DNA of 64,000 bases, from the NCBI RefSeq assembly GCF_004745575.1, contig NZ_RPEM01000003.1:1-64000 (forward strand), written 5' to 3'. This DNA is from Pseudotabrizicola sediminis. Lineage in GTDB: Bacteria; Pseudomonadota; Alphaproteobacteria; Rhodobacterales; Rhodobacteraceae. Shown here piece by piece: positions 1 through 64,000 of the stretch. The notes under the pieces are model-generated. The model had not been told where the DNA came from. It worked only from the letters and a program-made list of their open reading frames with translations, and did no database searches. The translations under genes and the position numbers were made by a program. Within the stretch, counting starts at the first letter, position 1; each line of letters begins with the position of its first letter.

Positions 1-267
1 GTCATGTTCTGGCTATGACGATCAATGAGTCTGGAGCCTAGATAATATGATGGTTAAAGTAATTAGGAGTCTGGATGTCATGACTTTCTTATATAAAGAT
101 AAGATCGAAATCCCTGATCTTACGCTCAAGCTGGTTTCGTTTTGCTTCATACAACGCGAGGAGCGGTACGGATTCGACAGCCCCCAACAAAGCCGATTTC
201 CGAGGCGCAAGTTCAATACTCGCATGGGTATAACTCGTCCGCACCAGCACACTTGGTTTGGTCCGCG
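1..267. other. AT-rich non-coding stretch at the window edge
   Basis: I can support no gene here. The stretch is clearly richer in A and T than the rest of the window. It holds a 9-base direct repeat (GAGTCTGGA at 27-35 and 67-75) and a GTCAT...ATGAC inverted repeat at its left end. Short open frames exist on both strands, but none has a ribosome binding site or recognisable protein features. It lies downstream of the 964-residue glycosyltransferase gene, so it may be the 3' flank of the locus or old foreign DNA. Confidence 0.4.
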
Positions 268-3162
268 TCATTGGAGCCTCATGTAAAAATCAGACCCCGC
301 CACCGCGCGACAGAACCCCTCATAGCTCAGGTCAATCCGTGCCTGACGCTGCACCAGATGGCGGTGGCCCTCCTCCACAAGGCCGGGGATCGACAATGCC
401 CGATCCGCCTCGGCTTCATCCGTCACATACAGCGGATAATCTGCCCCCAGATATTCCACCACCGCAGGCAGCGGGTTGATCAGGATGGGCGTGGCGCGGG
501 CGATGCATTCGATCACCACATTGTTCGCCGCCGTGCCATAGAGCAGGCACAGCACCACCGAAGATGACAGCAGCTCGTCGTAGCGGTCGTTGGGAATGAA
601 TTCCACCATCTCGACGCCCGGGTCGCGCTGATCGCCAAACACCGCAATCTCGCGGTCCAGAAACGCGCGGGTCCAGTGTTTTGTCAGCATGATCCGCCGG
701 TGGCCGGGAGCCCGCAGCCGGTGGATCGCCTGCAGCCGCCGCAGCCAGTCGCCCACCTGCACCACCGCGGGCGCAGCGCGATAGGCCACCGGATCGAACG
801 GGGTGGCGTCATAGCCGGTCGGGTGCTTGACCGCGAGCGTGGGCAGGCCGGGCAGAAACCGGTTCAGATCCGCCTCCAGATCCTGCGCAAGGGTCACGAT
901 CCCCCGGCAGGCAGGCAGCGATTGCCGGAACAGCGTAGAAGAAAGAAATGTCTCGGGCCGGGTTGCAGGCTCGAACCAGTCCGGCGCGTCAAACGGGATA
1001 TGCAGAATGCCAATCCAGGGCCGGGTCAGGGGCCGGACGTCGGGTGACCGTGCCTCGCCCGTCTCCGTGCCCCAGACAAACTGGCGTTCCAGAAAGGGGA
1101 TGAACAGCACGCCATCGCCAGCTTCGGTTTCCAGTGGGGTCAGCGCGTTGACCAGCGTGTTGAAATTGTTGCGATGCTGACCATAGTCACGGCCCTTTTG
1201 CCCCAGACACAGCCTGCGCGGCGCATCTGGCAGCGGCGCATTCTGCATTGGCGGCACCCCGCCGCGCCTTGCCAGAAACGCGGGCAGATACTCCTCTTCC
1301 ACCACTTTGTGCAGCCGGTCCAGATCGGTGCCGCGACGGTTGTGCGAGGTCGGATTGACGAAATAGAACCCGAGTGGGGCCGGGTTGAGCCAGCCAGACC
1401 CGCCGCCCTGCATCACCTTCAGCCAGAACGCCCAATCGGCATAGGTCCCATAGCGCCCTTCATCGAACCAACCGAACCTGGCATGCAGCGCGCGGCGCCA
1501 GACCGGCATGCAATGGGGCATGTTGACCGGCACAAGGCCGGGCGGGGTTTGATCCGTCAGGCTGGCCAGATCATGAAACCCGAACGCCCCTGCCCGGTCG
1601 GCATACCATGCGTCCCGGTTGTCAGGCAGGGTTCCGTCATCGGGGAAGGTGGTGAACGGGTTCAGGGCACTGGCTGCCACCAGCACCTCGGGCCGGGTTT
1701 CCAGATCGGCCACCAGCGTGGCCACATGGGCGGGGTCACGCAGATCATCAACATTGGCGTTTGACACATAGGGCGTCCGCGCCACCCTGATGCCGCTGTT
1801 CCAGCAGGCATAAAGCCCGGGGTCTTTGCGATACCACAACAGGGTGGTGGAAGGCTGGGAAGACAGGTGTGTGTCCAGCAGATCGGCCTCGTGTGCGCTC
1901 AGGGTCGAGACCAGGAAGACATGCTCGATCTGGCTGCCATAGCCGTCAAGCCGGCTGCAATTGGCCAGAAATCCGCGCATGAAATCTTCGGCCCGGAACA
2001 CGGAGGTGATCAACGTGCAGCCAAAGTCCACAGGCGCAGGCCGCGGACCTGGAAGCCCCAGGGTCAGAACCACACCCTCAACCTCGGCCAGAAGGGCCGC
2101 GTCGATGCGGTCGATTGCGGCGGTAAAGGCAAGGCTTTTCATGCCATGCTGATCACCTGCCAGAAGCGCGCGACGCAGGGCCATGACCCCATGAAGAGGT
2201 CTTTGGACGGACGCCGCCGGAAATTCTGCCAGCAAAGCCAGATTGTCCGCAATGATCGGCCCGGGGTCCGCGTCACACAGGATGACCACCTCATGCCCGT
2301 GCCGGTCGGATAGGTGATGCAGGTCGGGAAGGACAGCCTCAAGCTGCCGTTCTGTGCCCGACGGCACGCAAACAAGGATCTTGCCTGCGCTGGTGCTGGC
2401 AGGCGCGGGCCGATAGCCTGCAGTCAACCAGCCGGTGCGGACCCAAGGATTGCCAAAGTAGTTCCACGGAGACACTGCATTCAGGCTGACATGGCGCTCC
2501 CAAAGATCCTGCACCTGCGTTTCATTGTTCTTTGCCCGATAAAAAGCATCATCCTTGCTCGGCTCATGGTGTTGCAGAACGACATCAAGACAGGGGTTGA
2601 ACACCTTGAAGCCGGACCCGAGCAGATCATGGGTCAGCAGCATGTCGCAATTCATCTGGCCGGGGGAATAGAACAGCTCGCGCGTCAATCTCAACGGCTG
2701 GCAGAACGCCCAGGCATCGGCCGAGATTGTGTTGGGAAGACCGTTGCTGTCATACAGCGTGATCGCCGGCCCCCCGGCGTCGATATCATGGCGGGCCAGC
2801 GCGAACACCACCGGCGGGCCATCCCCTGTCATCGCTTCCAGTGTTTCGGTCAACCGCAGCGCCGATCCGCTGTCCGCAAGGCTGATATCGGCATTCAGAA
2901 CGGCCACCACCCGCGCGCCGTGTGCAAGACAACGGTTGGCCGCAGAGAACAGGTCGGCAAATGTGGGGCGCGCAACGGTGTTTTCGATGTGGATGCGCCC
3001 GGCCTCGCCCCCGGCGGCGGCGGCAAACCAATCCGGATTGCCCTCGGTCAGGACCACAATCTGCGCCACCGCAGCCAAGGCCAGATTGGACCGCAGCGCA
3101 GCCACGACCGGATCGCGCCGGTCGGAGGGCAGATCGCCGATGGTGGTGACAAGGGTGATCAA
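268..3162 (-). CDS. Multi-domain glycosyltransferase (964 aa)
   Basis: Large probable glycosyltransferase of the polysaccharide locus. Three parts can be seen. The N-terminal part (about 1-250) looks like a degenerate GT-A fold, with an LNADISLAD stretch near residue 89 where DXD motifs normally lie. A middle GT2-like domain (about 380-650) carries CWNSGIRVARTPYVSNANVD, a typical donor-binding region. The C-terminal part (about 680-964) resembles a GT-B/GT4 fold, with NNVVIECIARATPIL near residue 880 matching the conserved EX7E-type region. It is much longer than a single-domain enzyme (250-400 aa), so several transfers by one protein are possible. The start is TTG. An ATG slightly upstream, directly behind AGGAA, opens a frame of only four codons that ends in a TGA overlapping this TTG. 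Donor and acceptor cannot be told. The small gene at 3205 lies just upstream on the same strand. Confidence 0.8.
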   Translation of the reverse strand: MITLVTTIGDLPSDRRDPVVAALRSNLALAAVAQIVVLTEGNPDWFAAAAGGEAGRIHIENTVARPTFADLFSAANRCLAHGARVVAVLNADISLADSGSALRLTETLEAMTGDGPPVVFALARHDIDAGGPAITLYDSNGLPNTISADAWAFCQPLRLTRELFYSPGQMNCDMLLTHDLLGSGFKVFNPCLDVVLQHHEPSKDDAFYRAKNNETQVQDLWERHVSLNAVSPWNYFGNPWVRTGWLTAGYRPAPASTSAGKILVCVPSGTERQLEAVLPDLHHLSDRHGHEVVILCDADPGPIIADNLALLAEFPAASVQRPLHGVMALRRALLAGDQHGMKSLAFTAAIDRIDAALLAEVEGVVLTLGLPGPRPAPVDFGCTLITSVFRAEDFMRGFLANCSRLDGYGSQIEHVFLVSTLSAHEADLLDTHLSSQPSTTLLWYRKDPGLYACWNSGIRVARTPYVSNANVDDLRDPAHVATLVADLETRPEVLVAASALNPFTTFPDDGTLPDNRDAWYADRAGAFGFHDLASLTDQTPPGLVPVNMPHCMPVWRRALHARFGWFDEGRYGTYADWAFWLKVMQGGGSGWLNPAPLGFYFVNPTSHNRRGTDLDRLHKVVEEEYLPAFLARRGGVPPMQNAPLPDAPRRLCLGQKGRDYGQHRNNFNTLVNALTPLETEAGDGVLFIPFLERQFVWGTETGEARSPDVRPLTRPWIGILHIPFDAPDWFEPATRPETFLSSTLFRQSLPACRGIVTLAQDLEADLNRFLPGLPTLAVKHPTGYDATPFDPVAYRAAPAVVQVGDWLRRLQAIHRLRAPGHRRIMLTKHWTRAFLDREIAVFGDQRDPGVEMVEFIPNDRYDELLSSSVVLCLLYGTAANNVVIECIARATPILINPLPAVVEYLGADYPLYVTDEAEADRALSIPGLVEEGHRHLVQRQARIDLSYEGFCRAVAGSDFYMRLQ

Positions 3163-3204
3163 ACGGTACTCATTTCCTGGTCTTGACGAGGAACCATCGG
3201 CGGC

Positions 3205-3651
3205 TCAGGCGGCGCGCCGGTAGGCATGGGCAACGCTGCGGGCGAGAATGGCCTGCGCCTTTGCCCGTTCGGGGTAGCCGGACGCCGCCAGCCGCCTCAG
3301 CAACTGATGCGCGCGCGCCGCATTGCCACCGCGCAGGTGCCCCAGCGCCGCCGTCAGCCACAGATCCGGCTGGCAGGGGTCTTTGGCCAGACTGGCTTCC
3401 ACCTCTGTCACCCCTTGCGCCTCAGGCAAATGCCAGTCGGCCAGCGGATCCTCGGTCCGCACCGGAGCGGTCAGAAGACCCTCTGGCAACGGCAGGCGCA
3501 GGTTGATCAGGCGGGCGAAGATCACATACTGACGGCGCAGGGTGCTATCCTGTTCTACACGCGGGCTGCGCTGCAACTGTGCCAGATCGCCGATGATTTT
3601 ATCCTGCAGGCTGGCATCCATGCGCAGCGACTCAAGGTAAAGCTGGTACAT
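3205..3651 (-). CDS. Hypothetical protein, TPR-like
   Basis: Small protein of about 148 residues that I do not recognise. The C-terminal half (DLWLTAALGHLRGGNAARAH and what follows) has the helix-turn-helix rhythm of a tetratricopeptide-like repeat, suggesting a helical scaffold. No signal peptide or membrane segment is visible. It precedes the 964-aa glycosyltransferase on the same strand with a 42-base gap, so the two are probably co-transcribed and it may assist that enzyme. The ATG at 3651 is preferred; an in-frame TTG lies three codons upstream at 3660. Neither has a clear ribosome binding site. The region upstream (3661-3895) is divergent with fcl and holds a CtrA-like box. Confidence 0.55.
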   Translation of the reverse strand: MYQLYLESLRMDASLQDKIIGDLAQLQRSPRVEQDSTLRRQYVIFARLINLRLPLPEGLLTAPVRTEDPLADWHLPEAQGVTEVEASLAKDPCQPDLWLTAALGHLRGGNAARAHQLLRRLAASGYPERAKAQAILARSVAHAYRRAA

Positions 3652-3714
3652 CTGCTGCAAGGGGGATGGCCCGTTTTGGAGGTGATCTGCGCGGTAACTC
3701 TCTTTGCGATATCG

Positions 3715-3748
3715 TTAATTAATTAACAGACTGTTAACCGTCATTAAC
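3715..3748. promoter_or_regulatory. Candidate CtrA-type binding site cluster
   Basis: The intergenic region between two divergent genes carries TTAA at 3715, 3719 and 3723, TTAAC at 3734-3738 and TTAAC at 3744-3748. The pair at 3723-3726 and 3734-3738 fits TTAA-N7-TTAAC, the consensus of the alphaproteobacterial response regulator CtrA; the last pair has a 6-base spacer. In this GC-rich window such a cluster of TTAA words is unlikely by chance. It could control fcl on the plus strand, the glycosyltransferase pair on the minus strand, or both. Binding itself is inferred. Confidence 0.5.
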
Positions 3749-3895
3749 CCGTAGCGCCTGAAACGCAGAGCCCTGCGCGCAAGGCCGCAGCCTGCCTCAG
3801 ACCTGCTCAAACCGCTCGCGCGGCGCTGATCACCTTGCCACAACTCTGCGTTGTCTCTATCGTCCGGCGAAGACATGTTTGGGATTGCCTGACCG

Positions 3896-4870
3896 ATGAA
3901 AATATATATCGCCGGACATCGGGGCATGGTCGGGTCTGCCATCCTGCGGCTGTTGCAGGCGCGTGTTGCGGCAGGCGAAGCCCTGACGCTCCTGACCCGC
4001 ACCCATGCCGAGCTTGACCTCACCAATCAGGCAGAGGTGCAGGCCTTTATGCAGGACGCGCGGCCCGATGTGGTGATCTTGGCGGCGGCAAAGGTGGGTG
4101 GCATCCATGCCAACAACAGCTCTCCGGCGGATTTCATTTATAAAAATCTGATGATCGAATGCAATGTGATCCATCAGGCCCATGCCGCAGGGGTCGGGCG
4201 TCTGTTGCAGCTTGGCTCGTCCTGCATTTATCCCCGCGCGGTCGCCCAGCCAATGCCGGAAGATGCCCTGCTGACCGGTGTGCTGGAGCCAACGAATGAA
4301 CCCTATGCCATCGCCAAAATTGCCGGGATCAAACTGTGCGAAAGCTACAACCGCCAGCACGGCACCGATTATCGGTCGGTGATGCCGACCAATCTGTATG
4401 GCCCCGGCGACAATTTCCACCCGCAGAACAGCCATGTGCTGCCCGCGCTGATCCGACGGTTTCACACCGCCGCCCGGGCCGGTGAAAAGGTGGTAACAAT
4501 CTGGGGCTCCGGTCAGCCAAGACGCGAATTCCTGCATGTCGATGACATGGCCGAGGCCAGCCTGTTTGTGCTGGATCTGCCCAAGGATGTCTATGACGCC
4601 AACACCCAGCCCATGCTCAGCCACATCAACGTGGGCACCGGAAGGGATATCACCATCCTTGATCTGGCGCGCACCGTCGCTGCCGTCACGGGCTTTGACG
4701 GGCAGATCGTGACCGATCCGTCAAAACCCGATGGCACGATGCAAAAGCTGATGGATGTCACCCGGCTGGCCCGCATGGGATGGCAGGCACGGATAGGCCT
4801 GCGCGACGGCATCCAAAGCACCTATGACTGGTTTCTGGCAACCGGCCCTGATGCGCTGCGCGCGTCCTGA
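3896..4870 (+). CDS. fcl: GDP-L-fucose synthase
   Basis: Converts GDP-4-keto-6-deoxy-mannose to GDP-L-fucose with NADPH (3,5-epimerisation, then 4-reduction) in the cytoplasm. The protein is 324 residues, the normal size. It shows the short-chain dehydrogenase features: dinucleotide-binding GHRGMVGSA at about residues 6-14, the LGSSCIYPR segment holding the catalytic serine, and YAIAK with Tyr137 and Lys141. The [17 protein letters not shown] and [13 protein letters not shown] segments are typical of the Fcl/WcaG family. GDP-mannose 4,6-dehydratase, the preceding enzyme, is not in the window. The next gene, 36 bases downstream, is a candidate fucosyltransferase, so donor synthesis and transfer appear paired. 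Ribosome binding site weak. Confidence 0.93.
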
Positions 4871-4906
4871 CCCTTTTGCGGCGCGCCCCGCGCCGGGGCA
4901 CGCTTG

Positions 4907-5764
4907 ATGGCGGCACTCTCGCATCTGTTCATTGATGCCCAGCATGGGTTGTGCAACCGGTTGCGCGCCATGGCCTCTGCCGCCGTGATCGCCAGGGCGA
5001 CAGGCCGCCAGCTGGTTGTGGTCTGGCGCCCCGATCATCATTGTCAGGCGCGGCTGGCGGACCTGCTCGACTACCCCGGCCCCGTCATCGAAGATGACAG
5101 TGCCGACCGTTTCCGCGCTCGTGCCACGCGGGTCTATAATTACATGGAGATCGAGCCGGGATCGGCGTATGGCGCGGCGGTATTGGGGGGCACCGATCCG
5201 GGGGGTGATGTCTACATCCGGTCCGCCTATTCCCTGACCAGCCATCTGACCAGCATGGCGCAAGAGCAGCTTTTTCTACGCCGTCTGGTGCCATCGCAAC
5301 CGGTCTGGGATCTGGTGCAATCTGTGCCGCACCCATCGGATGTGGCCGCGCATATCCGCATGGCCACCGGTCCGGATTTCGAGCATCTGTCCTTTGAATC
5401 CTCGGCCAACTGGCCCGCCGAACGGCATCGCGAGCTGACCGAATGGCGCCAGAAAAGCGATGTGTCCCGTTTTGTTGACAGGCTGAGCCGCGCGTTCGAT
5501 CAGGGGGCCAGGCATGCCTTTGTCGCCGCCGATCTGGCCGCCACCTATTCCGCGCTGTCTGACAGGTTCGGCACCAGGCTGCGCTTTCTTCCGCGCGACA
5601 GCTATGACCGCTCGGCGCGGCAGCTGCAGTATGCGCTGGCCGACCTGATGCTGCTGACAACAGCACCCCTGCTGCTGGCCAGCCACTGGAGCTCATTTTC
5701 CGATGTGGCGCAGCGGTTGTCGCGCCCCTTCCACCGGGTGGAACGCAGTGGCATCGATTTCTGA
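4907..5764 (+). CDS. Putative fucosyltransferase (NodZ/O-FucT-like)
   Basis: Protein of 285 residues with an N-terminal GLCNRLRAM motif (about 14-22) and a central AAHIRMATG segment. This combination resembles the GxGNRL and HxR motifs of the GT-B fucosyltransferase superfamily (NodZ, alpha-1,2, alpha-1,6 and protein O-fucosyltransferases). A third region near the C-terminus, LLLASHWSSFSDVAQRLS, resembles the SS/TxxS motif that contacts GDP-fucose in those enzymes. Its position right behind GDP-fucose synthase supports the call. The ATG at 4907 follows an in-frame TTG at 4904. Acceptor and linkage are unknown. It ends four bases before the stop of a convergent gene. The motif matches were read by eye, so the family remains probable rather than certain. 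Confidence 0.6.
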   Translation: MAALSHLFIDAQHGLCNRLRAMASAAVIARATGRQLVVVWRPDHHCQARLADLLDYPGPVIEDDSADRFRARATRVYNYMEIEPGSAYGAAVLGGTDPGGDVYIRSAYSLTSHLTSMAQEQLFLRRLVPSQPVWDLVQSVPHPSDVAAHIRMATGPDFEHLSFESSANWPAERHRELTEWRQKSDVSRFVDRLSRAFDQGARHAFVAADLAATYSALSDRFGTRLRFLPRDSYDRSARQLQYALADLMLLTTAPLLLASHWSSFSDVAQRLSRPFHRVERSGIDF

Positions 5765-5768
5765 CGCG

Positions 5769-6347
5769 TCAGCACGCCACCGATGTGAGGGTTCTTTGCC
5801 CAGGCATCGCCACATCTTCAGCGCCAAGGTGAACCAGCCGCAAGTCGCGCAGATCAAACCGGAGGTTTTGCTTGGGCAAGGGAAGGATCAGCGTGTGAAA
5901 CCCGCCAGTCCAGACCAAAGGGTCGCTGGCCGCAAGGCTGTGCAGCACCACGCAAGCCCGCCCTGCAGGGGACAACGCAATTTCGTCCGCAAGGGTGGTG
6001 TCAAACCCCTCGCCCTCCTTGCTGGACCTCACAAAGGGTTGGCACGCAAACGGCACGCTGCTTTGTGCGTCGATCACCAGACCAAAGCTGTCCCCGGCGG
6101 CAAAGGCCCCGGTGCCCAAACCGATGTTCAGCGCAAACCAGCGCGGGGTGCCTTGCAGCGCAATCTCTGCCGTCAACAGCTGGCCGGGGGCGGAGTGCAC
6201 CGTGACCGAAACGTCGGCCTGCGCGCTGTCCCAGGAAAAATAGACGTTGTCGGTGAGGGGAACGCATTCTGTCGCCGCGGTGGCAAGGGTGGCCTGCCGC
6301 AGCTGGTGCAGCGTGATGGCGGCGTTTTCGACACAAGGATGGGGCAC
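5769..6347 (-). CDS. Hypothetical protein
   Basis: Protein of 192 residues that I do not recognise. It is rich in short alternating hydrophobic stretches, suggesting an all-beta fold, with no transmembrane segment and no signal peptide. The segments PRWFALNIGLGTGAFAAGDS and RFDLRDLRLVHL could be sandwich strands. The GTG at 6347 is chosen because AGGAG stands eight bases upstream; a GTG three codons earlier is too close to it. It lies convergent with the putative fucosyltransferase and divergent from manC. Its place in the polysaccharide locus suggests a carbohydrate-related role, but nothing in the sequence proves this. Confidence 0.55.
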   Translation of the reverse strand: MPHPCVENAAITLHQLRQATLATAATECVPLTDNVYFSWDSAQADVSVTVHSAPGQLLTAEIALQGTPRWFALNIGLGTGAFAAGDSFGLVIDAQSSVPFACQPFVRSSKEGEGFDTTLADEIALSPAGRACVVLHSLAASDPLVWTGGFHTLILPLPKQNLRFDLRDLRLVHLGAEDVAMPGQRTLTSVAC

Positions 6348-6684
6348 AAGAAACACTCCTGATCAGGAAAAACAGTCAAACCAGTGGAATCAGCATGCCA
6401 GTTTCAACGGCCCTGCACCAGCGGCCCTGTCACCGTCACACTTGCCGCAAAAACCGATGCGTGACGGGGCTACAGATCTTTCATGTTTGCTTTCATTGAC
6501 ATGCAAATGGGATCGGGCAAGAAGTTATGCAGAAACGGCTGGACCGGATGGGTCTTGCGGGACTGGTCGCTGCGACAGGGAGCCTTGGTGCCATGCATCG
6601 CACGCCCGGCATCACAAGACAGAACCGGGACGATGATTTTGGCCAGCCGAGCCATTTGTATCAGTAAGAGGTAGCGTCGCGACC
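6348..6684. other. Divergent intergenic region upstream of manC
   Basis: 337 bases without a gene that I can support. It must hold the promoters of manC (plus) and of the hypothetical gene at 5769-6347 (minus). A TTGACA hexamer at 6496-6501 is the best -35 candidate for manC, but no good -10 hexamer stands at the expected distance. A 63-codon open frame inside has no ribosome binding site and was not called. Confidence 0.4.
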
Positions 6685-8130
6685 ATGACACCCAGCATTC
6701 ATCCGGTTCTTCTGTGCGGCGGCTCGGGCACGCGGCTGTGGCCTTTGTCGCGGCAGTCCTTTCCCAAGCAGTTCTCAAAGCTGACCGGCACCGAGAGCCT
6801 GTTTCAGGGTGCCGCACGGCGGTTGCGGGGGGATGGGTTTACGGCCCCCGTTGTGATCACCGGCAATGATTTCCGCTTCATCGTGGTTGAACAGCTGGCC
6901 GGGATCGAGACCGCCCCGCAGGCCATCTTGATCGAGCCTGCGGGGCGCAACACCGCCCCCGCTGTTCTGGCCGCCGCCCTGCATCTGCAGGCCCTTGATC
7001 CGGATGCCCTGATGCTGGTGGCCCCATCCGATCATGTGGTGCCAGATGATGCGGCCTTCCGCGCGGCAGTGCAGGCCGCCACCGCGCGGGCGCTCGCGGG
7101 TGATATCATCACCTTCGGCATCACACCCACCCGGGCCGAAACCGGCTATGGCTATCTGGAGCTGGCCGCCGGGGCTGACGCGCAGGCCGCAATCCCGCAA
7201 TCTCTGGCGCGCTTTGTCGAAAAGCCGGATGCGGCAACCGCCACCAACATGTTGAACGCTGGCAATTTCCTGTGGAACGCAGGCATTTTCCTGTTTACCG
7301 CCGCCACGCTGATCAAGGCATTTCAGGCTCATGCCCCGCAGGTGCTTGGCCCGGTTCAGGCGGCGGTGGAAAACGCCCGGCCCGATCTGGCCTTTACCCG
7401 GCTTGATCCTGCGGCCTGGGAAGGTGTGCCCGACATCTCTATCGACTATGCCATCATGGAAAAGGCGGCCAATCTGGCGGTCATGCCGTTTTCCGCTGGC
7501 TGGTCGGATCTGGGCGGCTGGGATGCGGTCTGGCAAGAGTCCGGGCCAGATGCCTCGGGCAACGTTTCCTCGGCCAACGCCACGGCAATTGACTGCGAAG
7601 ATACGCTGTTGCGGTCGGAATCGCCGCGGATCGAACTGGTCGGCATCGGCCTCTCGGACATCATCGCCATCGCCACCACCGATGCGGTTCTGGTCGCGCA
7701 CAAGTCGCAAAGCCAGCGGGTGAAAGAGGCGGTCGCCATCCTCAAGGCGCGCGGAGCCACGCAGGCCACCACCTTCCCCACCGACCACCGCCCCTGGGGC
7801 ATGTTCGAAAGTCTGGTCATTGGCTCGCGGTTCCAGGTCAAGCGGATCGTGGTCAACCCCGGGGCAGCGCTGAGCCTGCAATCGCATCACCACAGGTCCG
7901 AGCACTGGATCGTGGTGCAGGGCACCGCCCGCGTAACGGTGGACGGCGAGGTCAGATTGCTGACCGAAAACCAGTCAGTCTACATTCCGCTGGGCGCGGT
8001 GCACCGCATGGAAAACCCCGGCAAACTGCCGATGGTGCTGATCGAAGTCCAGACCGGCAGCTATCTGGGCGAGGATGACATCATTCGCTATGAGGATGTT
8101 TATTCACGCGGTCAGGGCCCAAAAGGCTGA
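6685..8130 (+). CDS. manC: Mannose-1-phosphate guanylyltransferase / mannose-6-phosphate isomerase
   Basis: Bifunctional enzyme of GDP-mannose synthesis. The N-terminal nucleotidyltransferase domain makes GDP-mannose from mannose-1-phosphate and GTP; the C-terminal cupin domain interconverts fructose-6-P and mannose-6-P. The protein is 481 residues, the usual length of the type II family. The pyrophosphorylase signature LCGGSGTRLWPLSRQSFPKQ lies near residues 9-28. The cupin domain (about 360-481) shows RPWGMFE, SLQSHHHRSEHW and a metal-binding His-rich strand. It supplies the precursor for the GDP-fucose branch (fcl at 3896), with a phosphomannomutase at 35298. Transcribed alone here; the gene downstream is convergent. 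Confidence 0.95.
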   Translation: MTPSIHPVLLCGGSGTRLWPLSRQSFPKQFSKLTGTESLFQGAARRLRGDGFTAPVVITGNDFRFIVVEQLAGIETAPQAILIEPAGRNTAPAVLAAALHLQALDPDALMLVAPSDHVVPDDAAFRAAVQAATARALAGDIITFGITPTRAETGYGYLELAAGADAQAAIPQSLARFVEKPDAATATNMLNAGNFLWNAGIFLFTAATLIKAFQAHAPQVLGPVQAAVENARPDLAFTRLDPAAWEGVPDISIDYAIMEKAANLAVMPFSAGWSDLGGWDAVWQESGPDASGNVSSANATAIDCEDTLLRSESPRIELVGIGLSDIIAIATTDAVLVAHKSQSQRVKEAVAILKARGATQATTFPTDHRPWGMFESLVIGSRFQVKRIVVNPGAALSLQSHHHRSEHWIVVQGTARVTVDGEVRLLTENQSVYIPLGAVHRMENPGKLPMVLIEVQTGSYLGEDDIIRYEDVYSRGQGPKG

Positions 8131-8190
8131 CGCTGCAGGGAAACCGGCGGCGCGCAAAGCCGCCACGCCCCCCGGTCGCTGCCCCCTGCC

Positions 8191-9204
8191 CTAAGCCTTT
8201 GCGCGCAGGGCGCGCATAGGGCCTGTCACGCGCCAGGATTTCGACGCGTAAACGCTGTGCAGTTCCTGCTCCAGCCCCTCGGCTCGCGCTTGGGTCGCGG
8301 CACCGGCCAGCAGGTCTTGCTGATCCTTCAGCAAGATCGCGGCCAGAACCGCCTCACGCCGGGCTGCCTGCTCTGACGCCCGGTCAAGCTGGTGTTGCAA
8401 CGCCTGCACCTTGGCGGTCTGCAGGGTCAGATCGGCGATGGTATCAAGCGTGCCAGCGGGCTTGCGGATCGACAGGTCCGCCAGCGTGTCGCGCGACTCA
8501 TCTGCCGTGCGCCGGTCGGCAATCTGCAGGGCCAGACTCTCGCGCAGCAGGCCCACCTCGGTTTCCAGCAGGACGGCCCTTGCTTCCAGTGCAGCCCCCT
8601 CAACTTGCAGTAGGGCGGCGGTCTGCTGTGCCGCGTTCGCCTGTCGATAGGCGTCCAGCGCCGCCTGACAGTCCTCGGCAGAGATCCCGCCGCCTTCATC
8701 GCCGCGACGCAGGGCCGCGATTTCATCGGCCAGACGCAGCGCGTCAGGGTCGCGCATCAAGGCCGCCTCGGCGATCACGAGCAGTACGGCATCCGGGGGC
8801 GGCGGCGTGTCTGCCGCCACAGCGGTTCTGCCCGCCGGGGCCAGTTGTGACAGCGCCTGCGCCTCACCACGCGCCAACGCGCGCGCGTCCACCAGACGCA
8901 ACCTGCGGCGCACCCGGCGGGCGGTGCCCAGCATGGGCCCTGCCTCTGCCTTCCAGACGGCAAGCGCATGATCAACACTGCCGGTCGCTGCAAGGTGCCG
9001 GGCAATTGCCTCGGCCGGATGCGTCACGGGAAGGATGATGGCAGCCTCGCCCCCGGTGCCGACCGCCGCCTGCAGATCCGCAAAGCGGGCCAAAGCCTGC
9101 CCCGGAAACAGCTCCGCGAGTTGTCTGCCGATCTGCGGTGCCAAAGGGTCATCGGGGGCCACCACCAGCAGGGGGCACAGGTCCGGATCGGTGGGGCTTG
9201 GCAT
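8191..9204 (-). CDS. Hypothetical coiled-coil protein
   Basis: Protein of 337 residues. The N-terminal third (about 1-150) is a small alpha/beta region without known motifs. Residues about 150-310 are rich in Ala, Leu, Glu, Gln and Arg with heptad character (ALEARAVLLETEVGLLRESL), predicting a long coiled coil. The C-terminus ends SVYASKSWRVTGPMRAL, a tail often seen at the ends of coiled coils in glycosyltransferases and polysaccharide-assembly proteins, which supports a role in this locus. The ATG at 9204 is chosen because AAGGA stands upstream; an open frame extends 20 codons further without a better site. It follows the DUF2793 gene on the same strand with a gap of about 100 bases. Confidence 0.6.
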   Translation of the reverse strand: MPSPTDPDLCPLLVVAPDDPLAPQIGRQLAELFPGQALARFADLQAAVGTGGEAAIILPVTHPAEAIARHLAATGSVDHALAVWKAEAGPMLGTARRVRRRLRLVDARALARGEAQALSQLAPAGRTAVAADTPPPPDAVLLVIAEAALMRDPDALRLADEIAALRRGDEGGGISAEDCQAALDAYRQANAAQQTAALLQVEGAALEARAVLLETEVGLLRESLALQIADRRTADESRDTLADLSIRKPAGTLDTIADLTLQTAKVQALQHQLDRASEQAARREAVLAAILLKDQQDLLAGAATQARAEGLEQELHSVYASKSWRVTGPMRALRAKA

Positions 9205-9306
9205 CGCGGTTCCTTGACTCGTGTGTGCACAACTCTGCGGCGACTGTGCCGGGACCGACAGCAAAAATCAACTGCCGGCCCCGGCTTCCTGTCCCCCCCT
9301 GCTGGG

Positions 9307-10827
9307 TCAGATCCAGCGGCCAATGGCGGTATAGCCCCAGCGGAACTCTTCGGTCAGTGCCAGCGCCGCATAGACCCGCAACGCACCGTTGGTCAGCGCG
9401 GTGGTTGTGGGGCTGCCGTTCATCGTCAGCCAACCATCGGCAGAGGCCGCAAAGCCCCCCCGCAGCGTCACGGACGGGGCCGCCACAAAGGCCAGCGGAA
9501 AGTTGGGCGCGGTCAGGGTGGTGTTGGTGAACAGCGCACCCCGCGCTGTTGTCACTGCCAGCGCCGGGGCCACGAGATCGCGCCAGCAGATCTGCGTTCC
9601 GTCGGCAAAGCGTATGTAATTCCCGTTTGCGTTGCTGCCACGCTCGATGATCGCGCCCGTGGTCAAACCCGCCGTCTGCGCAACCGTGCCGACCACCCGG
9701 CCCTGATGCAGCAGTTCAGTCCACAGCACGGGCCCGGTGGCAGCGGTGCGGTGGCCATGCCAGACCCGGATATCTGCCCCAGCGGCCAGCCGCGCCGCGA
9801 TGATCACGCAGCCGCCGCCAGTGGTCTTGCTGACGATTGCGCTGCCGGAAAAAGCGGCCCCGCTGCCCGGCGCGCCGACCGCTGTTGCTTCCTGATAGGT
9901 GTAAATCCCCGGCGCAATATCCTGGCTGAAGTCCGCCAACAGCAGGCTGGCCCCGATGCCGAAATCCCCCACCTTCAGCAAGCGCCCGGGTGTCGCATCA
10001 CTGGCGCTTTGGGTCACCGCAGTCCCGGTCACCGGCACCAATAGTTGCAGCGCCGTGTCGGTGACCACCGCCCGCGCCGCGCCCCCGGTGCACAACCCGA
10101 TCTGATGGGCAGCGGGGCGGAACAGCCCGGTGCCGCTGTCGCCGTCAAACCCCAGCGCAGGGTCGCCTGCCGTGCCCCCCGGCAACAGCGCACCGGCGGG
10201 AAAACGCAGTTGCCCGGTCGCTGGCACGGTATTCAGCGCCTCGGACCAGACCGCGCCATCGGCGCTGACCTTGATGGCAAAGGCGTCATTTCCCGCCAGC
10301 CCCATCTCGGCCCGGCCCGACCAGCCGGTCTGGAACAGCAGGCTCGCCGTGTCGACCGGGGCCGCCTTGTTGATCTTGAGCTGGTGGCCCGATCCGTCAT
10401 GACTGAACAGCGAGGCCTGCGACGCCACTGCCAGCCGGTTGACCGCATCAAAGGCGGTGCCGATCCCCAGCCCCGGCAACTGGTCCATCGGCAAAGGTGC
10501 CCAGACCCCGTTCTGACGCACTTGCAAGGTGGCACTGGCCCGGTCCCATGCCCGCCACCCTTCCTGCACCGGCACAAACAGCCAGCCATTCCCGGCATGG
10601 ACCGCCAGTTGCCCCGCCCGCCCGGTCCAGACCCCGGTCGGTGCGGTGCCAATGGCCCAGACCTGACCGTTCTGCGCGGTTTCGGGCGGTGTGTTCTGGT
10701 TCATTGCCTCGACACACAGCTGGGCGGCGGCATCTATGATCTGCAGCGCCTCATTGTGCGTGACATGCTTTTGCGCCTGTGCCGGAAGGATATAGGGCAT
10801 GGCAAGATTGGGCGTTGTGTCCGGCAT
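9307..10827 (-). CDS. DUF2793 family, phage fibre-like protein
   Basis: Protein of 506 residues starting at an ATG with AGGAG nine bases upstream. The N-terminal part (about 1-100) shows the DUF2793 pattern: MPYILPAQAQKHVTHNEAL, followed by a tryptophan-rich beta region (GRAGQLAVHAGNGWLFVPVQ). The middle is repetitive beta sequence with SGTGLFRPAAHQIGL, like phage tail-fibre shafts. The C-terminal part (NYIRFADGTQICW onwards) resembles fibre tip domains of phages. From memory, DUF2793 proteins occur in phages, prophages and gene-transfer-agent loci of Rhodobacterales as receptor-binding fibres; no head, tail or lysis genes are near here. It lies between a glycosyltransferase and a coiled-coil protein, all on the same strand. 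It could be a stray GTA or phage fibre gene or a locus-specific surface adhesin. Confidence 0.7.
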   Translation of the reverse strand: MPDTTPNLAMPYILPAQAQKHVTHNEALQIIDAAAQLCVEAMNQNTPPETAQNGQVWAIGTAPTGVWTGRAGQLAVHAGNGWLFVPVQEGWRAWDRASATLQVRQNGVWAPLPMDQLPGLGIGTAFDAVNRLAVASQASLFSHDGSGHQLKINKAAPVDTASLLFQTGWSGRAEMGLAGNDAFAIKVSADGAVWSEALNTVPATGQLRFPAGALLPGGTAGDPALGFDGDSGTGLFRPAAHQIGLCTGGAARAVVTDTALQLLVPVTGTAVTQSASDATPGRLLKVGDFGIGASLLLADFSQDIAPGIYTYQEATAVGAPGSGAAFSGSAIVSKTTGGGCVIIAARLAAGADIRVWHGHRTAATGPVLWTELLHQGRVVGTVAQTAGLTTGAIIERGSNANGNYIRFADGTQICWRDLVAPALAVTTARGALFTNTTLTAPNFPLAFVAAPSVTLRGGFAASADGWLTMNGSPTTTALTNGALRVYAALALTEEFRWGYTAIGRWI

Positions 10828-10924
10828 CTCTGCGGGCTCCTGGGTAAGGTCTGTGCAAGACCGTACCGTAGTCGCAAATTGGCTGACGCCGTTTTACCGC
10901 TGCGACGGGACCGCTAGGGTTTGG

Positions 10925-11938
10925 TTAACCAATATCGCGTGTCATTGGCCGGGGTCCATCTTCCCCGGTGGCAAGCCGCATCACTGCCGCATGATCCAGT
11001 GACGTGTCACGCAGAACAGCGTCGCGGAACGCCCGCCAGATCAGCCGGCGAAAGGCCGGCCGGTCGGCGGGGGCATAGTGCCGCGCCAGCCGTGGCCAGC
11101 CAAAAAGCCACAATGGCAACAGCAGCCAGAACGCAGGCCCGGCGGCCAGCCGGTACAGAAACAGCCGGTTGCGGTGGTAATAATACACCTTCCACACCGG
11201 CATCACCATGCCACCCGGCGACAGCGAACTGGTGTCATGCTCGAACCGGATCTGCGGCGCAAACACCAGCCTGCCGCCCCGCCGGGTCAGCGTCATCGTA
11301 TAGATCGCATCCTCGGCATAGAGAAACAGGCGCGCGTCTGGCCCCCCAGCCCGCGCCAGCGCCTGCCGCGACAGGAACAGCCCCACGAACGAGGCCCCGT
11401 CAATCGGCACGATCTTCGCGGCGCTAAACGCGGCGTCGTCCAGATGAAACGCCGCCCTGCCCCCGCCAAGTAAGGTGCGCAAGAACACCGGCAGGTGCCA
11501 GAACGGGTTCACCGTGGGCCGGTTCATCCGGCAGATCTGCCCGTCCGGATGGCGCACGGCGGCGGCCACCCCTTCGACACCGGCAAAGGTGCCCCGCTGC
11601 AGCATGCTGTGAAACTGCTGCAACGCACCCGGCTGCGGCCGCGCGTCATCATCCATCACCACAATCCAGTCTGGATCATCTTCGGCGCGCACGATTTCAA
11701 TGCCATGGGCAAAACCGCCTGCACCCCCCCGGTTTTCCGGCAACCGCTCCACCCGCAAACGGCGGTCGGTCTGCGCCGCCAGCCAGCCTGCCGTGCCGTC
11801 AGTGCTGCAATTGTCCACTACGACGACCGCGTGCAGCAAGTCGTCCGGGCAGGCCAGCAAAGCGGCGACCGTGCGTTGCAACTGCGCCAGACGGTTAAAG
11901 GTCACCACCAGGGCCACGATGTTGACATGTTCCTGCAT
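10925..11938 (-). CDS. GT2 glycosyltransferase, galactofuranosyltransferase-like
   Basis: Protein of 337 residues with a GT-A fold. Visible motifs are VVVDNCSTDGT (donor binding), the NRGGAGGFAHG loop, the metal-binding VMDDDARP, and IDGASFVGLFLSR around the acceptor site. The NxGGxGGF loop followed by DDD is typical of the GlfT/rhamnosyltransferase branch of GT2. UDP-galactopyranose mutase is encoded at 29329, so transfer of galactofuranose is a reasonable guess. A hydrophobic stretch near the C-terminus (FWLLLPLWLFGWPRLA) may associate with the membrane. The ATG at 11938 is preferred over an extended open frame reaching 12100, because the extension has no family similarity and would overlap the galE region. 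It is divergent from galE. Confidence 0.85.
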   Translation of the reverse strand: MQEHVNIVALVVTFNRLAQLQRTVAALLACPDDLLHAVVVVDNCSTDGTAGWLAAQTDRRLRVERLPENRGGAGGFAHGIEIVRAEDDPDWIVVMDDDARPQPGALQQFHSMLQRGTFAGVEGVAAAVRHPDGQICRMNRPTVNPFWHLPVFLRTLLGGGRAAFHLDDAAFSAAKIVPIDGASFVGLFLSRQALARAGGPDARLFLYAEDAIYTMTLTRRGGRLVFAPQIRFEHDTSSLSPGGMVMPVWKVYYYHRNRLFLYRLAAGPAFWLLLPLWLFGWPRLARHYAPADRPAFRRLIWRAFRDAVLRDTSLDHAAVMRLATGEDGPRPMTRDIG

Positions 11939-12117
11939 CCCGGGTCGCCCGATCCCCTTATCCGGCCAACAGCCGGCACCTGATGCGGTATGGGCCAGCG
12001 GCAAATCAGGCTCAAGCCCATTTGGCCTTTCGGCGCGGAACGTGAGGCATGATTCGGGGGTTGTCGGAACAGGTGCCACATGCCACCACCAAAGCTGCAC
12101 ATCAGGGAGACTGTCTA

Positions 12118-13101
12118 TTGGATCATGTTCTGGTGACAGGGGGCGCGGGCTATGTCGGCTCGCATGCGTGCAAGGCGCTGGCCGCGGCGGGGTTCATCCC
12201 GGTCACCTTTGACAATCTGACGACAGGCTGGCGTGAGGCGGTCAGATACGGCCCGCTGGTCGAGGGCGATCTGCTGGATCGCGTCGCCCTTGATGCCGCC
12301 TTTGCGCAATATAAACCAGTCGCGGTGCTGCATTTTGCAGCGCTGTCGCTGGTGGGCGAAAGCATGTCCAATCCGGCCCATTACTGGCGCGTCAATCTGG
12401 GCGGCGCGCTCAACCTGGCCGAGGCGGCGGTTGCGGCAGGCTGCCTCAAGTTCATCTTTTCCTCGACCTGCGCCACCTATGGCGATCAGGACGGCGTGGT
12501 GCTGCACGAGGGCACCGAGCAGCGTCCGATCAACGCCTACGGTGCATCAAAACGCGCCATCGAAGATGTGCTGGCGAATTTCGACGCTGCATTCGGCCTG
12601 CACCACGTGATCTTCCGCTATTTCAACGTCGCAGGTGCCGACCCCGACGGCGAGCTTGGCGAACAACACAGGCCCGAAACCCATCTGATTCCCCTGATGC
12701 TGGACGCCATCGCTGGTCGGCGGGACAAACTGGTACTGCATGGCACAGATTATCCGACCGCTGATGGCACCTGCATCCGCGATTATCTGCACGTGACCGA
12801 TCTGGCCAATGCTCATGTGCTTGGCCTGCAGTGGTTGCTGGCCGGCAAGGGGTCGCGGGCGTTCAACCTTGGCAGCGGCACGGGATTTTCGGTGCGTGAT
12901 GTCATCCGCCAGGCCGGTCGGGTCACCAACCAGAGCGTGCCCATCACCGAAGGCCCGCGCCGGCCCGGAGATGCCGCCATTCTGGTCTCGGGCAGCGACC
13001 GCGCCGAAACTGATCTGGGCTGGACCCGCACCCATTCGACGATGGATCAGATGATCCGCGATGCCTGGCACTGGTCCCGCAAGCCGGGCTACACATCTTG
13101 A
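12118..13101 (+). CDS. galE: UDP-glucose 4-epimerase
   Basis: Interconverts UDP-glucose and UDP-galactose with bound NAD. The protein of 327 residues begins with the Rossmann motif VLVTGGAGYVGSH. It carries the SSTCATYGD segment of the catalytic serine/threonine, the YGASKRAIE YxxxK motif, RYFNVAGADPDGELGE and YPTADGTCIRDYLHV, all characteristic of GalE. TTG at 12118 is chosen because AGGGAGA stands seven bases upstream and the Rossmann motif follows directly; an upstream ATG in the same frame (12049) would add an unrelated extension. The product feeds galactose and, through UDP-galactopyranose mutase (29329), galactofuranose to the locus. Convergent with the exporter permease, 14 bases apart. 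Confidence 0.95.
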   Translation: MDHVLVTGGAGYVGSHACKALAAAGFIPVTFDNLTTGWREAVRYGPLVEGDLLDRVALDAAFAQYKPVAVLHFAALSLVGESMSNPAHYWRVNLGGALNLAEAAVAAGCLKFIFSSTCATYGDQDGVVLHEGTEQRPINAYGASKRAIEDVLANFDAAFGLHHVIFRYFNVAGADPDGELGEQHRPETHLIPLMLDAIAGRRDKLVLHGTDYPTADGTCIRDYLHVTDLANAHVLGLQWLLAGKGSRAFNLGSGTGFSVRDVIRQAGRVTNQSVPITEGPRRPGDAAILVSGSDRAETDLGWTRTHSTMDQMIRDAWHWSRKPGYTS

Positions 13102-13115
13102 TGCGTCAGGCCAAT

Positions 13116-13952
13116 TCAGTTCCGGTTCAGCAAGTCCTTGTGATAGCGCCGCAACAGCAACAGCCCGAAGCAAAGCGGCAGCAGCGACCACAGCAGCACG
13201 TACAGGACTGACACATATTCCGGCCGGTAAGTCGGGTAAAACCCCGCCCGCGTCAGACCCGAAATGTGCATCCATGGCAGATAATACAGCACCTCCTGCG
13301 CTGCCGCAGGCACACCTTCATAAATGAAGAACACCCCCGACACGATGAACAACGGACGGCTCAGGATCGACCAGGCGATATCCCAGACCTCGATCCGGGC
13401 CCCAAGGTAGCAATTCATCGTCCCCAACCCCAGACCCAGCAGCGCCGACAGCCCCATCGCCAGGGCAATAGTGGGCAGGTCCAGGATTGTCGTGGTATCC
13501 GAAACCGCCAGAATCCCCCAGAAGATGATGATGGTCACCAGAACCCCGGTCAGCGCGTTCAGGATGAACCGCGCCAACAGCGCATCCATCCAGGTCACCG
13601 CCGGATACATCAACAGGGGCCTGGAAAACGACAGCGAGCGGGCAGTGGTGTTGGCGACCGACTGATACAGCGAAAACGGCATGTAGCCGGTGGCATAGAA
13701 CAGCAGAAAGTCCGACCCCAAGGGCGGCCCGCTGAACATCAGCCCGAATCCTACCGCCATCACGATGATGGCCCCCACCGGCTCCAGCAAAGCCCAGGAA
13801 TACCCGCCGGGGGACCGGCCATAGCGGGTCGACATCTCTCGCAGCATCAGGGCCGATACGGTGCGGAATGTGGCCCAGGACCGCCTTGGCCTTGGGCGAT
13901 CCATGGGCAAAAATGGTGGCTCTGCCCGCTGCGCTGTGCTGACCTCTGCCAA
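13116..13952 (-). CDS. kpsM: Polysaccharide ABC exporter permease (KpsM-like)
   Basis: Integral membrane subunit of an ABC-2 type exporter that moves finished polysaccharide across the inner membrane. The protein has about 278 residues with six predicted hydrophobic segments (for example EPVGAIIVMAVGFGLMF, LVTIIIFWGILAV and YVLLWSLLPLCFGLLLL). The family hallmark lies in the cytoplasmic N-terminal helix, LMLREMSTRYGRSPGGY, before the first membrane segment. TTG at 13952 is preferred because AAGGA lies nine bases upstream; ATG at 13904 is the alternative. The gene is divergent from kpsE and kpsT, separated by 83 bases, rather than in one operon with them. The three together form the inner-membrane exporter. 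Confidence 0.85.
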   Translation of the reverse strand: MAEVSTAQRAEPPFLPMDRPRPRRSWATFRTVSALMLREMSTRYGRSPGGYSWALLEPVGAIIVMAVGFGLMFSGPPLGSDFLLFYATGYMPFSLYQSVANTTARSLSFSRPLLMYPAVTWMDALLARFILNALTGVLVTIIIFWGILAVSDTTTILDLPTIALAMGLSALLGLGLGTMNCYLGARIEVWDIAWSILSRPLFIVSGVFFIYEGVPAAAQEVLYYLPWMHISGLTRAGFYPTYRPEYVSVLYVLLWSLLPLCFGLLLLRRYHKDLLNRN

Positions 13953-14035
13953 GGTAAATGATCCTTGTCTGATGAAACCGCCTTCAGATATGCTGGATAC
14001 GTGTAACGAGTGCAAATTATTCAGGACGGCCCGCC

Positions 14036-15316
14036 TTGACCGAACCGGCAAAACCGCAAGACGCATCCGGCGATGCGCTTCGAACCACGGTCCCGGCGCC
14101 GCCGCCAAGACCAATGGCTGTTGTTCCCCCGGCCCCCGCAGTGCCCAAACCCACCCCCGCGGCGCCTGCACCAGGCGTTCAGATGCGGTCTGTCGCCGGC
14201 CCCGCCACGTTGAAACGGCGGCACTACGGGCTGATGCTGTCCTTCCTGGCCATGGTCATCCTGCCGGTCGTGCTCAGCGCGATGTATCTGTTCGCGCTGG
14301 CCAATGATCAATATGCCTCGCGTGCCGGGTTCACGATCCGACAAGAAGACGGCAACAGCGCCAGCGCCATCTTGGGCGGGTTGTCTTTTCTGACCGGGGG
14401 ATCGCAAGGCGTGAATGCCGGGGTGTTGCACGAATTCATGCAAAGCCAGACCATGATGGAAAAGGTCGATGCCCGTGTCGATCTGCGCGGGCATTATGCG
14501 CAGGGCTGGCCCTCTGACCCGGTCTATTCGATCTGGCCCGATGCCACGACGGAAGAACTTTTCCGCTTCTGGAAGCGGGTGCTGCGCCTGTCCTACGATT
14601 CCTCCTCGGGTCTGATCGACCTGACGGTGCAGGCGCTTGACCCGGATACTGCGCAAAAGATTGCAATGGTCATCCTTGAGGAAAGCCAGACCATGATCAA
14701 CCAGCTGAACGACACCGCCCGGCGCGATGCGCTGGTCAATGCGGACCGGGAACTGGCGGATGCGGTCGAAGGCCTGCGCGTGGCGCGCGGCGCGTTGACG
14801 GTGTTCCGCGCCGAAACCCGGATCGTCGATCCGATTGCCGACATTCAGGGACGGCTTGGCGTGGTGTCCAACCTGCAACAGCAGCTTGCGCAGGCGCTGG
14901 TCGAGCTTGACCTGCTGGACCCGTCCACCCGCGTGGACGATCCGCGCCGCGCACAGCTTGACCGCCGGATCACCGTGATCCGTGACCGGATTGATCAGGA
15001 ACGCAACTTCTTTGGCACCAGCACCGGCGTCGCGTCAGACAGCTCCTATCCAGAAATGATTGCGCAATTCGAAGGGCTTAGTGTTGATGTTGAATTTGCG
15101 CAGCGCAATTACACTGCCGCGCTTGCAGCCCGGCAGGCGGCGATTTCGAATGCAAATCGCCAGTCGTTGTATTTGGCCGCCTACATTCCGCCCACCAAGG
15201 CACAGGATGCCGAATTTCCGCGCCGGTTCATCCTGCTGTCGATGATTCTGGGCTTCCTGCTGATGGCATGGGCCACCGCCGCGCTGATCTATTACAGCCT
15301 GCGGGACAGAGGCTGA
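14036..15316 (+). CDS. kpsE: Capsule export inner-membrane protein (KpsE/PCP-3 family)
   Basis: Polysaccharide co-polymerase that spans from the inner membrane into the periplasm and links the ABC exporter to the outer membrane. The protein has 426 residues. It starts with an unusual proline- and alanine-rich cytoplasmic stretch (about 20-50). A first membrane helix follows (GLMLSFLAMVILPVVLSAMY, about 65-84), then the ASRAGFTIRQED segment typical of KpsE/BexC/CtrB. A long coiled-coil periplasmic domain (about 200-360) and a C-terminal helix (FILLSMILGFLLMAWATAA) complete it. TTG at 14036 is favoured by AGGACGG just upstream. It is followed by kpsT 22 bases downstream; the permease gene lies divergently upstream. 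Confidence 0.88.
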   Translation: MTEPAKPQDASGDALRTTVPAPPPRPMAVVPPAPAVPKPTPAAPAPGVQMRSVAGPATLKRRHYGLMLSFLAMVILPVVLSAMYLFALANDQYASRAGFTIRQEDGNSASAILGGLSFLTGGSQGVNAGVLHEFMQSQTMMEKVDARVDLRGHYAQGWPSDPVYSIWPDATTEELFRFWKRVLRLSYDSSSGLIDLTVQALDPDTAQKIAMVILEESQTMINQLNDTARRDALVNADRELADAVEGLRVARGALTVFRAETRIVDPIADIQGRLGVVSNLQQQLAQALVELDLLDPSTRVDDPRRAQLDRRITVIRDRIDQERNFFGTSTGVASDSSYPEMIAQFEGLSVDVEFAQRNYTAALAARQAAISNANRQSLYLAAYIPPTKAQDAEFPRRFILLSMILGFLLMAWATAALIYYSLRDRG

Positions 15317-15338
15317 TGTTGCAGTCTGATCAACGGCG

Positions 15339-15992
15339 ATGATGGTATTTGAAAGCCTGTCAAAAGGCTTCTGGGTCAAGGGAGAATGGCATCAGGTGCT
15401 GGACGACCTGAACCTTGTGCTGCCGACCGGCAAATCGCTGGCGCTGCTGGGCCGCAACGGGGCGGGCAAGTCGACATTGCTCAAAATCATCGCGGGCACG
15501 ATGCCACCGACGACTGGCCGTGTGCTGGTGCAAGGCAGCGTGTCCTGGCCGGTTGGGTTTGCGGGCAGCTTTCACCGCGATCTGACCGGGGCGCAAAACA
15601 CCAAGTTCCTTGCCCGCGTCTACGGTGTCGATACCGAAACGCTGACCAGCTTTGTCGAAGACTTTGCCGAGCTTGGCAAACACTTCCACATGCCGATGAG
15701 CACCTATTCCTCGGGCATGTATTCGCGCCTTGCCTTTGGCGTCTCGATGGGCATCGCTTTTGATACCTATCTGGTGGACGAGGTTACGGCCGTGGGCGAT
15801 GCCCGCTTCCGCGAGAAAAGTGCAGCGGTCTTTGCCGAACGCATGAAAACCTCCAGCGCTGTGCTGGTCAGCCACAACACCTCGGATATCCTCAAGTTCT
15901 GCGATGCGGCCATCCTGCTGGACAATGGCAAGCTCAGCTATTTCGACGATGTCAAAGCCGCCCTCGCCGCCCATGCCGCGCTGATGAAGTGA
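15339..15992 (+). CDS. kpsT: Polysaccharide ABC exporter ATPase (KpsT-like)
   Basis: ATP-hydrolysing subunit of the capsule/polysaccharide exporter. The protein of 217 residues is normal for KpsT/CtrD. It shows Walker A GRNGAGKST (about 38-46), the signature-type segment YSSGMYSRLAFGVSM, Walker B TYLVDEVTAVGD with its catalytic glutamate, and the switch histidine in LVSHNTSDI. It lacks the C-terminal substrate-binding domain of O-antigen exporters (Wzt), which fits a KpsT-type exporter. It is co-transcribed with kpsE, 22 bases apart, and its 3' end converges on the RTX gene 27 bases away. Confidence 0.93.
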   Translation: MMVFESLSKGFWVKGEWHQVLDDLNLVLPTGKSLALLGRNGAGKSTLLKIIAGTMPPTTGRVLVQGSVSWPVGFAGSFHRDLTGAQNTKFLARVYGVDTETLTSFVEDFAELGKHFHMPMSTYSSGMYSRLAFGVSMGIAFDTYLVDEVTAVGDARFREKSAAVFAERMKTSSAVLVSHNTSDILKFCDAAILLDNGKLSYFDDVKAALAAHAALMK

Positions 15993-16019
15993 CCTGCAGG
16001 CACGGGCCCGCGCCGCACA

Positions 16020-16919
16020 TCAGATGATGACGATGGACTGGTCCAGCCCACCCAGATCGACCACGCCAACCAGGGAAATCATCGTGTTTGCGGTCTCAAA
16101 GTTCAGCACCACAAATCCATCGCCGTCCAGCCGGCCAAACGTCATCTCAACCTGTTGTGCCGTCAGCACGCCGAACTGCCCCTGCCACAGCCAGACAGAC
16201 AGGTGCAGCAGGTCACCGTCGCTGGCCAGAAAGTCGGTGATCCGCGTCGTACCGTTGTTGGTGTAGAACACGAACACATCGGCACCGGTGCCCCCGGTCA
16301 CCACATCGTCGCCGCCCCCCGGGGCAATGGTGTCATTGCCGTCGCCACCATAAACCGTGTCATTGCCCTGACCAGCCCAGATCAGATCATCGCCCGCCTC
16401 GCCAAAAATCAGATCATCGGCCATGGCCCCAAAGACAGTATCATGGCCGTCACCGCCATAAATCGTGTCATTCCCGGCTCCACCGGCCAGTTCATCCGCG
16501 CCGCTGCCACCATACAAAAGGTCGCGTCCCGCCCCGCCCCACAGCGTATCATCGCCAGCGTCCCCAAAAAGCTGGTCATTGCCACCCGCCCCGCCCATGG
16601 TGTCATTCCCGTCGCCGCCGCTCAGCGTGTCATTGCCGGGGCCGCCCCAGACCTCATCGTTTCCCGGCCCCGCATCCACATAGTCATTCCCGCGCGACGC
16701 CCAGATGATGTCATCGCCCGCGCCGCCAAAGATGGTGTCATGTCCGGCATTCCCGATGATGAAATCCGCGCCCTCGTGGCCCCGGATCAGGTTATCGGCG
16801 TCATTGCCGTGGATGGTGTCAGCTCCCTGCCCGCCATGGGCCTCTTCGATCACCGTGCCCAACGCGACCAGAACGGTGCCCCGCGCGCCGTACACATCCG
16901 ACACCCCGCCCTGCCGCAT
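16020..16919 (-). CDS. RTX secretion half of an interrupted serralysin-type protease
   Basis: This 299-residue reading frame is the C-terminal continuation of the protease gene at 16929-18152, cut off by one in-frame TAA codon (16929-16931). It begins with the junction typical of serralysins (GVSDVYGARGTVLVALG). About twenty glycine- and aspartate-rich RTX nonapeptides of the GGxGxDxxx type follow, over roughly residues 30-225, forming a calcium-bound beta-roll. The C-terminal 60 residues (from DGDLLHLSVWLW) are a probable type I secretion signal and are similar to the end of the protein at 18429-20951. The internal ATG has no ribosome binding site, so this half is probably not made alone unless the TAA is read through or is a sequence error. 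Confidence 0.75.
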   Translation of the reverse strand: MRQGGVSDVYGARGTVLVALGTVIEEAHGGQGADTIHGNDADNLIRGHEGADFIIGNAGHDTIFGGAGDDIIWASRGNDYVDAGPGNDEVWGGPGNDTLSGGDGNDTMGGAGGNDQLFGDAGDDTLWGGAGRDLLYGGSGADELAGGAGNDTIYGGDGHDTVFGAMADDLIFGEAGDDLIWAGQGNDTVYGGDGNDTIAPGGGDDVVTGGTGADVFVFYTNNGTTRITDFLASDGDLLHLSVWLWQGQFGVLTAQQVEMTFGRLDGDGFVVLNFETANTMISLVGVVDLGGLDQSIVII

Positions 16920-16928
16920 GTCGATCAG

Positions 16929-18152
16929 TTACGTGGCATTGGTCGCGCTGAAATCCATCCGGTCCCAGCCGCCGTCATCGACGATGGTAAAGCCGAACGT
17001 CTCGGCTGGGTCCATCCACCATGGCCGGGCCAGACCGTCAAACATCACCGCCATCGCGGTGCCAAGCCGCCCCGGAAGGGTGGAATGCGCGCCCCAGACC
17101 GTGTCGCCGGCAAACACGGCCGGCAAGGCCGGGTAAAGGTAGGCAAGGGCCGCAAGATCCGCCACCATTGGCGTGATCGGCTGAAAAGGGGTCGCCTCGA
17201 CAAAGCCGTTCGCAGCAACATCAAAATACGACATGATCGTCATCTGCGTGCTGTCGTTGCGATAGTGATTGTCGACCCCATAGCTGGCGCTGCCGTTGTA
17301 AAAGCCGCCATGGCCCAGACCCAGCGCATGGCCGATTTCATGCAGATAGGTCTGATAGCCATAGCTGCCAAAGGTGGTCCCGTAGGCGTCAAGCCAGCCA
17401 GTGCTGACCGTCACCGTGGCGCTTCCGTAGGTTCCGTCAGGATAGATCGCGTTTGGTCCGGCAAAGGCGTAACGACCGTCGCCATAATCCGGATCATGAT
17501 CGTCGAACAGAATCGTCGCCCTCGCCGAGCCGGTCTCGACAAAGACCACTCCTGTGGTGGCAGACCATGTGTCCAGCGCCATCCGCGCGACATCCTGCCC
17601 CTGCGCGGTCAGGGCGGTCAGGTTGACGGTGACCGGCAGGCCAGTCCTGACCCCTTCAAGCGTCAGTGCCGATCTGGCAGCACCCCAGCCGGAATCTGTC
17701 AGTTGGCTGGCGATCTGTTCAATGGTGAACACATCCGTTGCCGTGCGCAGCGTGTACTGCCCTTGCGCCCCGCCGGACCCGCCGACATCCAGAAAATAAG
17801 TGCCGCTGACCGATGGTGTGAACCGCACCATCGACGTGGTGTTGTCAGCCCCCACATCATCGTTGAACGCGACCCAAGTACCGCTGCCATCACGCAGCGC
17901 AAGGTGCGGGTCGCTCAGCCCCGCGCCCCCGCCGGTGCCGTAGGCCGTAAAGACATAGGTTTGCCCGGCGCTCAGCTCGACCGCGACCCAATCCCTGTCG
18001 CCCGCGGTCAGACTGCCGGTGAATGTGTCGCCCACCGCAATTCGCGCCGGTGTTGCCGCCGATCCGGGAACATCCCCAAGTTCCACCGCAGCGCGGCGGA
18101 TGGCCATGCCGGCATCCCGCAGGACCGGCCCCAGAAAGCTGTCTTTCGCCAT
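16929..18152 (-). CDS. Serralysin-like zinc metalloprotease, catalytic half (C-terminus lost by stop codon)
   Basis: Protein of 407 residues related to M10B metallopeptidases. An N-terminal pre-peptidase C-terminal (PPC-type) beta domain lies at about residues 35-140 (TFTGSLTAGDRDWVAVEL). The catalytic domain follows with HEIGHALGLGH (271-281), the HExxHxxGxxH zinc motif, and the Met-turn MSYFD (307-311), 26 residues later. There is no cleaved signal peptide, as expected for a type I secreted protein. The reading frame ends SATNAT followed by TAA and continues in the same frame as RTX repeats at 16020-16919. A single CAA-to-TAA change would explain this. Without the RTX half the enzyme should lack its secretion signal and calcium roll. 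Neither a type I ATPase nor a membrane fusion protein is in the window. Confidence 0.85.
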   Translation of the reverse strand: MAKDSFLGPVLRDAGMAIRRAAVELGDVPGSAATPARIAVGDTFTGSLTAGDRDWVAVELSAGQTYVFTAYGTGGGAGLSDPHLALRDGSGTWVAFNDDVGADNTTSMVRFTPSVSGTYFLDVGGSGGAQGQYTLRTATDVFTIEQIASQLTDSGWGAARSALTLEGVRTGLPVTVNLTALTAQGQDVARMALDTWSATTGVVFVETGSARATILFDDHDPDYGDGRYAFAGPNAIYPDGTYGSATVTVSTGWLDAYGTTFGSYGYQTYLHEIGHALGLGHGGFYNGSASYGVDNHYRNDSTQMTIMSYFDVAANGFVEATPFQPITPMVADLAALAYLYPALPAVFAGDTVWGAHSTLPGRLGTAMAVMFDGLARPWWMDPAETFGFTIVDDGGWDRMDFSATNAT

Positions 18153-18428
18153 CAGATATCCGGCCCGTTGTCATGCCCCCTGCAAAAAGCCAAGTAGACT
18201 GCAAAGGTGGCCAATGTCCTAACGAGGCCAATCGGGCCGCGTCATTTCAGGCTGGCTTGCAGGACGGGGACGGTCATGCCCGCCGGACGTGTCAAAAACC
18301 CACCGGCAACTTCATCAAGCTTTCCAAAATTGCAGTGCAACCGCCCGGATTTGGCCGGATTTGCGCCATGCATGCTGCGCGCCGCAAGTGGACGCTGCCC
18401 GACGGGTGTTACGGGTCGGGGGTGGCGC

Positions 18429-20951
18429 ATGCTGCGCATGGTGGACCGCTTTTCAAGCGGGAACGCGTCGGTTGATCTTGGGATCACCGAACTTTCCGTC
18501 GTCGACGGACCAGAGGGGCTGCGACTGTTTGCCTATTCCGGGGCCAACGGTGGCCTGTCCACCTATGGCATCGGGACAGACGGCCACCTGACCCCTGTAA
18601 CGATCAAAACGATGACGACCGGGCACGGGCTTCTGGCGGAAACCGACATGACGGTCGCCCATCTCGGCACATCGACTGCCATTCTGCTTGGCCTTGCCAC
18701 AGGCGGCGAACTTGTCGGGTGGGTCGCCAACCTGTCGGGGGGCATCGGGCGCCCCTTGGCGCTGACCCTCCCCGACGGGTTCACCGGGCGCATGGTGATT
18801 GCAGACCAGCCGGACAGCGCCGCCCCGCTTTATGTTCTGGCACCCGACAGCGGTCGCATCGCGGTCTATGATCCCGGCACCGCCGTGATGACCGAACTGT
18901 CGGTCACCGGGGCCATTCCCACCGGCACCCACGGTCTGGTGCAGATCACCGGTCCCGGCCAGCCACTGCTGCTGGCGATCGATGCCGCGCGCAACAGCCT
19001 GACGGCCCTGCGTCATGACACGGCCACCAACAGCCTGACCCCCACCGCATCGCTTGCCGCCAGCGACGGGCTGGCCGTGGCGGCCCTGTCCGATCTGGAT
19101 GTCGTCACCCTGGCAGGCCAGACCTTCGTGATCGCGGCAGCCGCAGGCACCTCCAGCCTCACCGTCATCCGCGTGTCGGATCAGGGGCAGTTGACCATCA
19201 CCGATCACCTGCTCGATTCCCGCGACACCCGCTTTGCCGCAGTAAGCGCAGTGGACACGGTTACGGTCAACGGACAGGTCTTTGTCGCCACCGGCGGCGG
19301 GGATGATGGCGTCACGCTGTTCAGGTTGCTGCCGGACGGCACGCTGCAAACCCTCGCAACGCTGGAAAACAGCCTTGCGGGCGGGCTGGCGAATGTCACA
19401 GCGGTCAAGATCATCCACAGCGGCGAGCGGCTGTTCATCGTTGTCGGGGGCGAGACGGAAACCGGGCTGGCGGTGCTGGAATGGCCACTTGGGGCCATCG
19501 GTGCCGTGATCACCGGGGCGGGCATTGGGGCAACGCTGACCGGCACCGGCGGGGCAGACATCATTACCAGCGGCGCGCCAGATCAGGTCTTGTCAGGCGG
19601 CAGCGGTGATGATGTGCTGATCGCCGACACCTCCGGCACCCGCCTGACGGGGGGCGCAGGCCGCGATGCCTTCGTGCTGCGAGAAACAGCAACCCTGACC
19701 ACGATCACCGATTTCCAACGGGGTGCCGACACGCTTGACCTGACCGGATGGCCCATGCTGCGCGATACGGGGCAGCTGACCATCACACTGCGCAGCGATG
19801 GCATCACCCTGTCATTCAATTGCCGGACGGTCACGGTTCACGCCTCAGACAGCCACCCGCTGACCCTGGCCGAGGTGTTTCCTGCCGGGCTCGGACCGGC
19901 GCGCATTCCGGTGGCCACCCTGACCGCCAGTTCCGACGGCGGCTCGGCCCACGGGGAAGGCGACGGGGCCCTCAGCCCCGCTGACCCGGATGAACCGGGC
20001 GACACTGGGGGCGACGCCAGCATCCCTCCCCCCACACCCCTGCCCGCCACCCGTCTCATCGGCAGCAGCACCATTGACCCCGCCACCGGGCCGACCGAAA
20101 TCACCCGTCTGCCGGACTGGGCCACCGATCCCGGCTGGCAAAACCTGTCCACAACCCCCCTGACCCAAACCGGCACCTCTGGCGATGACACCTTGATCGG
20201 GGCCTCAGGCGCCGATTCGCTGAACGGCGGCGCGGGCAATGATCTGATCTATACCGGCTTCGGCAACGATACCGTCTTCGGTCTGGCAGGCGACGACTTC
20301 ATCTTCGCCGCCGGGGGCAACAACGAACTTTGGGGCGGGCTCGGCAATGACGTGATCCGCGCCCGCGACGGCGATGACCTGATCGGCGGTGGGGCCGGGC
20401 ATGACCTGCTGGATGGCGGCAACGGCCAGAACACCATCTGGGGCGGGTCGGGAAATGACACGATTTTCGGCGGCGACCACTCTGACACCATCGGCGGTGG
20501 CCCCGGCAATGACCTGATCTTTGGCTATGACGGCGATGACGATCTGTTCGGCGCCTCGAATCATGACACCATCCACGGCGGGGCCGGCAATGACACCATC
20601 TGGGGCGGTCCGGGCAATGATGTGATCTCCGGGGGGCCGGGCGATGACCTGATCGCCGCCGGGGCGGGCACCGATCATGTCTGGGGCAATGAGGGCGCAG
20701 ATACCTTCCTGTTCTACCGCTATTACAACGACACCTTTGTCCATGATTTCAGCCTGGCCGAAGGTGACCAGATCCAGCTGACGCAATGGATGTTTCGCGG
20801 CACTTTCCCTTCGGGCGACCACATCGCACAGCAGTATGGACGTGTGACCGCCGATGGCATTGTGCTGGATTTCGGCGTGTCCGACACGATCATCCACCTG
20901 CTTGGGGTGTATGATCTGCAGGCACTGGCAGACCATATCACGGTGATCTGA
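18429..20951 (+). CDS. Large RTX calcium-binding surface protein with propeller-like N-terminus
   Basis: Protein of about 840 residues. The N-terminal 370 residues are repeated beta sequence alternating short motifs such as LYVLAPDSGRIAVYDPG and TFVIAAAAGTSSLTVIRV, suggesting a beta-propeller. A short RTX group (about 375-430) is followed by a linker rich in Pro, Asp and Gly (about 510-560). A main block of about seventeen RTX nonapeptides (roughly 590-770) then leads to a C-terminal tail (AEGDQIQLTQWMF to the end) similar to the tail of the protease RTX half. No catalytic motif was found, so it may be an adhesin or matrix protein secreted by a type I system. ATG at 18429 is preferred because GGGGGTGG stands just upstream; the open frame extends to 18207 without family features. 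The 276-base region upstream is divergent with the protease gene and should hold both promoters. Confidence 0.75.
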   Translation: MLRMVDRFSSGNASVDLGITELSVVDGPEGLRLFAYSGANGGLSTYGIGTDGHLTPVTIKTMTTGHGLLAETDMTVAHLGTSTAILLGLATGGELVGWVANLSGGIGRPLALTLPDGFTGRMVIADQPDSAAPLYVLAPDSGRIAVYDPGTAVMTELSVTGAIPTGTHGLVQITGPGQPLLLAIDAARNSLTALRHDTATNSLTPTASLAASDGLAVAALSDLDVVTLAGQTFVIAAAAGTSSLTVIRVSDQGQLTITDHLLDSRDTRFAAVSAVDTVTVNGQVFVATGGGDDGVTLFRLLPDGTLQTLATLENSLAGGLANVTAVKIIHSGERLFIVVGGETETGLAVLEWPLGAIGAVITGAGIGATLTGTGGADIITSGAPDQVLSGGSGDDVLIADTSGTRLTGGAGRDAFVLRETATLTTITDFQRGADTLDLTGWPMLRDTGQLTITLRSDGITLSFNCRTVTVHASDSHPLTLAEVFPAGLGPARIPVATLTASSDGGSAHGEGDGALSPADPDEPGDTGGDASIPPPTPLPATRLIGSSTIDPATGPTEITRLPDWATDPGWQNLSTTPLTQTGTSGDDTLIGASGADSLNGGAGNDLIYTGFGNDTVFGLAGDDFIFAAGGNNELWGGLGNDVIRARDGDDLIGGGAGHDLLDGGNGQNTIWGGSGNDTIFGGDHSDTIGGGPGNDLIFGYDGDDDLFGASNHDTIHGGAGNDTIWGGPGNDVISGGPGDDLIAAGAGTDHVWGNEGADTFLFYRYYNDTFVHDFSLAEGDQIQLTQWMFRGTFPSGDHIAQQYGRVTADGIVLDFGVSDTIIHLLGVYDLQALADHITVI

Positions 20952-21124
20952 CCCCGCCGTCGCAACCGACCCTGCCCGGGCAGCGCTGCCCCCCATTTCG
21001 GCGTGCGCATGTTTTTGATGGAACTCCGGCGCGATTTTGTGTTGGCTGCACGCATGACACACCTGCCCGCGCCACGTCGCCCTTGCGGCTTCGCATTGCC
21101 CTCTCTTCGCGACGGCAACCGCCC

Positions 21125-22840
21125 GTGAGCCTGCAAGACCCCCCCCGGATCAGCGTCATCGTGCCGGCCTACAACGTGGGCCCCTATATCGGTGCCGCGA
21201 TTGCCTCGCTCCGCTGCCAGACCTTTCCCGGTTTCGAGGCGCTGGTGATCGACGACGGCTCTGCCGACGACACCCGCCAGCAGGCGCTGGCCGCCATCGG
21301 CGGCGACGGGCGGTTCCGGCTGATCCATCAGGAAAACCGGGGCCTGTCCGGCGCGCGCAACGCAGGGCTTGATCTTGCCCGCGCCCCGGTCATCGCCTTT
21401 CTGGACGGGGACGACCGCTTTGCCCCCACCTTCCTGCAGCGCCTGCACGACACCTTGCACAGCACCGGCGCTGACTGGGTGGCCTGCGGCCTGGCCTTCT
21501 GCACGCCCGATGGCGTCCGGCATCCGCATTCCGCCATCCACGGCCAACCAGAGCCACGCACCAGCGCGCAGGCTGTGCCCTTTGCGCTGGACGATTGGGC
21601 GCAGGTGATCTGCCATTTTCCCTCTGCATGGAACAAGCTTTACCGGCGTGCCTTCATCGGCGATCTGCGCTTCGACGAGGGCACCTGGTATGAGGATCAT
21701 ACCTTCTTTCACCGCCTCGCCGCAAAAAGCAGGGTGCTGCACCATCTCTCTGATCCGCTGTACCTCTACACGCTTGACCGCGACGGGCAGATCACCCGCG
21801 CCGACAGCGACCGCGTGTTTGACCAGATTCCGGTGCTGGAAACCTCTGCTGCCATTTTCCACGGCGCTGACAAATCCGGCGCAGACACCGGGCTGGCCCG
21901 CCTTGCCACCCGGCTGTTCTGCGAACGACTGGAGGTGATCCGCTCCCCCCAGCGCGCCGCGCGGTTCCGGCAGGCCGCAGCCGGGTTCCTTGCCCGCCAT
22001 CGGCTTGCCCCCGAATGGACATGGGACCGGCACCTCGATGCGCTGCAAGCCTGCAGCCTGTCAGGCCATCCCCCGGTGACGATCCGCCATGATGCGGCAG
22101 ATGGGGAGGACATCACCCCTGATCTTCTGCCCGATCCTACTACACCATTGGCCCCGTTCTTCCAGCTTTCCGCTACCGATCACCCCATCGGTCCGCACGG
22201 GCTGGTGATCGACCTGCCCGGGTTTGGGCAGGTCGACCCTACCGCCCTTGCCGACATCGCCGGGCAGCTGCTGCATAGCGATCTGGCGGCGGTTCTGATC
22301 ACGCAGCCTTCGACGCCGCAGCCCCATGCCAACCCGCTGTCGCAGCCCCGCATCCTGTCGCCCGACACGGCGCTTGACCTGACCCCGGACCGGCATGCCC
22401 TTCTGGTCAAAGCCGCCTTTGCCTGCCAGCCCGTCAGTCCCGTCCCGCAGCTGCGCCTTGCGGAACAGGCCCTGCGGCTGTGCGCGGCGCAGGCCCCGGT
22501 TGCCTGCGCGCAAATTGCGGTCGCCGCGCCCCGGCCCATCACACCGCCGCGCCTGCCCACAACCCTGCCCACAACCCTCAACGCGCTTGACCGCTGGTGC
22601 GCAGCCGTTGCCCCGCTTTTGCCACCGGGGGGTGCGCGGCGTCTGTTCCTGCGCCACGCCACCCTCTGGCTGGCGCAAAACCAGCCGCGCGGCACGCTGC
22701 ACCGCCTGCGCCTTGCCCTGACGCGGCTGCGCATCTGGCGGATCGGGAAAGCGCGTGGCTGGATCGGCGCGCCGGGCACCATCGACGCCGATACTCTGCC
22801 GGTGCTGCAGCAAATCTTCCGCTTGCCCCCCGCCGGGTGA
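21125..22840 (+). CDS. GT2 glycosyltransferase
   Basis: Protein of 571 residues. The N-terminal GT-A domain (about 8-260) shows ISVIVPAYNVGPYIGAAIAS, VIDDGSADDT, NRGLSGARNAGLD and FLDGDD, the classic GT2 donor-binding and metal-binding motifs. WYEDHTFFHR supplies the likely catalytic base region. The remaining 300 residues are mixed helical sequence without motifs I recognise. GTG at 21125 is chosen because the GT2 domain starts seven codons later; a TTG at 21083 in frame is the alternative, and neither has a clear ribosome binding site. It is followed by the 1357-residue glycosyltransferase on the same strand, 62 bases away, and is probably co-transcribed with it. Confidence 0.88.
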   Translation: MSLQDPPRISVIVPAYNVGPYIGAAIASLRCQTFPGFEALVIDDGSADDTRQQALAAIGGDGRFRLIHQENRGLSGARNAGLDLARAPVIAFLDGDDRFAPTFLQRLHDTLHSTGADWVACGLAFCTPDGVRHPHSAIHGQPEPRTSAQAVPFALDDWAQVICHFPSAWNKLYRRAFIGDLRFDEGTWYEDHTFFHRLAAKSRVLHHLSDPLYLYTLDRDGQITRADSDRVFDQIPVLETSAAIFHGADKSGADTGLARLATRLFCERLEVIRSPQRAARFRQAAAGFLARHRLAPEWTWDRHLDALQACSLSGHPPVTIRHDAADGEDITPDLLPDPTTPLAPFFQLSATDHPIGPHGLVIDLPGFGQVDPTALADIAGQLLHSDLAAVLITQPSTPQPHANPLSQPRILSPDTALDLTPDRHALLVKAAFACQPVSPVPQLRLAEQALRLCAAQAPVACAQIAVAAPRPITPPRLPTTLPTTLNALDRWCAAVAPLLPPGGARRLFLRHATLWLAQNQPRGTLHRLRLALTRLRIWRIGKARGWIGAPGTIDADTLPVLQQIFRLPPAG

Positions 22841-22902
22841 TTGCATCACCCTGACCGCCGCCGCATAACCGATCTGAACCCGGCACCGCAAAAGGGCCCC
22901 CG

Positions 22903-25900
22903 ATGATCCCGTTCCGCACAGCAAATGGTGCCACCTTCCGCTGCCAGATCGACCCGGACTGGACCTCCTATGCCAACCTGAACTTCTACACGGCAGAACA
23001 GGGGCAGATCCCCTTCCATCTGTCCTTGCGCCTTGCCGACAGCCTTGCCGTGATCAACCAAAAGGATGCCAGGGGCTGGCACCGCGAAGACCACATCGCC
23101 CTGACCTTTCCCCCACGCCGCTTTCCCGTAACACTGTCCTTTGACGCCCATGCCGTGACCGTAGATGTTGACGGGGTGCAGCTTGGCCGCTTTCCCCGCC
23201 TGCCCCGGTTTGACCGGACCGCGCGCTTTCTGCTCCGGCGCGGCTACCCCCGGCTGCGCCAGATCACCCTGTGCACCGCCGAAGGCGCTGTGCCCTGGGA
23301 AACCGTTGAGACCCGCGACCATACGTTTGACCGGCTGTGGAACGATGTGCGCCCCGGTGCCGGTCTGGTGCTGACCGACCGGATGGAACTGGCAGAACGG
23401 CTGCCACGCGGGCAGACCGATCCGCGCCATGCCGTGATCCTGCCCGGATCAGCCGCGCCGGTCGCCCTGCGCCCTGCCACGCAGGCCCCGTCATCGGTGC
23501 CCAACACCTTCGCCCTGCCCGAAGGCGTCGCCGCCGTGCTGGTGCCGGGCCGGATCTGGCTGACCACCGGCCCCGATGCCGCCGCCGAACTGCCTGTGAT
23601 CGACCTGCTGACCGGCCACGCCCGCCCGCCCCTGCGCATCGACCGCACCGCCCTTGCCCAGCGGCTGCTGCGCCAGACCCGCAGCGGCGGTATCGCCAAC
23701 GATGACATCGCCGCGTTGCAGGCGATCGAGCATGTCTGCCATTCCGGCATCTGGCCAACGCTGGACCCGCAGGTTCACTCCACCCTTGTTGCGGCGGCGG
23801 CCCGGCTTGGGCTGTCGGGCTTTCTGACCAAAGCCATCGGCACTACGCCCCCCGCAATGGTACCGCAAACGGCACCCTCTGCATCACCGCTTGCGGGCCT
23901 GACAGCCGATCTGTCGCGCCTGCTGGCCACCTCGCCCGACCGTGCTGCCCTTGCCGACTGGTTGGCTACCGCCCTGCCGCCGCATGCGGCGACTGAGGCC
24001 GAAGACCTCGCCCTGACCCTCTGTCCCAGCTTTTGCGAACATGACGCCTTTGACCTGCTGCACGCGGCCCTGTCCGCGCGCGGCCTGCCCCCGGTCCGGC
24101 CCAGCGATGATGTGGGCTATGTCTCGCTCCGCCTGCCGTTTCAGCTGCTGGATGGCGATTATGATCAGGTCATCAGCCGGCTGTACCTTCTGGCCAGCCG
24201 CGATGGCGGCTGGCTGGCGAGTGCGGCTGTGGGATGGATCGCACGCACCATAGCCTCCCCCGGCTCCCTGCCCATCCCTGAACGCCAGCGTCTGGCCATC
24301 ATCAATGCCTTCTGCACCCTGCTGACCGCACAGGCAAAAGACCCCTGGGGCCGCACGCCCTGCCACGGGTTGATGGACGGCCTGCTTGCCCTGCTGCGCC
24401 AATTGGCCCGCCTGCCACCCGATCTGCGCGGTACGCTGGAACAGACAGCGCTCACCGCCTATGGCCTGTCGCCCCGGTTCTGGTCGCGGCTTCCCTCCGC
24501 CGTAGATCATGCCACGCTGTCGGCCTTCGCCCCCGGCCTGCTCACCGCCGGGAGAGCTTTTGTCCGCCTGACCGATCCGGCTGACGCCGCAGCAGCCCTG
24601 TCGGCGCTGCATACCCTGAAGGCTGAGGGCGTCGCCGCCGCCGCGCTGTGCCTGCATCCTGCAGCTGGGCTGCGCCAGACCGCGCCATGGCACCCGGACC
24701 TGCTGCTGCGCGATCTGTTCCGGCCCGGTGCGACCGATGACCCGGATTTCGATGTCCGCTCTGCCATTGCCCGCAGCCAACCCACCATTGGCCGCGCCCC
24801 CCGCCCGGCCCCGTTCGAGGCTCTGGAACGCAAGCTCGGCCAGACCGCCTTTGACCTGATCACCCATTGGCACACCACAGCCCCGCCCCAGCGTCTGGCG
24901 CGGCTGGACGCCGTGCTCACCGATGCTCTTGCCTTGTCGGGCAGCGCCGCCGGGCATGTGGGGCTGGCGGTCAGCCTTGGCCTGATCCGCGCCCTGCGCG
25001 ATGATCAGGCGGCCGTCAGCCTTGGGCTGGCCGGGCTGCGCCAGATGGTGACCGCGGCGCAGGTCACGCCCGATGCGCTGGCCTCTGCCGCTGCGACACC
25101 GGCCCTGCAAGCGGTGCGGGCCGACCCGCATCTGGGCCCGCTTGTGCACGCAGCGCTCGGCCTTTCGGCTCCGCCGCCGGTGCAGAGCCCCCATGCCTCC
25201 CCGCCCACGGGTGCTGCGAGTGCCCTGTTCAACACCGTCGTCGTGGTCATGTCCTGCCACCCCAACTTTGCCACCCGCATTGCCGCACTGCGCCGGGGCT
25301 GGCTGGCCGACCTCACGCGGCTTGGCATTCCTTATATCGTCGTGGTCGGCGGTTCCACGGACCCGCAGCCAGCCGCAGACGTCATCTGCCTCAACGCCCC
25401 CGATGATTACGAAGGCCTGCCGCAGAAATCCCTCGCTGCCATCGCCCATGTCCACCAACACTTCCCCGGCCGCCGGATGCTGAAGGTCGATGACGACTGC
25501 TTTCTGGATGTCGATGAGTATTTCTTCAGCCTGTCCAGCCTGAAAGCCGATTACTACGGCCGCCCGCTGGCCCGCGCGCGCGGCCAGATGGACCGCAGCT
25601 GGCATATGGGCAAATCATCCTCGCTGCGCGGCCGGCACGATCTGGACAAATCGCCCGAGCCGTCAACCTATGCCGATGGCGGATCGGGCTATCTGCTCAG
25701 CCCCGCAGCCATCAACGCGCTGCTGACCCGTGCCGCCACCGCCGAAGGCCAGCGGCTGATCGACGCTTCGTTCATGGAAGACAAGCTGGTCGGCGATCTG
25801 CTGGCCCTGTCCGGCATCCGCGTCACCGGCGACGATTACCGCGTCCATGTGCTGCGCCGCGCGCGCGCCGGTGGCCTGCTGGTGCCGAAATGGGAGAACA

Positions 25901-26976
25901 CCTGCCTGCCCTTCGCCGGGTCTGGCGTCAAACTCGCGCATCTGGACGGGCATGACCTGCAGAATCTGGCCGTCCGCACCGCAAAAACCCGCCGCCCCGC
26001 GACGGAAAAGATCTGGCCTACGCTGATCCCGGCGCGGCTTGGCGCGCAATCCCACGCGCTGGACCTGATCTCGCCCCCGGCGCGGTTTGACCGTGCCCGC
26101 AAGGCCCCGTTGGCCGTGGTGGCCTGCCTGCGCAATGAAATCGCGATGCTGCCGCATTTTCTGGCCCATTACCGCGCGCTTGGCGTTGACAGCTTTCTGA
26201 TCGCCGACAACGGGTCCGATGATGGCACGCTGGAACACCTTGCCGTACAACCCGATGTGGCGCTGTTCACCGTCGATTCCGACTATAGTCAGTCGCATTA
26301 CGGCGTGCTCTGGCAACAGGCGCTGCTGGCCCAACGCACGGGCCTCTGGTCCGTCGTGGCGGATGCCGACGAGCTGATGACATGGACCGCCGATGCCACC
26401 GGCGATCTGCACGGCCTGCTGTCCGGCCCAGACTTCACCGACCATGATGCCGCCCGCGTCTTCATGCTCGACATGTATCCGCAAGGCCCGCTGTCGGGCA
26501 CCGACTTCACCGATCAGCCCCCCTTCACCGCCGCCCCTTTCATCGATCGTGACCCGTTCCTGACCACCGCGCTGGGGCGTGGCCCGTTTTCCGACGCGCA
26601 CACCTTTACTTCCGCCACCCGCCACCGCCTGCTGCCCGGCTCGCGCCCCGAACTGTTTGTCGCGCAGAAAATCGCCCTGCTGCGCTATCAGCCGTGGATG
26701 CGCCTGTCAGACGGGCTGCACTACGTCGCCGAAACCCGGCTTTCCCCCCGCGCGCTGCTGTTTGGCCATTTCAAATACACCGCCGCCTTCCGCGCAAAAG
26801 CGGTGGCCGAGGTGGCGCGGGGCCAGCATTTCAACAATGCCGAGGAATACCGCAAGTACCTGACCCTGATCTCCGAGGGGCGCGAGACGATCTACGATCC
26901 CACCCTCTCGGTCCGCTGGACCGACAGCCCCTTTGTGCAGTCGGTGCTTTCCACCGGCAAACCGCCCGCGCCCTGA
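22903..26976 (+). CDS. Giant glycosyltransferase with galectin-like N-terminal domain
   Basis: Protein of 1357 residues, ATG preceded by AAAGGG. Four parts can be seen. Residues about 10-125 form a beta domain with H39, R43, N52, W59 and E62, spaced much like the sugar-contacting residues of galectins. Residues about 160-760 are mostly helical, without known motifs. A GT31-like domain (about 775-1050) carries VDDDCFLD (about 862-869), a metal-binding DDD motif, and GGSGYLLSPAAINALL, typical of beta-galactosyl or fringe-type transferases. The last domain (about 1068-1357) is GT2/GT92-like, with VVACLRNEIAMLPHFLAHY, LIADNGSDDGT and VVADADELM. It thus joins a candidate lectin with two transferase domains. 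Its 3' end overlaps the convergent GT4 gene by 85 bases. Specificity is unknown; galE and glf in the locus point to galactose. Confidence 0.8.
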   Translation: MIPFRTANGATFRCQIDPDWTSYANLNFYTAEQGQIPFHLSLRLADSLAVINQKDARGWHREDHIALTFPPRRFPVTLSFDAHAVTVDVDGVQLGRFPRLPRFDRTARFLLRRGYPRLRQITLCTAEGAVPWETVETRDHTFDRLWNDVRPGAGLVLTDRMELAERLPRGQTDPRHAVILPGSAAPVALRPATQAPSSVPNTFALPEGVAAVLVPGRIWLTTGPDAAAELPVIDLLTGHARPPLRIDRTALAQRLLRQTRSGGIANDDIAALQAIEHVCHSGIWPTLDPQVHSTLVAAAARLGLSGFLTKAIGTTPPAMVPQTAPSASPLAGLTADLSRLLATSPDRAALADWLATALPPHAATEAEDLALTLCPSFCEHDAFDLLHAALSARGLPPVRPSDDVGYVSLRLPFQLLDGDYDQVISRLYLLASRDGGWLASAAVGWIARTIASPGSLPIPERQRLAIINAFCTLLTAQAKDPWGRTPCHGLMDGLLALLRQLARLPPDLRGTLEQTALTAYGLSPRFWSRLPSAVDHATLSAFAPGLLTAGRAFVRLTDPADAAAALSALHTLKAEGVAAAALCLHPAAGLRQTAPWHPDLLLRDLFRPGATDDPDFDVRSAIARSQPTIGRAPRPAPFEALERKLGQTAFDLITHWHTTAPPQRLARLDAVLTDALALSGSAAGHVGLAVSLGLIRALRDDQAAVSLGLAGLRQMVTAAQVTPDALASAAATPALQAVRADPHLGPLVHAALGLSAPPPVQSPHASPPTGAASALFNTVVVVMSCHPNFATRIAALRRGWLADLTRLGIPYIVVVGGSTDPQPAADVICLNAPDDYEGLPQKSLAAIAHVHQHFPGRRMLKVDDDCFLDVDEYFFSLSSLKADYYGRPLARARGQMDRSWHMGKSSSLRGRHDLDKSPEPSTYADGGSGYLLSPAAINALLTRAATAEGQRLIDASFMEDKLVGDLLALSGIRVTGDDYRVHVLRRARAGGLLVPKWENTCLPFAGSGVKLAHLDGHDLQNLAVRTAKTRRPATEKIWPTLIPARLGAQSHALDLISPPARFDRARKAPLAVVACLRNEIAMLPHFLAHYRALGVDSFLIADNGSDDGTLEHLAVQPDVALFTVDSDYSQSHYGVLWQQALLAQRTGLWSVVADADELMTWTADATGDLHGLLSGPDFTDHDAARVFMLDMYPQGPLSGTDFTDQPPFTAAPFIDRDPFLTTALGRGPFSDAHTFTSATRHRLLPGSRPELFVAQKIALLRYQPWMRLSDGLHYVAETRLSPRALLFGHFKYTAAFRAKAVAEVARGQHFNNAEEYRKYLTLISEGRETIYDPTLSVRWTDSPFVQSVLSTGKPPAP

Positions 26977-28424
26977 CCCCGATACAGCGCCAGCAGCCTG
27001 TCGAGATGCGGCCCCATCGTCTCTGGCACCATCGCATTCTGCCAATAGTCCTGCGGCCCCACCACGCCTGACAGGATCGCCCCGATCCGATCCGCAAACG
27101 CCGCCACATCGCCCGCGCGGAACACGAACTCCGGGCTGTTGCCCAATTCCTGCGCACCGCCCATGTCGCTGCACAGCAAGGGAATGCGCCGCGCGTGCAT
27201 CTCGATTGCCACCTGTGGCAGGTTGTCCTCCCACATCACCGGCAACAGGCCGAGGCCAACATCGGCCAGCAGCCGGTCCAGATCGGCATGACCATAGCCA
27301 TCCTGATGCTGAAACCCCCCCAGCCTGGGGGCCAGTGCCGCCAGCCGCGCCATCACATCCGCCTCGCCGCGCCGCGCGGCCACCACCAGATGCAGGCGGT
27401 TCAGCACTCCATCCGGCAGCGCCTCCAGCGCATTGAGCAGAAAGTAAAACCCCTTGTCACGGCGCATATAGCCGAAATAGGCCAGCTTCACCGTGCCATC
27501 GGGCCGCAGGATCGGCCCGCGCGCGGGCGCGCTGGCAAAGCCCTGCGCCTCGACCGTGCCGATATAGCTGGTGACGGCCTTGTCAGGTAAAATGCCCTGC
27601 CGCAGCGCAATCTGGCGCACCCGGTCTGACACACACAGCACCAGATCGCACTGCGCGTTGATCTGGCGCACCATGGCCGCCCGCCGCTGCACAAAGCCCG
27701 GCCCCGCACCGGCCCCGGCCGCTGGGTCCACAGCCCGCCGCTGCCGCGCCCCCTGCAACCGCCCCAGCCGCCGGCCCAGACCGAAGATCACCCGGAAGGT
27801 CTGCCGGAAAAACCAGCTGTCAGGCGATACGCCCGCCACCTTCAACCGGTAGGCAAGCCCATGCCCGGCCCGGATCTGCCCCGCGTTCCAGCGGTGCGGC
27901 AGGCAGGTGACACAGCGCGCGCCCGATTGGTCATCGGTGCAATGGCGCGCTTCGTCCTGCCAGAAGTTCACCTGCGGGCAGAACGGATAATAGTTGTGCA
28001 AGGACAACACCAGCCTTGTGGCCGGAAACCTTTCCTTCAGGCGCAACACATCTGCAGGGACGCCTTCCAGATTGTTGAAATGCACCACATCATAGGGGCC
28101 GGTCCGCGCCAGAAAGTCGAAAAACACCGCCTCGGTTGCCGGATGGCTGATCTGCGCCGCTTGCCCGAAAGACGCATGCCCCGGGGCCAATGTGCCGGAA
28201 TTGACCAGATCATACCGCCGCGCATCGCGCGGACCATGCCGCATCCGCTCCCATCGGGGGCGCGGGCGCAGCGGATCATAAGATGTGCCGCAGGCGATGA
28301 AACTGGCCTCCACCCCCGGTACCGTCGCGAGCGCCAGCATCAGGTTGCGCTGATAGAGCGACACACCGCCGCCCCTGCCTTCCGGGTCCAGATAATCGAC
28401 CCAATTCACATACAGGATTTTCAT
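26892..28424 (-). CDS. GT4 glycosyltransferase
   Basis: Protein of 510 residues with a GT-B fold. The N-terminal domain starts MKILYVNWVDYLDPEGRGGG, a common beginning of family 4 enzymes with the glycine-rich loop. A cysteine group lies around YYPFCPQVNFW and RCVTCLPHRW. The C-terminal nucleotide-sugar-binding domain shows KLAYFGYMRRDKGFYFLLNA and a donor-site segment around VGLGLLPVMWEDNLPQVAIEM, whose glutamates fit the EX7E motif. It is immediately downstream of the sulfotransferase gene: the stop of that gene and this ATG are adjacent, so translation is probably coupled. The last 28 codons overlap the end of the convergent 1357-residue gene. Donor and acceptor are unknown. Confidence 0.9.
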   Translation of the reverse strand: MKILYVNWVDYLDPEGRGGGVSLYQRNLMLALATVPGVEASFIACGTSYDPLRPRPRWERMRHGPRDARRYDLVNSGTLAPGHASFGQAAQISHPATEAVFFDFLARTGPYDVVHFNNLEGVPADVLRLKERFPATRLVLSLHNYYPFCPQVNFWQDEARHCTDDQSGARCVTCLPHRWNAGQIRAGHGLAYRLKVAGVSPDSWFFRQTFRVIFGLGRRLGRLQGARQRRAVDPAAGAGAGPGFVQRRAAMVRQINAQCDLVLCVSDRVRQIALRQGILPDKAVTSYIGTVEAQGFASAPARGPILRPDGTVKLAYFGYMRRDKGFYFLLNALEALPDGVLNRLHLVVAARRGEADVMARLAALAPRLGGFQHQDGYGHADLDRLLADVGLGLLPVMWEDNLPQVAIEMHARRIPLLCSDMGGAQELGNSPEFVFRAGDVAAFADRIGAILSGVVGPQDYWQNAMVPETMGPHLDRLLALYRGQGAGGLPVESTDCTKGLSVQRTERVGS

Positions 28425-29171
28425 TCAGACCAGTTCATCCTCCAACCAGTTGGCGCGGCCAAGGTATCGCATATAGGATTCAATCGGGTCTGGCGTGGCA
28501 AACCGGTCAAGCACCCGGTTGCTGCCCTGCTTGATCAGCGGGGATTTCATGCCCGAGTCATGTTGCAGCCCCAAAAACGCGCAGATCCGCGCATTGAACT
28601 CGGGTCTGAACAGCTCGCAATACTCCAGCGTCAGGCTCGGATTGGGCAGGCTGCCAAGCCATTGGGCAAACAGAAAGTCCATCGTTGCATATTCATGCCA
28701 CTGATGGCTGATCTCCTCCGGGCTCGCAACGATCTTCCGCGCCATGTCGCGTGATCGCCGGGTCTGTGCCCAATTTTTGGTCTGCATCGCTTTCAGATAG
28801 GACGCGACCTGCGCCAGCCGGTTTTCGCGGTGAATATAGATGATCCGGGTCTGCGCCAGATCCGGCAACTGGCTCAGCACCCTTATGTTGTGCCCCAGCA
28901 TCAGCTTGAACCCGATCTGCTGCCACGGCTCTGCCTCATGCCGCTCAAAGAACTGCCGCATGAAATAGCGCGGCCCCCAGTCGCGCTTGTAGCGCAGGTC
29001 GGGGTCATAGTCCGGCTCTCCAGTTTCGATCACGCTGTAGGGGTTGAACAACTCGCCTGAACAGGTCACGTCGCGGTGCGAATTCAGCAGGGTCATCAGA
29101 TAGGTGGTGCCACTGCGCGGCAGGCCCAGGATGATGAACCGCCGGTGCTGCGCCTGATCTGCCTCGCTCAT
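28425..29171 (-). CDS. Sulfotransferase
   Basis: Probable PAPS-dependent sulfotransferase of 248 residues. The 5'-phosphosulfate-binding loop is seen as LGLPRSGTTYLMTLL near the N-terminus. The 3'-phosphate-binding region follows as RIIYIHRENRLAQVASYLKA, in which Arg and the later Ser fit the family pattern. The overall pattern resembles Stf0/NodH-type enzymes that act on carbohydrates. ATG at 29171 is chosen because GGGGCAGG lies directly upstream; the extension to 29219 lacks similarity. It is the first gene of a pair with the GT4 enzyme and divergent from glf. Its place in the locus suggests it sulfates a sugar of the exported polymer, which is inference. Confidence 0.85.
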   Translation of the reverse strand: MSEADQAQHRRFIILGLPRSGTTYLMTLLNSHRDVTCSGELFNPYSVIETGEPDYDPDLRYKRDWGPRYFMRQFFERHEAEPWQQIGFKLMLGHNIRVLSQLPDLAQTRIIYIHRENRLAQVASYLKAMQTKNWAQTRRSRDMARKIVASPEEISHQWHEYATMDFLFAQWLGSLPNPSLTLEYCELFRPEFNARICAFLGLQHDSGMKSPLIKQGSNRVLDRFATPDPIESYMRYLGRANWLEDELV

Positions 29172-29298
29172 CCTGCCCCTGCCCGATTGTGCGCGCCTGC
29201 CGCACGCGGTTTCCCCCAAGTTTCACCATCGCGCCGCACAGGGCAAGGGGGGCTGCAGCACAACACCGCAGGTTGTGCCAAATCGTCCCGCCGTCTAG

Positions 29299-30441
<1,143 letters not shown>

Positions 30442-30503
30442 TCTACCGCCCGCACGCCCCAAAGGTGAAGCCAAAGCGCGGAGCCTGTGCGCAACGGGTC
30501 CGC

Positions 30504-31403
30504 CTAGAGCACCTCGGGCATCACGACGCGCCGTCGCTGCCGCGCTTCGGCCCAGGTGATATAGCTGACCGATCCCACAATCACCGCACCCCCCAGCAGC
30601 ACGAAGACATCCACCGCCTCGCCAAAGGCGACCCAGCCCAGCAGCGCGGCCCAGATCAGTTGCAGGAAGACCACCGGCTGCGACACGGCGATCGGGGCGG
30701 CGGCAAAGGCACGGCTCATGCAATAATGCCCACCCGTCGCGCAAGCCGCCACCACCGCCAACCACGCGATCTGTTCTGCGCTGACCGGCACCCAGACCCA
30801 AGCCGCGAGCGGAGCAAGCGCCAGTGTCACCACCAAGGACAGCATGGCCACGATCTGCCCGGCACTGGCGATCCCCGACAGCCGCTTGGCAAACAGGTAG
30901 GATCCGGCGAAAAACACCGCCGCGAAGATCTGGGCGATATGGCCATCCGTCACCTCGCGCAGGCCGGGCCTCAGCACGATCAGCGCCCCGGTCAGGGCCA
31001 CGCCAATTGCCAGCACGCGCCGCAGCGACAGACGCTCGCCAAAGAACACCACCGTGCCCAAGGTCAGCAGCACCGGGTTCAGGTAGCCGATCGCCGTCAC
31101 CTCGGCCACCGGGATGCGCGCCATGGCATAAAACCAGCACACCACCGCCGCCACATGCACCACGCCCCGGCCCAGATGCAGTCGCAGGTGCAGGCCCGGC
31201 ATCCCGCTGCGCAGCACCCCGATCAGCGCTGGCAGCAGAAACACCACCCCCCAGGCAAAGCGCAGGAAAGCGGATTGCACCGCAGGCAGTTCGGTTCCCA
31301 AATAGCGTACGATCCCGGTCACCCCCACGAAACACAGGCCAGAGGCAAACATCCACAGGATGGCCTGCACGGGGTTGGTCTGATCGGGGGCTGTGGCATT
31401 CAT
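30504..31403 (-). CDS. EamA/DMT family transporter
   Basis: Membrane protein of 299 residues with about ten hydrophobic segments in two repeated halves, the fold of the drug/metabolite transporter superfamily. Typical segments are SAFLRFAWGVVFLLPALIGV at the end of the first helix pair, GYLNPVLLTLGTVVFFGE (the conserved PxxxxxxxxxxxGE signature of the first half), and FLQLIWAALLGWVAFGEAVD, its counterpart in the second half. The substrate cannot be told. It lies downstream of argP on the same strand with a gap of 40 bases, and so may be regulated with it. Its 3' end converges on glf. Confidence 0.9.
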   Translation of the reverse strand: MNATAPDQTNPVQAILWMFASGLCFVGVTGIVRYLGTELPAVQSAFLRFAWGVVFLLPALIGVLRSGMPGLHLRLHLGRGVVHVAAVVCWFYAMARIPVAEVTAIGYLNPVLLTLGTVVFFGERLSLRRVLAIGVALTGALIVLRPGLREVTDGHIAQIFAAVFFAGSYLFAKRLSGIASAGQIVAMLSLVVTLALAPLAAWVWVPVSAEQIAWLAVVAACATGGHYCMSRAFAAAPIAVSQPVVFLQLIWAALLGWVAFGEAVDVFVLLGGAVIVGSVSYITWAEARQRRRVVMPEVL

Positions 31404-31443
31404 GGCGGCACCCTGTGGCGCGCTGCGGCCAAGGACAAGCGGG

Positions 31444-32331
31444 TTATTGTAACCGTAACATCTGCGCGGCCGCCGCCCGCATCGCCAGCGTCAGTGGTCT
31501 GATCGCCGCCGCCGTCAGCCGGGCAAACTGCCAGTGCAGCGCCACGTCCAGCGCCGCCCCCGGCACCAGTTCCACCAGCCGCCCTGCCGCCAGATGCGGG
31601 GCGACCAGCGGTTCGGGGTTCAGCCCCCAGCCAAGGCCATGCAGGCAGGCGTCGACAAAACCCTGCGTCGACGCGATCCGGTGACTGGGAAACCCCGACC
31701 GCAGCCCCAGCCCGCGCGCCGCCACCCATTGCGCCTGCAACTGGTCCTTGTCGGAAAACGTCAGGGCCGGGGCGCGGGCCAGCGTCTGCGCCGTCACCCC
31801 TTCGGCAAACCAGCGCGCCACATAGCCGGGGCTGGCGGTCGCGACATAGCGCAACGCACCCAGCGGCAGCGTGTCACAACCCTGCAGTGGCCCGGCATGC
31901 GACGTGACCGCCGCCACCACCTCACCGCGCCGCAGCCAGTCCTGGCTGAAGTCCTGATCATCAATCACCAGATCGAACAGCACATCGGGCACCTGCACCA
32001 GCGCCGGCATCACCCAGGTGGCCAGAGAATCGGCATTCACCGCAATGCGCAGGGTCACCGCACCGGTCTGCACGCCCGGCAGATCTGCTGCCGCCTGACG
32101 TTCCAACAACACCACCTCGTCGAAATGGCGGATCAAGCGCAGCCCTGCCGCGGTCGCCACGCTGGGGCTGCTGCGCCGGATCAGCAGAACCCCGGCGCGG
32201 TCCTCCAGCGCCTTTATCCGCTGCGACACCGCCGGTTGCGTGATGCCCAGATCGGCGGCAGCAAGGTCGAACGACCCGCGCCGGTGCACAGCCGTCAGCG
32301 CCGCCAGTTGCAAGGGATCAAAGATCAGCAC
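31444..32331 (-). CDS. argP: LysR-family regulator ArgP
   Basis: Transcription factor of 295 residues. The N-terminal winged helix-turn-helix shows LAALTAVHRRGSFDLAAADL and ITQPAVSQRIKALEDRAGV, the standard LysR DNA-binding region. The C-terminal co-inducer domain follows. The best-known relative is ArgP/IciA, which activates the arginine exporter ArgO. The pairing with a divergent LysE/ArgO gene at 32423 supports this, so lysine or arginine is the likely effector. The start is GTG at 32331, with a weak ribosome binding site (GGATAA). The divergent intergenic region 32332-32422 should hold the operator. Confidence 0.9.
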   Translation of the reverse strand: MLIFDPLQLAALTAVHRRGSFDLAAADLGITQPAVSQRIKALEDRAGVLLIRRSSPSVATAAGLRLIRHFDEVVLLERQAAADLPGVQTGAVTLRIAVNADSLATWVMPALVQVPDVLFDLVIDDQDFSQDWLRRGEVVAAVTSHAGPLQGCDTLPLGALRYVATASPGYVARWFAEGVTAQTLARAPALTFSDKDQLQAQWVAARGLGLRSGFPSHRIASTQGFVDACLHGLGWGLNPEPLVAPHLAAGRLVELVPGAALDVALHWQFARLTAAAIRPLTLAMRAAAAQMLRLQ

Positions 32332-32422
32332 AGCTTATCCAGCATCAGAAAGATGAACTGGATTGATCACCGCAGGCCACGCTAAGTCAAGCGGCACGCA
32401 TTACCCGAAAGGCCCCCATCGC

Positions 32423-33025
32423 ATGACCGCCGCCCTTGCCGGATTTCTGACGGCCCTGTCGCTGATTGCCGCCATCGGCGCGCAGAACGCCTTTGTGCTG
32501 CGGCAGGGGCTGCGACGCGAACATGTGTTGCCCGTGGTGCTGGCCTGTGCGCTGTCGGATGCGCTGTTGATCGCCGCCGGGGTGGCGGGGTTCGGCACGA
32601 TTGCAGCGCTTGTGCCATGGATCACCACCGCCATGCTCTACGCCGGGGCCGCGTTTCTGATGGTTTATGGCGCGTTGCGCTTCAAGGCGGCGCTGCGCGG
32701 CGGCGAGGCGCTGCGCCCGGCAGCGGGCACGGGCGCGACACTGGGGCGCACCGTCGGCACGGTGCTGGTGCTGACATGGGCGAACCCGCATGTGTATCTG
32801 GATACGGTTGTTCTGCTGGGCGCGATTTCTGCCCAATACGCGCCACAGCATTGGACCTTTGGTGCCGGGGCCATCGCGGGCAGCTTTGCCTTCTTCACTG
32901 CGCTGGGCTTTGGTGCGCGCCTGCTGGCCCCGCTGTTTGCCAACCCAAAGGCATGGGTCTGGCTGGAGGTGATCATTGGCGTCGTCATGTGGCTGATTGC
33001 CGTCGCGCTGATCACGGGGGCCTGA
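32423..33025 (+). CDS. argO: LysE/ArgO amino acid exporter
   Basis: Inner-membrane exporter of basic amino acids, 200 residues with about six hydrophobic segments. The N-terminus ALSLIAAIGAQNAFVLRQGL is the classic LysE/ArgO signature, and WANPHVYLDTVVLLG is the conserved mid-protein motif. ATG at 32423 is supported by GAAAGG nine bases upstream; an in-frame ATG at 32363 is too close to argP. The regulator ArgP is encoded divergently, the standard arrangement for this pair. Its 3' end converges on the cold-shock gene, with a hairpin between. Confidence 0.93.
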   Translation: MTAALAGFLTALSLIAAIGAQNAFVLRQGLRREHVLPVVLACALSDALLIAAGVAGFGTIAALVPWITTAMLYAGAAFLMVYGALRFKAALRGGEALRPAAGTGATLGRTVGTVLVLTWANPHVYLDTVVLLGAISAQYAPQHWTFGAGAIAGSFAFFTALGFGARLLAPLFANPKAWVWLEVIIGVVMWLIAVALITGA

Positions 33026-33046
33026 CGGGCCTGGGGCAAAATGCGA

Positions 33047-33074
33047 AACGGGGGCAGCTTGCGCCACCCCCGTT
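33047..33074 (-). terminator. Hairpin between argO and the cold-shock gene
   Basis: An eight-base perfect inverted repeat (AACGGGGG at 33047-33054 and CCCCCGTT at 33067-33074) with a 12-base spacer lies in the 83-base convergent gap. Read on the minus strand it is followed by a T-rich run (TTTCGCATTTTG), so it is best assigned as the terminator of the cold-shock gene. It may also slow transcription coming from argO. Confidence 0.55.
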
Positions 33075-33108
33075 CCAAATGTCTGACCGATGGATCAGAC
33101 CTGATAAA

Positions 33109-33315
33109 TCAGGCCAGAGCCAGGTTGGTCGCCGATTCGCGACCGTTGCGGTCACGTTCCAGATCGAAGGTCACAGCCTGACCGTCGTTCAGGGCACGGA
33201 TACCAGCGCGTTCCAGCGCGGTGATGTGCACGAACACGTCTTTCTGGCCGCCTTCTGGCGCGATAAAGCCGAAACCTTTGGTTGCGTTAAACCATTTCAC
33301 GGTGCCATTGGCCAT
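33109..33315 (-). CDS. Cold-shock domain protein
   Basis: Protein of 68 residues, a single cold-shock (OB-fold) domain that binds single-stranded RNA or DNA. The RNP1 motif is KGFGFIAPE and the RNP2 motif is DVFVHITAL, both near-canonical; the protein starts MANGTVKWFNATKGFGF. ATG at 33315 is supported by AGGAGA eight bases upstream. A promoter is proposed at 33421-33450, giving an untranslated leader of about 100 bases, as is common for cold-shock genes whose leader controls expression. CspA-like numbering cannot be assigned because this order usually has several copies. Confidence 0.95.
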   Translation of the reverse strand: MANGTVKWFNATKGFGFIAPEGGQKDVFVHITALERAGIRALNDGQAVTFDLERDRNGRESATNLALA

Positions 33316-33420
33316 CGTGAGATCTCCTGTAGTGTCTGCCATCCACAGCATGCGATGGCCCGGCCGAGACTCGTCTAGATCGTGTGACTGTGGGCCGAAG
33401 CAGACAGAAGACCGAAAGAG

Positions 33421-33450
33421 AAGATACTTTGCCTTTCTAAAATGTGCCAA
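33421..33450 (-). promoter_or_regulatory. Candidate sigma-70 promoter of the cold-shock gene
   Basis: On the minus strand a TTGGCA hexamer (33445-33450) is separated by 18 bases from TATCTT (33421-33426), a plausible -35/-10 pair. Transcription would start near 33414, leaving a leader of about 100 bases before the start codon at 33315. A long leader fits cold-shock regulation. Read by eye only. Confidence 0.45.
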
Positions 33451-33518
33451 TTCCCCTCAAATTGCAAGAGGCGGCATAAAAGAAAGGCGGAAACGCGCTG
33501 CACAACAGTCTGGCCCGG

Positions 33519-34436
33519 TCAACAGTAACGCCAGATGCTGGCAATGAAATCGGCCCCGAAGCGCCGCTTGCACGCCTCATAGACCTCATCATAAAACGCA
33601 CGAACCGATTGCAGCGCGCCTTCGTCCAGATCGCCGTCGCGGGGCGACCAGTTGACCCGCCGGTCAAAATTGGGATGCGCGCGGTCGATGCCCAGAAAAG
33701 CGCAAGCGCGGCCGAGTTCATCCAGTGTCAGAAAGGTCTCGTAGAAGCCGTAGAAAATCTCTTCCGGTTGAAACACAGCTTCCAGCGCCGCCATCGTCCG
33801 GTCATAGCGGGTGTACATCTGGCACCAGTCGCTTTTGGCCGCAGTGTCAAACCGCTCATGCGCCGGGTGGCCGACGGTATTTCCCGCCTCTGCCGCATTG
33901 CGGTCGGCCATGCGCAACATTGAAAAACAGCGCTCGATCGGGTCGCGCATCAAAAACACCACGCGCGGCGCGTAACCTTCGGCAAGCATGCGTGCGCGGA
34001 TGTCCTGAAAGTTCTCTGCCGTCAGCCCCGAATACTCCGGCGTGATATCCCCCAGCAGTCGCGCCTGCGGATGGTCCGCCCGCAGCCGGCGATACGACGC
34101 CCAATAACGGTCGATGTCATGGTTCATCGCCAGATTGTCCATCAGCGACAAGAGCTCGGCGGGGTCAGCGGCGGCCTCGCCCTTGTGAAACCCCCGGACG
34201 GATGCCGCCAGATGATCGCGCAACCGCTCCATCTTCACCACCTCGGACAGGCGAAAGCGGTCGGGCTGGTAGACCGACTGGAACACCGACTGTTCCTTGA
34301 TCGGCCCCATCGCGCATTGCGGATGATCGCGCAGATAGCGATAAAGCCAGGTGGTCGCCGCCTTCTGCGCGCCGACGCCCAGCAGAAAGACCGGCCTTGG
34401 GGGGATGATCGGCTTTTTGAAAAACGAAAGACGCAT
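33519..34436 (-). CDS. Sulfotransferase
   Basis: Protein of 305 residues with a P-loop-type sulfotransferase domain. The PAPS-binding loop is LLGVGAQKAATTWLYRYLRD near the N-terminus. The 3'-phosphate region is APRVVFLMRDPIERCFSMLR, whose Arg and Ser match the RxxxxxxxS pattern. This is the heparan/carbohydrate-type branch (GxQKxGTTxL) rather than the NodH-type loop of the enzyme at 28425. ATG at 34436 is favoured by AAGGTGG six bases upstream. It stands alone between yebC and the cold-shock gene, 4 kb outside the polysaccharide locus, and may still act on its product. Confidence 0.85.
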   Translation of the reverse strand: MRLSFFKKPIIPPRPVFLLGVGAQKAATTWLYRYLRDHPQCAMGPIKEQSVFQSVYQPDRFRLSEVVKMERLRDHLAASVRGFHKGEAAADPAELLSLMDNLAMNHDIDRYWASYRRLRADHPQARLLGDITPEYSGLTAENFQDIRARMLAEGYAPRVVFLMRDPIERCFSMLRMADRNAAEAGNTVGHPAHERFDTAAKSDWCQMYTRYDRTMAALEAVFQPEEIFYGFYETFLTLDELGRACAFLGIDRAHPNFDRRVNWSPRDGDLDEGALQSVRAFYDEVYEACKRRFGADFIASIWRYC

Positions 34437-34487
34437 CGACCACCTTTTACACATCACCCTGCCGCCATCCGGGCAGGCAAAGCCCGG

Positions 34488-35228
34488 TTACAGCTGCGCC
34501 GCCACATCCTCGGGGATGTCAAAGTTATGCGTCACCGTCTGCACATCGTCATCTTCTTCCAGCAGATCAATCAGCCGCATCAGCTTTTGCGCGGTGTCCA
34601 GATCCACCTCGGTCAGGCTTTGCGGCTTCCAGATCAGCTTGGACTCGGTCGATTCCCCCAGAGATTTCTCCAGCGCGTCCGACACTTCGTTCAGCGCTTC
34701 GACCGAGCAATAGATCCAGTGGCCATCCTCGTCAGAGTCGACATCATCGGCTCCGGCTTCCAGTGCCGCCATCATCACTGTATCGGCGTCGCCCACCGAC
34801 GCCTGATAGGAAATCTCGCCCACCCGGTCAAAGCTGTGCGCCACCGACCCCGTGGTGCCCAGATTGCCGCCGGCCTTGCTGAAATACGACCGCACGTTGC
34901 TGGCGGTGCGGTTCACGTTGTCGGTCATCGTCTCGACGATGATCGCAATGCCGTTGACGCCGTAGCCTTCATAGCGGATTTCCGTGTAATCCGCGCCATC
35001 GCCCATCTGCGATTTCTTGATCGCGCGGTCGATCACATCCTTTGGCATCGACACCGATTTCGCGGCCTTGACGGCCAGCCGCAAGCGCGGGTTCATCTCG
35101 GGGTCAGGCATGCCCATCTTGGCGGCAACGGTGATTTCCTTTGCCAGCTTGGAAAACATCTTGGAGCGCAGCTTGTCCTGCTTGCCCTTGCGATGCTGGA
35201 TGTTCGCCCATTTCGAATGGCCTGCCAT
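34488..35228 (-). CDS. yebC: YebC/PmpR family regulator
   Basis: Cytoplasmic DUF28 protein of 246 residues, nearly the standard length. The N-terminus [18 protein letters not shown] is the family signature. The central DVIDRAIKK and [20 protein letters not shown] segments are typical. Members act as transcriptional regulators or as translation factors that relieve stalling at difficult codon runs. AGGAG stands upstream of the ATG. It follows the phosphomannomutase gene on the same strand with a 69-base gap; its usual neighbours ruvC and ruvAB are not here. Confidence 0.97.
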
Positions 35229-35297
35229 GACCCGTACTCCTGCCCGTCTGATCGGTGATGGGTTCCCTTACACCAGCGCCCCAGCCGCCTGCAACCC

Positions 35298-36656
35298 TCA
35301 GGCCAGCGCGTCCTGCACCTGCGCAAAGGCCCGCGCCATCAGCTCTTGCGCCGCCTGCCGCGTGCCCGCCTCGGCATAGACCCGAAATTCCGGCGCATTG
35401 CCCGATGGGCGCAGATGCACGACGCCGCCGCCCTCCAATGTGGCGCGCAGCCCGTCAGTGCGGTCCACCGCCATGACCTGACCCAAAGGCGCAAGAAACG
35501 CCGCCAGCTCCCCCGCCCCCAGCCGCGCCAGCAGCGCAGCCGAGGCCTCAGGGGCAATCCCCTCCAGCCGGTCGGTCACGGTAAAGCGGGCGGGTTCCAT
35601 CGCCACGCGCGCGGCCAGCGAGCCGGCGCGCTTGGCCTCGATCAACGCGGCCACAATGGGCAGCAGGCTGTCGCGTGTCATCAGGCGGGGCAGCGGCCCC
35701 GCTGGCCCCGCCGCGTCAAAGCCAAGAAGAAAGCCACCATTTGGCTCATAGCCCACCACGCGGCCCCCGGCCTCTTCCATCGCGGCGATAACAAAGGGCG
35801 AGCCGATGCGCGTGCGCACCACCCGCCCGAACCGGCCCGACAGATCGACGCCCGTGTTGGCCGATACCGTGGTCACGACCACATCGGCCCCGATCAGCGC
35901 CGCCGTGATCTGGCCCAGCACATCGCCCGGCACGATCTGGCCCGTGGCATCCGCCACCAAGGGCCGGTCGCCATCGCCATCGGTTGACACGATGGCATCC
36001 AACCCCTCGGCCCATTCCACGAAATGCGCCCGAACCGCATCGGGCACGGCCTCGGTATCCACCGGAATGAAAACGTCCGACTGGCCCAGCACCGCCACCC
36101 GTGCGCCCAGCGCCTCCAGACAGGCGACCAGCCCATCGCGGCTGACCGCAGAATGGGCCCAGACGCCGACCTTCATGCCGTCCAGACAGGGCCCGAACGC
36201 GCCGCGATACCGCGCCGCCCAGTCGCCGCTGATCTCGAACGAACTGCGGCGCGGGGCGGTCAGGTCAGCCGACGCGCGGCCAAGACCCGCAAGGATCGCC
36301 GCCTCCTCGGCCTTGGTGATCTCGCCGCCCGGCACGTAGTACTTCAGCCCGTTGCGATCCGCCGGAATGTGGCTGCCGGTCACCATCACCGCCGCCGCCC
36401 CCGCCGCCATCGACGCCATCGCCAGCGCAGGTGTCGGCACAGCGCCACAATCGGTCACCGCAACGCCGTCGGCCCGCGCCGCCGCGATCACCACCTCGGC
36501 CAGGTGCGGCGAGCTGTCGCGCAGATCGCGCCCCACCCACAGCCCGGTGCCAACAGGGCACGCCGCCAAAAAGCTGCGGGTGTAGTCGGCCACCAGATCG
36601 GGCGTCAGCTCTGTCACCAGCCCGCGCAACCCGCTTGTGCCAAACTTTGGTGCCAT
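35298..36656 (-). CDS. Phosphomannomutase / phosphohexomutase
   Basis: Alpha-D-phosphohexomutase of 452 residues that moves phosphate between C6 and C1 of a hexose. The active-site serine loop is TGSHIPADRNG with Ser95. The metal loop is STDGDGDRP, and the sugar-specificity loop is GYEPNGGF. This last loop differs from the GEQSGH of GlmM and suits phosphomannomutase, so mannose-6-P to mannose-1-P is the likely reaction, feeding ManC. A phosphate-binding RPSGNAPEFRVY near the C-terminus completes the four domains. ATG at 36656 is chosen because the domain begins at KFGTSGLRG directly after it; an in-frame start at 36707 would overlap the upstream lipoprotein gene. It follows that gene by four bases and is probably co-transcribed with it. 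Confidence 0.9.
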   Translation of the reverse strand: MAPKFGTSGLRGLVTELTPDLVADYTRSFLAACPVGTGLWVGRDLRDSSPHLAEVVIAAARADGVAVTDCGAVPTPALAMASMAAGAAAVMVTGSHIPADRNGLKYYVPGGEITKAEEAAILAGLGRASADLTAPRRSSFEISGDWAARYRGAFGPCLDGMKVGVWAHSAVSRDGLVACLEALGARVAVLGQSDVFIPVDTEAVPDAVRAHFVEWAEGLDAIVSTDGDGDRPLVADATGQIVPGDVLGQITAALIGADVVVTTVSANTGVDLSGRFGRVVRTRIGSPFVIAAMEEAGGRVVGYEPNGGFLLGFDAAGPAGPLPRLMTRDSLLPIVAALIEAKRAGSLAARVAMEPARFTVTDRLEGIAPEASAALLARLGAGELAAFLAPLGQVMAVDRTDGLRATLEGGGVVHLRPSGNAPEFRVYAEAGTRQAAQELMARAFAQVQDALA

Positions 36657-36660
36657 CGCG

Positions 36661-37023
36661 TCAGTCCCCCATCTCCACCGGCGGGGGGGATGAAAACACC
36701 CGGTCAATGCCCGCCGGATCGGTGATCACCACTTCGGCGAGCGGGGCCACAGCCCCCTCGGCCCCCAGCGCCGTTGTCAACTCGGTCCAGATCTGGCGCA
36801 GGATATTGGGATTATCGATCACCCGCACCGCATAGCCGTACCCCGGCCCGCAAGTGTCCATCCGGCCCACCGGCACCTGCGCCCACGCCGCCCGGCACAC
36901 CGTGCCATCCGACAGGGTCAGCGTCAGCACATCCGCAGACAGCCGCGCCGCTTGCGGCACCGGCGTGCCGGGCATCGCAGACACGCAACCCGCAAGGGCA
37001 AGGCACAGCAGAAATTTACGCAT
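36661..37023 (-). CDS. Small putative lipoprotein
   Basis: Protein of 120 residues that begins MRKFLLCLALAGCVSA, a lipoprotein signal with Cys13 in the lipobox LALAGC. The mature part is small, with two cysteines (CRAAWAQ and DTCGPGYGY) that may form a disulfide. I recognise no domain. GAAGGGAAA precedes the ATG. It lies between the SLC13 transporter and the phosphomannomutase, each within 12 bases, so the three are probably in one transcript. Confidence 0.75.
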   Translation of the reverse strand: MRKFLLCLALAGCVSAMPGTPVPQAARLSADVLTLTLSDGTVCRAAWAQVPVGRMDTCGPGYGYAVRVIDNPNILRQIWTELTTALGAEGAVAPLAEVVITDPAGIDRVFSSPPPVEMGD

Positions 37024-37034
37024 AGGGTTTCCCT

Positions 37035-38813
37035 TCAGAACGGAAAGAACAACGGGATCAGGGCAGAGATTGCCACCATCATCACCAGATTAAGCGGCAC
37101 ACCGATCCGGAGAAAATCACTGAACCTATAGCCGCCCGGACCATAAACCAGCGTGTTGGTCTGATACCCGATCGGCGTGGCAAAGGACGCAGAGGCCCCG
37201 AACATCACTGCCACCACAAAGGGCCGCGGATCAACCCCGATCTGCGCTGCAAGGCCGATCACAATCGGCGTCAAGATCACCGCCACCGCATTGTTCGACA
37301 CAATTTCCGTCAGGACCGAGGTCAGCGCATAGACCACAAAGATCAACATGAACGGCGGCAAGCCTTGCATGAACGGGGCCACCGCATCGACAATCAGCTG
37401 CACCGCGCCGGAATGCTCCAGCCCCGCGCCCACCGCCAGCATGGCAAAGATCAGGGCCATCAGCCGGCCATCGACAAAGCTGAACGCCTCATCCGCATCA
37501 ATGCAGCGGGTAACCAGCACCACACCCACACCGATCATCGCCAGCACCAGAATGGGTGCCACGTTCAGCGCCGACAACCCGACCACCGCCGCCAGCACCA
37601 AGACCACAATCGGGGCCTTGGTGCGCCGGTAAGCCCGGTCTGACGGTTCCGAGATATTGACCACATCCATATCCGCCGCCAGCCGCTGAATATCGGCGGG
37701 CGCGCCTTCCAGCAGCAGCGTATCGCCGACCTGCACCACCAGATCATCCAGCTGCCGCCCGATGTTCTGGTTCTTGCGATGCACCGCCAGCGGATAGACC
37801 CCATAGCGCCGCCGCAAGCGCAGGCTGCCCAAAGACCGCCCCACCATCGCGCAGCCCGGAGTGATCAGCACCTCAACGGTCGAGGTCTGGACCGAGGACA
37901 GCTTGTCCACCATCCGCAGCTCTTTCGACTCCTGCAGGGCCAGCACTTCTGACATCGGGGTGCGCAGCACCACCCGGTCACCGACCTCCAGCTCCACCTC
38001 GGCCAGTTGACGGCGCAAGGACGCGTCGCCGCGCAGCACATCGACCACCCGCATGTTGTCGCGCTTGAACAGGCCAACCGCGTCCACCTTCTGCCCGATG
38101 ATCGGGCTGTCTTCCGGCACCGCCACCTCGGTGAAAAACTTCATCCGGCTGCGGTCAGTCAGCATCATCGCCATGCTGTCGCGGTCCGGCAGCAGCCGCT
38201 TGGTGAACAGCGCCAGATAGGTCAGCCCCACCAACGATGCCGCAATGCCCAAGGGCGTGATCTCGAAAATCCCGAACGGCTCCAGCCCCCGCTCGCGCGC
38301 GACACCATCCACCACGATATTGGTCGAGGTGCCAATCAGCGTGATCGTCCCCCCCATGATCGCCAGATAAGACAGCGGAATCATAAGCTTGGATGGCGAC
38401 AGCGCCAGCTGCCGCGCGATCTGCATGAACACCGGAATCATCACCACCACAATCGGCGTGTTGTTCATGAACGCCGACATGCCGATCACGCCCAGCGCGA
38501 TCACCACCAGCGCGGTTTTCGGATGCGTCTTCACATAGCGCAGCGCATATTGCGTGGCGGTGTCCAACGCGCCCGTGCGCACCAGCCCGCCCGCAATGAT
38601 GAACATCGCCGCAATCGTCCAGGGCGCCGCGTTCGACAGGGCGCGGGCGGCTTCCGCCTGCGGCAGAATGCCCAACGCCAGCATCAGGCAGGCCCCGCCA
38701 ATCCCTGTCACCTCGACCGGATAGGTCTCACGCACGAACAGCACCAGCATGCCCGCCAGAATCGCCAGCGCCACAATGGCCTGCATCGTCTGATCCATCT
38801 CGATGCCCAGCAT
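37035..38813 (-). CDS. SLC13 family permease with two TrkA-C domains
   Basis: Membrane transporter of 592 residues. About five hydrophobic segments (for example ALGVIGMSAFMNNTPIVVVM) precede a soluble central part of two TrkA-C/RCK-C domains (about 205-380). More membrane segments follow (LTEIVSNNAVAVILTPIVIG, GASASFATPIGYQTNTLVYG). The two SNN/MNNTP-type motifs are the sodium- and substrate-binding hairpins of the divalent anion:sodium symporter family, so the substrate may be sulfate, another anion or a dicarboxylate. The start overlaps the stop of the EamA gene in an ATGA arrangement; the two consecutive ATGs (38816, 38813) are both possible. If it imports sulfate it could supply the sulfotransferases, but that is speculation. 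Confidence 0.93.
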   Translation of the reverse strand: MLGIEMDQTMQAIVALAILAGMLVLFVRETYPVEVTGIGGACLMLALGILPQAEAARALSNAAPWTIAAMFIIAGGLVRTGALDTATQYALRYVKTHPKTALVVIALGVIGMSAFMNNTPIVVVMIPVFMQIARQLALSPSKLMIPLSYLAIMGGTITLIGTSTNIVVDGVARERGLEPFGIFEITPLGIAASLVGLTYLALFTKRLLPDRDSMAMMLTDRSRMKFFTEVAVPEDSPIIGQKVDAVGLFKRDNMRVVDVLRGDASLRRQLAEVELEVGDRVVLRTPMSEVLALQESKELRMVDKLSSVQTSTVEVLITPGCAMVGRSLGSLRLRRRYGVYPLAVHRKNQNIGRQLDDLVVQVGDTLLLEGAPADIQRLAADMDVVNISEPSDRAYRRTKAPIVVLVLAAVVGLSALNVAPILVLAMIGVGVVLVTRCIDADEAFSFVDGRLMALIFAMLAVGAGLEHSGAVQLIVDAVAPFMQGLPPFMLIFVVYALTSVLTEIVSNNAVAVILTPIVIGLAAQIGVDPRPFVVAVMFGASASFATPIGYQTNTLVYGPGGYRFSDFLRIGVPLNLVMMVAISALIPLFFPF

Positions 38814-39709
38814 CATTCCCCCTGTGCGTGCGGCGTAGCCCTTGGCCGTACCAATGCCACGCCCGACAGCATCACCACAAGCGCCGCCCATGCCAAAGGC
38901 GGCAACCGTTCCCCCAGCAGCAGCATCGCCCAGACAACCCCTGCCCCGGTGACCAGATACGAGCATTGTGCCGTAAAAACCGCCCCCGCGCGCGCGGCCA
39001 GCCAGACATAGCCCGCATAACACAGCGCATGCACAAAGCTGGACCCGATCAGCCCCCATTCCGCCACGCCCCAAACGCCGCGCGGATCAATCCACTGACC
39101 CGTCGCCAGCGTCACCGGCAGGCACAGGATCATTCCGACCAAAGACGCCATGAACATCGCCTGCACCGCATCCATGCCGCCAGTGCCGGTGCGGGCGACA
39201 TAATTCGCCTCCATCGCGTAGAACAGCGGGCCCACCAGCGCCAGCGGCAGGAACACCAGCAGATGCCCCGGCAACCCCGCCCCCGGTGCCGCAATCATCG
39301 CCACCCCGATCAACCCCAACCCCAGCCCGGCAATCCGCCGCAGCGAAACCCGGTCCATCCCAAGCGCCAGCGCAATCGGAAATGACAGTATCGGCACCGC
39401 TGAAATCAAAATCGACATGATCCCCGACGGCAGATGCTGAATGCTGGTGTAAAACGTCGCATTCGGCACCAGTGTGCCCAGCACCGCCACCACCAGCGCA
39501 AAAATCAGCGCCTGCCGGGAAAAGACCAGCCCCTTGCCCCGCGCCAAAGACAGTGCCCCCAGCACAACCGTGCAGATCACCAGCTGCCAGAAAATCAGCC
39601 CGAACGGCTGATACCCGGTGCTGGTCGCCAGTTTCCCCAATGGCTGCGTCAGCCCCCAGCCAAGGCCCAACGCCATCAGCACAAGGGCAAACAGCCGGTG
39701 CTCGCTCAA
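38813..39709 (-). CDS. EamA/DMT family transporter
   Basis: Membrane protein of 298 residues with about ten hydrophobic segments in two halves. Visible signatures are LMALGLGWGLTQPLGKLATS at the N-terminus, SAVPILSFPIALALGMDRVS in the first half and YLVTGAGVVWAMLLLGERLP in the second half, matching the PxxxxxxxxxxxGE pattern of the family. Substrate unknown. The start overlaps the end of the phosphodiesterase gene (ATGA at 39706-39709) and the end overlaps the SLC13 start, so the three are translationally coupled. It is unrelated in close sequence to the EamA protein at 30504. Confidence 0.9.
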   Translation of the reverse strand: MSEHRLFALVLMALGLGWGLTQPLGKLATSTGYQPFGLIFWQLVICTVVLGALSLARGKGLVFSRQALIFALVVAVLGTLVPNATFYTSIQHLPSGIMSILISAVPILSFPIALALGMDRVSLRRIAGLGLGLIGVAMIAAPGAGLPGHLLVFLPLALVGPLFYAMEANYVARTGTGGMDAVQAMFMASLVGMILCLPVTLATGQWIDPRGVWGVAEWGLIGSSFVHALCYAGYVWLAARAGAVFTAQCSYLVTGAGVVWAMLLLGERLPPLAWAALVVMLSGVALVRPRATPHAQGE

Positions 39710-40512
39710 GGCAGCGCCTGTTCCAGCCGCCCGCCCAGACGGATCATCCGCACCTTGAGTGCCTTGCCGGTGCGGTCATCGGTCTCCACGTAAACCCCCG
39801 ACAGCGTGGCAGGCCCGCCCGCAGGCTCGAACCGCGCCTTGGGCATGCCGGTGATAAAGCGCCGCAGCGGCTCCAGTTTCTCCATCCCGATCACCGAGTT
39901 GTAGTCGCCACACATTCCGGCATCGGTCAGGTACCCGGTGCCCCCGGTCAGGATCTGCGCATCCCCCGTCGGCACATGAGTATGGGTGCCGACGACAAGG
40001 CTTGCCTGCCCGTCACACCAATGCCCCATCGCCATCTTCTCGGATGTGGCCTCGGCATGCACATCGACAATGGCCGCCTGCACCAGCCCGCCCATGGGGT
40101 GCGATTTCAGCACCTGCTCAATCGCGGAAAACGGGTCGTCGAACGGGCGCTTCATGAACACCTGCCCCAGCACCTGCGCCACCAGAACCTTGCGTCCTTG
40201 CGTCGCGGTAAACACCCGCCAGCCCTTGCCCGGTGCCACCTTGCTGAAATTAATCGGCCGGATGATCCGCGGTTCCTGCTCGATGAAACTCAGCATGTCC
40301 TTCTGGTCAAAGGCATGGTCGCCCAGCGTCAGGCAATCCGCCCCCGCGCCCAGCAAGATCTTGGCATGGTCCGGCGTCAGACCCGCGCCGGATGACGCAT
40401 TCTCGCCGTTCACCACGACGAAATCGAGGTTCCAGTCCGCCCGCAGCCCCGGCAACCGCTCGGCAATCGCCGCGCGCCCAGTCCGCCCCATCACATCGCC
40501 AAGGAAAAGCAT
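39706..40512 (-). CDS. Metallophosphoesterase of the YmdB family (TIGR00282 type)
   Basis: Protein of 268 residues with dimetal phosphatase motifs: LFLGDVMG at the start (Asp), VVNGENAS (Asn/Glu), TLGDHAFDQKD (Asp/His), IVDVHAEATSEK and VVGTHTHVPTGD (His). The family includes the 2',3'-cyclic nucleotide phosphodiesterase YmdB. The ATG at 40512 is preferred because GAGGGG stands seven bases upstream; another ATG two codons earlier is too close to it. It opens an operon with the EamA and SLC13 genes on the same strand and is divergent from the Lhr-type helicase. Confidence 0.9.
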   Translation of the reverse strand: MLFLGDVMGRTGRAAIAERLPGLRADWNLDFVVVNGENASSGAGLTPDHAKILLGAGADCLTLGDHAFDQKDMLSFIEQEPRIIRPINFSKVAPGKGWRVFTATQGRKVLVAQVLGQVFMKRPFDDPFSAIEQVLKSHPMGGLVQAAIVDVHAEATSEKMAMGHWCDGQASLVVGTHTHVPTGDAQILTGGTGYLTDAGMCGDYNSVIGMEKLEPLRRFITGMPKARFEPAGGPATLSGVYVETDDRTGKALKVRMIRLGGRLEQALP

Positions 40513-40616
40513 TCGCATGCCCCTCGGGTTAAGCCCCGCCGCTGCGCCCTTCAAGCAAAATCGCAGCGGCCCCTGCGCCCGGTTGACGCGGCACCCCATG
40601 CGGCTAGTTTGCAGGC

Positions 40617-43010
40617 ATGAACACCCTCCCCCCAGCGCTGTCAGACTGGTTCACCGCAAAGGGCTGGACCCTGCACCCGCATCAGTGGGACATGCTGGCC
40701 CGAGCAGGCGACCCCGCCACCCTGCTGATCGCCCCCACAGGCGGGGGCAAGACCCTGGCGGGTTTCCTGCCCACCCTTGCCGAACTGACCGACAGCCCCA
40801 CCAAAGGCCTGCATACCCTCTACATCTCGCCGCTCAAGGCGCTCGCCGCCGACATCCGCCGCAATCTGCGCACCCCCATCGAGGGGGCAGGCCTGCCCAT
40901 AAGGGTCGAAGACCGCACCGGCGACACCACCTATACCCAGCGCCGCCGCCAGCGCGCCGATCCGCCGCATATCCTGCTGACCACGCCGGAATCGCTGGCG
41001 CTTCTGCTGTCTTACGAAGATGCCCCGCGCATTTTCGCCGGGCTGCAACGGGTGATCCTCGATGAGCTGCACGCGCTGGCCGAATCCAAACGCGGCGACC
41101 AGATGACGCTGCTGCTCGCCCGCCTGCAAAGCCTGTCGCCCGGTCTGCGCCGCGTCGGCCTGTCTGCCACGGTCGAAGACCCGCCGGCCCTTGCCCGCTT
41201 TCTCGCCCCCGATACCGGCATCTTGCTGGCAGACCCCGGCCCGGCCCCCGACATTCAGATGCTGGAAACCGACACCGCCCCGCCATGGGCAGGGGGTGGC
41301 GGGCGCTATGCCATGGCCGCCATTCTGGACCAGGTGAAACAGCACCGCACCACCCTGATCTTTCACAACACCCGCGCGCAGGCCGAACTGTTCTTCCGCG
41401 ACCTGTGGCTGGCCAATACCGAAGACCTGCCCATCGGCATCCACCACGGCAGCCTGTCGCGCGAACAGCGCGAGCGGGTGGAAGGTGCCATGGTCGCAGG
41501 CGCCCTGCGCGCCATCGTCTGCACCGGATCGCTCGACCTTGGCATCGATTGGGGCGATGTCGATCTGGTGATCCAGGTGGGCGCCCCCAAAAACGTCAAA
41601 CGCCTTGTCCAGCGCATCGGCCGCGCCAACCACCGCTACAACGCGCCGTCCAAGGCACTGCTGCTGCCCGCCAACCGCTTCGAGGTGGTGGAGTGCAAGG
41701 CAGCCCTCGATGCGGTGCGCGACGGCACGCTGGATGGCGAGCCGCGCGGCCCCGGCCCCCGCGATGTGCTGTGCCAGCACATCCTGCTGACCGCCTGCTC
41801 CGGGCCGTTCGACGCCGATGCGCTCTACGCCGAGACCCTCACCGCAGGCCCCTACCGCGCCCTCACCCGTGAGGGTTTCGACGCCACCCTCGATTTCGTC
41901 GCCACCGGCGGATACGCCTTGCGCGCCTATGACCGCTGGCAGCGCCTGAAACTCACAGGCGGACAGTGGCACCTGCGCGACCCGCGCGCGGCGGCGGTGA
42001 TCCGCCAGAACCTTGGCACCATCATCGACACAGAAACCCTGAAGGTCCGGCTGAAAAACCGCTCTGGCGGCACGCCCTTGGGCGAGGTGGAAGAAGCCTT
42101 CGCCGCCACCCTCACCCCCGGCGACACCTTCCTGATCGGCGGGCAGGTCGTGCGCTATGAAGGCCTGCGGGAAATGACGGTCGAGGTGACGAACCAACCG
42201 GGCCGCGACCCAAAGGTTGCTGTGTTCAATGGCACAAAATTCGCCACATCCACCCTGCTGACCCAGCGGATTCTTGACATATTCCAACAACCGCGCTGGC
42301 CCGACCTGCCTGCCCACACCGCCGAATGGCTGTCCCTTCAGCGCGAGGTATCGCGCCTGCCCGATGCCGAGACCCTGCTCTGCGAAAGCTTCCCGCATGA
42401 CGGGCGCGAACATCTGGTAGTCTACGGCTTTGCCGGCCGCAACGCCCAGCAAACCCTTGGCCTTCTGCTGACCAAAGCAATGGAAGAAGCGGGCCTTGCC
42501 CCCTTGGGCTTTGTCGCCACCGATTACGCCACCCTGATCTGGGGCATCGACGCCGTGCAGGATGCAAGGCCCCTGTTCGACCTGCACGCCCTGCAAGAGG
42601 GGCTGGAGACATGGCTCGCCGGCAATGCGGTCATGAAACGCACCTTCCGCGCCAGCGCCATCATCGCCGGCCTGATCGAACGCAGCCATCAGGGCCGCCG
42701 CAAATCGGGGCGGCAGGCGACGTTTTCGTCGGACATCCTCTATGACACCTTGCGCAAATACGACCCCGACCACCTTCTGTTGCAGATCACCCGCGAAGAG
42801 GCGATGCGCGGCCTGATCGACTTTTCCCGCATCGAAGACCTGTTGACCCGCGTCGCGGGCCGGATCGAAACCCGCCGCCTGCCCCGGCTGTCACCCTTGT
42901 CTGCACCCTTGTTTCTGGAACCCGGCCGCATCCCGGTGCAGGGCACAGGCCGCGAACGACTGGCCGAAGACGCAGCAAGACGGCTGATGGAGGCGGCGGG
43001 GTTGGCGTAA
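40617..43010 (+). CDS. Ligase-associated DEXH-box DNA helicase (Lhr-like)
   Basis: ATP-dependent helicase of 797 residues from the ligase-associated DNA damage response group. Visible motifs are Walker A APTGGGKTLAGF, LYISPLKALAADIRR, TTPESLALLLS, the DEXH box VILDELHALAESKRGDQ, and in the second helicase domain VCTGSLDLGIDWGDVDLVIQ and QRIGRANHRY. A C-terminal winged-helix/Lhr core follows. The gene is followed 39 bases downstream by pdeM, its usual partner. The ATP-dependent ligase and the exonuclease of this set are not in the window, so this is part of the system only. A role in DNA repair is family knowledge. Confidence 0.95.
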   Translation: MNTLPPALSDWFTAKGWTLHPHQWDMLARAGDPATLLIAPTGGGKTLAGFLPTLAELTDSPTKGLHTLYISPLKALAADIRRNLRTPIEGAGLPIRVEDRTGDTTYTQRRRQRADPPHILLTTPESLALLLSYEDAPRIFAGLQRVILDELHALAESKRGDQMTLLLARLQSLSPGLRRVGLSATVEDPPALARFLAPDTGILLADPGPAPDIQMLETDTAPPWAGGGGRYAMAAILDQVKQHRTTLIFHNTRAQAELFFRDLWLANTEDLPIGIHHGSLSREQRERVEGAMVAGALRAIVCTGSLDLGIDWGDVDLVIQVGAPKNVKRLVQRIGRANHRYNAPSKALLLPANRFEVVECKAALDAVRDGTLDGEPRGPGPRDVLCQHILLTACSGPFDADALYAETLTAGPYRALTREGFDATLDFVATGGYALRAYDRWQRLKLTGGQWHLRDPRAAAVIRQNLGTIIDTETLKVRLKNRSGGTPLGEVEEAFAATLTPGDTFLIGGQVVRYEGLREMTVEVTNQPGRDPKVAVFNGTKFATSTLLTQRILDIFQQPRWPDLPAHTAEWLSLQREVSRLPDAETLLCESFPHDGREHLVVYGFAGRNAQQTLGLLLTKAMEEAGLAPLGFVATDYATLIWGIDAVQDARPLFDLHALQEGLETWLAGNAVMKRTFRASAIIAGLIERSHQGRRKSGRQATFSSDILYDTLRKYDPDHLLLQITREEAMRGLIDFSRIEDLLTRVAGRIETRRLPRLSPLSAPLFLEPGRIPVQGTGRERLAEDAARRLMEAAGLA

Positions 43011-43049
43011 TGGGTTGCATTGATCCTGTCGCCGGGGCACTCGAAGGCC

Positions 43050-43706
43050 ATGAGCTATCCCTTTCGCCTCGCCGCTGAACCCCTGATCGCCCGCCCCTCG
43101 GGCGCGCTGTTCTGGCCGGACCGGCAGCTGCTCTGCGTGTCGGACCTGCATCTTGGAAAATCGGGGCGCATGGCACGGCGTGCGGGCGCGCTGTTGCCGC
43201 CCTATGAGACGCGCGAAACGCTGCTGCGGCTGGAAGCCGAGATCGAGGCCACCGGGGCGCGCACGGTGATCTGTCTGGGCGACAGTTTCGATGACAGCGC
43301 CGCCCTTGACGGGCTGGACGCGGATGACCGGCTCTGGCTCACCCGACTGATCGCCGGGCGCGACTGGATCTGGATTGCGGGCAACCATGACGCTGGCCCC
43401 TTGGACATCGCAGGCAGCCACCGGGCCGAGGTGCATCTGGGTGCGCTCACCTTCCGCCACATCGCTGAACCCGGCGCGCAGGCCGAGGTGTCTGGCCACT
43501 ACCACCCCAAGGCGCGGCTGGCGGGCAAGGTCTGGCGCTGCTTTCTGGCCGACAGCACCCGGCTGATCCTGCCTGCCTTTGGCACCTACACCGGCGGACT
43601 GTGGACCCATGATCCGGCGCTAATCGGCCTGATGCAGCCCGGCGCGCTGGCGGTGCTGTGCGGCGGCACGGTGGCCCGCGCGATTCCGATGCCGCGCAAA
43701 GCCTAA
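43050..43706 (+). CDS. pdeM: Ligase-associated metallophosphoesterase
   Basis: Protein of 218 residues of the calcineurin-like phosphoesterase fold. Visible metal ligands are VSDLHLGK (Asp and His), [18 protein letters not shown] and [10 protein letters not shown]. The family is the ligase-associated phosphoesterase PdeM that accompanies the Lhr-type helicase, as here. ATG at 43050 is chosen over an in-frame TTG ten codons earlier because the fold starts soon after. GAAGG stands very close upstream. Its stop shares the four bases CTAA with the stop of the convergent folD gene. Confidence 0.93.
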
Positions 43707-44593
43707 ACGGTCAGCCCCTCCGGCTCTGGCAGACCATGCGCGCGGCAGCAGGCGGTCAGCGTATTGGCCAGCAGGCAGGCTATGGTCATCGGCCCCACAC
43801 CACCCGGCACCGGCGTGATCGCCCCCGCCACCTTTGACGCACTGGCGAAATCGACATCGCCCACCAGCCGGGCCTTGCCGTCACGCGCCACCCGGTTGAT
43901 CCCCACGTCAATCACCGTCGCCCCAGGCTTCACCATATCGCCGGTGATCATCTCGGCCCGCCCCACCGCCGCCACAAGGATATCCGCCCCCCGGCACACC
44001 GCCGCCAGATCACGCGTGCGGCTGTGCGCAATCGTCACCGTGCAGCTGTCACCCAACAGCAACTGCGCCATCGGCTTGCCCACGATGTTGGACCTACCCA
44101 CCACCACCGCACTCATCCCGGCCAATGACCCGTGATGCGCGCGCAGCATCATCAGGCAGCCCAAAGGCGTGCAGGGCACCATCGCCTTCTGCCCGGTGCC
44201 GAGGAGTCCCACGTTCGAGATGTGAAACCCGTCCACATCCTTGGCCGGATCAATGCTGTTGATGATCAGGTCTGCATTCAGATGCCCCGGCAGCGGCAGC
44301 TGCACCAGAATGCCATGCACCGCCCGGTCCGCATTCAACTGCCCGATCAGCGCCAGCAGATCCACCTCGGACGTGTCCGCCGCCAGCTTGTGCTCATAGC
44401 TGGCCATCCCGGCCTCCAGCGTCTGCACGCCCTTGTTGCGCACATAGACCTCGGATGCCGGGTCTTGCCCCACCAGCACCACGGCCAGCCCCGGTTGCAC
44501 CCCATGTTCCTCGCGCAGCCGCGCCACATGGGCCGCCACGCGGGCGCGCACGCCCGCCGCAAACGCCTTGCCGTCGATCACCACCGCCGTCAT
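43703..44593 (-). CDS. folD: Bifunctional methylenetetrahydrofolate dehydrogenase / cyclohydrolase
   Basis: Oxidises 5,10-methylene-THF with NADP and hydrolyses the product to 10-formyl-THF. The protein has 296 residues. Visible signatures are [17 protein letters not shown] (holding the catalytic lysine), [12 protein letters not shown], the nucleotide-binding [16 protein letters not shown] and [20 protein letters not shown] at 44593 is chosen because GGAAG lies upstream; the extension to 44647 has no similarity. It follows the chorismate mutase gene by one base, and formate-THF ligase lies upstream, so one-carbon metabolism is encoded together. Confidence 0.97.
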
Positions 44594-44594
44594 G

Positions 44595-44909
44595 TCAGTC
44601 TTCCTTCCGCATCGAATCCGGGCCAAGCCGGTTTTCCTCGCGCGCAATCGACCAGTCGATCAGACGCCGCCACAGCTTTTCCACCAGATCGGGGGGCAGA
44701 CCATAGGCCACCGCATGGCGGCGCACATTGGCCACCACCTCCTCGACGCGAGACCCGATCCGCGCCGGCAGATCCACCTCAGCCTTGATCTCGGCGGCGC
44801 GGTCGATATAGCCCGCGCGCTCGGCCAGCAGCCGGACCAGATCATCGTCCAGCCGGTCAATCTCGGCCCGGATATGGACCATGGTTTCACAGTCGGCAGG
44901 TGTGCGCAT
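44595..44909 (-). CDS. Chorismate mutase (AroQ type)
   Basis: All-helical protein of 104 residues. The N-terminal helix [20 protein letters not shown] is the family signature, with the first active-site arginine. The [18 protein letters not shown] segment holds Lys, Arg and the ERE-like motif. Helical residues near the C-terminus ([12 protein letters not shown]) complete the fold. It converts chorismate to prephenate for phenylalanine and tyrosine, or acts as an isochorismate-pyruvate lyase relative; no aromatic pathway gene is adjacent. It lies between fhs and folD on the same strand. Confidence 0.88.
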
Positions 44910-44924
44910 CGCAAGGTATCCTGT

Positions 44925-44999
44925 TCAGATCAGCCAGATGGCCTCGACATAAAGCGCGGCCTCGCAAAGGGCAACGCGGGGTTTTGCCTCAACCCCCAT
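44925..44999 (-). CDS. Possible 24-residue small protein between fhs and chorismate mutase
   Basis: A frame of 24 codons starts at an ATG that overlaps the TGA of fhs (ATGA) and ends 15 bases before the chorismate mutase gene. The coupling to fhs could allow translation, but the peptide has no recognised features, no strong ribosome binding site of its own and is too short to judge by composition. It may only reflect chance, or serve to bring ribosomes to the next gene. Confidence 0.2.
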   Translation of the reverse strand: MGVEAKPRVALCEAALYVEAIWLI

Positions 45000-46675
45000 C
45001 AGAACAACCCTTCCACATCGCCATCCGCATTCAGCCGGATCACCTCGGCACTCGGGCTGCGCGGCAGGCCGGGCATCGTCATGATCTCGCCGCAGATCGC
45101 AACCACAAACCCCGCCCCCGCCGACAACCGCACCTCGCGCAGCGGGATGCTGTGCCCGACCGGAGCCCCCCGCACCGTGGGATCGGTGGTAAAGCTGTAC
45201 TGGGTCTTGGCAATGCAGACCGGCAGATGCCCGTGGCCCGCATCCTCCCACGCCTTCAGCTGATCGCGCACCCCCGCATCCGCCACCACGCCCTCGGCAT
45301 GATATATCCGGCGGGCCACGGTTTCGATCTTGTCGAACAGCCCCATCGCATCGGGATACAAGGGCGCGAAATCGGCCACACCGCTTTCGGCCAGCGCCAC
45401 CACCTTGCGCGCCAGTTCCTCGATCCCCGCCGAACCTTCGGCCCAGTGCTTGCACAGCACCGCCTCGGCCCCCAGCCCGGCCACATAATCCTTCACCGCC
45501 TGCACCTCGGCAGGCGTATCGCTGGTGAAATGGTTGATCGCCACCACCACCGGCACGCCAAAGCTCTGCACATTGCCGATATGGCGGCCAAGGTTCGGGC
45601 ACCCTGCCCGCACCGCCGCGACATTCTCGGCCCCAAGATCCGCCTTGGCCACCCCGCCGTTCATCTTCATCGCCCGCACCGTGGCCACAATCACCGCCGC
45701 CGCCGGGCGCAGCCCCGCCTTGCGGCACTTGATGTCAAAGAACTTCTCGGCCCCAAGGTCCGCCCCGAACCCGGCCTCGGTCACCACATACTCGCCCAGC
45801 TTCAGCGCCGTGGTGGTGGCGATCACCGAATTGCAGCCATGTGCTATGTTGGCAAACGGCCCGCCATGCACAAAGGCCGGAGTATTCTCCAGCGTCTGCA
45901 CAAGGTTGGGTTGCATCGCATCTTTCAACAGCACCGTCATCGCGCCATCGGCCTTGATATCGCGGCACGTCACCGGCACCTTCGCGCGGGTATACGCCAC
46001 CACGATATCGCCCAGCCTCCGCTCCAGATCGGCCAGATCGCGGGCCAGACACAAGATCGCCATCACCTCGGAGGCCACAGTGATGTCAAACCCGGTCTGG
46101 CGCGGAAAGCCATTGGACACGCCACCAAGGCTGGTGACCACATCGCGCAGGGCGCGGTCGTTCATGTCCATCACCCGGCGCCAGACAATCCGGCGCTGGT
46201 CGATATCCAGCGTGTTGCCCCAGTAGATGTGGTTGTCGATCATCGCGGCCAGCAGATTGTGGGCAGATGTGATCGCGTGGAAATCGCCGGTGAAGTGCAG
46301 GTTCATCTCTTCCATCGGCACCACCTGCGCCATCCCGCCACCCGCAGCGCCGCCCTTCATCCCGAAGTTCGGCCCAAGGCTCGCCTCGCGGATGCACACC
46401 ACCGCCCGCTTGCCGATCCGGTTCAGCCCATCGCCAAGGCCCACAGTCGTCGTGGTCTTGCCCTCGCCTGCCGGGGTCGGGTTGATCGCCGTGACCAGAA
46501 TCAGCTTGCCATCGGGGCGCCCCTGCACCGACGCAATGAACCCCTGCCCGACCTTGGCCTTGTCATGGCCATAGGGCAGCAGATCGGCCTCGGGTATGCC
46601 CAGCTTTGCCCCGATTGCCTGTATCGGCAGTTTCTTCGCCGCGCGGGCGATCTCGATGTCGGAACCCAAGGCCAT
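44999..46675 (-). CDS. fhs: Formate-tetrahydrofolate ligase
   Basis: ATP-dependent synthesis of 10-formyl-THF from formate and THF. The protein of 558 residues has the family length. The nucleotide-binding motif [19 protein letters not shown] is plain. Other signatures are [33 protein letters not shown] and [27 protein letters not shown] stands upstream of the ATG. It is followed by chorismate mutase and folD on the same strand. With FolD it supplies formyl and methylene groups. The 129-base leader to the MOSC gene contains a small GCGCC/GGCGC hairpin before the start. Confidence 0.98.
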
Positions 46676-46804
46676 GTCTCTCTCCCAAAGGCAAGGATGC
46701 GCCTTTTCGCGGCGCTTGGCCCAGTGTTAGCCGCCCAAACGCTCAAGACACAGGCATTTCCGACCTTACACCCGCAAAAATCGGCGCAGACAGACCTCGG
46801 CGCA

Positions 46805-47404
46805 TCACGCGCGCCGCGCCTCTTTCAGATGCGCCCAGACCGGCTGATCGGGAATGTGCAGCGTGATCGCCTCACCCAACGTGAACACACCCTCCCGCTC
46901 CACCCAGGCCGTCACCCCGCGCCGGCCCTTGGCCGCCGCCTTGAACTTTGCCCCAAACCCGGGATGCACCGCGTTGATCGGCTTGCCGGGCAGCACGCAG
47001 GGGCGGTTTTCCATATCCACCACCAGCGTCGCCCCCTCCGCCCCCTGCAGCCGCGATGCAGGCGGCAGATGGGTGAAGTCCGGCAACCCCGCGATCACCA
47101 TCGTCGCCCCCACCAGCGCGGGGTCCAGCACGTCGATCCCCATGCGCTCGGCAATCTCGGCCAGATCCTCGGCCCCCAGCAGGGAAAACTGCCGCGTGTT
47201 ACGGATCACCGTATCACGCGGATATTGCGCCTTGACCCGGCTGCACGCGGGCCGCGTCAACCCGCCATGCGCCTCGCCCACCGGGCCGTCAAACAGCGCC
47301 TGCACCTGCGTGGCAGGCTCCGCCTCCAACTGCCGGTCACGGTCGGGCACCACGCCCAGCCAGGTGATCCGGCCCACAAATCCGGTTGGTTTCAAAGCTG
47401 GCAT
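46805..47404 (-). CDS. MOSC domain protein
   Basis: Protein of 199 residues with a MOSC (molybdenum cofactor sulfurase C-terminal) domain. Visible segments are GPVGEAHGGLTRPACSRVK, RDTVIRNTRQFSLLGAEDL, PPASRLQGAEGATLVVDMEN and KGRRGVTAWVEREG, with Cys (RPACS) and the later Arg/Cys positions (NRPCVLP) of the fold. It may bind molybdenum cofactor or carry sulfur, but the exact substrate is unknown. GAGGAT precedes the ATG. It lies upstream of fhs on the same strand and downstream of ftsH, separated from it by a terminator. Confidence 0.88.
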   Translation of the reverse strand: MPALKPTGFVGRITWLGVVPDRDRQLEAEPATQVQALFDGPVGEAHGGLTRPACSRVKAQYPRDTVIRNTRQFSLLGAEDLAEIAERMGIDVLDPALVGATMVIAGLPDFTHLPPASRLQGAEGATLVVDMENRPCVLPGKPINAVHPGFGAKFKAAAKGRRGVTAWVEREGVFTLGEAITLHIPDQPVWAHLKEARRA

Positions 47405-47429
47405 CGCAGATCCTCACGCATGTTCGACA

Positions 47430-47466
47430 AAGAAAAACCCCCGGAGCCTTTGCAGGTTCCGGGGGT
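47430..47466 (-). terminator. Rho-independent terminator of ftsH
   Basis: A 12-base-pair stem (47437-47448 with 47455-47466, one G-U pair, six-base loop) is followed on the minus strand by TTTTTC (complement of 47432-47437). It begins 20 bases behind the ftsH stop codon and is the clearest intrinsic terminator in the window. It ends the tol-pal/tilS/ftsH region before the MOSC gene. Confidence 0.85.
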
Positions 47467-47486
47467 CAGATCAAATCACGCCGCTC

Positions 47487-49394
47487 TCAAACCGAAGGCT
47501 CCGGCTCCAGCCCGCCAGTTGCCTTCGGCTTCAGCTTCGGAATCGACGGGATGGATGCCAACCCGCCGCCCGAGGCCGGTTTGTCGGCATCATCATCGCC
47601 GCCCAGCTTTTCGCCCGCGACAACTTTCTTGATCTCGTCACCGGTCAGCGTCTCATATTCCAGCAGACCCTGCGCCAGCCGCTCGAACTGGGTGTTCTGT
47701 TCCAGCAGGATACGGCGCGCGGTTTCATAGCCTTCGTCGATCAGGCGTTTCACTTCCTGCTCGATCAGCCGCTTGGTCTCGGCCGAGACCGAGAAGCCGC
47801 CGGTGTTGCCGGAATAGCCTTCAGCCGCTTCGGCATAATCGACGTTGCCGACCACATCCGACATGCCCCAGCGCAGCACCATCGCGCGGGCGAGGGCCGA
47901 TGCCTGCTGAATGTCACCCGAAGGCCCGTTCGACACCGAATCCTCACCCCATTTGATGATCTCGGCAGCTTTCCCGGCCATGGTCATCGCGATGCGCTGT
48001 TCGCACTGGTCGCGGTGCCAATTCAGACGGTCCATTTCCGGCAGGCTCATCACCATGCCAAGCGCACCGCCACGCGGGATGATCGTGGCTTTGTAAACCG
48101 GGTCACATTTCGGCAGAGCCATGCCCACAACGGCGTGGCCAGCCTCGTGGTACGCGGTCATTTCCTTCTGGTCCTGCGTCAGCACCATCGACCGGCGCTC
48201 CGCCCCCATCATCACCTTGTCTTTGGCATTCTCGAAATCATCCATCGCGACAAAACGACGTCCGATCCGCGCAGCCATCAGCGCCGCCTCGTTGACAAGG
48301 TTCATCAGATCGGCCCCTGAAAAACCCGGCGTGCCACGTGCGATGGTGCGCAGGTCAACATCTGGCCCCAGCGGAGTTTTGCGCGCATGCACGCCCAAAA
48401 TCTTCTCGCGCCCCTTGATGTCGGGGTTGGGCACGTGGATTTGGCGGTCGAACCGGCCCGGACGCAGCAGCGCGGGGTCCAGCACATCCTTGCGGTTGGT
48501 GGCGGCGACGATGATCACACCCTCGTTCGCCTCGAACCCGTCCATCTCGACCAGAAGCTGGTTCAAGGTCTGTTCGCGTTCATCGTTTCCACCGCCCATG
48601 CCCACGCCACGGGCACGGCCCACGGCATCGATCTCGTCGATGAACACGATGCAGGGCGCGTTCTTTTTCGCCTGTTCGAACATGTCGCGCACGCGGCTTG
48701 CACCCACACCCACGAACATCTCCACGAAGTCAGAGCCAGAGATGGTAAAGAACGGCACCCCCGCCTCACCCGCAATCGCGCGGGCCAGCAGGGTTTTACC
48801 TGTACCGGGCGGGCCAACCAGCAGCGCACCCTTGGGGATCTTGCCGCCCAGACGGCTGAATTTCTGCGGGTTGCGCAGGAATTCCACGATCTCCTCAAGC
48901 TCTTCCTTGGCCTCATCAATCCCGGCCACGTCGTCGAACGTCACCCGGCCGTGCTTTTCGGTCAGCAGCTTGGCGCGCGATTTGCCAAAGCCCATCGCCC
49001 CGCCTTTGCCACCGCCCTGCATCCGGTTCATGAAGAAGATCCAGACGCCGATCAGCAACAGGAACGGCAGGAAGGTCATCAGGATCGAGACAAAGCCCGA
49101 CTGCTGCTGTGCCTCGGCCCGCACCTCCACACCTGCGGCCACCAGCCGGTCGGTCACATCGGTGCCCTGCGGCACGATAGCACCGTAGGTGTTGCCGTCG
49201 CTGCCACGCACCTGCAGCCGTTCGCCGTCGATCACCACACTGGAAACCTGACCGGCATCGACGCGCTGCACAAATTCCGAATAGGAAATCTGGCGCGCAG
49301 ATGTGGCGGTCTGGTTGCCGCCAAAAAGATTGAACAGCGCAAGGATCAGAAAGAACAGAACGACCCAGAACGCGATATTTCGTGCATTGCCCAC
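47487..49394 (-). CDS. ftsH: ATP-dependent zinc metalloprotease FtsH
   Basis: Membrane-anchored AAA+ protease that degrades membrane and regulatory proteins as a hexamer. The protein has 635 residues. An N-terminal membrane helix ([19 protein letters not shown]) is followed by a periplasmic domain, and the second helix lies near [20 protein letters not shown]. The AAA domain shows Walker [21 protein letters not shown] and Walker [16 protein letters not shown] with the second region of homology. The protease domain has HEAGH as the zinc site. GTG at 49394 is chosen because GGGGAG lies eight bases upstream and relatives start [10 protein letters not shown]; a GTG at 49409 is the alternative. 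TilS is upstream, as usual. Confidence 0.97.
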
Positions 49395-49472
49395 GAAGTT
49401 TCTCCCCACATGTCCACCGCCCGGAACGGGGCGGCGGTCTTGCTCACTAAGATAGACAGAACCGCGCGGGGT

Positions 49473-50735
49473 TCAATGCGATAACAGGAATAAGCCGAAA
49501 CCTGCCGTGAATGTCGCACAATAGTCTTCATCGGGTGCTAAGACGGGTGCCGCAATCAGCCGCGCATCGTGCCACACCCCCGGCGTGACCAGCGCCGCCG
49601 CCCGCGCAATACCCGCTGCGCGCCAGTCCGGCAGCTGCGCCAAGCCCTCGGCCCCCACCGCCCGCACCTGCCCCGGCCCCGGCCCCGTCACCCGCCAACG
49701 CCTGTCCCAAACCGCACCCAAAGCCACCTCTGGCCCAAGGCTACGCGGCTCGCGCAGCAGCAGCGCACCGCCCGCGCGCGGCACCAGCCGACAGCCCCAC
49801 AGCGTCGCCGCCCGCCCCTCGCGCAGCGCCTGCACCATCCGCGCCAGCGCATCGGCGCGCGGCGGGTACGTCGCCCCCGACAGCCACAGCAATGCGCCCT
49901 GCATCAGCCGCCGCGCCACCTCATCGGGCAGTGCTGCAAAGCCCGCGCGGTCAATCTGCAGCGCCCCTGCCCGCTCTACCACCACCGACGCCGCCGCCTG
50001 TGCCACCAGCCCGCGCACATCCGCCTGCACCGCCGCCAGATTGCGCGCAACCAAGGCCAACCCCTCGGCGGTGATTCCCACCTCGCCCAGCCCCGCCAAT
50101 GCCCGGCGCATCTTCACCCGGTCAAAGCCCTCGTCGTCGTTGCTGGGATCATCGACAAACCACAGCCCCCGGCTTTGCACAAACCCGCGCAACGCCGCCC
50201 GCGTCACCCCCAGAAAGGGCCGATGAAACCACACGCCCCCCTGCTGCCACCGGGGCCGCATGCCCGACAACCCGTCCAGACCCGCCGCCCGCGCCAGCCC
50301 CAAGAGCAGCGTTTCCGCCTGATCATCCGCCGTATGCGCCACCAGCACCGCCCCGATGCCCCGCGCCTGCGCCCACTCGGCCAGCAACCCATAGCGCGCG
50401 CGCCGCGCCGCATCCATCAGGTTGCCCGCCACCACGCCATGCTGCCAGTGCAGCACCTCATGCGGCAGACCCAGCCCGGCACAAACCTGCCCCACCTGCG
50501 CCGCCTCGCCTGCCGAGGCCGCCCGCAAGCCATGGTCCACCGTCGCCACACACAGCGGCCGTCCCTCAGCGACCGCCGCCACCAAGTGCAGCATCGCCAT
50601 CGAATCGCCGCCGCCCGACACAGCCAGCCCGACACAGCCCTGCCCCGGAATCGACGAAAGCGCCCGACGGGCGCTTTCGATCAGGTCAAGGTCGGGCAAA
50701 ACAGGATCGCCCAAAGGCCGGTCCGGCGCGCTCAC
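49473..50735 (-). CDS. tilS: tRNA(Ile)-lysidine synthetase
   Basis: Modifies the wobble cytidine of the CAU anticodon of tRNA-Ile2 to lysidine, so that it reads AUA. The protein has 420 residues. The PP-loop ATPase motif is GLAVSGGGDSMAML, followed by ATVDHGLR, VLVAHTADDQAETLLLGLAR and RPFLGVTRAALRGF, all characteristic of TilS. GTG at 50735 overlaps the TGA of cpoB as GTGA, so translation is coupled to the Tol-Pal genes. The open frame extends upstream to 50825 but without similarity. FtsH follows, the standard order. Confidence 0.95.
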   Translation of the reverse strand: MSAPDRPLGDPVLPDLDLIESARRALSSIPGQGCVGLAVSGGGDSMAMLHLVAAVAEGRPLCVATVDHGLRAASAGEAAQVGQVCAGLGLPHEVLHWQHGVVAGNLMDAARRARYGLLAEWAQARGIGAVLVAHTADDQAETLLLGLARAAGLDGLSGMRPRWQQGGVWFHRPFLGVTRAALRGFVQSRGLWFVDDPSNDDEGFDRVKMRRALAGLGEVGITAEGLALVARNLAAVQADVRGLVAQAAASVVVERAGALQIDRAGFAALPDEVARRLMQGALLWLSGATYPPRADALARMVQALREGRAATLWGCRLVPRAGGALLLREPRSLGPEVALGAVWDRRWRVTGPGPGQVRAVGAEGLAQLPDWRAAGIARAAALVTPGVWHDARLIAAPVLAPDEDYCATFTAGFGLFLLSH

Positions 50736-51589
50736 TGGCACTGAAACCCTTGCATCGCCACCTGCGCCTGCGTCGCCGCCATGCTGCCGGGATAGCGCGT
50801 GCCCACCTCGGCCAGCGTGACGCAAGCCTCGGGCGTCTGCCCCAGCACCCCCAACTGCTCGCCCAGCTTCAGCAGGCTGTCGGCGGCAAATGGCCCGTCC
50901 GGGTTCACCGAAAACGACTCCAGATACGCCCGCGCCGCATTCGAGGTTTCCCCCAGTTGCACCAGCGCCTCGCCCCGGCTGAATTGCGCCTCCTGGCTTA
51001 ACGGCGAGCCAGGATAGGATTGGGCAAAGGTCGCAAAGAGGTCCGCGGCGGTGCGAAAGTCACCTTGACCGAGCACCGCCCGGGCCCGGTCAAAATCCGC
51101 CTGCTCGCCAATCGCCAGCTCTGCCCCGCCCGAAAACGGTGCCGAAGGTTCCTCAATCACCACCGCATTGGGCGCTTGCGCAGGGGCCGCAGCCCCGCCG
51201 CCCGCAGCAGCCGTATCACCACCCAACAGCGGCGTGGTGCCAACCGTGGCGATGTCACAGCCCGGTGTCACTTCGCACAGCCGGAATTCCAGATCGCCGA
51301 TCCGGTTCGTGCCATCGCTGACCACCCGGTTCAGCCGCAGCTCGATCTCTTCGGCCCGCGCGGTCAGCCGTGACAGCTCGGACTCGATGGTGTCCATCCG
51401 CTGCAACGCCGACCCACCGGCCAGCGCCCCGCCAGACGCGCCGGTCTGCACCAACTCCGTCTTAAGCTGGGTGAACTCCGCCGAAAGCGAGCCAAGCTCG
51501 GCCCGTATATCAGCCAGCGTCTGGGTATTGGCCTGCGCGAACGCAGGCCCCCCCATCACCACCAGCGCCGTCAAGGCAGCACGCAGCAT
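50732..51589 (-). CDS. cpoB: Tol-Pal system coordinator CpoB (YbgF)
   Basis: Periplasmic protein of 285 residues with a signal peptide (MLRAALTALVVMGGPAFAQA). A coiled-coil N-terminal part (about 25-100) mediates trimerisation. A Gly/Ala linker and three TPR-like repeats (AVLGQGDFRTAADLFATFAQ and following) make the C-terminal domain. In other proteobacteria CpoB links Tol-Pal with the peptidoglycan synthase PBP1B during constriction. It follows pal by four bases and overlaps tilS by four bases. Confidence 0.92.
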   Translation of the reverse strand: MLRAALTALVVMGGPAFAQANTQTLADIRAELGSLSAEFTQLKTELVQTGASGGALAGGSALQRMDTIESELSRLTARAEEIELRLNRVVSDGTNRIGDLEFRLCEVTPGCDIATVGTTPLLGGDTAAAGGGAAAPAQAPNAVVIEEPSAPFSGGAELAIGEQADFDRARAVLGQGDFRTAADLFATFAQSYPGSPLSQEAQFSRGEALVQLGETSNAARAYLESFSVNPDGPFAADSLLKLGEQLGVLGQTPEACVTLAEVGTRYPGSMAATQAQVAMQGFQCQ

Positions 51590-51593
51590 CCGC

Positions 51594-52133
51594 TTACGCC
51601 CCCGCGCCTACCGACAGAACCGTCACCGACCGGCGGTTCTGCGAATAGCAGGCCTCGCTCGAACACACCTCAATGGGGCGCTCCTTGCCATAAGGCACTG
51701 TTCTCATCCGATTCGCCGGAACACCTTGAGAAATCAAAAGTTGATGAACAGATGCTGCCCGGCGCGCACTGAGCCCGATGTTGTATTCCTTGGTGCCCTG
51801 CTCATCTGCATGGCCTTCAACAATTACAGCGTATGACGGGTTTGCCATCAACCACTGTGCCTGCCCCACTACAATCTGACGCGCCTCAGGTGTCAGCGTG
51901 TGCTGGTCCACCGGGAACAGAACCCGGTCACCGACGCGCTGGTTGAAATAGGCGACAGAGGCCGGGTTGTTCGGATCACCCAGACCCGTGGTGTCGACAA
52001 AACCGCCACCCGCGCCACCGGCACCGCCTGCGCCCCCACCGGCACCACCGGCACCGAAACGGTCGGGGTTGTTACAGGCTGCCAGCCCAAAGGCAGCGAC
52101 AAGGAGAAGGGCCTTGGGAAGAAGCGTCATCAT
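51594..52133 (-). CDS. pal: Peptidoglycan-associated lipoprotein Pal
   Basis: Outer-membrane lipoprotein of 179 residues. The signal peptide ends at the lipobox LAAC, with the lipidated Cys about residue 20. A short linker made almost only of Gly and Ala follows. The OmpA-like domain shows VEGHADEQGTKEYNIGLSAR, the peptidoglycan-binding motif with its conserved Asp and Arg. The ATG pair at 52133/52130 follows AAAGGAAA. Pal binds TolB and completes the trans-envelope Tol machine. It follows tolB after 83 bases that contain a hairpin. Confidence 0.97.
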   Translation of the reverse strand: MMTLLPKALLLVAAFGLAACNNPDRFGAGGAGGGAGGAGGAGGGFVDTTGLGDPNNPASVAYFNQRVGDRVLFPVDQHTLTPEARQIVVGQAQWLMANPSYAVIVEGHADEQGTKEYNIGLSARRAASVHQLLISQGVPANRMRTVPYGKERPIEVCSSEACYSQNRRSVTVLSVGAGA

Positions 52134-52182
52134 CAGTTTCCTTTTGTTCTCTGGCGCGATTGGCCAGCATACTATCAGATGT

Positions 52183-52208
52183 GCCGCGCCCTGTGAATCG
52201 GGCGCGGC
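52183..52208. repeat. Perfect inverted repeat between tolB and pal
   Basis: A nine-base perfect stem (GCCGCGCCC at 52183-52191 and GGGCGCGGC at 52200-52208) with an eight-base loop lies in the 83-base tolB-pal gap. No T tract follows on the minus strand. Such hairpins often stabilise upstream mRNA or set the relative expression of two cistrons. It is probably not a full terminator. Confidence 0.5.
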
Positions 52209-52216
52209 GGAATGGG

Positions 52217-53554
52217 TCAGGGCAACAGCGGCGACCATGCAGGGTCAGATGCGGCCCCATCGGTCGAAATCTGGCGCAGGTTGCGGCCCGAGATATCCAC
52301 CGAATACAGCGCAGCCTCGCCGCCCGCACCGCTGGTTTCGCGGGTGAACATGATCACCCGGCCATTGGGGGCCCAGGTCGGACCTTCATCCAGGAAGGAC
52401 GCAGTCAGCAAACGCTCCTCACTGCCGTCGGTGCGCATCACGCCGATGTGGAACCGGCCCTGATGCTGCTTGGTAAAGGCGATCATATCGCCGCGCGGGC
52501 TCCAGACCGGGGTGCCATAGCGCCCCTGCCCGCCCGACACGCGCCGCCCCTCGCCGCCACTGGCGGGCATGATATACAGCTGCTGCGTGCCCGAACGGTC
52601 GCTTTCAAACACGATCTGGCTGCCATCGGGCGAAAAGCTGGGGGCCGTTTCAATCGACGGCGCATTGGTCAGCTGCTGCAACCCGCCCGACCCGATGTCG
52701 AGCATGTAGAGGTCCGAGTTCCCGCCACGTTCCAGCGAAAACACCACCCGCCCGCCATCGGGCGAAAAGCGCGGGGCGAATGTCATGGTGCCGTCCTGTT
52801 CGGCAAGGCTTTGCGTGCGCAACGACCCCACATCCATCAGCGTGATGCGCGGAAAGCCCGAGGCATAGCTGGTATAAAGAATGCGGTCGCCGGTGGGCGA
52901 AAAGCGCGGGGCCAGCACGATGGAACTGCTGTCGGTCAGATACTGCACATTCGCGCCATCGTAATCCATCACCGCCAGCCGCTTCAGCCGCTGGTTCTTC
53001 GGCCCGCTCTCGCTTACGAACACCACGCGGGTGTCGAAATACCCGCCTTCGCCGGTGATGCGGCTATAGGCGGCATCGGCCACCTTATGCGCCATCCGCC
53101 GCCAGGTCTGGGTGGTGCCGGCAAACTGCAACCCCTCGCCCAGTTGCTGGCCGGAAAACACGTCGAACAGCCGGAACTTCACCACGATCCGGTCGCCCGA
53201 CACCGTCACCGCCCCGGTGATCACCGCCTGCGCGTTGATCGCCTTCCAGTCCTCATAACCGATCGAGCTGTCAAAGCTGCTGACCCGCGCGATATGCGCC
53301 TCGCGCGGGATCTCGCGGAACAGCCCGGTGCCCTGCAAGTCACTGGCGATCACCCGGGCGATGTTGCGCGCGTATTCGCCCGCCCCGCCCTCATCGACGA
53401 AATCAGGCACCGCAAAGGGCAGCGGTTCGATCACGCCTTCGGTGATCTCGATGCGCAACGGCCCCGACTGCGCCTGCGCGGGGGTCTGGGCCCCGAACAG
53501 CGCCAGCAGGGCAATTGCCACGGCGGATATTGAAAAGCGGTTCACTGTCATCAT
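52217..53554 (-). CDS. tolB: Tol-Pal translocation protein TolB
   Basis: Periplasmic protein of 445 residues with a signal peptide ([16 protein letters not shown]). An N-terminal alpha/beta domain (about 30-170) is followed by a six-bladed beta-propeller. Blades can be seen as repeated [59 protein letters not shown] and [13 protein letters not shown]. The propeller binds Pal, and the N-terminus can contact TolA. ATG pair at 53554/53551 behind GAGG. The 112 bases to tolA contain a terminator-like hairpin. Confidence 0.97.
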
Positions 53555-53612
53555 GGCCTCGGGTTGTCCTCGGTCTGTCGCGGGCAGCATAACGCAGCCA
53601 TCGCCGGGGAAA

Positions 53613-53640
53613 GGGGGAAAAGGAACCGCAAAGGCTCCGT
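53613..53640 (-). terminator. Weak hairpin between tolA and tolB
   Basis: On the minus strand GGAGCC and GGTTCC (53633-53638 and 53622-53627) form a six-base stem with one G-U pair and a five-base loop, followed by TTTTCCCCCTTT. It begins 28 bases behind the tolA stop and resembles the core of the strong terminator behind ftsH. It may reduce, rather than stop, transcription into tolB, or tolB may have its own promoter. Confidence 0.35.
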
Positions 53641-53666
53641 TTCGGCGTGTTTTGGCGCAAACGTGA

Positions 53667-54827
53667 TCATCGCATCCGCATTCCATCAGGGTTGAACACC
53701 AGTTCCATCTCGCGCCACTGGTCATATTTCTCGGGCGGCAACGGGAAACCGCGCGCGCCACAGCGGATGATCGCCCGCCGCGCCGCCTCGAACGCACCGC
53801 GCGCGCCCGCATCGGTACCGCCGCTCGCGTCGATCAGCCGGATCGAGCCTGCGTCCGGCACCCCGTCCTGCCCCACCGAAACGAACACCACCACCGTGGT
53901 GTTGAGCGCATCCGACGACAGGCTGCCGACGTTCCAGCACTGCTGCACCGCCACCCGCATGGCATCGCGCTCGCCGCCGGTCATCGGCGGGCCCTGCGGC
54001 GCGTTGGTGGCCCCGGTCGGCGCCGGGGTTTCCGCCGCCATCGCTTCGGCCAAAGCCGCCGCCACAGCATCTGCATCGGTGTCGGTCGCGGGGGCCGGTG
54101 TCGGTTCTGGCGCCGGGTCCGGCGTAGCCGCCGCCGCCGTCTCTGTCGGCGGGGCCTCGCTGCGCACCGGGCGGCCGCGCGGGCGCGGGCTGCTGGGCGG
54201 CGCACCAGAGGCTATGATCTCCTCATCCCGGTTGGCCTCGGTCTCCAGCACGGTGCCCGCCTCTTCGGGGGCGGCCTCCGGCTCTTCCGGCTCCACGATT
54301 TCCGGGGCCTCCACCGGGTCCGGCGTCACCGCTTCGACCGGGGCTTCCGCCACCTCCACCACAGGGTCGGGCGCGTCCACCGGCACCGGGGCCACACGCG
54401 GCGCGGGCTTTGGCCGCGGGCTGGCGGTCGGCGGCAAGGGCACTTCGGGAATGGGGTCAGGGTTCACCGGCAGGGGCAAGGCATCGGCCACACCGTTGTT
54501 TTCCGGCAATGGCTCGGGCTCCGGCACCGGCGCGGGGGCCGCCTCCGGCTCGGGCAGATCTGCCACCACCGGCGGCGGCGGTTGCACCGGCGCAGGCGTG
54601 TCTGCTGGCGCAGGTTCGGGCGCGTCCTCTGCCACTGGTTCGGGCGCAGGCGCGGGTGTCGAAGGCACCGCCGCCACCATCGCGTCAAACTCCGCCGAAG
54701 ATATCAGCGACACCTCCGCCACCTCGACCGGCGGCGCATCCTTGCGCTGAAACAGCCAATCCCCCAGAATCACCCAGAGGATCAAAGCCGCATGGCCCGC
54801 GCCGGAAATGAGGGTGCCCGTCTGCAT
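53667..54827 (-). CDS. tolA: Tol-Pal energy-transducing protein TolA
   Basis: Inner-membrane protein of 386 residues. The N-terminal membrane helix lies at [16 protein letters not shown], with a cytoplasmic start. A long periplasmic segment (about 45-270) is composed mainly of Pro, Ala, Glu and Val ([20 protein letters not shown]). It lacks the Lys/Ala-rich helix of enteric TolA and looks more like TonB. The C-terminal globular domain (about 280-386) with [18 protein letters not shown] and [20 protein letters not shown] contacts TolB and Pal. Position between tolR and tolB confirms the call. CAGGCGG stands upstream of the ATG. Confidence 0.92.
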
Positions 54828-54852
54828 ACCGCCTGCGTGTTCCCAATCGGCC

Positions 54853-55323
54853 TTAGTTGCCGGTGCCGTTCATCGCAGGCCCGTCCGTATCGGTCACCAG
54901 ACCGATGGAATTGAACCCGCCCGCATTCAGCGCGCCCATGACCTCCGCCACCCGCTGATAGGGGATCGCCCCATCGGCGCGCAAAAACACCTTGTTCGTC
55001 GTCCGCTCTGCCGCAATTGCCGTCAGCCGCAGGATCAGCTCGTTCACCGGCACATCGGTGGTCTGAATCAGCGTCCGCCCGTCCGCCGTCAGCGTAATGG
55101 TCAGCGGCTCTTCCTGTTCGGTCGGCAAGGCACTCGCGGCTGACCGGGGCAGTTCCACCGGAACCCCCACCGTCAGCATCGGCGCCGCCACCATGAAGAT
55201 GATCAAAAGCACCAGCATCACATCGACAAACGGCGTGATGTTGATCTCGTTCATCGCCGCCGATTTGCCGCGACGCCGCCGCCCCGTCCCGCCGCCCGAC
55301 CTTTGCTGAACCCCGCCCCCCAT
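54853..55323 (-). CDS. tolR: Tol-Pal proton channel protein TolR (ExbD family)
   Basis: Inner-membrane protein of 156 residues. A basic N-terminus (GRRRRGKSAAMNEINITPFV) leads into a single membrane helix, VDVMLVLLIIFMVAAPML, whose aspartate is the conserved channel residue. A small periplasmic domain follows (about 60-156). With TolQ it forms the proton-motive-force motor that drives TolA. It lies three bases behind tolQ and 25 bases before tolA. Confidence 0.97.
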   Translation of the reverse strand: MGGGVQQRSGGGTGRRRRGKSAAMNEINITPFVDVMLVLLIIFMVAAPMLTVGVPVELPRSAASALPTEQEEPLTITLTADGRTLIQTTDVPVNELILRLTAIAAERTTNKVFLRADGAIPYQRVAEVMGALNAGGFNSIGLVTDTDGPAMNGTGN

Positions 55324-55326
55324 GGC

Positions 55327-56022
55327 TCAGGCGTCCAGCTGGCGCGACAGGATGGTCGCGAATTCATCGGCAAAGCTCTCATAGCCGCCAAGAATGCGCT
55401 CACTGTCGGAATTCAGCTTGTTGTAGAATACCACCGCCGGAATGGCCGCGACCAGACCGATACCGGTGGCCAGCAGCGCCTCGGCAATGCCGGGGGCCAC
55501 GACGGCAAGGTTGGTGTTCTGGCTGATGGCAATCTGCTCAAAGGCGTGCTTGATGCCCCAGACCGTGCCGAACAGCCCGATGAAGGGCGCCGTCGCCCCG
55601 GTGGTCGCCAGAAACGACAACCCGTTGTTCAGCCGCTCACTCTCGCGCGCGATGGCCACATTCATCGCCCGGTCGATCCGCGCCTGCGCGCCCGCAATCA
55701 GGGCGCCATCCTGCCGATGGCTGCGCCGCCATTCCAGCATGCCGGCGGCGAAAATCTTTTCGCTCGCGCCCTCGGGCGTCGGCCCGATCTTCTCGAACAG
55801 CTCGTCCAGCGGCTCGCCCGACCAGAAAGCGCGGTCAAACACCTCGGCCTCGCGCCGCGCCAGACGGTACAGGATGTGCCGCTGCACAATCGTCGCCCAT
55901 GACCAGAAGGACATGACCATCAGCATGATCATGACGACCTTCACCGTCAGCGTCGCGCGTGCAAAAAGGGCGATCAAAGAGAAATCAATCTCCTGCGCCA
56001 TCGCAAGGGTTTCCGTTTCCAT
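55327..56022 (-). CDS. tolQ: Tol-Pal proton channel protein TolQ (ExbB family)
   Basis: Inner-membrane protein of 231 residues with three membrane helices: LTVKVVMIMLMVMSFWSWAT, a second at GLSFLATTGATAPFIGLFGT, and a third at ALLATGIGLVAAIPAVVFYN. The SFLATTGATAPFIGLFGTVW segment and the third helix are the most conserved parts of the MotA/TolQ/ExbB family and hold the channel threonines. ATG at 56022 has GAGCAGG upstream; a second in-frame ATG at 56001 is possible. It is preceded by ybgC after 192 bases, where a promoter of the tolQRA group may lie. Confidence 0.97.
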   Translation of the reverse strand: METETLAMAQEIDFSLIALFARATLTVKVVMIMLMVMSFWSWATIVQRHILYRLARREAEVFDRAFWSGEPLDELFEKIGPTPEGASEKIFAAGMLEWRRSHRQDGALIAGAQARIDRAMNVAIARESERLNNGLSFLATTGATAPFIGLFGTVWGIKHAFEQIAISQNTNLAVVAPGIAEALLATGIGLVAAIPAVVFYNKLNSDSERILGGYESFADEFATILSRQLDA

Positions 56023-56214
56023 TACGCCTGCTCTTGTTATCGGGGCCTTGGTGACCGCCTGTTGCCCTGATTCTATCCGGATTTGAAGCGGATTGCCAAC
56101 ACAACTGCGTCACATGGCAGCGGAGCGCTGAAACCTGCTGTAACAGGCTGGGGAGAGGGTGAAGGTCCGACTCTGGCCGCCATCAAGCCAATGCGCGAAC
56201 CGGGCGTCTTGCGG

Positions 56215-56634
56215 TCACACTGCGCCAGCGCTCCGCGCCCGCCCCCCCTCCAGCAAACCCCTCACCCCCTCTGGTATCCGAACCGGGCCCATTGCCGCGC
56301 CCACGCACACCAGCACCACCCGCGCCGCAAACAGCCGCTCTTCCCCGCGCCAGACCACCTGATCCAGCACGATCCGCGCGCCGCCCAGTTCCACCAGCCC
56401 GGTTTCCACCACCAGCACATCATCGAACACCGCCGGCCGCAGGTAATCCGCCTCCACCCGCCGCACGGCAAAGACAATCCCCTGCTCGGCCCGCAGCCGC
56501 GCCTGATCCACGCCAAGCGCGCGCACCCATTCGCTGCGCCCCCGTTCGATGAACCGCAGATAATTGGCGTAATAGACGATGCCCGCCAGATCGGTATCCT
56601 CATAATAGACCCGAAGCTCAAACCGATGCGCCAC
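56215..56634 (-). CDS. ybgC: Acyl-CoA thioesterase YbgC
   Basis: Hotdog-fold thioesterase of 139 residues. The catalytic loop is YYEDTDLAGIVYYANYLRFI, with the conserved Asp-Thr-Asp segment, and ERGRSEWVRALG follows. YbgC hydrolyses short acyl-CoA or acyl-ACP and is linked to phospholipid metabolism. It is almost always the first gene of the tol-pal cluster, as here. GTG at 56634 is chosen because AAGGGG lies just upstream and the fold starts immediately; an upstream ATG in frame (56694) would add an unrelated stretch. Divergent from creA. Confidence 0.95.
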   Translation of the reverse strand: MAHRFELRVYYEDTDLAGIVYYANYLRFIERGRSEWVRALGVDQARLRAEQGIVFAVRRVEADYLRPAVFDDVLVVETGLVELGGARIVLDQVVWRGEERLFAARVVLVCVGAAMGPVRIPEGVRGLLEGGRARSAGAV

Positions 56635-56710
56635 ACCCGTCCCCTTTTTCACACGCCACGGAACCTCTCGCCCCGCGCTGCGTTCCCCAGCCAACTAACC
56701 GGAGTCCCCT

Positions 56711-57157
56711 ATGCACCGCGCCGCCCTTATTCTTGCCCTGACCCTCGCCACCCCCGCAACCGCCGAAGAGGTTGGCCGCGTCGGCGTCGACTGGGTCGGC
56801 AATGACATCATCATCGAAAGCGTGGCCGACCCCAAGGTGCAAGGCGTCACCTGCCACATTGCCTATTTCGACCGGTCCTTGATCGACCGGCTGTCGAACG
56901 GCAACTGGTTCGAAGACCCGTCCTATTCCGCGGTCGACTGCGTGCAGACCGGCCCGATCACTGTGGGCAACATCAGTCAGGGCCGCAAAGGCGAGACGGT
57001 GTTTTCGCAGCGTCAGTCGCTGATCCTGAAATCCGTGCGCGTCACCCGCATCCATGACACCGCCAACAACGCGCTGATCTATCTGGCCCATGCCAATGAA
57101 CTGACCCAAGGCTCGGGCAAGATGTCGATCTCGGTCATCCCCCTCGCCGCGCCCTAA
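56711..57157 (+). CDS. creA: CreA family protein
   Basis: Periplasmic protein of 148 residues with a signal peptide (MHRAALILALTLATPATA). The mature part contains GVDWVGNDIIIESVADPKVQ and GVTCHIAYFDR, which with the two cysteines (THCHI/VDCVQTGPI) are the CreA family pattern. The function of CreA is not established. It is divergent from ybgC. Its TAA shares the bases CTAA with the TAG of the convergent gene at 57154. Confidence 0.9.
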   Translation: MHRAALILALTLATPATAEEVGRVGVDWVGNDIIIESVADPKVQGVTCHIAYFDRSLIDRLSNGNWFEDPSYSAVDCVQTGPITVGNISQGRKGETVFSQRQSLILKSVRVTRIHDTANNALIYLAHANELTQGSGKMSISVIPLAAP

Positions 57158-57771
57158 CCACTGATCCGCGCCGCCAGCCGCAACGCGTGGCTGGCGTCCC
57201 GCCCCACCACCGGCAGCACCGGGTGATAGGCCGCGCGGATCACCGCCGCCACTTCGGGGCGCAGCACCGCCCGGCCCTCCACCTGCCCCAGCGGCGACGC
57301 CCCCGCAAATGCACCCTCACTCCATGTCAGCATCATCTGCGCCGCCTGCGACAGTGCCAGCGTCTCGGCGGGCAGGTCCGACAGATGGCCGTCCATCCGA
57401 ACCAGCACGAAACAGGCCTTGATCGCGTCGCCCGGCTCAAAACGGAACACCCGGTACTGGTTGGCCCCCGCCGCCTCCAACCGGTCCAGCAGCGGCATCA
57501 ACCCGGGAATCAGCTGGTCAAGCTTGGGCACCCCGCGCAGCTCATCCCAGTCGCGCACGAAAAACAGCATCAGGTTGGCACCCAGTTCGGTGTCGGTCTC
57601 GGCCATGCTGTGGCCCGCCAGCGCCACAACGGCCTCGACCGCACCCTTGATCACCCCAAGGGTCGCATCCTCCACCCCGAACACCACCGGCACGATGGGT
57701 CGCCCCCAGCGCGCGCACAGATAGCTGCCCTCCGCTCGCGTGAACAAAGCCCCGATCTGATCCGCGTCCAT
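57154..57771 (-). CDS. Hypothetical protein
   Basis: Soluble protein of 205 residues that I do not recognise. No signal peptide or membrane segment is visible. It has alternating helices and strands, with AETDTELGANLMLFFVRDWD and QYRVFRFEPGDAIKACFVLV as the most structured parts. ATG at 57771 is favoured by GGGGGTGG upstream; the open frame extends to 57978 without sense. It is divergent from dnaG and convergent with creA. Conservation next to dnaG could be tested. Confidence 0.7.
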   Translation of the reverse strand: MDADQIGALFTRAEGSYLCARWGRPIVPVVFGVEDATLGVIKGAVEAVVALAGHSMAETDTELGANLMLFFVRDWDELRGVPKLDQLIPGLMPLLDRLEAAGANQYRVFRFEPGDAIKACFVLVRMDGHLSDLPAETLALSQAAQMMLTWSEGAFAGASPLGQVEGRAVLRPEVAAVIRAAYHPVLPVVGRDASHALRLAARISG

Positions 57772-57923
57772 ATCCACCCCCGTCTGCTGCCCCGCCCTTA
57801 GCGCCGCCCGCCGGTCCTGACAACGCCCCGGCTTTGCACCTTTCCAAAATACTCCTGCCAGAGGCATCCCTACGGCCACACCCCGCGCTGGACTCGGCAC
57901 ACCGAAGACCCGATATAGTACCC

Positions 57924-59882
57924 ATGTCCCTGCCACCCGGATTCCTCGATGAATTGCGCACCCGGATCTCGCTCTCACAGATCGTGGGGCGCAAGGTCAC
58001 CTGGGACATGCGCAAATCCAACATGGCCAAGGGCGACTGGTGGGCCCCCTGCCCGTTCCATCAGGAAAAATCCGCCAGCTTCCATGTCGATGACCGCAAG
58101 GGGTTTTACTATTGCTTCGGCTGCCATGCCAAAGGCGATGTGCTGACCTTCATCAAAGAGTCGGAAAACACCGGCTTCATGGAGGCGGTAGAGCTTCTGG
58201 CGCGTGAAGCCGGCATGCCGATGCCCGCCCGCGACCCGAAAGCGGCGGAAAAGCAGGATCACCGCACCCAGCTGGTCCAGGTGATGGAAGAGGCGGTGAA
58301 ATGGTTCCGCCTGCAACTGAAAACCGGGGCCGCAGCAGACGCCCGCGCCTATATTGCGAAGCGCGGGCTGTCCGATGCGGCGGTCGACCGCTGGGAAATC
58401 GGCTTTGCCCCCGATGCCCGGCAATCCCTGTTAACCGCCCTGATCCAGAAAGGCTTCGTCGCCGACCTGATCGTGGCCTCCGGCGTCTGCGCCAAGGCGG
58501 ATGACGGGTCGATCTACGACCGGTTCCGCGGTCGCATCATCTTCCCGATCCGCGACGCGCGCGGCCGTGCCATCAGCCTTGGCGGCCGCGCGATGGACCC
58601 GAACGCCCGGGCCAAATACCTCAACGGGCCAGAGACCGACCTTTTTGACAAAGGCCGCAACCTCTACAACCACGCCCCGGCGCGCGAAGCGGCGGGCAAG
58701 GGCCAGCCGCTGATTGTGGCCGAAGGCTATATGGATGTGATCGCCCTGTCCGAGGCCGGGTTTCAGGCCACCGTGGCCCCCCTCGGCACCGCCGTCACCG
58801 AAGACCAGCTGCGCCTGATGTGGCGCATCGCGGATGAGCCGGTGATCGCACTCGATGGCGACACGGCGGGCATCCGCGCCGCGCTCCGCGTCATCGACCT
58901 CGCCCTGCCGCTCTTGGAGGCCGGCAAGGGCCTGCGCTTTGCCGTGCTGCCGCCGGGGCTGGACCCGGATGATCTGATCAAGAGCCAAGGCGCGCCCGCC
59001 ATGCAAAAGGTGATCGACACCGCTCAGCCAATGGTCAGCCTGCTGTGGCAACGTGAAACAGAGGGGAAGGTTTTCACTTCGCCAGAAACCCAAGCCGCCC
59101 TCGAAGCCAGACTCGAGGCGCTAACCGCGCAGATTCGCGACAGGCTGATTAAGCAGCGATACAAAAAAGTACTCGGTAGACTGACCAGCGATCTATTCTG
59201 GTCACAGAATGGCAAAAAATCAAAAACTCCCAAGAAAAAGGGCGCTTGGTCTATCAAGGACGAAAACGGCCCGCCCATGGCCAGCACCAAGCAATCCCTG
59301 CTCGCCACCCCCGAAGGTCAGGTGCAGGACACCTTGCGCGAAGCGGTGGTGCTTGCCGCCTGCATCCATCACCCCGGCCTGATCGCCCGCTTCGAGTCGG
59401 CGTTGGAGCGGTTGGATTTCGTCGGCCATGGCCATGACACCCTGCGCAGCCTGATCCTCTATCACCAGTCCGCCCCCGATCTGCATGCCGTGTTGATGGA
59501 ACAGGCCCCGCTGCCCACCGAAACCGTCCTGCTGCACCCCCATGTGCGCATCACCGCCGCCATCAGCGCCAGTGCCCCGGATGACGCCGCCGAACACTGT
59601 CTGGCCGAGGCGCTGGCCCGCCTGCAGGCAGATCGCGCGCACAGGCTTGAAATCAGCGAGGCTGAAGACGATGTAACAGGGGTGGCCGATGAAGGGCTGA
59701 CCTGGCGCGTGTCCAAAGCCGCCGAGGCCCGCCACTCAGCCGCGCGCGGCCCGCAGGATGCCAAGGGCGAATCAGTCATCGCCCCGAACGGCATCGAACT
59801 GGACCGGGACGAGCTGAACCGCGCCCGTTCGCTGCACCAATCGATCGATTTCACCCGGGGTGGACGAGGTGGTAAGCAATGA
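57924..59882 (+). CDS. dnaG: DNA primase
   Basis: Makes RNA primers at the replication fork. The protein has 652 residues. The N-terminal zinc ribbon has C43, H46, C64 and C67 (CPFHQEK and YYCFGCHAKGD). The RNA polymerase (TOPRIM) domain shows FRGRIIFPIRDARGRAISLG, LIVAEGYMDVIALSEAG and IALDGDTAGIRAA with the metal-binding acidic residues. The C-terminal helicase-interaction domain follows. ATG at 57924. A stretch near 59090-59240, coding for the linker before the C-terminal domain, is visibly richer in A and T than the rest of the gene. rpoD follows after 124 bases, the usual order. Confidence 0.97.
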   Translation: MSLPPGFLDELRTRISLSQIVGRKVTWDMRKSNMAKGDWWAPCPFHQEKSASFHVDDRKGFYYCFGCHAKGDVLTFIKESENTGFMEAVELLAREAGMPMPARDPKAAEKQDHRTQLVQVMEEAVKWFRLQLKTGAAADARAYIAKRGLSDAAVDRWEIGFAPDARQSLLTALIQKGFVADLIVASGVCAKADDGSIYDRFRGRIIFPIRDARGRAISLGGRAMDPNARAKYLNGPETDLFDKGRNLYNHAPAREAAGKGQPLIVAEGYMDVIALSEAGFQATVAPLGTAVTEDQLRLMWRIADEPVIALDGDTAGIRAALRVIDLALPLLEAGKGLRFAVLPPGLDPDDLIKSQGAPAMQKVIDTAQPMVSLLWQRETEGKVFTSPETQAALEARLEALTAQIRDRLIKQRYKKVLGRLTSDLFWSQNGKKSKTPKKKGAWSIKDENGPPMASTKQSLLATPEGQVQDTLREAVVLAACIHHPGLIARFESALERLDFVGHGHDTLRSLILYHQSAPDLHAVLMEQAPLPTETVLLHPHVRITAAISASAPDDAAEHCLAEALARLQADRAHRLEISEAEDDVTGVADEGLTWRVSKAAEARHSAARGPQDAKGESVIAPNGIELDRDELNRARSLHQSIDFTRGGRGGKQ

Positions 59883-60006
59883 GTAACCCTTTTCCCGACC
59901 TATCGGGCAAGAAAAGCCACCTTACGACCTGTAATCCGGTGTGATTCGCGGTATTGATTCGAAAACGAGCGCACCGATTCGCCCTTCGCGCCCTCAAGGA
60001 GCACCC

Positions 60007-62019
<2,013 letters not shown>

Positions 62020-62021
62020 GC

Positions 62022-62405
62022 ATGCAACGCAAAGTCTCTGCACTCACGAAAGAACGTGCCTTTGCGACAATTAAAATAGTCGCGAAGGCATCGTTAGCTG
62101 GTGAACTGGCCCTTACCTATTCCGAACTGGCGCGCAGACTTGGCATGTCGAAAGTCAATGGCCAAGGACTCAGCAGCTATCTAAACGAAGCAGCAGCGCT
62201 GTGTGCCGAACACGGGCACCCAAATGTCTCCGTGCTGGTCGTGTCAAAGGATAGCCTCGATAGTGGTGCGCCAATGCCGTCAGAGGGTTCATTCGCTGAC
62301 GGATTTTACGCCAGCACTGGGCTAACCAGAGATGACATCCCCGCAGAGCAAGATCGCGTCAGAGCATATGATTGGCGGTCTGTCAGATCACTGAACCTCG
62401 ACTAA
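62022..62405 (+). CDS. Small protein of unknown function behind rpoD, low GC
   Basis: Protein of 127 residues whose ATG stands two bases behind the rpoD stop codon. The first half (ALTYSELARRLGMSKVNGQG) looks like a winged-helix or MGMT-like fold, similar to domains found in some endonuclease and phage proteins. The second half has a VSVLVVSKDSLDSGAPMPSE segment, in which the pattern hydrophobic-VVxKD...GxPxxG recurs in such proteins. Base composition is clearly lower in GC than the genes around it, which suggests transfer. No partner gene is seen. Function unknown; not an obvious toxin or antitoxin. Confidence 0.65.
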   Translation: MQRKVSALTKERAFATIKIVAKASLAGELALTYSELARRLGMSKVNGQGLSSYLNEAAALCAEHGHPNVSVLVVSKDSLDSGAPMPSEGSFADGFYASTGLTRDDIPAEQDRVRAYDWRSVRSLNLD

Positions 62406-62449
62406 CTGGCCTGTCAGTGGGTTTTCGGTTGACCAATGTTCACCCTTCC

Positions 62450-62506
62450 GTAGGGCGGGGTTCACCCCGCCTTTGGTCGCGTGCGGCGGGGTGAACCCCG
62501 CCCTAC
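62450..62506. repeat. REP-like double palindrome
   Basis: Two 22-base arms (62450-62471 and 62485-62506) are perfect reverse complements with a 13-base spacer. Each arm is itself nearly self-complementary (GGCGGGGT and ACCCCGCC around TC), so two small hairpins or one long one can form. This is the shape of repetitive extragenic palindromes (REP/BIME). It may stabilise mRNA of the gene at 62022 or end transcription. The number of copies in the genome cannot be seen from one window. Confidence 0.75.
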
Positions 62507-62609
62507 CGCTTTTTGCCCGGCAGCGCCGATTGGGGCAAGGCTGCCGCGCCCGCCCTTGCCTCGCCGTGCAAAACCGACCATTCTTGCCCGACACGCTCGG
62601 AGCCGTCAC

Positions 62610-62891
62610 ATGACCTCATTTCTCTCCCGCCTGCTCGGCAAATCCGCCGCCACTCCCCCGGCGGCCCCCGAGCCCATCCTGCACAACGATTTCCGCATCT
62701 TTCCCGACCCGATCAAAGAGGGCAGCACCTTCCGCATCGCCGCCCGCATCGAGAAAACCATCGCGGGCGAGGTGAAAACCCACCGGCTGATCCGCGCCGA
62801 CACCCGCGCCACGTTGGACGAAGCGACCGAGGCGTCGGTCACCAAGGCCAAACAGGCCATAGACCAGCTGGGCGACACGCTGTTCGGCTGA
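62610..62891 (+). CDS. HlyU-like family protein
   Basis: Protein of 93 residues. The pattern ILHNDFRIFPDPIKEGSTF, then IAARIEKTIAGEVKTHRLIR with ADTRATLDEA and a helical end, matches the small HlyU family named after a Vibrio regulator of hemolysin genes. The family also occurs widely in alphaproteobacteria, and its role there is unclear. GGAG precedes the ATG. It lies alone between the REP-like element and a small secreted protein gene on the other strand. Confidence 0.75.
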   Translation: MTSFLSRLLGKSAATPPAAPEPILHNDFRIFPDPIKEGSTFRIAARIEKTIAGEVKTHRLIRADTRATLDEATEASVTKAKQAIDQLGDTLFG

Positions 62892-62969
62892 CCCTGTCAA
62901 GGCACGCTGTGGGCTCGCCCGCAACAGACGCACCCGGCACCTGAAACCGGCCAGCCCCCCCCGCCATGC

Positions 62970-63281
62970 TCACGCCGGGTCGCCCTCCACCACCTCCCAG
63001 GCCTCTCCCATCGCCACGATACAGGCCCGCCCGTCGGTGTAGCTTTGCACCAGCGTCCAGTCGCCGCGCGGCGTGGTCCAGACCTCCATCACCATCTCAA
63101 GGTTGCGCACCCCCTGCCCGGCCAACTGCGCGCCATAGGTCAGGGTCAGGCGCTGCAACATCTCGGCACGCGGCGCGCAGATCACCTCGGCAATCGGCGA
63201 CCCGGCAGCCCCGGACGCAGGCAGCACAACCTGCCAAAGCAGGGACAGGCAGACCACAGCGGGGATGATTCTGCTGCTCAT
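62970..63281 (-). CDS. Hypothetical secreted protein
   Basis: Protein of 103 residues with a probable signal peptide (SRIIPAVVCLSLLWQVVLPA). The mature part has strands such as LEMVMEVWTTPRGDWTLVQS and two cysteines (EVICAPR and GRACIVAMG) that could form a disulfide. I recognise no family. ATG at 63281 is chosen because the signal starts there; the open frame extends upstream to 63320. It is divergent from nrdR. Confidence 0.6.
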   Translation of the reverse strand: MSSRIIPAVVCLSLLWQVVLPASGAAGSPIAEVICAPRAEMLQRLTLTYGAQLAGQGVRNLEMVMEVWTTPRGDWTLVQSYTDGRACIVAMGEAWEVVEGDPA

Positions 63282-63605
63282 GCAGAAAATTGTAACACAG
63301 GAATGACGCATACCAAGCATCCTGCCAGCCTGCGCTTAATCTTGTCTTGCCGTCGCGCGCGCCGGTCCCCGGCGCAGCCCGCCGGCGCACAAACGTCATG
63401 CGCAAAGCCATACGTCCGCCATACGCAAACCCGACGCACATCAGCCCCCCTGAGTCCGCGCCGCCACACATCCCCCCCCAGATCATGTGCCCACAACTTC
63501 GCCCTAGCCCAGATCGCTGGCTTGCCCCTATAGTCTGTGCATATCAACCCGGAGCATACCGGGACCAGAGGCAGGCATATCAACGAACAAGCGAGGAGGG
63601 AGCCA
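63282..63605. other. Divergent intergenic region upstream of nrdR
   Basis: 324 bases with no gene that I can support. It must carry the nrdR promoter. A 10-base direct repeat, GCATATCAAC, occurs at 63539-63548 and 63575-63584, 36 bases apart, and a small CCGG...CCGG hairpin lies between. Frames on both strands are GC-driven shadows. Confidence 0.4.
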
Positions 63606-64000
63606 ATGCGCTGCCCATTCTGCGGCAATATCGACACCCAGGTGAAGGACTCGCGCCCGGCCGAGGATCATGTCGCCATCCGGCGCCGGCGCTTCTGCCC
63701 GGCCTGCGGCGGGCGCTTCACCACCTATGAACGCGTGCAATTGCGCGATCTTGTGGTCATCAAATCCAGCGGCAAACGCGAGGATTTCGACCGCGACAAG
63801 CTGGAACGCGCCATCCGCATCTCGATGCAAAAGCGCCCGATCGACCCCGAACGGATCGACCAGATGATCAGCGGAATCGTGCGCCGGCTGGAATCCATCG
63901 GCGATACCGACATCCCGTCGCGCACCATCGGTGACATCGTGATGGAAAGCCTCGCCCGGATCGACACCGTGGCCTATGTGCGTTTTGCCAGCGTTTACAA
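63606..64000 (+). CDS. nrdR: Transcriptional repressor NrdR (runs off the window)
   Basis: Repressor of ribonucleotide reductase genes, cut by the window end after about 131 codons of an expected 150-155. The N-terminal zinc ribbon is complete with C3, C6, C31 and C34 ([15 protein letters not shown] and [13 protein letters not shown]). The ATP-cone domain follows ([20 protein letters not shown] and [20 protein letters not shown]). GGAGGGAGC stands upstream of the ATG. In alphaproteobacteria ribD and ribosomal or riboflavin genes often follow; this cannot be checked here. Confidence 0.97.

Follow-up and report, generated by a model that had tools for sequence, protein, structure and literature searches.

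Why should a bacterial glycosyltransferase begin with a galectin domain? Galectins are usually regarded as eukaryotic lectins, and an earlier note on a piece of the Pseudotabrizicola sediminis genome (Rhodobacteraceae; assembly GCF_004745575.1) had proposed one at the N-terminus of a 1357-residue protein that also carries glycosyltransferase domains. The window, by which we mean the whole stretch of DNA analysed, comprises 64,000 nucleotides (contig NZ_RPEM01000003.1, positions 1 to 64,000). Its features are collected in Table 1.

Table 1. Features of the galectin-glycosyltransferase locus, with positions in the window
Feature	Position	Strand	Basis or remark
DUF2793 protein	9307-10827	-	
galE, UDP-glucose 4-epimerase	12049..13101	+	TIGR01179 equivalog, 388.5 vs 262.3 bits; start codon may be downstream
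KpsM-, KpsE-, KpsT-like exporter genes	13116-14171, 14036-15316, 15339-15992	-, +, +	
RTX-repeat ORF	16020-16919	-	Sub-threshold serralysin C-terminal match
Metallopeptidase-like ORF	16929-18152	-	
RTX calcium-binding protein	18207-20951	+	
GT2 glycosyltransferase, upstream	21083..22840	+	PF00535, 113 bits; BLAST to fused ORFs
Galectin-GT31-GT2 protein, 1357 aa	22903..26976	+	ORF from ATG; Gal-bind_lectin, Galactosyl_T, Glyco_tranf_2_4 by Pfam
Galectin domain, residues 1-142	22903..23328	+	
H39, sugar site	23017..23019	+	19/19 A3 rows
R43, sugar site	23029..23031	+	18/19 A3 rows; Gln in Palleronia
N52, sugar site	23056..23058	+	19/19 A3 rows
W59, expected stacking Trp	23077..23079	+	19/19 A3 rows
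E62, sugar site	23086..23088	+	18/19 A3 rows; Pro in Palleronia
Middle region, residues 143-774 (~630 residues)	23329..25224	+	Without Pfam family above cut-off
GT31-type galactosyltransferase domain, residues 775-1060	25225..26082	+	DDD invariant
GT2-type (Glyco_tranf_2_4) domain, residues 1061-1357	26083..26973	+	PF13704, 73.9 vs 27.5 bits
GT4-type glycosyltransferase	26892..28424	-	Pfam Glyco_trans_1_4; relatives
Sulfotransferase	28425..29219	-	Pfam Sulfotransfer_3; relatives
glf, UDP-galactopyranose mutase	29329..30441	+	TIGR00031, 309.2 vs cut-off 303.75 bits

Identity of the N-terminal domain

Three alignments of the domain underlie the comparisons below. A1 holds 14 Rhodobacteraceae rows including P. 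sediminis, whose 13 relatives were all found via the galectin domain (seven by the P. sediminis domain, six by PF00337), a route that favours motif-bearing rows. A2 (17 rows) extends A1 by a partial row and two rows from distant Alphaproteobacteria, and A3 (19 rows) includes plasmid copies. The domain of Tropicibacter oceani L076 is identical to that of L071 and was counted once; the Thalassococcus S3 plasmid, equal in length to the G356 contig (L029, L072), was not counted in addition to it. Two loci without a galectin match (L073 and L074) were left out of all alignments. In L032 (G270) the galectin-glycosyltransferase gene appears broken, split between frames; it contributes one piece to A2 and none to A1 or A3.

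Residues 1–142 are a galectin domain. The isolated domain matches the Pfam family Gal-bind_lectin (PF00337) with 26 bits (E = 7e-6), above the cut-off of 22.1, and the whole 1357-aa protein scores 20.5 bits, slightly under that cut-off. A phmmer search of the PDB with the single domain sequence returned 11 sequences at E ≤ 10, every one a galectin or galectin-type lectin, with a weak best E of 0.0077. The 17-row family profile matched 197 PDB sequences at E ≤ 1 with a best E of 8.2e-22; among the 60 matches listed, 59 carry the name galectin and the remaining one is called a ‘putative fiber protein’, which we take to be the adenovirus galectin-type fibre. PF00337 is likewise matched at E ≤ 0.01 by every A1 row (14 of 14) and by all A3 rows but one (18 of 19); when five A3 rows were scanned singly, two scored above the cut-off, two below it, and one gave no match.

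Structure prediction gives residues 1–142 the galectin beta-sandwich fold, as the earlier note had anticipated. That note ended the domain at 23290, which is slightly too early, as the predicted domain runs to approximately residue 142. In a structure search of viral proteins, lymphocystis disease virus 3 and porcine adenovirus each contribute a named galectin-domain protein to the best five matches listed (the other three are unnamed), and phage matches, labelled concanavalin A-like or uncharacterised, begin at E 3.5e-4. A likeness that arose by chance or convergence, with no galectin ancestor behind it, would suit the weak single-sequence search and the whole-protein Pfam score, but we reject it as very improbable given the family-profile matches in the PDB, the predicted galectin fold and the conservation of the site residues described below.

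The domain is indeed fused to glycosyltransferases, and the fusion is conserved among relatives by Pfam. Within the P. sediminis protein the matches span residues 22–99 (Gal-bind_lectin), 825–973 (Galactosyl_T) and 1077–1170 (Glyco_tranf_2_4). On the isolated GT31 domain Galactosyl_T (PF01762) scores 31.2 bits against a cut-off of 23, and all 20 rows of alignment A4 match it at E ≤ 0.01; L072, scanned whole, reaches 20 bits, under the cut-off. The predicted structure of this domain is a GT31 fold with an acidic metal motif. The sole Pfam trace in the middle region is a sub-threshold match to LPD22 (12.6 versus 28.6 bits), and no membrane segment was found in the 1357-aa protein, where the highest 19-residue Kyte-Doolittle mean is 1.48.

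The predicted sugar site

In galectin-1, H44, R48, N61, W68 and E71 hold the O4/O6 face of galactose and R73 reaches the next sugar. The bacterial counterparts H39, R43, N52, W59 and E62 were picked from the sequence before any homologue was seen. These residues, together with S41 and H64, stand in the ORF where the earlier note placed them, and the spacings that it gave (H+4=R, N+7=W, W+3=E) are borne out. The loop from R to N is four residues shorter, as it had also stated, with a distance of 9 residues from R43 to N52 against 13 in galectin-1.

The five residues are kept in relatives whose domains have otherwise drifted to ∼35% mean identity. In A1, where other genera share 25–34% identity with the P. 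sediminis domain, invariance extends to 9 of 145 positions, which include all five site residues. In A2 the invariant positions are exactly five of 145, namely H39, R43, N52, W59 and E62, each present in 17 of 17 rows; the chance that five random columns would coincide with these is 2e-9, a figure that ignores phylogeny and the route by which rows were found. Eighteen of the 19 A3 rows carry all five. The exception is Palleronia (L078:5986-6408), which retains the domain with a degraded site that lacks R43 and E62. Five rows (L070, L071, L075, L077, L078) were found via the whole protein or its transferase part, and four of these carry the complete set.

Two further positions depart from the animal pattern. 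Ser41 occupies the position of an Asn in animal galectins and is Ser in all 19 A3 rows, while position 64, the final Arg of the animal site, is variable (His in P. sediminis, Arg in two of the 19). Both the Asn after the His and the final Arg are usual rather than universal in animal galectins, and their absence therefore bears on specificity, not on family membership. Judged from these residues, galactose recognition was likely kept and the subsite neighbouring the galactose likely changed. These two departures suggest that animal galectins and the bacterial domain differ in the sugar bound beside galactose, which is GlcNAc or Glc in the former.

Distribution among relatives

The galectin domain is patchily distributed. 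As a query it matches 8 of the 101 nearest genomes, and within its own genus it occurs in 6 of 16 at E ≤ 0.001, P. sediminis included. At the same threshold PF00337 is matched by 11 of 394 genomes of the family and 3 of 385 of the class, P. sediminis included in both counts, and by 2 of 398 of the phylum, both Rhodobacteraceae and one of them P. sediminis, with sampling thin beyond the class. None of the 14 control genomes matched PF00337 in the family-, class- or phylum-level search. We rejected a restriction of the domain to Pseudotabrizicola, given the 11 family genomes and two from another alphaproteobacterial family that carry PF00337. In that other family, L038:8475-12143 and L039:4833-8531 encode galectin, GT2 and GT25 domains together, with all five site residues.

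Where the full transferase module is found in a sampled genome, a galectin domain accompanies it. With the GT31-GT2 module as query, 12 of 388 genomes give a full-length match, and each of the 12 has at least one copy with the galectin domain, which in G154 and G370 is seen only by the family profile. Distances between galectin domains and between GT31 domains correlate across 19 rows (Mantel r 0.88, p 1e-4), which is what joint travel of both domains would give. In a second copy in G356 (L072:4017-7631) the transferases are present but no galectin domain is, and a locus of G102 (L073:4071-7619) has neither galectin nor GT31; the two form a natural comparison for what the galectin domain adds.

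The protein also occurs on plasmids. Of 72,556 plasmid records 18 match, five of them over most of the protein (78–99% covered): Tropicibacter oceani, Sulfitobacter W027 and D7, Thalassococcus S3 and Palleronia LCG004. The other 13 matches are confined to the C-terminal quarter of the protein or less (11–26%). A listing of the literature on Roseobacter ‘biofilm plasmids’ gave no established link to these copies.

A recurring cassette

The gene is part of a cassette that recurs with it. The partner GT2 is present in all 19 A3 loci: seven have it fused to the protein, 11 have it upstream in the same orientation, and one (L033) has it close by on the opposite strand. In the fused relatives (L017, L034, L070, L071, L075, L077 and L078) it lies N-terminal of the galectin domain. 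A homologue of the GT4-type gene accompanies 18 of the 19 loci and was not found in the stretch around L033. Of the loci searched for neighbouring genes, 13 hold the full protein; among these, sulfotransferase and glf homologues were each counted in eight, numbers limited by the length of the flanks. All four plasmid loci viewed contain a gene annotated as a sulfotransferase, and in three of the four, genes for an ABC transporter ATPase, a ‘sugar transporter’ and a permease then follow.

The pairing of galE and glf in the locus, to which the earlier note had pointed, is borne out, as both genes pass their own NCBIfam cut-offs. The exporter genes are identified less strictly: the NCBIfam KpsM and KpsE-family matches both fall under their cut-offs, and the ATPase is recognised by PF00005. 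This ATPase is 217 aa long, and ABC_tran is the only domain found in it, with no carbohydrate-binding module seen. The presence of glf suggests galactofuranose, a sugar for which, to our knowledge, no preference is known among galectin sites of this type.

Several neighbours lie outside this set. An RTX calcium-binding protein is encoded beside the cassette, and RTX-like matches occur in 10 of the 16 relatives’ loci searched. On the opposite strand, the metallopeptidase-like and RTX-repeat ORFs (16020-18152), which follow each other directly, may represent either separate genes or a single gene that was interrupted. A DUF2793 protein is also encoded within the polysaccharide locus.

Possible functions of the galectin domain

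With the fold, the family, the core galactose site, the GT31/GT2 fusion and the recurring cassette established, we propose that the galectin domain probably acts as the lectin arm of a transferase building an exported galactose-containing polysaccharide, and that it grips a beta-galactoside of the chain. The multi-domain glycosyltransferase, free of membrane segments, would build a galactose-containing and possibly sulfated surface polysaccharide, and the Kps-like ABC transporter would export it. The arm would take hold of a beta-galactoside on the growing chain, at its end or close to it, most likely one added by the GT31 domain or the partner GT2; with the acceptor held near the catalytic domains, the next sugars would go efficiently onto the right chain. 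We count the Kps-like exporter, galE, glf and the sulfotransferase as support for a polysaccharide pathway, and the galectin in 12 of 12 module genomes, together with the distance correlation, as support for the unity of galectin and transferase. Against this explanation we count the degraded Palleronia site, the galectin-less L072 and L073, the patchiness of the domain, the missing Asn and Arg, the motif-favouring route to the A1 rows and the galactofuranose that glf suggests. In a more specific form, which we find conceivable but doubtful, a capsule polymerase may read its own chain, the galectin binding the beta-galactose added by GT31 and thereby setting the register of two or three linked transferases.

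Three other functions, taken here in descending order of probability, account for parts of the same evidence. The domain may be a docking or scaffolding module that binds either the exporter or the partner GT2; its binding of sugar would then be secondary or have been lost. Palleronia, which retains the domain despite its degraded site, fits such a module, as does a GT2 that lies in or beside every A3 locus and N-terminal of the galectin in the seven fused proteins. However, a pure scaffold would keep a different surface conserved, and here the sugar-site residues are among the few that stayed invariant while the rest of the domain drifted; we consider this role unlikely.

It is also improbable, in our estimate, that the cassette serves to glycosylate a protein, for instance the RTX protein encoded next to it, with the galectin reading prior glycosylation in the manner of GalNAc-transferase lectin domains. 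The adjoining RTX gene and the RTX-like matches in relatives’ loci would agree with this, and plant galectin-GT31 enzymes do act on proteins, according to the available part of PMC4687291. The Kps-like exporter and the transporter genes at three of the four plasmid copies point instead to an exported polysaccharide, and RTX proteins are common and match through their repeats.

Finally, the galectin might sense the finished chain, binding a capped or completed end and then handing it to the exporter or stopping polymerisation, as the Wzt module does. For O antigens, quality control of this sort is reported in the accessible parts of PMC9445017 and PMC11231755, and in the ATPase of the window only ABC_tran was found, with no carbohydrate-binding module seen. 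Yet the domain sits on the transferase rather than the transporter, and its site appears to be one for galactose rather than for a capping sugar, which makes this role quite improbable.

Relationship to known systems

A lectin arm on a polysaccharide-building transferase, the role we favour, has partial counterparts elsewhere. A search of the open PMC subset found no report of a bacterial galectin-glycosyltransferase fusion. Animal galectins share with the bacterial domain the fold, the Pfam family and the core H-R-N-W-E site. They are free-standing lectins and usually have an Asn between the His and the Arg as well as a final Arg, both of which are replaced in the bacterial domain.

Polypeptide GalNAc-transferases and MGAT4A (GnT-IVa) are Golgi enzymes, and the lectin domain of the former is ricin-type. 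In these enzymes a lectin domain guides acceptor choice or raises activity, according to the available parts of PMC4432651 and PMC9296478. They resemble the P. sediminis protein in carrying a lectin domain on a glycosyltransferase and are thus a precedent for a transferase guided by its lectin arm, but their lectin folds are others and their substrates are proteins. Among bacteria, the Wzt module is a sugar-binding module that reads an O-antigen polysaccharide under construction; it differs in residing on a transporter and binding a terminal cap, and the accessible portions of its sources do not describe it as a galectin (PMC9445017, PMC11231755). Bacterial two-domain or bifunctional enzymes of the WbbM and GlfT2 types make galactose polymers with GT111/GT8 or GT2 catalytic domains, and the available text of their source does not mention a galectin domain (PMC12269835).

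The closest counterparts are plant GALT1-GALT6 (CAZy GT31), which, in the parts of the literature available, combine PF00337 and PF01762 in one chain (PMC4687291, PMC8667403). These enzymes, whose substrates are hydroxyproline or N-glycans, are predicted to be type II membrane proteins of the Golgi (PMC4687291), and the role of their galectin part is stated to be unknown in the accessible text of PMC8667403. The earlier note had suggested that a galectin in a polysaccharide polymerising enzyme would be a new way to hold an acceptor; given the plant precedent, the principle of such a pairing is already known. Plant and bacterial proteins have in common the galectin and GT31 domains in one chain and galactose transfer, which is predicted for the bacterial protein. 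In contrast to the plant enzymes, the latter lacks a membrane segment, has a ∼630-residue middle region and a second, GT2-type transferase, and stands with a partner GT2 in a capsule-export setting. Because it lacks the membrane anchor we do not file it in the plant GALT1-6 clade and compare the two by domain content; in those terms it is a larger, anchor-free variant of the plant-type galectin and GT31 pairing. If a capsule polymerase does read its own chain in the doubtful, more specific way described above, galectins had a biosynthetic role outside eukaryotes, and galectin-guided galactosyl transfer, taken together with plant GALT1-6, would be an old or repeatedly invented device. The anchor-free bacterial enzyme makes the job of a galectin inside a galactosyltransferase addressable by mutation and polymer analysis.
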